From IMG/VR virus record IMGVR_UViG_3300044675_004438, positions 1-32,199 of that record: a DNA stretch of 32,199 bases; one strand, 5' to 3'. Origin of the DNA: a virus. Shown piece after piece: positions 1-32,199 of this stretch; the stretch's first letter is position 1; each line of letters opens with the position of its first letter. Made by a program: the position numbers and the translations under genes. The notes below the pieces were generated by a model. That model saw only the letters and a list, made by a program, of their open reading frames with translations, made no database searches and was not told where the DNA came from.

Positions 1-127
1 AACAGCAGTTGATAGAATTAACGGACCCATCAGCGAGAAAAATAACTTGCTTTGTGGACCTACAACCAGTGGACATTCACAACCTACGTTTTTGTGATGT
101 TTATTACTTCAATAAAGAGTACTGGAG
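1..127. repeat. Terminal direct repeat marking circular closure (copy 1)
   Basis: Bases 1-127 are identical to 32073-32199. The tail gene that is open at the right end continues in the same reading frame through this repeat, so the contig closes into a circle of 32,072 bp. A length of exactly 127 matches a common maximum assembly k-mer, so I read it as assembler overlap and not as a biological terminal repeat. Confidence 0.95.
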
Positions 128-866
128 ATTGCTAAACATAAGCGACTATGATACATCATCGGATGTTGCTCAAACAACCAAATGTGAGTTCATTAAAATT
201 GTAAGAGCCCAAACAAACGCGTTGATTGACTATGCTGCATTCGGTTACTTAGGAATTAACGGTGGTTCTGGTGGTGGTATTACAGGTGGTATCTTTGGTT
301 CAACAGACCCAGTTACTGGTAACCCATTATTGATGTTAAATAGTGGTACAACCCCAGTTACTGAATTAACACCATCGACATACTTTGATGTGGTTGCTCA
401 ATTAAACACGATCAACGTTGACGTTGCTACCAGAGCTGGTGGTTTAGGTCCATTGACTGAGATGGCACCTAACACAAGATTTGAAGAGGTGGCACAAGAA
501 AGTACTTTAAATTCTAACAGAATATCTCAATTAACTGAGCTGGTTTACAACCCACCAACTGGTGATATTTATTACATCACACGTGACACCGATGTTGAGA
601 GTGAGATTGGTATACCAGAGGGCTATAAAACGGTTTTATTTGACGGTGTAAACAATAGAACAAACATCTATAACATCGCATTACCAACGGTCGTAACTGA
701 CGGTTATAACATTAAATTTGATATATCGAATGACGGTGATTTTGCCATGGTTAACTTTACAACCTCAAACATAATGGGTGAAGAGTTATACGTTGTCAAC
801 TACGAAAATAAATTGGATGCCACATATATTCTTGAAAGGGACATCTGGACAATAAAACGTTTTTAA
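3..866 (+). CDS. C-terminal part of large tail-tip protein (continues from right end)
   Basis: This is the 3' end of the gene that starts at 29123 and crosses the contig junction. Position 9 here equals position 32081, which is in frame with the ATG at 29123, so the complete product is 1271 residues. The apparent start at TTG 9 is only an in-frame leucine. The segment begins inside a conserved-looking stretch (LTDPSARKITCFVDLQ, then FCDVYYFNKEYWRLLNISDY), passes through a Gly/Thr-rich linker (about codons 80-125), and ends in a beta-rich domain after GIPEGYKTVLF. It lies directly upstream of the tape measure gene, where distal tail and tail-tip genes usually sit. The role as a tail-tip or baseplate protein is inferred from position, size and the beta-rich, Asn/Thr-rich composition. 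I see no catalytic motif. Confidence 0.85.
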   Translation, partial: QQLIELTDPSARKITCFVDLQPVDIHNLRFCDVYYFNKEYWRLLNISDYDTSSDVAQTTKCEFIKIVRAQTNALIDYAAFGYLGINGGSGGGITGGIFGSTDPVTGNPLLMLNSGTTPVTELTPSTYFDVVAQLNTINVDVATRAGGLGPLTEMAPNTRFEEVAQESTLNSNRISQLTELVYNPPTGDIYYITRDTDVESEIGIPEGYKTVLFDGVNNRTNIYNIALPTVVTDGYNIKFDISNDGDFAMVNFTTSNIMGEELYVVNYENKLDATYILERDIWTIKRF

Positions 867-874
867 AATTATAC

Positions 875-891
875 TATTTAGATTAAAGTAA
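875..891 (+). promoter_or_regulatory. TATTTA-type motif upstream of tape measure gene
   Basis: TATTTAGATTAAAGTAA starts 21 bases before the ATG of the tape measure gene. It resembles the TATTTATAAGTAA blocks at 5387 and 7619. No host-type TAnnTTTG box is present. A phage-specific late promoter is possible but untested. Confidence 0.25.
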
Positions 892-895
892 GCAC

Positions 896-3800
896 ATGGC
901 TGATATAAAAAAGATTATAGAGATAGAATATAAACTATCGAACGGTGACACAGTCAAAACCACCAACGAGGCTGTTATCGCGCAGTTTGTGGCGATGGGT
1001 GAGGGGTATAAGGTTACAAAGACAGCAGCGGATGAATTAAGCGCAACCAACGAGGCCTTAGCGGAATCAACTGAGAACCTAACACAGGTAACGGAAGAAA
1101 ATACGCAAGCCCAAGAACAAAATGCTGAGGCACAAGAAGCTAACGCTGACAAGGGTAAAAAGTTAGAGAAACAAACCACCGAAACTGGTAAGAGCATGAA
1201 GAGCTTAAAGGCTCAACTTGCTGATGCTAAAGCTGAGATGGCCGCTGCTGCTGAAAACTTTGGTACAGGTAGTGAACAATTCAACCAAGCATCTGCTAGA
1301 GCTGGTGCATTGAAAGACCAGATAGAAAGTTTTAACAGAACCTTGGAAGCTAGTAAGTCGCCATTGGATGCATCTATCGGTGCATTACAAGGTATTGCTG
1401 GTGCTTATGGTATTGCACAAAGTGCATCCGCGTTATTTGGTAAAGAAAATGAGGATGTTCAAAAAGCTCTTTTAAAGGTCCAGGCTGCATTAACTTTGGT
1501 TCAGAGTATTGATGCTCTAGGTGACAGTATTGAATCGTTTAAATCGCTTAAAAACACCATTCTTGACAGTACTATTGTAACTAAAGGCTACGCTGCTGCA
1601 AGTGCAGCTGCTGCTGCGGCACAAAAGTTCTTATCATCACCTATTGAAACAACAAAAAATGGTTTAAAAAGCTTAAGTGATGGCCTTAAAAATGCTGGTT
1701 CAAATCTAAAAGGTTCATTGGGGTCATTAAAAGACTTTGGTGCCAACCTAAAAGGTAACATAACCAGTGGTTTAAAGTCGTTTGGTGATGGAATTAAGAA
1801 CCTTCCCAACGGCCTTAAAAATTTAAAATCTGGTATTGGTTCATCTGAGACAGCATTCAAAGGTCTTAGAGGGGCTATTATCGGTACTGGTATTGGTGCA
1901 TTGGCCATCGGTTTAATTATGCTTGTAACAAACTTTGACAAAGTTAAACAGGTTGTATTGAACTTATTCCCTGGTTTAAAAGGGTTGGCTGATTTTATTG
2001 GTGGTTTAGTACAAGGTATCACCGACTTTTTGGGTATCACATCTGAGGCTGATAGAGCTGCTGAGGAATTGGATAAGAAAAGTAAGTCCAGACAAAAATC
2101 TGGTGAGAGAGAGATCGAGTTGGCCAGAGCCAGAGGTGCGAGTGATGAGGAACTTTACAAACTTGAAAAGAAAAACGCTGATAAAAGGATAAAGGACCTT
2201 GACCAACTTAGAAAGTTAAAGGGTAAATTAAACGAAGAGGAATTAGAAGAGTATACAGACCTTATCCAAAAGAAAAAGGTATTGGATGCCACCGAAACAA
2301 AAAGATTGGCTGATGAAGCTAAGAAACGTGCTGAAGACGCTAAGAAAAAACAAGAAGAAGCTGACAAAGAAGCGGCAGCAAAAGCAAAGGCAGCAGCTGA
2401 TAAAGCCGCGGCTGAAAGAAAGGCGGCTGGTGATGCGTTTAAGAATGTTGTTGCTAAATTAAATGAGGACCTACAAAAGTTAAACAAATCATCTTACGAA
2501 ATCCAACGTATCGATGCTCAAAAAGCATATGACACAGACTTGGCTGTTTTAAAAACGGCCTTAAGTAAGAAAGCTGTATCTCAAAAAGAATACAACGATG
2601 CTGTTGCTAAATTGGATGCAAACAGAGCCGCTAAGACAGCTGAAATCACAAAGAAAGAAGCTGAGGATGCTGCTAAGATATTCGAAACAAACGCTGCGTT
2701 GTTGGCTGATATGCAAGCGGCTGCTGATGATGCCACCGTTGCCAAAAGACAAGAGGTTGCCACAGCTAAACTTAACGCTGCGAAACAAGCTCAATTGGAT
2801 GAGTTGGCCGTAGCTGAGGCAAATGCTTTGGAAGCTTTGACATTGGAGAATGCAACTGAGGAAAAAAAGTTAGCCCTTAAACAACAATACACCAATCTAA
2901 GAACTGGTCTTGACACCGCTTATGCAAATGCTGTTAAGAAATCCAACGCTGATATTCAAAAAGACGATGCTGATAAAGCGAAAGCTGAGTTGGATACTCT
3001 AAAAGCTAAGGAACAAGAAAAGATTAAAGTTACCTTAGATGCTAACGACCAAAAATCTAAGCTTGACACCAAGTATTATGATGACTTGGCTGCGATTTAT
3101 GATGATGACAGCTTATCGTATGAGGAAAAAGAAAAACAGAAGCTGGAGTTAACACAAAAGTACAACGCTGATATTTTAGCTGAACAAAAAAGACGTATTG
3201 TAGAGGAAATAGCTTTGCAACAAGCAGCCGCTCAACAAGACCCAAAAAGGTTAGAGGAATTGAAGGTTGCGTTGGCTAAGATAAACTCTGACATCACCAA
3301 GAACGAAGCTGAGGAACAAGAAAAAAGAAGACAGGAAAAATTAAAGGCGGCTGAGAACTTTGTAAACGATGTACAACAATACGTTGATGTGTTGGCTGGT
3401 TTGGGTGATGCCATATCAGAATTATACCAAACTCAGATTGATGAGATAGATAGGTTGACAGAGAAATCCTTGGAAGCCTCAAATGCGCAAAAAGATGCTG
3501 AGTTGGCAAACAAAGAATTAACCTCTGATGAAAAGAACGCGATTGAAGAAAGATACCAACGTGAACAGTTGGCAATCCAAGCAAAAGCTGAAGCTGATAA
3601 AAAAGCTTTACAAAAAAAGCAAGCTGATATACAATTTGCCATACAAGTTGCTAATATTATAACAGCAACCGCTTTGGCCGTTATCCAAGCATTGGCTCAA
3701 TTGGGTCCAGTTGCTGGTGCTATTGCTGGTGTGGTTATTGGTGCGACTGGTGTGGCTCAGATAGCTGTTGCTAATAAACAAAGACAAGCGGTGCAAGCAT

Positions 3801-4144
3801 TAGCAAAAGGTGGTTTGGTTACAGGTCCTGGTGGACCAACTGATGATAGCATCCCAGCTAGATTGAGTAACGGTGAGGCGGTGATCAACGCAGCCGCGGT
3901 TAGAAGGTTCGCACCTTTGTTATCAGCGATAAATCAAAGCACAGGTGGTGTGCCTATCGATGCACCTAAATTTGCTTTGGGTGGTACTGCAACTGATTCG
4001 GTGTTGTTGGGTATCAACGATAGATTAAACTCAATCGCTGCGACACAAGCTGAATCAGCACCGACCAGAGCATACATCCTCGACACCGATGTAAGTTCAG
4101 CAGCGGTTAAAAATAGTAGAATTAGAAGAACATCAACATATTAA
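896..4144 (+). CDS. Tail tape measure protein
   Basis: This 1082-residue product has tape measure architecture. An N-terminal coiled coil rich in Glu/Gln/Ala (about residues 45-150) is followed by a Gly/Leu/Lys-rich region. A hydrophobic stretch follows (about 323-380, with GTGIGALAIGLIMLV and FIGGLVQGITDFLG). A very long Lys/Glu/Ala helical rod spans about 385-900, and a second hydrophobic block about 918-960 contains GAIAGVVIGATGVAQIAV. The C-terminus carries a pattern common in tape measure proteins: KGGLVTGPGGPTDDSIPARL, then SNGEAVIN (about 966-995). It sets tail length and is probably threaded into the cell envelope during infection. At the usual 1.5 angstrom per residue, the tail would be roughly 160 nm (inference). 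It lies 29 bp after the tail-tip gene and 2 bp before the protease gene. No lytic domain such as a peptidase or lysozyme motif is visible. Confidence 0.95.
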   Translation: MADIKKIIEIEYKLSNGDTVKTTNEAVIAQFVAMGEGYKVTKTAADELSATNEALAESTENLTQVTEENTQAQEQNAEAQEANADKGKKLEKQTTETGKSMKSLKAQLADAKAEMAAAAENFGTGSEQFNQASARAGALKDQIESFNRTLEASKSPLDASIGALQGIAGAYGIAQSASALFGKENEDVQKALLKVQAALTLVQSIDALGDSIESFKSLKNTILDSTIVTKGYAAASAAAAAAQKFLSSPIETTKNGLKSLSDGLKNAGSNLKGSLGSLKDFGANLKGNITSGLKSFGDGIKNLPNGLKNLKSGIGSSETAFKGLRGAIIGTGIGALAIGLIMLVTNFDKVKQVVLNLFPGLKGLADFIGGLVQGITDFLGITSEADRAAEELDKKSKSRQKSGEREIELARARGASDEELYKLEKKNADKRIKDLDQLRKLKGKLNEEELEEYTDLIQKKKVLDATETKRLADEAKKRAEDAKKKQEEADKEAAAKAKAAADKAAAERKAAGDAFKNVVAKLNEDLQKLNKSSYEIQRIDAQKAYDTDLAVLKTALSKKAVSQKEYNDAVAKLDANRAAKTAEITKKEAEDAAKIFETNAALLADMQAAADDATVAKRQEVATAKLNAAKQAQLDELAVAEANALEALTLENATEEKKLALKQQYTNLRTGLDTAYANAVKKSNADIQKDDADKAKAELDTLKAKEQEKIKVTLDANDQKSKLDTKYYDDLAAIYDDDSLSYEEKEKQKLELTQKYNADILAEQKRRIVEEIALQQAAAQQDPKRLEELKVALAKINSDITKNEAEEQEKRRQEKLKAAENFVNDVQQYVDVLAGLGDAISELYQTQIDEIDRLTEKSLEASNAQKDAELANKELTSDEKNAIEERYQREQLAIQAKAEADKKALQKKQADIQFAIQVANIITATALAVIQALAQLGPVAGAIAGVVIGATGVAQIAVANKQRQAVQALAKGGLVTGPGGPTDDSIPARLSNGEAVINAAAVRRFAPLLSAINQSTGGVPIDAPKFALGGTATDSVLLGINDRLNSIAATQAESAPTRAYILDTDVSSAAVKNSRIRRTSTY

Positions 4145-4146
4145 CA

Positions 4147-5208
4147 ATGAAATACGAAAAAACAATATACGATATTAGTATCGATGAGCACTTTAAATTA
4201 GGAGTTGAGGAAGTGGCCCTGGTAGAATCACCAGCCATAGAAATTGACTGGGTTGCATTGGCTGAACAAACAGAAATCAAACTTGCACAAGATGATGATA
4301 AGCAATTATTGGTTGGGCCAGCTTTGATACCTGACAAACTTATTTACAGAATAAATGCTAAGACCAAACAGGAATATTACATTAGATTCAGCGCTGAAAC
4401 CATCGAAAAAATCGTTAACAGATATTTTAAGAAAGGCAATCAGCTTCGCTTCAATTATGAGCATAACAATGACCTAGGTATTGATGCTGTTGTTAACGAA
4501 TCGTGGATTATCAAAAACACCGATGTTGACCAGAGCGCATTGTATGGTTTTAAATTACCAGTTGGTACATGGATGTTATCCGTTCATATTGAGAACAAAG
4601 AATTCTGGCAATCTTATGTGAAAAAAGGGTTGGTAAAAGGGTTCTCAATCGAGGGTGAATTTGCTCAGCAAGCTATTGAGATGGCAGCACAGGAATTGGT
4701 TGACCCAAAAGCTGGTGAAACTGAGGATGAATTTATTGGTAGATGTATTGCAAACAACATCAACGAGGGAATGCCAGAGGACCAGGCAGCTGCTGTTTGT
4801 TATTCAAAGTGGGAACAACACCTGGACACACAGTTATCAGAGTTTGAATTAACAGAAGAAGAGGCTGAAATCCTCATCAAAGAGGTATTATTGGCTGAAA
4901 GCTATAGAGATTATCCAGTATCGGCCACAAACGCTGCTAAAAGAGCTTTAAAATACAAAGAAGAGAACCCAAATAATAGCTGTGGCACCAGGGTGGGCTG
5001 GGCACGTGCAAACCAACTGGCTAACCGTGAACCCATTTCAGAGGAAACAATCGCCAGAATGGCTTCTTTTGCGCGTCATTTACAATGGGAAGATATCCCC
5101 TATGAAGAAGGATGTGGTGGATTGATGGTAGATGCTTGGGGTGGAAGAACAGGTATCGAGTGGGCCCAAAGAAAATTAGAACAAATAAGACGTAAAACAA
5201 ATAATTAA
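4147..5208 (+). CDS. Capsid maturation (prohead) protease, XkdF-like, with C-terminal extension
   Basis: The 353-residue product starts with the segment VEEVALVESPAIEIDWVAL, typical of phage XkdF-type putative serine proteases. Candidate catalytic residues are His106 (in NYEH) and Ser167 (in KGFSIEGEF), the spacing expected of the prohead protease fold, which cleaves scaffold and capsid proteins inside the procapsid. Two further modules follow. One is a short Cys-containing segment (about 190-226, EDEFIGRCIANN through AVCYSKWE). The other is a C-terminal domain (about 255-350) with YPVSATNAAKRALKYKEE, GTRVGWARANQLANRE and DAWGGRTGIEWAQRK, which I recognise from other phage head-gene products, where it is fused to proteases or lies beside them. 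Its role is not established. The gene sits upstream of the scaffold and capsid genes, which fits the assignment. Confidence 0.88.
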   Translation: MKYEKTIYDISIDEHFKLGVEEVALVESPAIEIDWVALAEQTEIKLAQDDDKQLLVGPALIPDKLIYRINAKTKQEYYIRFSAETIEKIVNRYFKKGNQLRFNYEHNNDLGIDAVVNESWIIKNTDVDQSALYGFKLPVGTWMLSVHIENKEFWQSYVKKGLVKGFSIEGEFAQQAIEMAAQELVDPKAGETEDEFIGRCIANNINEGMPEDQAAAVCYSKWEQHLDTQLSEFELTEEEAEILIKEVLLAESYRDYPVSATNAAKRALKYKEENPNNSCGTRVGWARANQLANREPISEETIARMASFARHLQWEDIPYEEGCGGLMVDAWGGRTGIEWAQRKLEQIRRKTNN

Positions 5209-5210
5209 TC

Positions 5211-5354
5211 ATGGCGAAAGCAAAACAAACAAAAGAAATTAAAAGGTGGGTGGCTAAACCAGCCAAGAAAAGACCAGGAAGACATGCTAAGACTAAAACC
5301 TCTAAACTTAAGAGTAGTAAAAACTACAAGAAACTCAATAGGGGCCAGGGTTAA
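5211..5354 (+). CDS. Small very basic protein between protease and scaffold
   Basis: ATG 5211 opens 2 bp after the protease stop and gives 47 residues ending at TAA 5352-5354. The product is dominated by Lys, Arg, Ser and Gly (starts MAKAKQTKEIKRWVAKPAKK and contains RPGRHAKTKTSKLK), with almost no acidic residues after the first dozen. I do not recognise a family. Small Lys-rich proteins next to head genes often bind nucleic acid or decorate the capsid interior, but that is inference. A competing reading in another frame (from 5284) runs through this gene but is only an upstream extension of the scaffold frame. Good spacing and a clean start favour this small gene. Confidence 0.65.
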   Translation: MAKAKQTKEIKRWVAKPAKKRPGRHAKTKTSKLKSSKNYKKLNRGQG

Positions 5355-5385
5355 GCGATTTTTTCGGAACACAATCACCAATAAT

Positions 5386-5400
5386 CTATTTATAAGTAAA
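5386..5400 (+). promoter_or_regulatory. Candidate phage-specific promoter (TATTTATAAGTAA) before scaffold/capsid genes
   Basis: CTATTTATAAGTAAA lies in the 58-bp gap before the scaffold gene, with TATTTA starting 26 bases before its ATG. Nearly the same block, TATTTATAAGTAA, lies 25 bases before the fibre gene at 7644. No TAnnTTTG host box is present. I infer a late promoter. Mapping transcript 5' ends would test it. Confidence 0.4.
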
Positions 5401-5412
5401 TTAATAATTAAT

Positions 5413-6003
5413 ATGAACGAAAAATTAAACAAAATCGCAAAAATTTTAGGTTTGACATTGAGTTCAGATAATAATCAAGAAGAACAAAAACTTTCTATGG
5501 AAGGAATTTTAGCTGACGGCACAAAAGTTTATAGCGAAGCTGAAGATTTCGTAGTTGGTGCTGCTTTGATGGTAGTTGCTGAAGACGGTTCAATGTCTCC
5601 AGCTCCAGAAGGTGAACACACTTTAGACAATGGTAAAGTTTTGGTTGTTGACGCACAAGGTGTTATCACCGAAGTAAAAGAAGCTGAAGAACCAGCTGGT
5701 GACGAACCAGGTGCTGGTGAAGAAGAGTTGTCTGATGATGAAGAAGAGGTTAAAGCCGCTTTGACACCTGAAGAACAAACAGCTATCGTTGCTGAGTTGA
5801 TGCAGATTCTTGAGCCAAGATTGGCAGCTTTAGAGGAAACTCTTTTGAAATCTGTTGAGAAATTATCTGAAACTAATAACAACTTAAATGAGAAGGTTGA
5901 GAAGCTTTCTAAATCACCAGCTGCTGAAGCGGTGAAGCCACAATTAAGAGCGCCAAAAGAGCAAGAAAATGCTTTGAAAGGCTTATTAAAGAATAAAAAA
6001 TAA
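5413..6003 (+). CDS. Head scaffolding protein
   Basis: The frame is open from 5284, but I place the start at ATG 5413 (196 residues, MNEKLNKIAKILGLTL). The upstream part overlaps the basic 47-residue gene and contains the promoter-like motif. The protein has a folded N-terminal part (about 1-90, with GILADGTKVYSEAEDF and ALMVVAEDGSMSPAPEGE), a very acidic middle (about 95-122, runs of Glu/Asp), and a C-terminal coiled coil (about 123-165, LMQILEPRLAALEETLLKSV). A basic tail follows (PKEQENALKGLLKNKK). Acidic and coiled-coil content with a basic C-terminus, immediately upstream of the major capsid gene and downstream of the protease, is the classic scaffold arrangement. The basic tail would contact the capsid protein. 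It is probably degraded by the protease at 4147-5208. Confidence 0.85.
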   Translation: MNEKLNKIAKILGLTLSSDNNQEEQKLSMEGILADGTKVYSEAEDFVVGAALMVVAEDGSMSPAPEGEHTLDNGKVLVVDAQGVITEVKEAEEPAGDEPGAGEEELSDDEEEVKAALTPEEQTAIVAELMQILEPRLAALEETLLKSVEKLSETNNNLNEKVEKLSKSPAAEAVKPQLRAPKEQENALKGLLKNKK

Positions 6004-6037
6004 TAATTAAATAAACTAAAACAAAAATTACAAAAAA

Positions 6038-6931
6038 ATGAGTTACATTGTTACAGGGATGACCGATTACGTTAAAGCAGAAGGCTTCCCATTAATCGTA
6101 AAAGCTGTTACTGAAGGTAGAACAGCATCATTGGTAAACGTTATCTCAGGATTGAAGGGCGAAGCTGCCGTTCCGTTCTTGACTAACGCTATCACTCTTA
6201 AAGCTGGTGGAAGCTGTGGTGCTTTCTCTGGAGCAGGTTCAACCTCAACCTTTTCTGAGGTATCAGTAGGCGTTAAGCCAGTATTGTTCGAAGAGCAAGT
6301 TTGTGTACCAGCATTGGATGGCAAAGTGTTGATCTACGAAACTACAGGTTCTGACAGCATGCCTTACGCACAAGTTTTCTTGGATGAGAAAGTAAAAAAC
6401 ATCTCTAAAGGTCTTGATTCATTAGTATGGTTGGGTAACACAGGTTCTGGTGACGCGTTCAACGGTTTCACTGTTCAAGGTTCGGCTTTGATGTCAACTA
6501 TCACTGGTTACACTGGTACTACTACCACTTATGATAACATCGACTTGTTGATCGATACAGCCGTTGCCGCTGATTCAACATTCGAATCATCTGATTCAGT
6601 TGCTGTATTCTTGAACTACGCTAAGTTCAGACAGCTACAAAAAGAGTTGGTTGCGAAAAATTATTTCCATTATAACCCTGCTCAGTTGGGTGACAACATG
6701 GAACTCGTATTCCCAGGTACAAAAATCAAGATTATCGCGACAGAAGGCTTAGCTGGTCACAACTTTGCTTACTTGGCTGATACTCAACACTTACACGTTG
6801 GTACTAACTTGATGAGCGAAGCTGAAGGTATTGTTTCTTACTACGATATGCCTACTAACTCAATCTTGTTAAGAGCTCAGTTCTTCATGGGTACAGGTGT
6901 GAGCAAGGAATTCTACAAAAGAGCGATTTAA
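6038..6931 (+). CDS. Major capsid protein (HK97-type fold expected)
   Basis: The 297-residue product follows the protease and scaffold genes and has the composition of an HK97-type coat protein. An N-terminal helical arm comes first (MSYIVTGMTDYVKAEGFPL). A Gly/Ser/Thr-rich E-loop-like region follows (about 60-85, GSCGAFSGAGSTSTFSEV), then a spine-helix-like segment (about 105-135, DSMPYAQVFLDEKVKNISKG) and a P-domain-like C-terminal half (VFPGTKIKIIATEGL through LLRAQFFMGTGVSKEFYKR). It would form the icosahedral shell. The start is preceded by an A-rich leader (TTACAAAAAA), the normal strong translation signal in Bacteroidetes, which fits high expression. No cleavage site can be assigned from sequence alone. 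Assignment rests on position and overall pattern; I cannot run a profile search. Confidence 0.88.
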   Translation: MSYIVTGMTDYVKAEGFPLIVKAVTEGRTASLVNVISGLKGEAAVPFLTNAITLKAGGSCGAFSGAGSTSTFSEVSVGVKPVLFEEQVCVPALDGKVLIYETTGSDSMPYAQVFLDEKVKNISKGLDSLVWLGNTGSGDAFNGFTVQGSALMSTITGYTGTTTTYDNIDLLIDTAVAADSTFESSDSVAVFLNYAKFRQLQKELVAKNYFHYNPAQLGDNMELVFPGTKIKIIATEGLAGHNFAYLADTQHLHVGTNLMSEAEGIVSYYDMPTNSILLRAQFFMGTGVSKEFYKRAI

Positions 6932-6986
6932 TACAACCTTTTAGGTTATAAAAATAAAATTAATATTTAAAACAAAAATATAAAAA

Positions 6987-7541
6987 ATGCCATATAGTTC
7001 ATCAATCACAGGATGTACATTGTCAGGGGGCTTGGAGCTTATCGGATGTACTAAAAACAACGTTGGTGGTGTTGACAAAATCTACATCGCAACGTATAAA
7101 GATACTGAAGGTGAGGTTCTTTATTCTTCATCTACAGGCGAAATCACTGATTTGGGTACTGGTTATACATGGAACATTTTTGACGTTGTTAAAGAGACAT
7201 CTTCTTGGGGTGAAACTGTAACTGCTAACGTTCAAAACGGTACTATGTCTTACGTTCCTACCGTATCATTAGTGATGAATAAATTAGACACTGATAAGAG
7301 AAACCTTATCCACCTTTTAAGTGTGTCTTTAGTTGTTGCTATCGTTAAAGATAACAACGGTAAATACGTAATGTTAGGTAGAGAAAAAGGTCTTGACGTA
7401 ACAGGTCTTGAAATGGGTTCTGGTGTTGCTAACGCTGACAGAAACGGTGCTACAATCACCTTCACTGGCGCCGAGCCTAAGCCATCTGCGTTCTTAAGCG
7501 ATGCTGCAATCACAGATTTAGGTGTCTTAGACAGCTACTAA
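6987..7541 (+). CDS. Major tail tube protein
   Basis: The 184-residue product is beta-rich and Thr/Gly/Val-rich, the usual look of a siphovirus tail tube subunit. The N-terminus (MPYSSSITGCTLSGGLELIGC) is followed by GGVDKIYIATYKDT. A strand-rich core contains TVTANVQNGTMSYVPTVSL. The C-terminal part has GREKGLDVTGLEMGSGVANA and GATITFTGAEPKPSAFL, reminiscent of tube proteins that finish with a loop bearing Gly/Ala-rich turns. It lies just downstream of the major capsid gene, after an A-rich leader, and directly before a strong terminator, so capsid and tube proteins are likely made from the same abundant transcript. The tail tube is the reasonable call; a head decoration protein is the main alternative. 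The gene is far from the tail chaperone at 25499, which is unusual. Confidence 0.8.
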   Translation: MPYSSSITGCTLSGGLELIGCTKNNVGGVDKIYIATYKDTEGEVLYSSSTGEITDLGTGYTWNIFDVVKETSSWGETVTANVQNGTMSYVPTVSLVMNKLDTDKRNLIHLLSVSLVVAIVKDNNGKYVMLGREKGLDVTGLEMGSGVANADRNGATITFTGAEPKPSAFLSDAAITDLGVLDSY

Positions 7542-7566
7542 TCAAATCAAAACAATATATGTTTAT

Positions 7567-7591
7567 AAGGGGGCTTCGGTCCCCTTTTTTT
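7567..7591 (+). terminator. Intrinsic terminator with C(UUCG)G tetraloop after tail tube gene
   Basis: An 8-bp stem (7567-7574 with 7579-7586, one G-U pair) closes on the stable C(UUCG)G tetraloop at 7575-7578 and runs straight into a T tract to about 7591. It ends the capsid/tail-tube transcript. Confidence 0.93.
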
Positions 7592-7618
7592 ATGTTTAAA
7601 ACACTTTCAATATTATTA

Positions 7619-7631
7619 TATTTATAAGTAA
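7619..7631 (+). promoter_or_regulatory. Candidate phage-specific promoter before fibre operon
   Basis: TATTTATAAGTAA lies between the terminator at 7567 and the fibre start at 7644. It matches the block at 5387 base for base over 13 positions. Because a terminator precedes it, the fibre genes need a promoter here, and this is the best candidate. Confidence 0.45.
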
Positions 7632-7643
7632 TAAATAATTGGA

Positions 7644-10600
7644 ATGAACGTAGTAAACTATCAGAGTAATAAACTAGTATTTTATCATCAAATAACAACT
7701 GGGTCAACCGTTAGTTTGGTGTTAACATATGTCCCAGATAATGTTCCTAAGACCGTTAAGCCAGATATCCTCACCATAGCTAACAACTTTTTTATAGCTG
7801 AGATTAATTGTGTGACAGGGTCGACAGCTGAGAACTTAAATGCTGGTGATATCTATCTTAAAAATGACGGTTATTATGACTATCAACTTAAAATAAACAA
7901 CGTAGTAGTTGAGAATAGTCAATTATTTGTACAGGGTCCAACCGATGTAATCACAATCATAGATGAAGCTGGTTCGGTGGTGGTAACAAACCCATACGCG
8001 GGATCGAGTGGTACAAGTGGTAGTGCTGGTTCCTCTGGTCAGAATGGTTCGAGTGGTCAGTCTGGTACAAGTGGTGTTGATGGTGCATTTTTTGGTTCGA
8101 GTGGTACAACAGGAACGGCTGGTTCGAGTGGTACATCCGCTTCTAGTGGTTCATCAGCATCTTCTGGAAGCAGCGGTGTAAACGGTACGTCTGGTATTAA
8201 CGGAACAAGCGGTTCTAGTGGTTCAAGCGGTTCTAGTGGTCAGAATGGTACCAGTGGTGCTAGTGGTTCAAGCGGTTCTTCAGCATCATCTGGTTCTTCA
8301 GCTTCAAGCGGTTCAAGTGGTTTAACAGGTGCTGATGGTGATGGTACAGCGTACTATGGTCAAGTTAGCAAAATTAATAGTGGCACAATTAACATCGCAT
8401 CAGCTGGTGTTTACCAAAGCACTGGTTTGCTTGCTACATTGGATAGCGAAGCCTATGGTGTTGCATTGGGTGCAAATGATACGTTTGCGGTTAAAAATAC
8501 AACAGGTTCAGCCCAACTATTTAAGATATATGGTTCAGCCGATATTGATGGTGGTAACAACAAGACGTTGGGTATTAAATTAGCTTTAAACGGCACACCG
8601 ATAGACAACACAGAATGTAATGCACCAACAGGCAACGGTACAAGCTTTGCCAAACTAATTACAAACTGGATGATAGAATTGCAACCAAATGATGAGGTTG
8701 CTTTATATGTAACAAACAAAACTAATAGTGGTAACGTAACATTATTGCGAGCTAGGTTAGTGGCATCCACAGTTGGTAAACAAGGTTCAAATGGTACTAG
8801 CGGTTCGGCTGGCACAGCTGGTAGCTCTGGTATAAGTGGTTCTAGTGGCTCTAGTGGTTCTAGTGCATCAAGTGGACGTAGTGGAACAAGCGGTTTAAGC
8901 GGTTCTAGTGGTGTATCTGGTACTAGTGGTTTGACTGGTTCAAGTGGTACAAGTTATGCCGCTGGCTTTGTTCAAACGCGTGCTGGTCAAGTATCAACAA
9001 CAAGCCCTGGTAATTATACAGTTACATTTGGTGCACCTATGCCAAGCATCAATTATGCGGTTACGATGGAAAGTTATACCAACGTTAACCAAGACTATTT
9101 AACATTAGTTAGTAAATCAACAACTGGTTTCACATTCAACCAAGATAATATCCTATCTGATACAGTTGAATGGATGGTTGTTGAATATAACCAGGGGAGT
9201 GGTGGTATCGCCTACGGAACTAGTGGTTCGAGTGGACGTAGTGGAACAAGTGGTGTATCTGGTAGTTCTGGTTCATCTGGTGCTACAGGTGCCACAGGTT
9301 CAAGTGGTTCATCTGGTGCAACTGGTCTTAGTCAGTGGACACCAATTGTATCAACTGGTATTACGCAATATGAAGAAAGTTCATTTGTAAGAACAAACAC
9401 TGGTGGTGTGTGGAATGAAGGTTTTTATTCACAAGAAGGTTTCGAAGCTGCATATGTAACAGCAAAACCATATCTAACAATTGGTACAAGCCGCGCTTAT
9501 ATTGGTTTAGATAGCAACCCATCAGCATCAGTTAGCTGGGATAATATTGACTATGCAATTGGATGGTCAATTGGTGATATTTACATACATGAAAACGGTG
9601 TAACCAAGATGGAAGTAACCACCGTTCTAGGTATCGTACCAACGGTTGATACAAAATACGCTGTTATTTATGATGGTTACGATGTAAAATATTACGTAAA
9701 CGATCTATTGGTATACACCACACCAAGAACTAAAACTGGTTTATTGTACCTTGATGGTGCTATTTTTACAGGCGGTGGTTCAGTTGGTTGGAAAAACGTT
9801 GTATTCGGGCCAATGGCTACAAGCGACACGCTAGACATTGTTGGTTCGAGATTAGGTGCTTCAATAACAACCCCAGCATCAATGGCGTTAATTAACGTTA
9901 AAAAGAACTTATTCGGACGTACACCAGTAACTGGTAACAGAATGTTCTTAAGTGATAACACATCACCTGGTACACAAACAGCGCTAAGCACAATTGATGC
10001 AACAAATGGTACAATATTGTGTAGTTGGTTCCCATTTTTAGGTGGAATTGGTGGTAATAAAATCAACACGATATTACCATATAAAGCTTCAAACGTAACA
10101 GCTGAAACTAAGCTAAGAATAATGTTTTACCAATGCGCTGATAGCACATTATTTAGTGAATTAAATGCGTTCTATGGTACATATGTACCTACCAACTATT
10201 TCCAATATGGTTTACCAACTACAAATACATACGTAACTAACCAAGGTACTACAGTTAATTATAATGCTGCTAACGCATCAGCAAGTTGGTATTTACCATT
10301 ACCAAAAACATTGATAGGTTATTCAGCTATTATAACAATTGCAGCTGGTTCTGGTAACCAAACAATTGGTCATACACAGATGTATTCACCTGATGGTTCA
10401 AATGGTTTTTATTTACCAGATGGTAATATTATGATGATGCTTGAAATTGAAAGTACAAACATAGCTGTTGGTACATTTGGTAGGATTGGTAAAACACCAA
10501 CAAGCGTAGCTTTTGATGTATTAAACTGTAGTCCAAACTGGACAAATACTGTGGGTTCATACACTGGTTATCAAGTTAGCAAACGTGCACTTTTAAATGG

Positions 10601-10766
10601 TGGTAGTTTTAAAAGCGTTCCACAAGGTGGTATGTCATCTTACACACCACCACAAACAATAACAACTGCTGAACTAGCAGCCATGTTTGGTCCACCAACT
10701 GGTGAAGGTAACTACCTAAGTGGTACTAGTGCAGCACCATTACATACAATGATAACATTCGCATGA
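7644..10766 (+). CDS. Collagen-like tail fibre protein 1 (putative receptor binding)
   Basis: This is a 1040-residue modular fibre. Residues 1-118 form a probable attachment domain (starts MNVVNYQSNKLVFYHQITTG, ends with VITIIDEAGSVVVTNPYAG). Three blocks of Gly-X-Y triplets rich in Ser/Thr/Ala follow (about 119-231, 380-436 and 524-562). They separate a beta domain (about 232-378), a second beta domain (about 440-520, TVTFGAPMPSINYAVTMES through EWMVVEY), and a third (about 575-722, WNEGFYSQEGFEAAYVT through LLYLDGAIF). The second resembles the C-terminus of the 12800 product and the third resembles a domain of fibre 2. A roughly 300-residue C-terminal domain ends the protein. Gly-X-Y runs suggest a collagen-like trimeric stalk. 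The stop overlaps the next start as ATGA. A role in host binding is inferred from architecture. Confidence 0.87.
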   Translation: MNVVNYQSNKLVFYHQITTGSTVSLVLTYVPDNVPKTVKPDILTIANNFFIAEINCVTGSTAENLNAGDIYLKNDGYYDYQLKINNVVVENSQLFVQGPTDVITIIDEAGSVVVTNPYAGSSGTSGSAGSSGQNGSSGQSGTSGVDGAFFGSSGTTGTAGSSGTSASSGSSASSGSSGVNGTSGINGTSGSSGSSGSSGQNGTSGASGSSGSSASSGSSASSGSSGLTGADGDGTAYYGQVSKINSGTINIASAGVYQSTGLLATLDSEAYGVALGANDTFAVKNTTGSAQLFKIYGSADIDGGNNKTLGIKLALNGTPIDNTECNAPTGNGTSFAKLITNWMIELQPNDEVALYVTNKTNSGNVTLLRARLVASTVGKQGSNGTSGSAGTAGSSGISGSSGSSGSSASSGRSGTSGLSGSSGVSGTSGLTGSSGTSYAAGFVQTRAGQVSTTSPGNYTVTFGAPMPSINYAVTMESYTNVNQDYLTLVSKSTTGFTFNQDNILSDTVEWMVVEYNQGSGGIAYGTSGSSGRSGTSGVSGSSGSSGATGATGSSGSSGATGLSQWTPIVSTGITQYEESSFVRTNTGGVWNEGFYSQEGFEAAYVTAKPYLTIGTSRAYIGLDSNPSASVSWDNIDYAIGWSIGDIYIHENGVTKMEVTTVLGIVPTVDTKYAVIYDGYDVKYYVNDLLVYTTPRTKTGLLYLDGAIFTGGGSVGWKNVVFGPMATSDTLDIVGSRLGASITTPASMALINVKKNLFGRTPVTGNRMFLSDNTSPGTQTALSTIDATNGTILCSWFPFLGGIGGNKINTILPYKASNVTAETKLRIMFYQCADSTLFSELNAFYGTYVPTNYFQYGLPTTNTYVTNQGTTVNYNAANASASWYLPLPKTLIGYSAIITIAAGSGNQTIGHTQMYSPDGSNGFYLPDGNIMMMLEIESTNIAVGTFGRIGKTPTSVAFDVLNCSPNWTNTVGSYTGYQVSKRALLNGGSFKSVPQGGMSSYTPPQTITTAELAAMFGPPTGEGNYLSGTSAAPLHTMITFA
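8000..8335 (+). repeat. Ser/Thr-rich Gly-X-Y (collagen-like) coding repeat, fibre 1
   Basis: The DNA repeats units such as GGTTCTAGT, GGTTCAAGC and GGTACAAGT and encodes about 110 residues of GSS/GTS/GAS/GQN triplets. Shorter blocks of the same kind lie at about 8785-8952 and 9217-9330. Synonymous codons vary between units, so the repeat is maintained at protein level and is not a recent tandem duplication. Confidence 0.85.
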
Positions 10767-10936
10767 TAGTACAAAGAGAAGTTTACGAAACAGTAATAAA
10801 TGAATTTGGTGTGCCACACAATATGGTTGTTGGTTTCGAAGAAGTTGAGATTGATGATACACCAACTGAAGAAACACCAGAAGAAAAAATTGCTAAACTA
10901 CAAGCAGAATTAGATAAACTAAAAGAACAATTATAA
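10763..10936 (+). CDS. Small coiled-coil protein paired with fibre 1
   Basis: ATG 10763 overlaps the fibre 1 stop (ATGA) and gives 57 residues ending at TAA 10934-10936, one base before the fibre 2 start. The N-terminal 30 residues look like a small beta unit (MIVQREVYETVINEFGVPHN), followed by an acidic linker (DDTPTEETPE). The C-terminus is a heptad-patterned helix (EEKIAKLQAELDKLKEQL). The same design recurs in the 55-residue product at 12640-12807, which follows fibre 2. Coupling to the fibre gene suggests a fibre chaperone, trimerisation cap or connector, but no such function is shown. I do not recognise a named family. Confidence 0.75.
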   Translation: MIVQREVYETVINEFGVPHNMVVGFEEVEIDDTPTEETPEEKIAKLQAELDKLKEQL

Positions 10937-10937
10937 T

Positions 10938-12635
10938 ATGTCAAAAATTTTATTATATCAAGAAGCTACAACTGGTGTAACCACAAATGGTGAACAGCAT
11001 GCTTTCTTTATTAACGAAAACGGTGTACCGACAGTTAAAAACGGTAGCCAGGTAATAACATTCAGTACAAGCGGAAGCGCGTTTACAGGATCGAGTGGTA
11101 GCTCTGGAGCAAATGGTAGTGCTGGTGTAAACGGAACAGCTGGCTCTAGTGGTGAGAGTGGCGCTACAGGGGCCTCTGGTTCTAGTGGATCGAGTGGAGC
11201 CACAGGTTCTAGTGGTAGTTCTGGTGCAAACGGATTAGATGGTGCTGTAGGTGCTGATGGTGCTGTAGGTAGTTCGGGAACGAGTGGTCAAACATACGGA
11301 ACAAGCGGTTCATCTGGAGCTACAGGTTCTAGTGGTAGCTCTGGTGCCCCAGGTGCTGCTGGTACAAGTGGAACTAGTGGTCAAGAAGGGTTAGGTAATT
11401 ATGTTGCAACCACAACAGCAAACATAACAAGAAGCAGTAATAACGCATTTACCAAGTCAAGTGGTGGTGACAGTTGGAATGCTGGTTTTTATTCAGCACA
11501 ACAAGGTTTTAGAAGCGCATATATTGCTGGTTCACCTTCATCAACAACTGGCCTTGCTTTGTTGGGTATGTCAAGTGGTACTATCGTAACAAATGACCCA
11601 GCGTTTATTGACTACGGTATTGGTGTTTATTCTGGTAGTACTAACATAGTGGTTATCGAAAGTGGTACGGTTAAATACACACACAGCTCAGCTCCTACAT
11701 CATCAACACGTTATTTAATTAATTATGATTTAGAAAATGTAAGATATTATATCGATGGTTTATTGGTGCACACAACAGCACGCGTTGAACTTGGTTTATT
11801 ATATTTAGACTGTGCAATTTACACACAAGATGCTGGATTTACAGGTGTGGTATTCGGTTCAACTGGTACTGTAGGCCCTGCTGGTTCAACTGGTGCGGCT
11901 GGAACTAGTGGTTCGAGTGGTGCAAATGGTTCATCTGGTACATCGGCTGCTGGTGGTGGCGGTGCTGCAACGTATTTAAACGTTCAAGTACATTACACTG
12001 GTCAAACAAAATATGACTATTATGGTACATTATTAGACCAATGGAAAACAACTTACTATAACAGTGAAAGAATTGACCGTGGTACTGGTGATGGATACAT
12101 CACAAAGGTATGGGGTTATATCGTACCATTCACATTAAAACCAGGAGAAAAAATTAAAAAATTGGGTGGATTCATCAACTCAAAAATAACTGGCACAGCA
12201 TATTGCAAAGTTGGTATTTATAACAACCACCCACACCAAAATTCACCATACGCAAAACAATATGAAAGTGAATTAACAGTTACTTGTCCTGGTTACAGTG
12301 ACTTGGTATGGTCAACGTGGGACTACGACTATCAACATACTGGTACAACTGAAGAACAGTTCTGGTTTATTATGCTTTATCCACAAAGGGCTAATAACGA
12401 CTTTGAATGGTCACAAGGTTACCGTGAAACATATGAAATGTCACACGTTACATCAGTATATCCGACCATTAAAACAAACCAGTGGATGATATTTGATGAC
12501 ACAGCTGGTACATACACCACAATGCCATCAAACTTTTCATACTTCCTAGAAAATAACACATGGCCAGTAATGAAACTATCTTTTGCTAATGATAGAACCT
12601 TACCGATAGTTTGGCAAACAGAATTAAACTCATAA
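10938..12635 (+). CDS. Collagen-like tail fibre protein 2 (putative receptor binding)
   Basis: This is a 565-residue modular fibre. A short N-terminal domain (about 1-48, with HAFFINENGVPTVKNGSQV) is followed by Gly-X-Y triplets rich in Ser, Ala and Thr (about 50-152, including GATGASGSSGSSGATGSSG). Next is a beta domain (about 155-307, WNAGFYSAQQGFRSAYI through LLYLDCAIY) that aligns by eye with a domain of fibre 1. A second triplet block (about 312-340, GPAGSTGAAGTSGSSG) follows, and then a distinct C-terminal domain (about 345-565) rich in Tyr and Trp (for example LVWSTWDYDYQHTG), typical of carbohydrate-contacting surfaces. The shared domain and the shared downstream coiled-coil gene suggest that fibres 1 and 2 are diverged paralogues with different binding heads. 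Receptor binding is inferred. Confidence 0.85.
   Translation: MSKILLYQEATTGVTTNGEQHAFFINENGVPTVKNGSQVITFSTSGSAFTGSSGSSGANGSAGVNGTAGSSGESGATGASGSSGSSGATGSSGSSGANGLDGAVGADGAVGSSGTSGQTYGTSGSSGATGSSGSSGAPGAAGTSGTSGQEGLGNYVATTTANITRSSNNAFTKSSGGDSWNAGFYSAQQGFRSAYIAGSPSSTTGLALLGMSSGTIVTNDPAFIDYGIGVYSGSTNIVVIESGTVKYTHSSAPTSSTRYLINYDLENVRYYIDGLLVHTTARVELGLLYLDCAIYTQDAGFTGVVFGSTGTVGPAGSTGAAGTSGSSGANGSSGTSAAGGGGAATYLNVQVHYTGQTKYDYYGTLLDQWKTTYYNSERIDRGTGDGYITKVWGYIVPFTLKPGEKIKKLGGFINSKITGTAYCKVGIYNNHPHQNSPYAKQYESELTVTCPGYSDLVWSTWDYDYQHTGTTEEQFWFIMLYPQRANNDFEWSQGYRETYEMSHVTSVYPTIKTNQWMIFDDTAGTYTTMPSNFSYFLENNTWPVMKLSFANDRTLPIVWQTELNS
11086..11390 (+). repeat. Gly-X-Y (collagen-like) coding repeat, fibre 2
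   Basis: About 100 codons of GSS/GAN/GAT/GTS triplets are encoded by repeated GGTTCTAGT-type units with varied synonymous codons. A shorter block lies at about 11873-11955. The triplet periodicity is uninterrupted over most of the span. Confidence 0.85.
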
Positions 12636-12639
12636 AAAT

Positions 12640-12807
12640 ATGTCACAAGAAACAATACAAACAATACACATTCACCACAAAATAAATGAAAATGGTGAAT
12701 ACGAAGTGGAATACGTTAATAATATTGAAATACCAGCACCTAAAAAAAGTGCTGAAGAAAGAATAGCAGAATTAGAAGCAAAATTAGAAGCATTACTTAA
12801 TGGCTAA
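12640..12807 (+). CDS. Small coiled-coil protein paired with fibre 2
   Basis: ATG 12640, 4 bp after the fibre 2 stop, gives 55 residues ending at TAA 12805-12807 and overlapping the next start at 12800 by 8 bases. The N-terminal 30 residues include IHIHHKINENGEYEVEYV. The C-terminal helix EERIAELEAKLEALL has Leu/Ile heptad spacing and matches the C-terminal helix of the 10763-10936 product in sequence style (EEKIAKL versus EERIAEL). I treat the two as paralogous partners of the two fibre proteins. Function is unknown; fibre folding, capping or attachment are the likely options. Confidence 0.75.
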   Translation: MSQETIQTIHIHHKINENGEYEVEYVNNIEIPAPKKSAEERIAELEAKLEALLNG

Positions 12808-13435
12808 ACAACAATACATACAACCAACAATTGCTGTAACAGGTGACACAACTGGATACATGAATGTTCTTAGTACCACTGATGGTGGTGAGATACAGAT
12901 TGTAACCACAGGCGCAACCATTAACACGATCGGGCCTGATAAGCATGTTGTTGTTGGTGATATGTTGGTTGGTCCTGGTCATTATAAAACCATCCCAACT
13001 GATTTATATGTTGATGGTGATCTAAGCATTGAAAAAGAAGATGATATTGTTATAGGGGATAAAACCGTAACCTACCAGGGGATATTAACAATTGATGGTG
13101 AGTTGTTAGCAACTGGTGATATTGATATTCAAGGTGACCTTATTTTTGAAGATAACCCTGTTGCCGATGATGGTATTAAAGCTGGTTCAACAGATGAAAC
13201 TGGATGGGCTGTAATTGAAAGTGGCACATGGTCTGGTCTTTTTTATAAAACAATAACATTTACAACACCATTCAGTGATGCGAATTACGCGATATCATTA
13301 ACACCTGTGAATGGTCCTGGTGCTAGTGGTGCTGACTATTTATTAGTAAATAATAAAACAGCTAGTGCTTTCGATATATACGCAACAACATTACCAGACT
13401 TATCATTTATTGATTGGGTGGCAATAAAATATTAA
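12800..13435 (+). CDS. Small tail fibre / tail spike-like protein
   Basis: The 211-residue product has three parts. The N-terminal region (about 1-60) is beta-rich (MAKQQYIQPTIAVTGDT). The middle (about 65-118) consists of short Ile/Asp/Gly repeats such as DLYVDGDLSIEKEDDIVIG and ILTIDGELLATGDIDIQGDL, which look like rungs of a beta-helix or beta-stack. The C-terminal domain (about 135-211, ITFTTPFSDANYAISLTPV through DWVAIKY) resembles residues 440-520 of fibre 1 and the lectin-like end domains seen on many phage fibres. It overlaps the preceding coiled-coil gene by 8 bases and is probably translated from the same message. It is likely a tail-tip or side-fibre component; its binding target is unknown. 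Confidence 0.75.
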   Translation: MAKQQYIQPTIAVTGDTTGYMNVLSTTDGGEIQIVTTGATINTIGPDKHVVVGDMLVGPGHYKTIPTDLYVDGDLSIEKEDDIVIGDKTVTYQGILTIDGELLATGDIDIQGDLIFEDNPVADDGIKAGSTDETGWAVIESGTWSGLFYKTITFTTPFSDANYAISLTPVNGPGASGADYLLVNNKTASAFDIYATTLPDLSFIDWVAIKY

Positions 13436-13446
13436 AATTAAAAATT

Positions 13447-13770
13447 ATGATAGAGAATTATAAATCATTCGAAATAACAGAAAAAAATGTAACCGTTTAT
13501 TTATTGAATGGTGATGAAATTTATGCTGTTACTGGCAAGCTACCAGCTTATAAAAAATTAGCAAAAGCTATTTGCCAACATAGTAAAATAAAAATTAATC
13601 CAGAAAATATTAGCTCAATATTATTGAGACATGGTACATTTAGAGCAATTTGCTATTTAGGAGATAGGAAGGATATTGTTATCGTAAACTTTGAGTTAGT
13701 TCAAACTGAGTTTGAGGAATACACCAAACAACTCCTAAAGAAAATTAAACCAGAAAATGATGCAGAGTAA
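13447..13770 (+). CDS. Unknown 107-residue protein upstream of portal
   Basis: I place the start at ATG 13447 after the A-rich leader TAAAATTAAAAATT, although the frame is open from 13414. The product (MIENYKSFEITEKNVTVYLL...) has alternating hydrophobic strands and a helix with KLAKAICQHSKIKINPENI. A strand region with FRAICYLGDRKDIVIVNFEL follows, and it ends in a charged helix (EEYTKQLLKKIKPENDAE). It overlaps the portal start by 14 bases. I do not recognise a family. It might be a small structural or regulatory protein. The strand-helix-strand pattern loosely recalls small DNA-binding folds, but that is too weak to name. Confidence 0.7.
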   Translation: MIENYKSFEITEKNVTVYLLNGDEIYAVTGKLPAYKKLAKAICQHSKIKINPENISSILLRHGTFRAICYLGDRKDIVIVNFELVQTEFEEYTKQLLKKIKPENDAE

Positions 13771-15001
13771 TACTAAACTAAAAATCATCAGCAGAGAAGG
13801 GTTATCCACACCAAAACTAGTTGAGATACCAGATAGAAAGAATGATTGGATTCTTTATGGACAAAATAATGACTATGGTACATTCCTTTTATCTTTGTTA
13901 GATAAGTCATCTATCCACGCCTCAATACAATACGGTAAAATCAACATGACCATCGGTAAAGGATTGGTCAATGAAATCCCCTTCGCAACCCAGGAAGCAG
14001 CTGATGCTTTTGCTCAGTTTGTGAAGAGCCCAAATAATGAAGAAACCCTTGAAGATATCACCTATAAAATCGTTCATGATTTGGTTATTTATGGTAGCTT
14101 TTATCTTGAGTGTGTTTGGAGTAAGGACCGTCAAAGCATTGCGGAAATTTACCACATACCTTATGACAAAATTCGCGTAGGTAAACCAGAGAAAGGTAAG
14201 ATTACACATTATTGGTACAGCGATGACTGGACCCAAATCAAAAAAGAAGAGTATGCGCCTGTCGAAATCGCTGCATTCTCAATGGATGAAAGAAGAGACC
14301 CAGTGCAATTAATGTGCGTTAGAGAATACAACGCTAGTTCACCATATTATGGTAAGCCACAGTACTACCCATCAATACCTTATTGTCAGATCGATGGTGA
14401 GGTTGCTGAGTACCACTTAAACTCGATTGAAGGTGGTTTATCAGCTGATTACATCATTCAGTTAAACAACGCAGAGGGAATGACACAGGAAGAGCAAGAT
14501 GAGACCTATTACAACATCAAAAAAGAGTTGTCAGGTGCATCTGGTAATAAGTGGATGTTAACATTTGGTTCCTCAACTGACCAACAACCTAACGTTATCC
14601 CTATCCCAACAAGCGATACAGATACAAAGTTCTTGACATTGCAAGAAGCATGCATGCAAAATATTTTAACAGCAAACAAACTTACAAATCCATCTTTGGT
14701 TGGTATCAAAACACCACAAGGTTTGGGTTCTAAGGATGAGCTTTTGGATGCATATGACCTTTATTATGAAACGGTTATCAGCAAACTTTGTAAGATGGTA
14801 ACAAAAACATACGATAAGATTTTAGCCATCAATGAAATCCCAACCACAGTTGCGTTTGAAAAAGCACAACCAGTTCCTTTCTCATTGAGTGAGCAAGCTT
14901 TGTTAACTGTTTTAAGTGTAAACGAAGTGAGAGATATGTTAGGTATGGGCCCACAAGAAATAAACGAAACAACACAAACACCTACACAAGATGGCAACTA
15001 A
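13757..15001 (+). CDS. Portal protein
   Basis: The 414-residue product has the layout of an HK97/SPP1-type portal. The N-terminal region is WILYGQNNDYGTFLLSLLD, followed by IQYGKINMTIGKGLV. A wing/stem segment contains EDITYKIVHDLVIYGSFYLE and IAEIYHIPYDKIRVG. Next is a middle strand region. A C-terminal helical part contains TDTKFLTLQEACMQNILTAN and GSKDELLDAYDLYYETVISK, where portals carry the tunnel loop and crown helices. Twelve copies would form the ring through which DNA enters and to which the connector binds. Two tandem ATG codons (13757 and 13760) are possible starts. It overlaps the following gene by 11 bases. It lies about 20 kb downstream of the large terminase around the circle, although these genes are usually adjacent. 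Confidence 0.88.
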   Translation: MMQSNTKLKIISREGLSTPKLVEIPDRKNDWILYGQNNDYGTFLLSLLDKSSIHASIQYGKINMTIGKGLVNEIPFATQEAADAFAQFVKSPNNEETLEDITYKIVHDLVIYGSFYLECVWSKDRQSIAEIYHIPYDKIRVGKPEKGKITHYWYSDDWTQIKKEEYAPVEIAAFSMDERRDPVQLMCVREYNASSPYYGKPQYYPSIPYCQIDGEVAEYHLNSIEGGLSADYIIQLNNAEGMTQEEQDETYYNIKKELSGASGNKWMLTFGSSTDQQPNVIPIPTSDTDTKFLTLQEACMQNILTANKLTNPSLVGIKTPQGLGSKDELLDAYDLYYETVISKLCKMVTKTYDKILAINEIPTTVAFEKAQPVPFSLSEQALLTVLSVNEVRDMLGMGPQEINETTQTPTQDGN

Positions 15002-15581
15002 CGTATTACTTATATCTGAAACAATTTTAAGAGATAGTTCATTCATCGGTGCCAACGTACAAGATAACGCGCTTACAACAAGCATTAAGAGCGCCCAGGA
15101 GACCGTTTTAAAGCCTATCCTAGGTAAAGCCCTATATGACCGTATTATCGATGACGTAGCAGCCGCTGGTAGCTTAACTGGTTTGACAACAAACTATGCT
15201 ATCCTGGTTGAGGACTATTGCATCCCTGTTATCATCAACGCAGCTCTTAACATCTCAATACCAAAAATCATGTGGAAAGCCACAAACAAAGGTATTGTTA
15301 AAACTTTAGACCAGTACACCGAGGGGATCGACTTGGAGACCCTTAAATACATCCGTTCAGAAATTAAAAACGAAGAGGAATATCACATCAAAAGGTTGCA
15401 GATGTATCTTTGCAATAACAACACCTTATTTGTTGAGTACAACGAACCACAGGATGACGAGAATCCAAACCCAAGAATCGGATATGAATCTGGTATTTAT
15501 TTTAGAAGAAGAAGATTAACCAATGTCAGCAACCCATTTTTAAATGGTGCTATAGATGACAACCCACAAAATATCATTTAA
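14991..15581 (+). CDS. Head-tail connector / head completion protein candidate
   Basis: The 196-residue, mostly helical product (MATNVLLISETILRDSSFIG...) begins inside the portal gene and ends on the first base of the next gene. It contains VQDNALTTSIKSAQETVLKP followed by ILGKALYDRII. A helical core follows (VEDYCIPVIINAALNISIPK), and a long charged helix (SEIKNEEEYHIKRLQMYL) precedes a flexible Asn/Pro/Arg-rich C-terminus with RRRR. Proteins of this design directly after the portal in Bacteroidetes phages are generally taken as connector (gp6-like) proteins forming the ring below the portal. The assignment is by position and helix pattern only. Confidence 0.65.
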   Translation: MATNVLLISETILRDSSFIGANVQDNALTTSIKSAQETVLKPILGKALYDRIIDDVAAAGSLTGLTTNYAILVEDYCIPVIINAALNISIPKIMWKATNKGIVKTLDQYTEGIDLETLKYIRSEIKNEEEYHIKRLQMYLCNNNTLFVEYNEPQDDENPNPRIGYESGIYFRRRRLTNVSNPFLNGAIDDNPQNII

Positions 15582-15763
15582 TGGGCTTTTTAGGCGATTT
15601 AGCGTATTATTTTCTAAAAGTAATATCTTTAGGTCAATCCGAAAAGATAAGCGATTATATCGCACGTAAATGGTTTAAACTTGAAGATTGTGGTTGCGCG
15701 AGCAGAAGATTGAAATGGAATAACTGGTTATTACCTGAGCATAAGAAACAATATCCGATATAA
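15581..15763 (+). CDS. Small protein with CGC motif before holin
   Basis: This 60-residue product starts at ATG 15581, overlapping the previous stop by one base. It has a hydrophobic N-terminal helix (MGFLGDLAYYFLKVISLG) and a C-terminal part with DCGCASRRLKWNNWLLPEHK. A CGC-Arg-Arg pattern followed by WN occurs in short proteins near the lysis or connector region of other Bacteroidetes phages, as far as I recall, but no function is established. The N-terminal helix could be membrane-associated, so a role as a lysis accessory is possible. A metal- or disulfide-based fold around the two cysteines is also possible. Confidence 0.65.
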   Translation: MGFLGDLAYYFLKVISLGQSEKISDYIARKWFKLEDCGCASRRLKWNNWLLPEHKKQYPI

Positions 15764-15883
15764 ATGGGGAAACATTCAAAGAACAAAATTAAACTGGCCA
15801 AAGCCATCAAAAAATTACAACAGATAAAACAAGAAGAAGATGTTAAAACAACTACAAATATTACTGGAAACGGTAGGGCTTAA
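15764..15883 (+). CDS. Small basic protein overlapping the holin-like gene
   Basis: ATG 15764 directly follows the preceding stop and gives 39 residues (MGKHSKNKIKLAKAIKKLQQ...) ending at TAA 15881-15883. The first 25 residues form a basic amphipathic helix; the last 14 are polar. The last 44 bases overlap the holin-like gene in another frame. The clean stop-to-start junction supports a real gene, but its short length means chance cannot be excluded. Function unknown; a lysis accessory or translational coupler for the holin is possible. Confidence 0.5.
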   Translation: MGKHSKNKIKLAKAIKKLQQIKQEEDVKTTTNITGNGRA

Positions 15884-16121
15884 TTTAACTTTATTAATCG
15901 GTGGGGCTATTGGCGCTTGGATTGGAATGAAGAATGGACAACCGTGGTGGGTGCAAGCAATTACAGTATTCACTGGAGCGTTTATAGCGAATTACACGGC
16001 CCCTGTGGTGATCGATCTATTTGGAATGGAAAATAGTTCATTAGGTGGTGTTGGATTCATCGTTGGTTACATGGGTAAACATGGCCTGGAGTTTATAATT
16101 GAAAGATTTAAGAAAAAATAA
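15840..16121 (+). CDS. Holin-like membrane protein
   Basis: This 93-residue product has a short N-terminal helix (MLKQLQILLETVGLN) and three hydrophobic segments: about 15-30 (LTLLIGGAIGAWIGM), about 36-60 (WWVQAITVFTGAFIANYTA, PVVIDLF) and about 67-80 (LGGVGFIVGYMG). It ends in a basic tail (ERFKKK). Size, number of membrane segments and charged C-terminus fit a phage holin, which would permeabilise the inner membrane at lysis. It is the last gene before a terminator, closing the late transcript. No endolysin lies next to it, so the assignment rests on the protein alone. Another small membrane protein is the alternative. Confidence 0.7.
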   Translation: MLKQLQILLETVGLNLTLLIGGAIGAWIGMKNGQPWWVQAITVFTGAFIANYTAPVVIDLFGMENSSLGGVGFIVGYMGKHGLEFIIERFKKK

Positions 16122-16156
16122 TTTGATTATTCAAATATAATGCTTAATATTGCATT
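16121..16156. repeat. Two consecutive short inverted repeats after the holin gene
   Basis: ATTTGA/TCAAAT (16121-16126, 16131-16136) and AATGC/GCATT (16139-16143, 16152-16156) are adjacent palindromes at the start of the main intergenic region. No T tract follows, so they do not look like terminators. They could be protein-binding sites. Confidence 0.4.
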
Positions 16157-16206
16157 GTGATTCTTTAAATGCTCCCATATTTATAGGATTTACTGCCATA
16201 TATCAT

Positions 16207-16236
16207 AGCCCGTGCGTTTGTACGGGTTATTTTTTT
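16207..16236 (+). terminator. Intrinsic terminator after the holin-like gene
   Basis: A 7-bp stem (16207-16213 with 16222-16228, one G-U pair; core CCCGT/ACGGG) with an 8-base loop is followed by a T tract at 16230-16236. It ends the late transcript. Its loop contains the TTTG element of the next promoter. Confidence 0.8.
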
Positions 16237-16248
16237 GCCATAAATTTG
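16217..16248 (+). promoter_or_regulatory. Bacteroidetes-type promoter (TTTG, 20 bp, TAAATTTG)
   Basis: TTTG at 16217-16220 and TAAATTTG at 16241-16248 match the -33 and -7 boxes of Bacteroidetes housekeeping promoters (TTTG, TAnnTTTG) with a 20-bp spacer. Transcription would start near 16252-16256, just before a strong hairpin. The -33 box lies in the loop of the upstream terminator. Confidence 0.6.
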
Positions 16249-16251
16249 CGG

Positions 16252-16403
16252 TTAAATAAAAATGCCACCCTAGGCATAAGGTGGCATTTAAACAATTTAA
16301 AAACTTTATATGAAAACAGTAGTTGCTATGAGGTAACCACCACTGATGTGATACAATATTAGGTCTGTTTTCAGTGAAAAAACAATTATTTTCACTTTTT
16401 TTT
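16252..16403 (+). ncRNA. Candidate small structured RNA or attenuated leader
   Basis: This stretch has its own host-type promoter (16217-16248) and its own intrinsic terminator (16374-16403), and no credible protein gene between them. The RNA would begin with a 10-bp hairpin (16260-16269 with 16280-16289, core TGCCACC/GGTGGCA). Next comes an early-gene-like leader (AACAATTTAAAAA), an 8-codon open frame (16310-16336, MKTVVAMR) and a 9-bp long-range stem (TGAAAACAG 16311-16319 with CTGTTTTCA 16365-16373). GGTGG at 16280-16284 could instead pair with CCACC at 16337-16341, giving an alternative fold. It may be a trans-acting small RNA, or a leader that attenuates transcription into the early operon. 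Confidence 0.45.
16374..16403 (+). terminator. Intrinsic terminator before early operon
   Basis: GTGAAAA (16374-16380) pairs with TTTTCAC (16389-16395) across an 8-base loop and is followed by eight T at 16396-16403. The stem is A/U-rich and therefore weaker than the UUCG terminators, which would allow regulated read-through. Confidence 0.65.
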
Positions 16404-16412
16404 CAAAAAAAA

Positions 16413-16443
16413 TTTGCTTTTTAGGAAGTTCTTACTATCTTTG
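16413..16443 (+). promoter_or_regulatory. Early promoter, Bacteroidetes type (TTTG, 19 bp, TATCTTTG)
   Basis: TTTG at 16413-16416 and TATCTTTG at 16436-16443 match the Bacteroidetes -33/-7 consensus with a 19-bp spacer. The ATG of the first early gene is at 16476, after an A/T-rich leader (AAACAATTTATTATT). It is the best-formed promoter in the genome and would be read by host RNA polymerase. Confidence 0.85.
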
Positions 16444-16475
16444 TACTATATATAAACATAAAACAATTTATTATT

Positions 16476-16706
16476 ATGAAAAAATGTTGCAGATGTGGGG
16501 CCGAGAAACCCCTAGAAATGTTCGTAAAGAACAAGAGTTCAAAAGATGGTCACAAAGGTTACTGTCTTGATTGTCACCGTGAAAGAACACAAAAGTGGCG
16601 CGATGAGAATCAAAAGAAAAATCAAGATGCTCAACGCATTTACTATTGGAAAACCAAAGCCAAGGCCCTTGAGAATAAACTAAAAGAAAACGAAATACCT
16701 TTTTAA
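16476..16706 (+). CDS. Small zinc-binding protein, first early gene
   Basis: The 76-residue product has two CxxC pairs, Cys4/Cys7 (KKCCRCGAEKPLEMF) and Cys30/Cys33 (HKGYCLDCHRERTQKWR), a four-cysteine zinc knuckle. A basic helix with Lys/Gln follows (about 36-72). The pattern is like the N-terminal zinc module seen beside HNH or endonuclease VII-type domains, but no nuclease His/Asn motif follows, so I do not call it a nuclease. As the first gene under the strongest host-type promoter it may act early in host takeover or regulation (inference). It probably binds nucleic acid or protein. Confidence 0.8.
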   Translation: MKKCCRCGAEKPLEMFVKNKSSKDGHKGYCLDCHRERTQKWRDENQKKNQDAQRIYYWKTKAKALENKLKENEIPF

Positions 16707-16708
16707 TT

Positions 16709-16855
16709 ATGGACACATTTGAATTACGAGAACTGGGGGATGACCTTTCAATGGCAAACCTTGATTTAATCCACATTGATTACTTAGAAGTAACTTTGGT
16801 TGGTGAAGAACACAATATTAATAACTTAGAAACAATTTATACGCATGAACCCTAA
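16709..16855 (+). CDS. Small acidic protein
   Basis: ATG 16709, 2 bp after the zinc protein stop, gives 48 residues (MDTFELRELGDDLSMANLDL...) ending at TAA 16853-16855. It is strongly acidic, with Asp/Glu throughout and a strand-like middle (IDYLEVTLVGEE). The end overlaps the next gene start at 16845 by 11 bases, suggesting translational coupling. I recognise no family. Acidic early phage proteins are often inhibitors of host functions or DNA mimics, but nothing here shows that. Confidence 0.6.
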   Translation: MDTFELRELGDDLSMANLDLIHIDYLEVTLVGEEHNINNLETIYTHEP

Positions 16856-17417
16856 AAAATCATTGTTGGATTTGCTAAATAACGATAGAGTTCTTTTAGC
16901 TGAAATGAAAGAAAAAGATATGCCATATCAAGCTACTAACATTCTTGAACAAAGAATTAAAACTCGTGAGTATTTCCTATACGGAATTAATATGGCTGAT
17001 GCTATTAATTTTATTTTTGATAAGAAAAAATTAAATGAAATGCACTATGATAAAGGTATAATATCTGAAATAGAGAGTGGTAAACTGATATGGGATGGTG
17101 ATTATTTAACCGACTCCGCTTCATATTATTCATATTATTTTTATGATGAGCATACTCCAGGTCCAGGTTATAGTCTTGAAGATATGATACATGAAGCGGT
17201 GCATTTCCACGGTGAATTGGATAGTAAATGGTTTGAATGGTATTATAATGGCACCGATACCGAAGCTGATGAAATACCATTTGATGATATTAATGACGCT
17301 ATAATTGAAATGCTTAACGTAAACGATATAATAGCTTATAAGTCAAAATATGGCTATAATTCATTAGTCGCCATATATAAAAACCTTGATCTAGAATATG
17401 AGTATGAGGTATATTAA
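16845..17417 (+). CDS. Unknown 190-residue early protein with HExxH motif
   Basis: The product (MNPKKSLLDLLNNDRVLLAE...) is acidic and rich in Tyr and Asp. It has an N-terminal helical part (1-60), a Tyr-rich segment (about 85-108, SASYYSYYFYDEH) and an HEAVH motif at residues 116-120 followed by FHGE. HExxH is the zinc-binding signature of zincin metallopeptidases, with Glu124 as a possible third ligand. The rest of the protein shows no peptidase family that I recognise, so the motif may be chance. The 3' end overlaps the replication initiator start by 20 bases, placing it in the replication operon. Function unknown. Confidence 0.7.
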   Translation: MNPKKSLLDLLNNDRVLLAEMKEKDMPYQATNILEQRIKTREYFLYGINMADAINFIFDKKKLNEMHYDKGIISEIESGKLIWDGDYLTDSASYYSYYFYDEHTPGPGYSLEDMIHEAVHFHGELDSKWFEWYYNGTDTEADEIPFDDINDAIIEMLNVNDIIAYKSKYGYNSLVAIYKNLDLEYEYEVY

Positions 17418-18255
17418 ACTATGGGATGGGATAGCGTCTGACTGGCGCTATTCCAAAAGCCCCTATCACATGCATTTATTTATCCATTGCTTACTTGAAG
17501 CATGGTATGCTGATGCAAAGGAATTTAAACGCGGTACATTCAGAACCAGTGTTAGGAAATTGGCTGATAAAACTGGTATAAGTTCTTCTAAGTTATGTGA
17601 TTTACTTAAAGAATTATCATCTGGTGATAACCCAGAATTGGAAATTATTACAGGTAAATACACTGAAATTACTATATTGAATTACCATAAGTATCAAGAC
17701 ACAGGTGTTCACCACACGGTACATAGTGTTCGCCACACGGTACAGGGTGTACCGCAGGACAATACAAAGTGTACCGCCACAAATGACAAAGTGTACCGCC
17801 AGACGGTAACTAAAGAAGAAGAAAAGAAAGAAGAAGAAAAGAAAGAAGAAAGAGTTTTGATTTCTTCATCCACTGACGTGGGGTCTTCTTTTGAAGAATT
17901 AATTGAGGTATATCCAAAGGTTAATAGTCACAAAGTTGAAACACTTGCTTTGTTCAATAATTTAGATTTGGATGAAAAGAATAAATGTATTACCTTTGCA
18001 AAACAACTTCAACAGATATGGAAACAAAATGGTATCCAAGACAAATATCAATTTATGAAAAGTTGTCATACCTTTGTTGAGTTAAAAATGTTCAATGGTA
18101 AACCAGAGGATATATTCCCAAGGGAAATCTCAACAGAAATAAAAGAACTCAACTATGCTCATGAAGATTTGGAATTGATGAAGCGAATTGAGGAAAGAAA
18201 ATTAGAAAGACTAAACAAGAGAAAACAATATGAGGAAACAATTAAACATCAGTGA
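17398..18255 (+). CDS. Replication initiator (lambda O-like), winged-helix
   Basis: The 285-residue product has an N-terminal winged-helix domain (about 1-98). It starts SMRYIKLWDGIASDWRYSK, and helix-turn-helix residues follow in TSVRKLADKTGISSSKLCDL. A wing (LEIITGKYTEITILNYHKYQ) completes the domain, the pattern of phage replisome organiser proteins. A linker (about 103-152) is encoded by the iteron array and a Glu/Lys tract. The C-terminal part (about 160-285) contains EELIEVYPKVNSHKVETLAL and a charged terminal helix, and likely contacts the helicase. A DnaB-type helicase gene overlaps its end by 26 bases. This mirrors the lambda O plan, in which the origin lies within the initiator gene between its binding and interaction domains. 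Confidence 0.85.
   Translation: MSMRYIKLWDGIASDWRYSKSPYHMHLFIHCLLEAWYADAKEFKRGTFRTSVRKLADKTGISSSKLCDLLKELSSGDNPELEIITGKYTEITILNYHKYQDTGVHHTVHSVRHTVQGVPQDNTKCTATNDKVYRQTVTKEEEKKEEEKKEERVLISSSTDVGSSFEELIEVYPKVNSHKVETLALFNNLDLDEKNKCITFAKQLQQIWKQNGIQDKYQFMKSCHTFVELKMFNGKPEDIFPREISTEIKELNYAHEDLELMKRIEERKLERLNKRKQYEETIKHQ
17705..17810. repeat. Five tandem iterons: probable replication origin inside the initiator gene
   Basis: Five units start at 17705, 17726, 17747, 17769 and 17791, a period of 21-22 bp (two helical turns). Each is 19-20 bases, with consensus GTGTWCCGCCACACGGTACA, and is itself an imperfect palindrome (TGTACCG / CGGTACA arms). Units 1 and 2 differ by one base; units 3-5 keep GTGTACCGC exactly. 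A purine-only tract follows at about 17814-17853. Iterons next to a skewed, easily melted tract in the initiator gene are the lambda-type origin layout. Confidence 0.85.
17814..17853. other. Purine-only tract next to the iterons (candidate unwinding element)
   Basis: After the last iteron the + strand is an uninterrupted run of A and G (GAAGAAGAAAAG-type units) encoding Glu/Lys. Its position beside the iterons matches the purine-rich, easily opened segment of lambda-type origins. Confidence 0.55.
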
Positions 18256-19537
18256 TCTGATTAATATCGACAGAGAGTACGATATCAAAATGTTAAATGT
18301 ACTTTTAACAAACCAACAATTTTTAAATAGAATAAGAAAGCACATCGATGGCAACTTGTTTGACTATAACCCACACATTTCATTTATGCTTAGGGTTATC
18401 AAAGATGATGACGGCATCAATACATGGGATGATTTGGAGTTTGCTATCAAACACAAACTTGAATTATCAAAAGCCGACATGCAACAATTGTTGGACACCG
18501 TACCACAGTACAAACTTGAATCAGTTGGTAACACCAAGATTATTGAAAAGACAATATCGATGGTGTTCAAACAAAAACAATTGATTAAAATTGTAAAAAA
18601 GTTGCATGAGAAAGCGAATGCTGGTAGAATTATCCAATACGATGAATTAGAAGAATTGGTTAAGATAGCCAAAGATGTTAATGATGTTGAGGTTTTTGAT
18701 TTAGGTAACGATGATTATTCATCACTCATAAAAGAGTATGATGAGAAAATTAGTATCGGTATTGATGGTTTAGATATCACATTCAACGGTGGTATATCAA
18801 GAAAGGACATACTTGTTTACATCGCTCCAACTGGTGTTGGTAAAACAACTTGTCTTGTGTTGGCCGCTTTGGGTGCTATGTTCGATGAAAAGAAATGTTT
18901 ACATATCTTTGTCGAAGATGAGATTGTTGATATTAGAAGAAAATACTTTGCCGCGTTAACAGGTATCCCAATTAACGATATCAATGACAATATATCACTT
19001 ATTCAAGCCAGGTCAAAAGAACATGAACCGTTGATGAAAAATGTTAAATTGGTAAGTACCTCTGGTGCCAATGTCAAGATAAGCGAAATAGAATCGTTTA
19101 TAGACGATTATATCGAAGAAAACGGTACGGTTGATGTCTTGATATTAGATTACCTAGATCGTGTCATTACGGACAGGAAAAGGGGTAATAAATATGAAGA
19201 CCAGGCTGATGTCATCAAAGAGATTGACAGGATTGCTAAAAAATACAACATTGCAATTGTAACAGCGGCTCAAACAAACCGTGGTGGTATTAACAAAGAT
19301 ATTCTACACTTGGATGATATCCAGGGTTCTATCGAACGCGTTCAGCAAGCAACTCACGTTGTTACTATTGCAAGCCCAGCCGCTATCAGACAGGTTAAGG
19401 CTGCCACGATACATGTGGTTAAAGCAAGGGAGTTTAATGCCACTGGTAAGGTCTTCACCAATATATTGTTTGACCCAAATACATTAAACGTTGACTGCAC
19501 CGATTTTATCACAGTAAACGATGGGTTTGAAGAATGA
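18230..19537 (+). CDS. Replicative DNA helicase, DnaB-type
   Basis: The 435-residue product has a helical N-terminal domain (about 1-160) and a RecA-like C-terminal domain. Walker A is APTGVGKTT at 199-207, with Lys205. A catalytic Glu candidate is Glu229 in HIFVEDE. Walker B is VLILDYLD at 303-310, with Asp307. The DnaB H4-type sensor is AAQTNRGG at about 346-353 with Gln348, and IHVVKAREFNATGKV forms the C-terminal strand and arginine-finger region. It unwinds DNA at the phage fork and would be loaded by the initiator encoded just upstream (26-base overlap). The N-terminal domain is not close to canonical bacterial DnaB by eye, which is common in phage helicases. The phage encodes no recognisable polymerase or primase, so host enzymes are presumably recruited. 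Confidence 0.9.
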   Translation: MRKQLNISDLINIDREYDIKMLNVLLTNQQFLNRIRKHIDGNLFDYNPHISFMLRVIKDDDGINTWDDLEFAIKHKLELSKADMQQLLDTVPQYKLESVGNTKIIEKTISMVFKQKQLIKIVKKLHEKANAGRIIQYDELEELVKIAKDVNDVEVFDLGNDDYSSLIKEYDEKISIGIDGLDITFNGGISRKDILVYIAPTGVGKTTCLVLAALGAMFDEKKCLHIFVEDEIVDIRRKYFAALTGIPINDINDNISLIQARSKEHEPLMKNVKLVSTSGANVKISEIESFIDDYIEENGTVDVLILDYLDRVITDRKRGNKYEDQADVIKEIDRIAKKYNIAIVTAAQTNRGGINKDILHLDDIQGSIERVQQATHVVTIASPAAIRQVKAATIHVVKAREFNATGKVFTNILFDPNTLNVDCTDFITVNDGFEE

Positions 19538-19547
19538 TTTTAAAAAA

Positions 19548-19579
19548 CTTGCACAGTAAAAAAATAAAACATATATTTG
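19548..19579 (+). promoter_or_regulatory. Host-type promoter with 17-bp repeated operator-like spacer
   Basis: CTTG at 19548-19551 and TATATTTG at 19572-19579 fit the -33/-7 pattern with a 20-bp spacer. Bases 19549-19565 (TTGCACAGTAAAAAAAT) recur exactly at 20249-20265 in the next promoter. The start codon is at 19596 after AAACAATTTAAAA. Confidence 0.75.
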
Positions 19580-19595
19580 TATAAACAATTTAAAA

Positions 19596-19808
19596 ATGGA
19601 AAAACAAGACTCAATGCGTTTTTTAAACGTTGCTGACTTAGTGTCAGTATCAGCCTTTGATGAGGAAACAAATCAAATCTTTGTAACAGTAACCGACACC
19701 ATAGGTCGTTACGTGGTAATCGTTATTCACCCTGGTTTAATCGAAACAATCGGAGTTCAAGCGAAAGATGCGATGATTAACAAGTTAACTGAAGAAGATG
19801 GCAATTAA
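19596..19808 (+). CDS. Small unknown early protein
   Basis: The 70-residue product (MEKQDSMRFLNVADLVSVSA...) looks like a compact beta-rich fold with a C-terminal helix. Strands come from NQIFVTVTDTIGRYVVIVIH; the helix is KDAMINKLTEED. It has its own promoter and is the first gene of a short operon that ends at 20259. It overlaps the next small gene by 11 bases. I recognise no family. Early expression and small size suggest regulation or host modulation, without direct evidence. Confidence 0.7.
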   Translation: MEKQDSMRFLNVADLVSVSAFDEETNQIFVTVTDTIGRYVVIVIHPGLIETIGVQAKDAMINKLTEEDGN

Positions 19809-19905
19809 GAAGAATTATTCAGTGGTCAGGAAGGCACTTGGATTGAAGCAACGCGCTGTACCAAAGCAAAAGAAAAGTAAACCAACCAAACGTAAAAAGT
19901 GGTAA
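19798..19905 (+). CDS. Very small basic protein
   Basis: ATG 19798 gives 35 residues (MAIKKNYSVVRKALGLKQRA...) ending KRKKW, stop at 19903-19905. Fourteen of 35 residues are Lys or Arg. It overlaps the upstream gene by 11 bases and ends 3 bp before the next start, so it fits the operon well. It resembles in style the 47-residue basic product at 5211-5354. Nucleic acid binding is plausible; otherwise unknown. Confidence 0.55.
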   Translation: MAIKKNYSVVRKALGLKQRAVPKQKKSKPTKRKKW

Positions 19906-19908
19906 ATC

Positions 19909-20259
19909 ATGGGGAGAAATAGGCCGCCTAACACAGCACATAGACCTTTGAGAACATACTTTGAACGCAAAGGTAGGATTGGTGATGGGGATAACCCACA
20001 CAAGCGATCAATGATAACCCACACACAAGTGGTCCACAAAGAAGGTTATGGATATGTCTTTGAACTAAGATACGATTCACCACCGTTCTACCATGTCTTT
20101 AAAGAGCGTTATTATGAGACCGATGATGGTGGTACAGGTATCACATATCCAGGTGACGATGCGTTCAGAGAAAATGACTACCAGTGGGCATGGTGCGCAA
20201 CCAATTTAGAGGACGCAAAAAAAATTTTAGAAAATTTTGAAAATATATTTGCACAGTAA
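19909..20259 (+). CDS. Unknown 116-residue early protein
   Basis: The product (MGRNRPPNTAHRPLRTYFER...) has a basic, probably disordered N-terminus (about 1-35). A beta-rich middle contains VVHKEGYGYVFELRYDSPPF and YHVFKERYYETDDGG, and an acidic C-terminal helix (LEDAKKILENFENIF) follows. The last codons (TTT GCA CAG TAA) lie inside the next promoter: the gene's stop codon falls within the 17-bp operator-like block, so gene end and promoter are fused. No family recognised. The charge split, basic N-terminus and acidic C-terminus, is its most obvious feature. Confidence 0.7.
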   Translation: MGRNRPPNTAHRPLRTYFERKGRIGDGDNPHKRSMITHTQVVHKEGYGYVFELRYDSPPFYHVFKERYYETDDGGTGITYPGDDAFRENDYQWAWCATNLEDAKKILENFENIFAQ

Positions 20260-20279
20260 AAAAATCTGTTGTATGTTTG
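20248..20279 (+). promoter_or_regulatory. Host-type promoter, second copy of the 17-bp element
   Basis: TTTG at 20248-20251 and TATGTTTG at 20272-20279 match the Bacteroidetes consensus with a 20-bp spacer. The block 20249-20265 is identical to 19549-19565. It overlaps the stop codon of the upstream gene and reads into the gene at 20307. Confidence 0.8.
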
Positions 20280-20306
20280 CATCAACAAATTTAAAAACAT
20301 AAAAAT

Positions 20307-20609
20307 ATGAAAAATTTCAAAAACAACTACGAAGTTAAACTTCACAAACTTGAAGCGTTATCAAACGGTGATGTGGCTATTAAAGTTTTCGTTACACAAA
20401 AATCAACAACTAAGTTTGACCACTACACTTGGACACCTAATTGCTATTGTGCTGAACCATACTTTGGGACCTTTTCTGATGATTACGGAAAATTCGATGA
20501 ACAGGTTACAAAATATATAATCGATCAAATCCTGGCTAAACAACCAGAGTTAGCCGAACCAAAGCAAGTTGAGTTTTACAATAAACAAATCAAAGCTTTA
20601 CAAATGTAA
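20307..20609 (+). CDS. Unknown 100-residue early protein
   Basis: The product (MKNFKNNYEVKLHKLEALSN...) has an N-terminal beta region (GDVAIKVFVTQKSTTKFDHY) and an aromatic, Cys-containing middle (TWTPNCYCAEPYFGTFSDDYGKFDEQ), followed by C-terminal helices. It is a single-gene unit, with its own host-type promoter 28 bp upstream and a strong UUCG terminator right after the stop. Such isolated, strongly expressed early genes often act on host functions, but I see no diagnostic motif. Confidence 0.75.
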   Translation: MKNFKNNYEVKLHKLEALSNGDVAIKVFVTQKSTTKFDHYTWTPNCYCAEPYFGTFSDDYGKFDEQVTKYIIDQILAKQPELAEPKQVEFYNKQIKALQM

Positions 20610-20610
20610 G

Positions 20611-20638
20611 AAAGGGGCTTCGGCCCTTTTTTTTTTCA
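20611..20638 (+). terminator. Strong intrinsic terminator with C(UUCG)G tetraloop
   Basis: An 8-bp stem (20611-20618 with 20623-20630, one G-U pair) closes on UUCG at 20619-20622 and runs into a T tract to about 20636. It uses the same C(UUCG)G design as the terminator at 7567. It ends the early region. Confidence 0.93.
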
Positions 20639-20756
20639 TTTTTTTCTGAACGCTATAATAAATTTTATATATATTAATATCCATTAGTATTTTTTTTAAG
20701 GTGGTGGTTGTTTGATTTTACTAAATGCCATTTTACAATTTTATTGACATCACCGA
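20639..20756 (+). other. Non-coding gap between two terminators
   Basis: No open frame of note lies here. The sequence is A/T-rich (runs at 20660-20685) with a GGTGGTGG block at about 20700-20707 that can pair with ATCACC at 20750-20755. Because a second terminator follows without a gene, a short transcript may start in this gap. Confidence 0.35.
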
Positions 20757-20785
20757 GAAAAGCACCTTTTAGGTGCTTTTTTTTT
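20757..20785 (+). terminator. Intrinsic terminator before the sigma-like gene
   Basis: AAAAGCACC (about 20758-20766) pairs with GGTGCTTTT (20772-20780) across the loop TTTTA, followed by a long T tract. It is the second terminator within 150 bp and insulates the sigma-like gene from early transcription. Confidence 0.88.
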
Positions 20786-20816
20786 ACCCTTAATGGTCGT
20801 TTGCTTTATTTCTAAC

Positions 20817-20830
20817 TATTTATTATTATA
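20817..20830 (+). promoter_or_regulatory. TATTTATTA motif before sigma-like gene
   Basis: TATTTATTATTATA starts 24 bases before ATG 20841, the same offset as the TATTTATAAGTAA blocks at 5387 and 7619. With a terminator just upstream, a promoter is needed in the 55 bp between them. TTTG at 20800-20803 has no properly spaced -7 partner. Confidence 0.35.
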
Positions 20831-20840
20831 ATATATTTAA

Positions 20841-21365
20841 ATGGATTTAAATGAATGGATTACAGTAAATCACCAAAGTAACTTAAGGGAGATAAAAAAG
20901 ATTTGCAAGAACGATACCTTGTATGAAGAACTATACCAGGAATGCATCGTCATACTATTGGAATATGATAAAGAAAAGATACAGGGACTAATCGATAGAG
21001 CCCAACTAAAATTCTTTTTTATAAGCATCGTTTTAAGACAGTACATATCTACCACATCACCTTTCCATGTAAAGTTCCGCAAATCGCACCAGAATCGCTC
21101 AGAGAGGGACGTATATAACATCGAGATACTAGATGAAGAATACGACCATCAAAAAGATGAATTAATCGCGTTCATCAACAAACAAAAAGATGCTGAGGAA
21201 TGGTACACCAGAGAGTTGCTTAGATTAAAGTTTGAAGAGGGTCTGAGTTACAGAAAAATAAGCAAGCTAACAAAAATACCAACAACGAGTATATACAATA
21301 CAATAAATAAGTTCCGAGAGGATGTAATAGAAAAACACCATGGGCGTAAGAAAGATAAACACTAA
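20841..21365 (+). CDS. RNA polymerase sigma-70-like factor
   Basis: The 174-residue product fits a minimal sigma factor. Residues 25-80 (TLYEELYQECIVILLEY, then FFFISIVLRQYISTTSPF) resemble sigma region 2, which contacts core polymerase and the -10 element. After an acidic linker (about 90-120), residues 121-162 form a region 4-like helix-turn-helix (ELLRLKFEEGLSYRKISKLT then IPTTSIYNTINKFRED). The C-terminus is basic (HGRKKDKH). It lies at the start of the packaging and structural gene block, behind two terminators, which suits a middle-to-late switch. I infer that it directs host RNA polymerase to phage late promoters. A simpler helix-turn-helix regulator is the alternative. Confidence 0.7.
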   Translation: MDLNEWITVNHQSNLREIKKICKNDTLYEELYQECIVILLEYDKEKIQGLIDRAQLKFFFISIVLRQYISTTSPFHVKFRKSHQNRSERDVYNIEILDEEYDHQKDELIAFINKQKDAEEWYTRELLRLKFEEGLSYRKISKLTKIPTTSIYNTINKFREDVIEKHHGRKKDKH

Positions 21366-21573
21366 CAAAGAAATGTACGAAAGAATCGTTGAGTTCTTTC
21401 CAAAAATTGAGGGTAAACAAACCGTTACAATTGACGTAATAAAAGAATTGCACCAGTTAGGTAAAGATGCTGGTTTTAGCATCCCAGCAAGCAACTGCGG
21501 TGGGTGTGACAATAAAAGAATAATAGATAACTTAAAAGCTTACGTTTATCAATACGAACATCCAGACGAATAA
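21340..21573 (+). CDS. Small unknown protein with CGGC motif
   Basis: The 77-residue product (MGVRKINTNKEMYERIVEFF...) overlaps the sigma-like gene by 26 bases. It is mostly helical, with IDVIKELHQLGKDAGFSIPA followed by NCGGCDNKRIIDNLKAYVYQ. The SNCGGC pattern with a basic helix after it is seen in small phage proteins near terminase genes in my recollection, but I cannot name a family. The two Cys could bind metal only with a partner. Overlaps on both sides indicate tight coupling with its neighbours. Confidence 0.7.
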   Translation: MGVRKINTNKEMYERIVEFFPKIEGKQTVTIDVIKELHQLGKDAGFSIPASNCGGCDNKRIIDNLKAYVYQYEHPDE

Positions 21574-22421
21574 TGCCAAAGGAAAAACAAGATAAGGTTG
21601 GATTAATTGTCGAACAGATCAATGGTTATGTATTTAAAGTAATCAAAGAAGCTGAACGTGGCTGGACGCGTGATAGAAGCAATGGTTATGATAACCCAAG
21701 GCAAACTATAAGAAAGTTTGAGGTTGAGTGTCAGAGTTGCAAGTCAACAAAAGAAGTCATGTACGGTTCAATATTCGGTAAAAAGAACTGTGTATGTATG
21801 ACATGCAAGATTGCTGAAAAACCAAAAAAGGAAAGGGTTGCAAAACCAAAACTTGAAAAATTCAATGAGCAAGCTTGGGAACCAAAGTTAAAAAAGGATG
21901 GCACCGTTGACAGCAGATATATTGACAAAGCAAAAAAGAACTTTGTTGGTGAAACATTTGAATGCGTTTTTGATACATTTCTTGTCTTAGAAGAATTGCC
22001 AAGGGTTATCAGCAAAAACGGTAAATACGTCTACAGAAACTTTAAGGTTGAATGTCTTAAATGTGGAACCCACAGGGAAACATTAGCTGCCAGTTTAAAT
22101 GCAAAAGGGGTGGCTTGCAATAGATGTAGAACCCAAGATAGAAATGTTAAGTTTGATTTAACATTAGGCCCGATTAACATTGAAAGAAAGGTCGAGATAA
22201 TGCATGAGATAAATGAGATTTGGGACCAGATGAAACGCATGCAAAGGGAAGGTAAGTTAACACCATACCTGGTAGATAAATTTGAAGTTAACGATTGGCT
22301 ACTAGAACAACATGAAGAGACACAACACATTGAAAGAGATAACACCACTGATAATTATGATGATATCGATTATGGTGATGATTCTATTGATTGGAATGAC
22401 GAATTAAATAAATATTTATAA
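21573..22421 (+). CDS. Double zinc-ribbon protein upstream of small terminase
   Basis: This 282-residue product has two similar zinc-ribbon-like modules. The first is Cys53/Cys56 with Cys75/Cys78 (VECQSCKSTKE ... CVCMTCK, extra Cys73). The second is Cys161/Cys164 with Cys182/Cys185 (VECLKCGTHRE ... CNRCR). Each is preceded by a strand segment and a charged linker, which suggests an internal duplication. The C-terminal 60 residues are very acidic (Asp/Glu/Tyr-rich, with YDDIDYGDDSIDWNDELN). It starts on the last base of the upstream gene and ends 1 bp before the small terminase gene. A DNA-binding role in packaging or late transcription is plausible from the zinc modules and position; I cannot name a family. 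Confidence 0.75.
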   Translation: MPKEKQDKVGLIVEQINGYVFKVIKEAERGWTRDRSNGYDNPRQTIRKFEVECQSCKSTKEVMYGSIFGKKNCVCMTCKIAEKPKKERVAKPKLEKFNEQAWEPKLKKDGTVDSRYIDKAKKNFVGETFECVFDTFLVLEELPRVISKNGKYVYRNFKVECLKCGTHRETLAASLNAKGVACNRCRTQDRNVKFDLTLGPINIERKVEIMHEINEIWDQMKRMQREGKLTPYLVDKFEVNDWLLEQHEETQHIERDNTTDNYDDIDYGDDSIDWNDELNKYL

Positions 22422-22422
22422 T

Positions 22423-22938
22423 ATGGCGAGAAAAGGAAGTAATAAACAACCGACAAAAGTCCACGAGTTCATAACGTTGGATAGGTTACCAGAATACATC
22501 AAACAGAAGTTTGATAGTTACAGATTGTCACCACACAGCATAGATTTTTGCATGCGGCTCGCAGCTGGGGATGATGCGATGACAGTGGTACAAGAACTAT
22601 ATGAATTGGGTGATGATAGGGCCCAGATAAAAAGAAAAGCAAAAGAACTGTTGGCAAACCCAAAGCTACAGGATATGATTACGGTGTTCAGAGAGAACTT
22701 AAAACACAAAGCCATCGTGGATGCGAATGCAATACTGATGAGGTTGGAATTAATGTACACAGAAAGCATATTTGATAACGATAAAAGATTGGCCCTGGAC
22801 GTATTAAAAGAGATGGGCAAAATCATAACAAACTTGGATGGCAGCATAAGCGTGAATGATGTTACGATTAAGTTCGAGCTTCCTAACGCGGTAAAAGCAA
22901 AACCACAGGATATTCAAGACGTAGAAACAATAGAATGA
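22423..22938 (+). CDS. terS: Terminase small subunit
   Basis: The 171-residue product has the small terminase pattern. A basic N-terminus (MARKGSNKQPTKVHEF) is followed by helices with LSPHSIDFCMRLAAGDDAMT and RAQIKRKAKELLANPKLQDM. An oligomerisation helical pair contains VDANAILMRLELMYTES and KRLALDVLKEMGKIITNL. The A-LL-NP-helix pattern followed by a K-A-L-LGK-type helix resembles the Terminase_2 group. A short beta segment and acidic tail (QDIQDVETIE) end the protein and would contact the large subunit. It recognises the packaging site on phage DNA. The large terminase lies 1.3 kb downstream, with two sugar-modification genes between. Confidence 0.75.
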   Translation: MARKGSNKQPTKVHEFITLDRLPEYIKQKFDSYRLSPHSIDFCMRLAAGDDAMTVVQELYELGDDRAQIKRKAKELLANPKLQDMITVFRENLKHKAIVDANAILMRLELMYTESIFDNDKRLALDVLKEMGKIITNLDGSISVNDVTIKFELPNAVKAKPQDIQDVETIE

Positions 22939-23645
22939 AAAACGTAATACTAACAACTTACTTTACAAGTGAGAAAGACCCCCAGAGGCCATTTGTATGG
23001 GCGAATGATGATTATAGTATCATAAAGGATTTTTATGAATCGATAATAAAACATGACCTCAACTGTTATATATTTTATGACAACTGTTCGGATGAATTTG
23101 TAAAAAAGTTTGAGACGGATAAAATTAAGTTTATAAAATACGATGCCAGCAATAAAAACATGGTGGATGAAAGATGGTCATTATACAGCGCATTTATAGC
23201 ACACATGGATTTCGATAAAGTTTTATGTCTGGATATAAGCGATGTTATTGTGTTAAAAAACCCCTTTGATTACATGGAAGATGATAAGGTTTATGTGGGT
23301 GATGAAGAATGTTTAAACAGACAAAACAGATGGATGTTAGACAGGTATGAAATGATTGGGGTCGATCTACGAAATGTATTCGATAAAAAAGTTTTAAACT
23401 GTGGCATCCTGGGTGGGAATAAAGACGATATGAGAGATATAACCGAAATGATGGGGGATATAATCATGATATCAAATATAATGCATACAACAGTTGATAT
23501 GGCAGCAGCAAACCACGTCTTATACAAACACTTTGGGAATAAAATAGTACATGGACAACCATGGAATACAAAATACAGAGGGGGAGCCTATCCTTATACA
23601 AGAAATGATAACGGAGCCGACCATTGTTATATACAACATAAATAA
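22935..23645 (+). CDS. Glycosyltransferase, GT-A type
   Basis: The 236-residue product overlaps the small terminase stop (ATGA). The N-terminal Rossmann-like strand (MKNVILTTYFTSEKDPQ) is followed by a metal-binding DxxD-type motif, LCLDISDVIVLKNPF (Asp100 and Asp103). An acceptor-side motif, KVLNCGILGG (about 152-161), matches the NxGxxGG-type signature of several GT-A glycosyltransferases. A later helix (DMAAANHVLYKHFG) and C-terminal His residues (HGQPW, YIQHK) could complete the metal site. It would transfer a sugar from a nucleotide donor to an unknown acceptor: a phage protein, DNA or host glycan. A methyltransferase gene follows directly. Such enzymes are uncommon between terminase genes. 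Confidence 0.78.
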   Translation: MKNVILTTYFTSEKDPQRPFVWANDDYSIIKDFYESIIKHDLNCYIFYDNCSDEFVKKFETDKIKFIKYDASNKNMVDERWSLYSAFIAHMDFDKVLCLDISDVIVLKNPFDYMEDDKVYVGDEECLNRQNRWMLDRYEMIGVDLRNVFDKKVLNCGILGGNKDDMRDITEMMGDIIMISNIMHTTVDMAAANHVLYKHFGNKIVHGQPWNTKYRGGAYPYTRNDNGADHCYIQHK

Positions 23646-23646
23646 G

Positions 23647-24225
23647 ATGAAAATATTTGAAACAAGAAACGAGATGATTGCATCAATACCAAAAGGTGGT
23701 ATGATAGCAGAATTAGGGGTGTTCAAAGGTGAGTTTGCTTTAAAGATAGATGAACTATGTGAACCCAAAGAATTAATACTGATTGATAGCTGGTCTGGTA
23801 CGCATTTATATAGCGGTGATGAGAATGGAAACCATAAGAACGGTGTAAGACAATATTACACAGGTGAGGAACTATATAACATCACACTTAAGAATGCTGA
23901 GTTATGCAAATGCGCGGTAACCACCATAAGATTAACCACAGACGTTTTGGGGACCTTTTCCAACGATACTTTTGATATGATATACATTGATGCTGACCAC
24001 AGCTATGAAGGTGTCTTAAAAGACCTTAAAAACGCATATAAGAAAATTAAGAACGGTGGTTATATTATGGGTCACGATTATGAACACAATATGCACAAAA
24101 CAAATAACAACTATAACTTTGGGGTAAAGCAAGCTGTCGATGAGTTTTGCCGAGAATACAACCAGGAAATATCCATGAAAGGAATGGATGGGTGTGTGAG
24201 TTACGGTATAAAAATTAGCAAATAA
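23647..24225 (+). CDS. SAM-dependent class I methyltransferase
   Basis: I start at ATG 23647 (192 residues, MKIFETRNEMIASIPKGG...). The frame is open from 23551, but the longer form would overlap the glycosyltransferase by 95 bases. Motif I is MIAELGVFKGEFA (about 19-31), with acidic Asp47 (LILIDSWSG) as the ribose-binding residue candidate. DMIYIDADHSYEGVLKDL (110-127) and KNGGYIMGHDY (136-145) follow, the pattern of Methyltransf_24-type enzymes. Members of that group often methylate sugars or small molecules, including partners of glycosyltransferases. The gene is 1 bp downstream of the glycosyltransferase and 1 bp upstream of the large terminase, so all are co-translated. Methylation of a transferred sugar is the natural hypothesis. 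Confidence 0.83.
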   Translation: MKIFETRNEMIASIPKGGMIAELGVFKGEFALKIDELCEPKELILIDSWSGTHLYSGDENGNHKNGVRQYYTGEELYNITLKNAELCKCAVTTIRLTTDVLGTFSNDTFDMIYIDADHSYEGVLKDLKNAYKKIKNGGYIMGHDYEHNMHKTNNNYNFGVKQAVDEFCREYNQEISMKGMDGCVSYGIKISK

Positions 24226-24226
24226 T

Positions 24227-25465
24227 ATGAACGTAAAACTAGAGGGAGCTGAGTTATTTGATTGGCAATTAGAAGTGTATAATTCGTGGAAAAATGATGA
24301 TTATAAGACGTACATCTTAAACACATCCAGACAAATCGGCAAATCGTTGCTAATCAGTCAGTTAATATTGGATGCTTCTATAAATAACCCCAAAGTAATC
24401 GTGGGGGTGGTGAGTTTGACGTACAAACAGACCAAACTTATCTACAATAATGTCAGCGAAGTATTGCAAAAAACCCTCATTTTAAAGTCAGATAATAAAT
24501 CAGAACTTGAAATAAAGTTGGTTAACGGTTCCAGCATCAAGTTTTTATCTATTCAGAACCCCGATAACATCCGTGGATTCACCTTTGATTATTTATTTGG
24601 GGATGAGGCCGCGTATTATGCACCAGGAATCTATGATAAAGTTCTATTGCCCACCACATTGGCCAGGGGTAGAAAGGTTGTGCTGGCATCCACCCCACGT
24701 GGAACAAACTATTTTCATGACTTATTTCAAAGGGGGATAGACCCAAATGATAAAACCATCAAAGCATTTAAGTTTGACTACACAGCAAACCCCAACTTTG
24801 ACCCAAAGGAAATCGAATCAATAAGGAAACAACTACCAGATGCGATATTTAGGGCCGAGTTCCTGGGGGAGTTCTCAGATAATGGTAGCGTATTCAACAA
24901 CCTAAGAGATGTTTGTATTTTAAACGACTGGAAATCACCAGGTGGGAATGTTTATTGTGGAATTGACGTGGGTTTATTCCATGACTACACAGTGGCTTGT
25001 ATAATGGACACAGACGGTAATGTGGTGGATATTTACCGTGCAAAGACAGGAAGTATAAATAAGTTAAACACCGAACTTGAAACATTCCTAAAGCGATGGA
25101 AGCCAGTTAAGATATTGGTCGAGTTAAACAACCAGGGGATATCAGTTTATGAACACCTATATCCCAGAATGAAAGGGGTTGAGGGTTTCAAGACCACCGC
25201 GATAAGCAAGCCCGATCTCATAAACAGCCTACAGAATAGCATAGAGGAAAAAAGAATTCACCTACCTTCAAGACAGTTAATGGAAGAGGTGTATAATGAG
25301 TTGGTAAACTATTCATTCACCTACTCAGAGAAAAGCAAAGCCGTTATATATGGGGCGTTGCCAGGCGCTCATGATGATATTGTCATCAGCTTGGCATTGA
25401 CCAACAAAGTATATACAGATGCCCACCATAAAATAAGACTTAAACCAAGGGTGTTTTTTGGATAA
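24227..25465 (+). CDS. terL: Terminase large subunit
   Basis: The 412-residue product has every expected motif. The adenine-binding Gln region is FDWQLEVYNSW. The deviant Walker A is SRQIGKS at 34-40, with Lys39. Walker B is DYLFGDEAA at 121-129, with Asp126 and catalytic Glu127. The coupling motif is STP at 155-157. The C-terminal RNase H-like nuclease has Asp247 (YCGIDVG), Glu299 (ILVELNNQG) and Asp383/Asp384 (GAHDDIVIS). It drives ATP-dependent DNA packaging into the prohead and cuts the DNA. Size is on the short side of normal but no motif is missing. It is followed by the tail chaperone rather than by the portal gene. The packaging type (cos or headful) cannot be decided from sequence alone. 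Confidence 0.97.
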   Translation: MNVKLEGAELFDWQLEVYNSWKNDDYKTYILNTSRQIGKSLLISQLILDASINNPKVIVGVVSLTYKQTKLIYNNVSEVLQKTLILKSDNKSELEIKLVNGSSIKFLSIQNPDNIRGFTFDYLFGDEAAYYAPGIYDKVLLPTTLARGRKVVLASTPRGTNYFHDLFQRGIDPNDKTIKAFKFDYTANPNFDPKEIESIRKQLPDAIFRAEFLGEFSDNGSVFNNLRDVCILNDWKSPGGNVYCGIDVGLFHDYTVACIMDTDGNVVDIYRAKTGSINKLNTELETFLKRWKPVKILVELNNQGISVYEHLYPRMKGVEGFKTTAISKPDLINSLQNSIEEKRIHLPSRQLMEEVYNELVNYSFTYSEKSKAVIYGALPGAHDDIVISLALTNKVYTDAHHKIRLKPRVFFG

Positions 25466-25470
25466 AACAC

Positions 25471-25493
25471 TATTTAAAAAAAACTATTTATAA
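25471..25493 (+). promoter_or_regulatory. Two TATTTA motifs before the tail chaperone gene
   Basis: TATTTAAAA at 25471 and TATTTATAA at 25485-25493 lie in the 33-bp gap between the large terminase and the chaperone start at 25499. They are similar to the blocks at 5387 and 7619. The second is only 14 bases from the ATG, the first 28. Confidence 0.3.
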
Positions 25494-25498
25494 CAAAG

Positions 25499-26304
25499 AT
25501 GTATACATTAAAAATAAATAAAGAAAAGTTTAACATCCCCCAGTCGTGGGATGAGCTAACGCTTAAACAATATTTGAGATTGAGTGAGTTCGTTAGATTA
25601 AACGAGATTGATAAGGATGAGGATGTAGACCCAATCTTTTTTTACAACAGAATATTTAAATGTTTGACAGATAAGTCAGTTAACTTAAACGATGCTGACT
25701 ATGAGGATGTAGTAAAGTTTGCTGAGGTGTTGGGCTTCATTCAAACCCCATTCAAACAGAGCGAATCAACCATCATCGATACAAAGAACGCTTATATCAG
25801 ACCAAGGAATTTTGAACAGTTAACCTTTGGTGAGTTTGCCGATTTGCAAACCTTCGCAAACAACCCCACCATCGATAGCCAGTTAAAGATGTTTGCCGCG
25901 ATAGTGGATGTGTATGAGAAACCGAACTATCTTAAACTTAAGTTCTTACCAAAATTAAAGAACTTTAATAATAATGAAAAGTTGGACTATGTTTCATCAT
26001 TACCAGCAACCCAACTGAGTAGCATCCAGGCTTTTTTTTTGCGTGGTCAAAAAATGTACATGCGCAATATGGTGTTATCTTTGGAGATTCAGGCCCTACG
26101 TCTCAACATGAAAGGGATTTCTCTGCTGGTTTCGGCTGGTATGTCTCGATTATGGAAGCGTGTCAAGATGACCTTACCAAGATGGACGAAATCGTCCTAA
26201 TGCCATTCCGACATGTGTTAACATACCTAGCATATAACACCAGCAAAAATAAGATGATAAAAGCCATCAGAGAAGAACAAGAACGTAAACAAAAATATAA
26301 ATAA
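25499..26304 (+). CDS. Tail assembly chaperone with -1 frameshift extension
   Basis: The zero frame (25499-26200) encodes 233 residues. The first 180 look like a tail assembly chaperone: MYTLKINKEKFNIPQSWDEL, then LTLKQYLRLSEFV, and NFEQLTFGEFADLQTFANN. At 26032-26040 lies a run of nine T. The in-frame heptamer T TTT TTT (26032-26038) is a classic slippery site. A -1 slip continues for 88 codons to TAA 26302-26304 (FAWSKNVHAQYGVIFGDSG ... LMPFRHVLTYLAYNTSKNKM), 2 bp before the next gene. That frame looks more protein-like than the zero-frame tail, which is Lys/Arg/Met-rich. The fusion would be 268 residues, like the G/GT pair of lambda. A sequencing error in the T run is the alternative. Confidence 0.75.
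26032..26040 (+). promoter_or_regulatory. T9 slippery sequence for -1 ribosomal frameshift
   Basis: Nine T residues. Zero-frame codons are GCT TTT TTT TTG; after slipping by one base they are TTT TTT TTT GCG. Both tRNAs can re-pair perfectly. I did not find a clear downstream stem by eye. Confidence 0.7.
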
Positions 26305-26305
26305 A

Positions 26306-26737
26306 ATGAACTTTAACGAAATTATAACCAAACTTAAAACCACAGCTGATGCCCACATAAATGTGGCATACACTGATGCTGGTGTATTGGAGAGTTTAAA
26401 CTGGGGTGAGAACAGATACCCCTTGGTGATGTTTATTTGCCAGCCATCAAGATTTGAGATTAACAAAATCAGATACAGAATCAGCATGGTGTGCGCGGAT
26501 GTTATCGATGATAGATACTTACAACAAATCACCAAACAAAGCAACATGTTCGATGTGGGGACGGACATCCTAACCAAACTTATTAACGACAGCCAGACAG
26601 CTCAATACGACATTGATGAAACATCGATTGCATTTCAACCATTCGTTGACAGCTTCCCAGATTTGGTGGCTGGATTCCAGTTTGATTTTGATATGACCAC
26701 CATTTATAATAAAGATTGTAACCTACCATTCGTATAA
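26306..26737 (+). CDS. Tail completion / head-tail joining protein candidate
   Basis: The 143-residue product (MNFNEIITKLKTTADAHINV...) starts 1 bp after the frameshift product ends and its stop overlaps the next start by one base. It contains a central strand-helix region (INKIRYRISMVCADVIDDRY), a helix (MFDVGTDILTKLINDSQTAQ), and a C-terminal motif SFPDLVAGFQFDFDMTTIYN ending CNLPF. The C-terminal pattern recurs in small proteins next to HK97 gp10-like genes in phages of Bacteroidetes, where they are thought to act at the head-tail interface or tail terminator. The assignment depends on context and this pattern. No enzymatic motif is seen. Confidence 0.6.
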   Translation: MNFNEIITKLKTTADAHINVAYTDAGVLESLNWGENRYPLVMFICQPSRFEINKIRYRISMVCADVIDDRYLQQITKQSNMFDVGTDILTKLINDSQTAQYDIDETSIAFQPFVDSFPDLVAGFQFDFDMTTIYNKDCNLPFV

Positions 26738-27201
26738 TGGCTGATGTGTTTACAATACCTAATGAACTATCCACCGAATTAGGTAGGGTGATGAAGAATG
26801 CTCTGGTTGATCAACTAAGAGCCAGTGGAAAGGTGTCAACAGGTAAGCTTATAAACTCATTGCAATTAAACGTGGTACCTGGAATAAATGGGCCTGTTAT
26901 TGAGTTGGCTGGCAACAGCTATTATGCTGTTATTGAAGATGGTAGAAAGCCAGGCAAATATGCACCCATATCACCATTGAAACAGTGGATTAAAGCAAAG
27001 GGGATTGAATCAGATGAGGGTAAGATAACAGCCAGGGCATATGCAATCTCAAACTCAATAAGAAGAAAGGGGATTAAAGCAACCCCATTAACAGATAATA
27101 CTTTCAACCAGTCATTACCGTTGTTCGATAGAATAATAGATGATGTGATGGGTAGAGAATTAGATAATTACTTACAACAACAATACGCAAAAATTATATA
27201 A
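26737..27201 (+). CDS. HK97 gp10-like tail completion protein
   Basis: The 154-residue product has the signature region of gp10-like or virion morphogenesis proteins: NSYYAVIEDGRKPGKYAPIS, then PLKQWIKAKGI, and ARAYAISNSIRRKGIKATP. The N-terminal helix is preceded by MADVFTIPNELSTELGRVMK. The Tyr-Gly-Lys-Pro core, Trp of the WI..KGI motif and following Arg/Gly-Ile-Pro motif are the recognisable features. It would help complete the tail end that joins the head. It overlaps the previous gene by one base and ends 2 bp before the first tail-tip gene. Confidence 0.8.
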   Translation: MADVFTIPNELSTELGRVMKNALVDQLRASGKVSTGKLINSLQLNVVPGINGPVIELAGNSYYAVIEDGRKPGKYAPISPLKQWIKAKGIESDEGKITARAYAISNSIRRKGIKATPLTDNTFNQSLPLFDRIIDDVMGRELDNYLQQQYAKII

Positions 27202-27203
27202 TC

Positions 27204-29126
27204 ATGGCTATTACAATATACGAAGAACCTAATAAGTTTAACCAGGTAAGACAAACAATACCATTCTTGGTTTATAGCGACCTATTCAACACAGGGTCGT
27301 TTGACGCGATTGAGCGTTCATTTAAATATCTCTTTGAGATTAAGGTGTTAAACACCCAAGGCCAATTTAAGACCTTTAGCACGGTGGCAATTCCACCTAG
27401 ACCAGATAACTTATTAGGTTTTTTTGACGCATCAGCAATCGTTAAAAGTGCAATAACATATGACTTGGGTACACACACAGCAACAAGCGCACAACCATGT
27501 CCTAGAAGCATCGTTGAATTTATGGTTGTATGTACAGAAAGATATCTTGACACCAATGGCAACTACATAAGTGGCAACCCAGAGGTGATTGGTCAATATT
27601 ATGCGATCGATGCTGGTGTAAATGAAAGTTTATCAACCTATCTTATGGATTACAGCATACAAGCTGCACCATTGCACCACCACTTTTTATGTGGGGATGA
27701 TTTAAAGGTTTATCAGAATGAGCCATTCTCATTGTCATGGTTGGTTGAACCAAAACTTAGTGGAAATGTATTGGAATATAAGCATGCTGATTTTGGTTCG
27801 TTTGATATGGTCACAACACCTACTTTACCAACCGTATTCACTGGGTTCACAACAAACTCAACATTCGTTTTAAACTCAACCCCAAGTACAGCACAAGCTA
27901 TCAACGGTAAGAGTATGTTGATGGTGATGAAACCACTTGGCTTCACATCTATCACATCAAACGCCACAATAGCAGCATTCAACAATTTATTTTTAGAGGA
28001 TAACAGCACCTATACATTTGATGTATGGATTAAGATGCCAGCACCTTTGGGAACAAACACATCAGCCAGGTCTTTCTCAGTTACAGCAACAGGATTAAAG
28101 GTGGCATCGATTGTATCGAATAACACGGTGAATATTTTTACAGCTGGTACATTTGGTACAGTACCACACGGTTTCCATAAGTTAACAGTTACGTTTACAA
28201 CAAACACAAACGTTGCATCAACAACTTTACAGATAAGAGCAACAACAAGTAGTGTTGTGGGTGCACCATTGACAATATTAAACAACGCTTCAATATTTAT
28301 CGATAGTGCTAGGGTCTATAAAAAATTAGCAACCAATGATGTGTTATCATCTGGTCAGATTATCGTTGACGATGGTTTACCAACAGCTCAAACTTGGAAT
28401 ATCCCATCAACATATTTTACAAACAATTTATTACCAGTAGAAGACTTCAGTGATGGTAGATTTGACATGCCAGTTGGTCCATATTCTGGTATCTTATCAT
28501 CTGTTACAGGTGCACAAGACGCGACCACTGGTTTCTATAAGAACTCAGCTGGTAACAGAGGCACACATTTCAGAGTTAGATTAAGAGATAACACCACAGC
28601 AACAATAGGTTTATCAGAAAAGATTTACCAGGACCCAACTGATTGTACGAGATTTACACCGATTAAAATCAAATGGAAAAACTCTCTGGGTGGATGGGAT
28701 TTCTTTACCTTCACCAAGGTATCATCAGCGGTGACAAATGTCGAGAGAGAGAACTACAAACGTTCTAGAGGTACAATAACACAGGCTGGTTCAGCATATA
28801 ACTATATTGAGAGTGACAATGACAGAGGTTACAAATCACTTAACATCAAGTTAGAGGATACCTTCAGCGTTGCATCGGATTGGATTGGGAATGAGACAGC
28901 AAAATGGTTACAGGATTTATACACCAGCGATGAGGTTTATCTATTGAACCCAGAGGTGTTTCAAAAATTCACCAACTTATCACCATTCGATGTCGAGTAC
29001 CCAGTATTCGTACAACAAACAGATGTGGAGTTCCAAAATAACGCCCCAGACAGAAAATTAATCAACGTCATCTTAGATATCGTACCAGCGGTAAGATTCG
29101 AGGATAACTCAACGAACATAGCATGA
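27204..29126 (+). CDS. Large tail-tip/baseplate structural protein
   Basis: The 640-residue product has an N-terminal domain (about 1-185, MAITIYEEPNKFNQVRQTIP, with FDAIERSFKYLFEIKVL and GVNESLSTYLMDYS), similar in style to tail structural proteins of Bacteroidetes phages. A middle beta-sandwich-like insert spans about 230-375, rich in Thr/Ser/Asn, with YTFDVWIKMPAPLG and KLTVTFTTNTNVASTTLQI. This resembles carbohydrate-binding jelly-roll modules. The C-terminal part (about 400-640) has CTRFTPIKIKWKNSLGGWDF and ends near RFEDNSTNIA. Its stop overlaps the next start (ATGA). Position between the gp10-like protein and the next tail-tip protein supports a distal tail or baseplate role. Host glycan binding by the middle insert is inferred. 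Confidence 0.75.
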   Translation: MAITIYEEPNKFNQVRQTIPFLVYSDLFNTGSFDAIERSFKYLFEIKVLNTQGQFKTFSTVAIPPRPDNLLGFFDASAIVKSAITYDLGTHTATSAQPCPRSIVEFMVVCTERYLDTNGNYISGNPEVIGQYYAIDAGVNESLSTYLMDYSIQAAPLHHHFLCGDDLKVYQNEPFSLSWLVEPKLSGNVLEYKHADFGSFDMVTTPTLPTVFTGFTTNSTFVLNSTPSTAQAINGKSMLMVMKPLGFTSITSNATIAAFNNLFLEDNSTYTFDVWIKMPAPLGTNTSARSFSVTATGLKVASIVSNNTVNIFTAGTFGTVPHGFHKLTVTFTTNTNVASTTLQIRATTSSVVGAPLTILNNASIFIDSARVYKKLATNDVLSSGQIIVDDGLPTAQTWNIPSTYFTNNLLPVEDFSDGRFDMPVGPYSGILSSVTGAQDATTGFYKNSAGNRGTHFRVRLRDNTTATIGLSEKIYQDPTDCTRFTPIKIKWKNSLGGWDFFTFTKVSSAVTNVERENYKRSRGTITQAGSAYNYIESDNDRGYKSLNIKLEDTFSVASDWIGNETAKWLQDLYTSDEVYLLNPEVFQKFTNLSPFDVEYPVFVQQTDVEFQNNAPDRKLINVILDIVPAVRFEDNSTNIA

Positions 29127-32100
29127 TAAAAAAGGTCGAATTAATAGTAGAAAAAAATAGCATCGATTTATTCGGTGACGAATCATTCCCATTGTCATTT
29201 TCAATCGATGAGATTAACGACATTGGTAAAAAAGCTGCGTCCTATTCAAAGGAAATTAACATACCAGCAACCCAATTAAACAACCAGATATTCACCTCAT
29301 TATTTGATGTGACAGTTGAAGGTGGTTTTAACCCAATCAGTAGAAAGTATGCCACCCTATTAGTGGATGGTGTGCCTGTTATGCGCGGTTATTTTAAGTT
29401 GCTGGGGGTTAACATCAAGAACAACGAATACGTTACTTACAGGGGTTTATTGTATGAGGAACAAATCAACTTCATCCAGGCACTAGACCAGTACGAATTG
29501 ACCAACCTTAACATGGTTGCAACAGGTACAACCACATCAATGACTGGGCCTTATACCTATTTATCAGAGTTTAAGATACTTAACTCACCAAACATTTTCA
29601 CATCATCAGTTGGTAAGACAAATACTGGTGGTACATGGACATCGGCCCTTAACTATAACAACCTGGTGTGGACGGGATCGACCTATGGTTTCTTATCACA
29701 ACAAAATAGATTGGTTGGTAACTCAACAGCGAATGGTATTACGGTATCAATGCCAACAAACTATTACTGGAGCCCAACTTCTATGAACGCTTATGAAGCA
29801 TCATCAGCACAATATTTGGAGTTCAGAGCAAATGTCAAACTAAGGATTTTTGCAAGCATTGCTGGTGGTACAACTTATACCCCAGTATTCGCGTGGAGAA
29901 TTGTTAAATCAGATTACACATCACCAATATCTGGTTTATATAGTGATACCGTATTAGCGAATGGTTATTTAACAGGTAGTAGTATTGCTAACAGTGGTTT
30001 ATTCCCGATATTAACATCTACATCAACATTAGACACAGGTACAATAGGTGTACAATTAGGTTCTGGTGATAAAGTTAGGTTCGAATGTTGGTTATCTAAC
30101 CCAGGGCCAACAAGCTCATTCACAATATCTGACACATCTGAGATTACAGGTAAAGTTTATTCTGGCCCAACCACAACTGTAACTGGTGAAACATTTAACT
30201 TAACAAAGGTGATGCAAAATATCAACAACGTTAATACGTCTGATGATGCGACCATTGTATTCCCACTTATTGATTACTCAAAACTATACAACTTTACAGC
30301 AATTAATACAAGTTTAATCAACTGGTCAAACCAACCATCTTTTTTATCGATATCTGCTGAAGATTTAAGACCGATGGTGTTCGTTAAAAGGGTATGGGAC
30401 AGCATATTCAAACAAGCTGGTTTTAAATACAAATCAAACTTCCTAAACAGTGACACCTTCAAAAAGATGGTGATCGGTGGTGGTATTGAGGAAACTGAGA
30501 TTTCATCCACAATGTTATCAACAAGGGTTAACCCACATAGAACAAACTACGATGTTTTATTGCACACCTTAAAGGATAATGAAAATATAAGCAGTGGTGT
30601 TTTAACAAGATATGACTATAGAGAGTTTCATATGGGTAATGCTTTTGCTACAGCAACAACTGGTACAACAGCATGGTTTGTAACTGAATCAAACGTTGAT
30701 GCTTATCAAACATATGCCCCAGCGAATAGGTTCTATCACAACAACGCTTATTTAACCCCAGGTACAAACGGAACTGTAACATCTGGTGGTGCCACAACTT
30801 ATTATGGTTACGGTAACTTGGCTGTGACTGGTGATACACCTTATGGTTACTTCCCAACAGCACCTAGAGATGGTAGATATAGGGTGAAAGCTAAAATAAC
30901 ATTCACATCTTACGCACCATATCAAATAAGCTCACCAACAACTTTAGTAGACTTCCAAACAAGGTACTCATTACAGGTACAAAAAATGGTGGTTGGTTCT
31001 TATAAACACGTAAGCACCTTTACAACACCATCGTATAATAACTGGAAAGTTGAGAAATCAAAAACTGTTATTAGAGCAACTGGTACAACAAACCAGAACC
31101 TAAGTATTGAGATGGATGAAATCATCGATTTAAAGAAAGGTGACATGCTTAGAATTGGTTTCTATGGTGATGCGAACTCACAAGCAAACTTTAGTACAAG
31201 TGTGTGGGGTTCAAAAGTGACAATCGATGCAACACCAGCGAATACATACATGGAGTTCGGTAGATTTGGTACGATATTAAATTCAAAGATTGATAATTAC
31301 GCAACGCTTTTACCTAGGGGTATAAAACAACGTGATTTTATCCTGGAAATTGCAAAGATGTTTAATTTATACTTCGAGACCGACCGCGAGGATAACAGAA
31401 CAATGCTTATTGAGCCTAGAGACACCTACTACGAGGCTGGGGTCATTAGGGATTACAGCAAGAAAATAGACTATTCTAAGGACTTGCAAATCGATATTTT
31501 ATCACATGATTTCCCTAAGACAACCGCATTCCAATATAAAGAGGATGATAAGGACTATTACGGTAAGATTTATGAGCAATTTGTTAATAACCAAAAACCT
31601 TTTGGTTCATATGTTTATGTTTCACCAAATGAATACACGGTTGAGGATAGTGAATTGCAATTAAAATTCGCATCTTCTTACATTCAAAAGATAGGTGATA
31701 CTGGTATTAAGATAACCAAGATTATTGACCCAGCTAAAATGGAGCCAGACGGTTCATCAAAAACTTCACCTTATAAAATTCAACCTAGGGTGATGATGTA
31801 TAAAAAGAAGACCATCACACCAGGTGTGACAATACCTTCTAATTATTATGCAAGTGTTTCTATCGCAACCAATAATGTCCCTTATACACCATATACGGTT
31901 TCAGCTACCAGTGGTTTTAATACAGCTGGTGGTTACGCATTAGCCGCTTATGGTTATGCTGGTCACTTGAATGACCCAGATACACCTACATTTGATTTGA
32001 ACTGGTTTACAGACTTCAGCTACTTACCTGGTACAACTGGTACAACCCAGAACCTTATCAATGTTTTTTACAAACAGCAGTTGATAGAATTAACGGACCC

Positions 32101-32199
32101 ATCAGCGAGAAAAATAACTTGCTTTGTGGACCTACAACCAGTGGACATTCACAACCTACGTTTTTGTGATGTTTATTACTTCAATAAAGAGTACTGGAG
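29123..32199 (+). CDS. Large tail-tip protein, N-terminal part (continues at position 1)
   Basis: ATG 29123 overlaps the stop of the preceding gene. The frame stays open to the end of the contig (1025 codons) and continues at the left end to TAA 864-866, giving 1271 residues in all. The N-terminus (MIKKVELIVEKNSIDLFGDE, followed by ASYSKEINIPATQLNNQIFT) is a pattern known from tail structural proteins in Bacteroidetes phages. Later segments include FLSISAEDLRPMVFVKRVWD and QRDFILEIAKMFNLYFETDR, alternating with Ser/Thr/Gly-rich beta regions (residues about 150-390 and 500-700) that may be surface-exposed binding domains. It sits just before the tape measure gene around the circle, suggesting the tail-tip hub or distal tail complex. 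No peptidase or lysozyme motif was seen. Confidence 0.85.
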   Translation, partial: MIKKVELIVEKNSIDLFGDESFPLSFSIDEINDIGKKAASYSKEINIPATQLNNQIFTSLFDVTVEGGFNPISRKYATLLVDGVPVMRGYFKLLGVNIKNNEYVTYRGLLYEEQINFIQALDQYELTNLNMVATGTTTSMTGPYTYLSEFKILNSPNIFTSSVGKTNTGGTWTSALNYNNLVWTGSTYGFLSQQNRLVGNSTANGITVSMPTNYYWSPTSMNAYEASSAQYLEFRANVKLRIFASIAGGTTYTPVFAWRIVKSDYTSPISGLYSDTVLANGYLTGSSIANSGLFPILTSTSTLDTGTIGVQLGSGDKVRFECWLSNPGPTSSFTISDTSEITGKVYSGPTTTVTGETFNLTKVMQNINNVNTSDDATIVFPLIDYSKLYNFTAINTSLINWSNQPSFLSISAEDLRPMVFVKRVWDSIFKQAGFKYKSNFLNSDTFKKMVIGGGIEETEISSTMLSTRVNPHRTNYDVLLHTLKDNENISSGVLTRYDYREFHMGNAFATATTGTTAWFVTESNVDAYQTYAPANRFYHNNAYLTPGTNGTVTSGGATTYYGYGNLAVTGDTPYGYFPTAPRDGRYRVKAKITFTSYAPYQISSPTTLVDFQTRYSLQVQKMVVGSYKHVSTFTTPSYNNWKVEKSKTVIRATGTTNQNLSIEMDEIIDLKKGDMLRIGFYGDANSQANFSTSVWGSKVTIDATPANTYMEFGRFGTILNSKIDNYATLLPRGIKQRDFILEIAKMFNLYFETDREDNRTMLIEPRDTYYEAGVIRDYSKKIDYSKDLQIDILSHDFPKTTAFQYKEDDKDYYGKIYEQFVNNQKPFGSYVYVSPNEYTVEDSELQLKFASSYIQKIGDTGIKITKIIDPAKMEPDGSSKTSPYKIQPRVMMYKKKTITPGVTIPSNYYASVSIATNNVPYTPYTVSATSGFNTAGGYALAAYGYAGHLNDPDTPTFDLNWFTDFSYLPGTTGTTQNLINVFYKQQLIELTDPSARKITCFVDLQPVDIHNLRFCDVYYFNKEYW
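32073..32199. repeat. Terminal direct repeat marking circular closure (copy 2)
   Basis: Identical to bases 1-127. Together with the in-frame tail gene, it shows that the right end joins position 128 onward of the left end. Confidence 0.95.

Follow-up and report, generated by a model that had tools for sequence, protein, structure and literature searches.

The intergenic stretch at 16253-16350 of the window, i.e. of the whole DNA analysed (a virus record from IMG/VR, 32,199 bases long), probably encodes a small RNA on its minus strand, here called sRNA-2, which may act as an antisense regulator of several of the phage's own early genes. Promoter-like boxes, a hairpin, minus-strand terminators, their conservation, covariation of the hairpin stem and complementarity to early gene starts can all be read from the sequences. 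In the initial annotation, an undescribed regulatory RNA or attenuator had been proposed at this place on the plus strand. A regulatory RNA is very plausibly there and has no match in Rfam, but it would be encoded on the opposite strand and would not be an attenuator. The observation was partly confirmed, in that the place is right while strand and function had been misread, and its interpretation was partly supported.

The window ends in an exact direct repeat of 127 bp (1-127 and 32073-32199) and is, for this reason, very probably a complete, circularly assembled genome. It appears to belong to a freshwater phage of Bacteroidota type. Genes were called by us as the longest ATG frames and nearly all of them lie on the plus strand. 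Promoters of the form TTTG-N19/20-TAnnTTTG, which would suit a Bacteroidota host, occur four times in the window compared to 0.8 expected, and because of these numbers a single match weighs little. The main gene blocks are as follows:
Up to 16121, plus strand: structural and lysis genes, the last being the holin gene (15840-16121).
From 16476, plus strand: early module with endonuclease VII/HNH-like, DnaD-like loader and DnaB genes (module at 16200-20650; in relative G1 at 12500-16500, in relative G3 at 16100-20260).
At 24227: terL, located after a sigma-like gene (20841).

No DNA match to the window was found among annotated phages, and its TerL and portal proteins are only 22-30% identical to those of annotated phages. 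Two relatives, G1 (32,858 bases) and G3 (32,595 bases), were found via terL. Both are complete, G3 likewise with a terminal direct repeat, and their TerL is 87-89% identical to that of the window. A further record, L045, is a near-identical partial copy of G1, and the comparison rests on three distinct genomes. Searches with a 116-aa early protein, a 171-aa protein and terL recovered no relatives beyond the same phages, and wider motif scans of viral and genome contigs gave only G1, L045 and G3 plus chance matches in coding sequence. Compared to the window, the early module of G1 and G3 is inverted and has another position with respect to the late genes; two genome arrangements were thus available for comparing the stretch in front of the first early gene.

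Some further genes were noted. The DnaD-like loader and DnaB of the window (17398-19537, plus strand) were not matched by tblastn in G1 or G3, where a DUF6291 primosomal-type gene is found in their place. Judged by this comparison, replication genes have been exchanged between the phages while the sRNA-2 unit was kept. The gene at 20841-21365 (plus strand) is a sigma-factor-like phage gene (phrog_1740, 1.5e-7; Sigma70_r4 weak). A/T-rich blocks such as ACTATTTATATTTAAA are found upstream of the sigma-like gene in G1 and G3, TTATTATATTTAT precedes the late genes, and both types of block may be promoters for the product of this gene. A collagen-repeat protein (PF01391) encoded at 10938-12635 (plus strand) is probably a tail or fibre protein.

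The sRNA-2 unit consists of the following elements:
16354-16390, minus strand: promoter, AATAATTG (16390-16383), 21-nt spacer and TAATATTG (16361-16354).
About 16350 to about 16253, minus strand: predicted sRNA-2, about 97 nt, with the start placed from the promoter and the end from the terminator.
16326-16336, minus strand: invariant loop motif UUA-CCUCA-UAG of 11 nt, identical in the three phages.
16288-16320, minus strand: unpaired linker CTGTTTTCATATAAAGTTTTTAAATTGTTTA, complementary to leaders and start codons of early genes.
About 16250-16289, minus strand: terminator hairpin with U-tract (equivalent in G1 at 12410-12388, minus strand).
About 12453-12383 in G1 and about 16046-15964 in G3, minus strand: counterparts of sRNA-2.

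Two blocks are conserved on the minus strand, namely AATARTT(T)G - 20-21 nt - CCTAnTATT(G/A)TA and TTACCTCATAG. The bipartite promoter pattern was defined after the sequences were seen; it matches once in G1 and once in G3, both times at sRNA-2, and twice in the window, at sRNA-2 and at a second unit described below (sRNA-1), with 0.33-0.45 matches per genome expected from shuffling, and it arose in 3-5 of 2000 local shuffles for each genome. The consensus of σABfr promoters is TTTG and TAnnTTTG (PMC7366714). The sRNA promoters have TTG or TTTG, a spacing of 19-21 nt and a -7 box, TAnTATT(G/A), which departs from that consensus by one to two bases. In the proposed model, the sRNA-2 promoter would be σABfr-like.

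Folded from the inferred starts, the minus-strand units reach z values of -4.08 (window), -2.46 (G1) and -3.70 (G3), with predicted lengths of approximately 70-97 nt across the phages. The three pairs closing the UUA-CCUCA-UAG loop are invariant, whereas the stems otherwise differ between phages: the next three pairs are changed on both sides, the innermost being G-C, C-G and U-A, respectively. In the hairpin alignment, 88.9% of cells are paired compared to 28-44% in slid controls. In G1 and G3 this hairpin at the same time forms the terminator, with T9 and T8 behind it on the minus strand. In the window it forms the 5' hairpin and a separate terminator hairpin is located downstream, the loop of which (UUA-UGCC-UAG) resembles the G1 loop. 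A GC-rich hairpin followed by a U-tract, as in intrinsic terminators, is present on the minus strand at 16289-16260 in the window and at 12410-12388 in G1; the terminator in G3 was judged by inspection and U-tract score. This score is higher on the minus than on the plus strand in all three genomes.

For the plus strand, the initial annotation had assembled a leader or attenuator, composed of a promoter, an 8-codon leader peptide, competing stems and a terminator. The elements concerned and the neighbouring early gene are:
16217-16248, plus strand: promoter-like site TTTG-N20-TAAATTTG.
16260-16289: hairpin AAATGCCACC/GGTGGCATTT.
16310-16336, plus strand: 8-codon frame from ATG to TAA (MKTVVAMR).
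16311-16319 with 16365-16373, plus strand: 9-bp stem of TGAAAACAG and CTGTTTTCA.
16373-16403, plus strand: terminator AGTGAAAA/TTTTCACT with T-run.
16413-16443, plus strand: divergent early promoter TTTG-N19-TATCTTTG (G1 12513-12543, G3 16099-16130).
16476-16706, plus strand: first early gene, endonuclease VII/HNH-like, 76 aa (phrog_1035, 1.5e-12), with orthologous first early genes in G1 and G3.

All of these elements exist in the window, the promoter fits its pattern, the leader of the short frame resembles early-gene leaders, and the plus strand folds better than shuffled sequences (z = -4.59). However, neither the promoter-like site nor the frame, the long-range stem or the terminator has a counterpart in G1 or G3, and the corresponding plus-strand stretches there are no more stable than shuffled sequences (z = 0.06 and 0.01). 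The first hairpin is present, but its better U-tract lies on the minus strand. The 8-codon frame is, read on the other strand, mostly the complement of the anti-start motifs of sRNA-2. A two-fold switch, in which GGTGG of this hairpin would pair with CCACC behind the frame, is energetically poor by the folding model (-30.2 compared to -39.2 for the best fold, i.e. 9 kcal/mol worse). Gene 16476 has its own promoter downstream at 16413-16443, conserved in both relatives; because of this promoter, read-through into the gene is not needed. The covariation analysis in related phages, which had been suggested as a check, supported a hairpin, but the conserved promoter, loop and terminator point to the minus strand. 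A plus-strand attenuator is hence improbable. A plus-strand transcript from 16217-16248 may still exist in the window phage and would be perfectly complementary to the minus-strand RNA. Conservation on the opposite strand can overturn an RNA reading which is convincing in a single genome.

A second unit, sRNA-1, has the same architecture as sRNA-2 and would be its sister RNA:
16117-16152, plus strand: promoter AATAATTTG-N19-TAATATTG, the same two boxes as in the sRNA-2 promoter.
16153-16236, plus strand: predicted sRNA-1, about 80 nt (z = -4.32).
16176-16178, plus strand: CAT in the GCUCCC hairpin loop.
16197-16199, plus strand: CAT in ACTGCCAT.
16205-16236, plus strand: terminator, which also ends the late operon.
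About 12337-12222 in G1 and about 15931-15820 in G3, minus strand: counterparts with TTTGCCAT and TACTCCCAT, adjoining sRNA-2.

The unit is inverted between the window and G1/G3, and the strand bearing the terminator always carries CAT, not ATG. No clear sRNA-1 promoter was found in G1 or G3. A less certain third unit at 20690-20790 (plus strand) consists of a stem with GGTGGTGG...TGCCAT...CATCACC and a terminator, AAAGCACCTTTTAGGTGCTTTTTTTTT. It is located between the terminator of the early operon and the sigma-like gene and is similar to the 5' stem which sRNA-1 has in G1 and G3; no counterpart upstream of the sigma gene was found in these two genomes.

The minus-strand units of G1 and G3 are followed by the late operon, as would be expected if the units were leaders with terminators controlling late transcription by antitermination, like the 6S leader of lambda. 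In the window, however, sRNA-2 is not followed by the late operon; it is directed at convergent late genes and would enter them from their 3' end. The unit is nevertheless retained, and such a function is highly improbable.

For target prediction, every RNA was complemented and matched against the region from -35 to +18 around the start of each gene. Besides gene 16476, the targets proposed for sRNA-2 in the window include:
17398-18255, plus strand: DnaD-like helicase loader (phrog_2514, 1.8e-10), predicted target; ATGAGGTAT at the in-frame ATG 17404 is complementary to the CCUCA loop over 9 nt.
18230-19537, plus strand: DnaB-like helicase, predicted as a weaker target through TATGAGG (7 nt) and additional pairing upstream (-16.2 kcal/mol).
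19596-19808, plus strand: early gene of 70 aa, strongest predicted target, with 15 nt of perfect complementarity ending at the A of the ATG.

The leader of gene 19596 contains the only other copy of the 15-nt linker complement in the window. The linker complement extends over 11 nt at gene 20307 and over 10 nt at genes 16476 and 16845, with a predicted duplex energy of -18.3 kcal/mol for gene 16476. The top four matches of sRNA-2 (15, 11, 10 and 10 nt) are early genes, followed by the loader with 9 nt; a match of 10 nt is also present at one late gene, 6987, where it is formed by the terminator stem. Patterns, gene classes and tests were chosen after inspection and p values are therefore optimistic: for sRNA-2 of the window, the mean match to early genes and the best match (15 nt) were each reached in 0 of 300 shuffles, compared to a background value of 0.44 for late and other genes. 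In G1, the early-gene mean was reached in 0 of 300 shuffles for sRNA-1 as well as for sRNA-2 (late and other genes, 0.45 and 0.98, respectively), and matches of at least 8 nt covering the start codon were found for five of nine early genes but for none of 30 others. For sRNA-2 of G3, the values were 0.023 (mean) and 0.010 (best). No significant target among the phage gene starts was found for sRNA-1 of the window, and only the G1 copy of sRNA-1 has a target signal. Total duplex energy was rejected as a target score, since it was uninformative, probably because base composition dominates it.

In G1 as well as in G3, sRNA-2 matches best at the orthologous gene 2, of DUF6291 primosomal type, with 11 and 12 nt. 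When the sRNA-2s were swapped between the phages, only 8 and 6 nt remained. In the six RNAs, CAT triplets are more often unpaired than average (0.64 compared to 0.43) and more frequent than in shuffles (20 compared to 13.6; 5 of 500).

The CCUCA loop matches two gene starts in the window (17404 and 18230; 9 and 7 nt) and none in G1 or G3. As a general targeting element it was rejected for the latter reason, and for the same reason it probably has a further role, e.g. in binding a protein or a host RNA. A minus-strand sRNA with a host target, either mRNA or protein, was considered accordingly; the CCUCA and CUCCC loops would be its active parts and the resemblance to phage gene starts would be secondary. 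The CCUCA loop is the best conserved part although it lacks a phage start-codon partner in G1 and G3, and the C-rich loops with the terminator weakly resemble known sRNA families. This reading is nevertheless rather unlikely, as the complementarity is specific to early genes in all three phages and two of these share an orthologous target.

In a scan of genome segments, none of the 3192 others reached the score of sRNA-2 of the window. The next-best segments contain early-gene starts, and sRNA-2 of G1 and G3 was less striking in this control (4.7% and 8.9% of segments). A decayed early leader on the plus strand would give the same signal, because a complement to gene starts is at the same time a plus-strand copy of a gene start. 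The region might thus be intergenic debris, in which decayed early leaders and back-to-back promoters and terminators insulate the early operon without any trans-acting RNA. That segments with early leaders score like the sRNAs, that the module was moved and inverted between phages and that terminators between operons are common would agree with this. It does not account for an invariant 11-nt loop on covarying stems, for the conserved minus-strand promoter, or for CAT in place of ATG on the strand presumed to be transcribed, also after inversion of the unit, and we regard debris as quite unlikely. As far as sequence can tell, the orientation of promoter and terminator and the behaviour of sRNA-1 on inversion favour the antisense reading over a decayed leader.

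According to the antisense reading, sRNA-2 would be transcribed from its own σABfr-like minus-strand promoter, divergent from the early operon, and ended by the intrinsic terminator. Its hairpins and unpaired linker would expose the CCUCA loop and the anti-start and anti-leader stretches, which would base-pair in trans at the translation-initiation regions of several of the phage's own early genes (19596, 20307, 16476, 16845 and the DnaD-like loader 17398/17404 in the window; the DUF6291 gene in G1 and G3). Pairing would lower translation, and early and replication proteins would be damped as infection proceeds. Provided that the minus-strand sRNA is real, it quite likely acts mainly on early gene starts. 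For the complete model of a multi-target antisense sRNA repressing early genes, including replication genes, in which we infer transcription, pairing, repression and timing, we assume slightly less than an even chance. More tentatively, there may be a family of sRNAs in Bacteroidota-type phages which read the leader and start sequence common to their own early genes, so that one RNA could damp the whole early and replication module, and whose anti-start stretches would co-evolve with the gene starts of each phage. If true, short RNAs would replace or supplement protein regulators of the early-to-late switch in this phage group, and the target would be a leader common to early genes, i.e. one-to-many, as opposed to the single-target antisense RNAs of classic phages.

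The Rfam search of the window gave no family at its cut-off and weak sub-threshold matches only. Among these, sRNA-1 scored 24.8 bits against suhB/mmgR (RF00519; cut-off 41) and 24.2 bits against anti-hemB (RF02837; cut-off 49.5). It is a member of neither family, the likeness being a weak covariance-model resemblance with a hairpin followed by a terminator. The hairpin pattern had 15 matches in IMG/VR; the remaining elements of the unit accompanied none of them. A review of phage sRNAs (PMC12197685) and the literature searched describe no sRNA from a Bacteroidota phage, which is absence there and not proof.

In c4 RNA of P1 and P7, loops are believed to hold the complementary stretches, which would block the start region of an mRNA (PMC12197685). 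The candidate sRNA-2 would share with it that a structured, phage-encoded RNA presents loop-placed complementary stretches to phage mRNA starts, here with complementarity and loop exposure determined in silico. A difference is that a single antirepressor mRNA is the target of c4, in temperate phages, whereas here several early genes are predicted. The best phage targets are early or replication-type genes instead of an antirepressor, neither antirepressor nor integrase was seen in the window phage, and the c4 Rfam family had no match in the window at the cut-off or in permissive searches.

The RNAs sar of P22 and OOP of lambda are antisense RNAs (PMC12197685). As small phage antisense RNAs controlling phage genes, they resemble what is proposed for sRNA-2. 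Both overlap the gene they act on, whereas sRNA-2 is intergenic and its predicted pairing is in trans, short and with several genes. Among phage sRNAs which likewise act in trans, PreS of lambda has host dnaN as its target and VpdS of VP882 host and phage mRNAs, both RNAs being described as Hfq-binding (PMC12197685); here phage early genes are the predicted targets. GibS and other sRNAs of Bacteroides thetaiotaomicron mostly have σABfr promoters and use extended pairing in AT-rich sequence (PMC7366714). They are similar in being sRNAs of Bacteroidota type and differ in being chromosomal and metabolic, the sequence relation having been assessed via Rfam alone. Antisense sRNAs of phages are already known, and the point of interest is the possible targeting of many early genes by one RNA.
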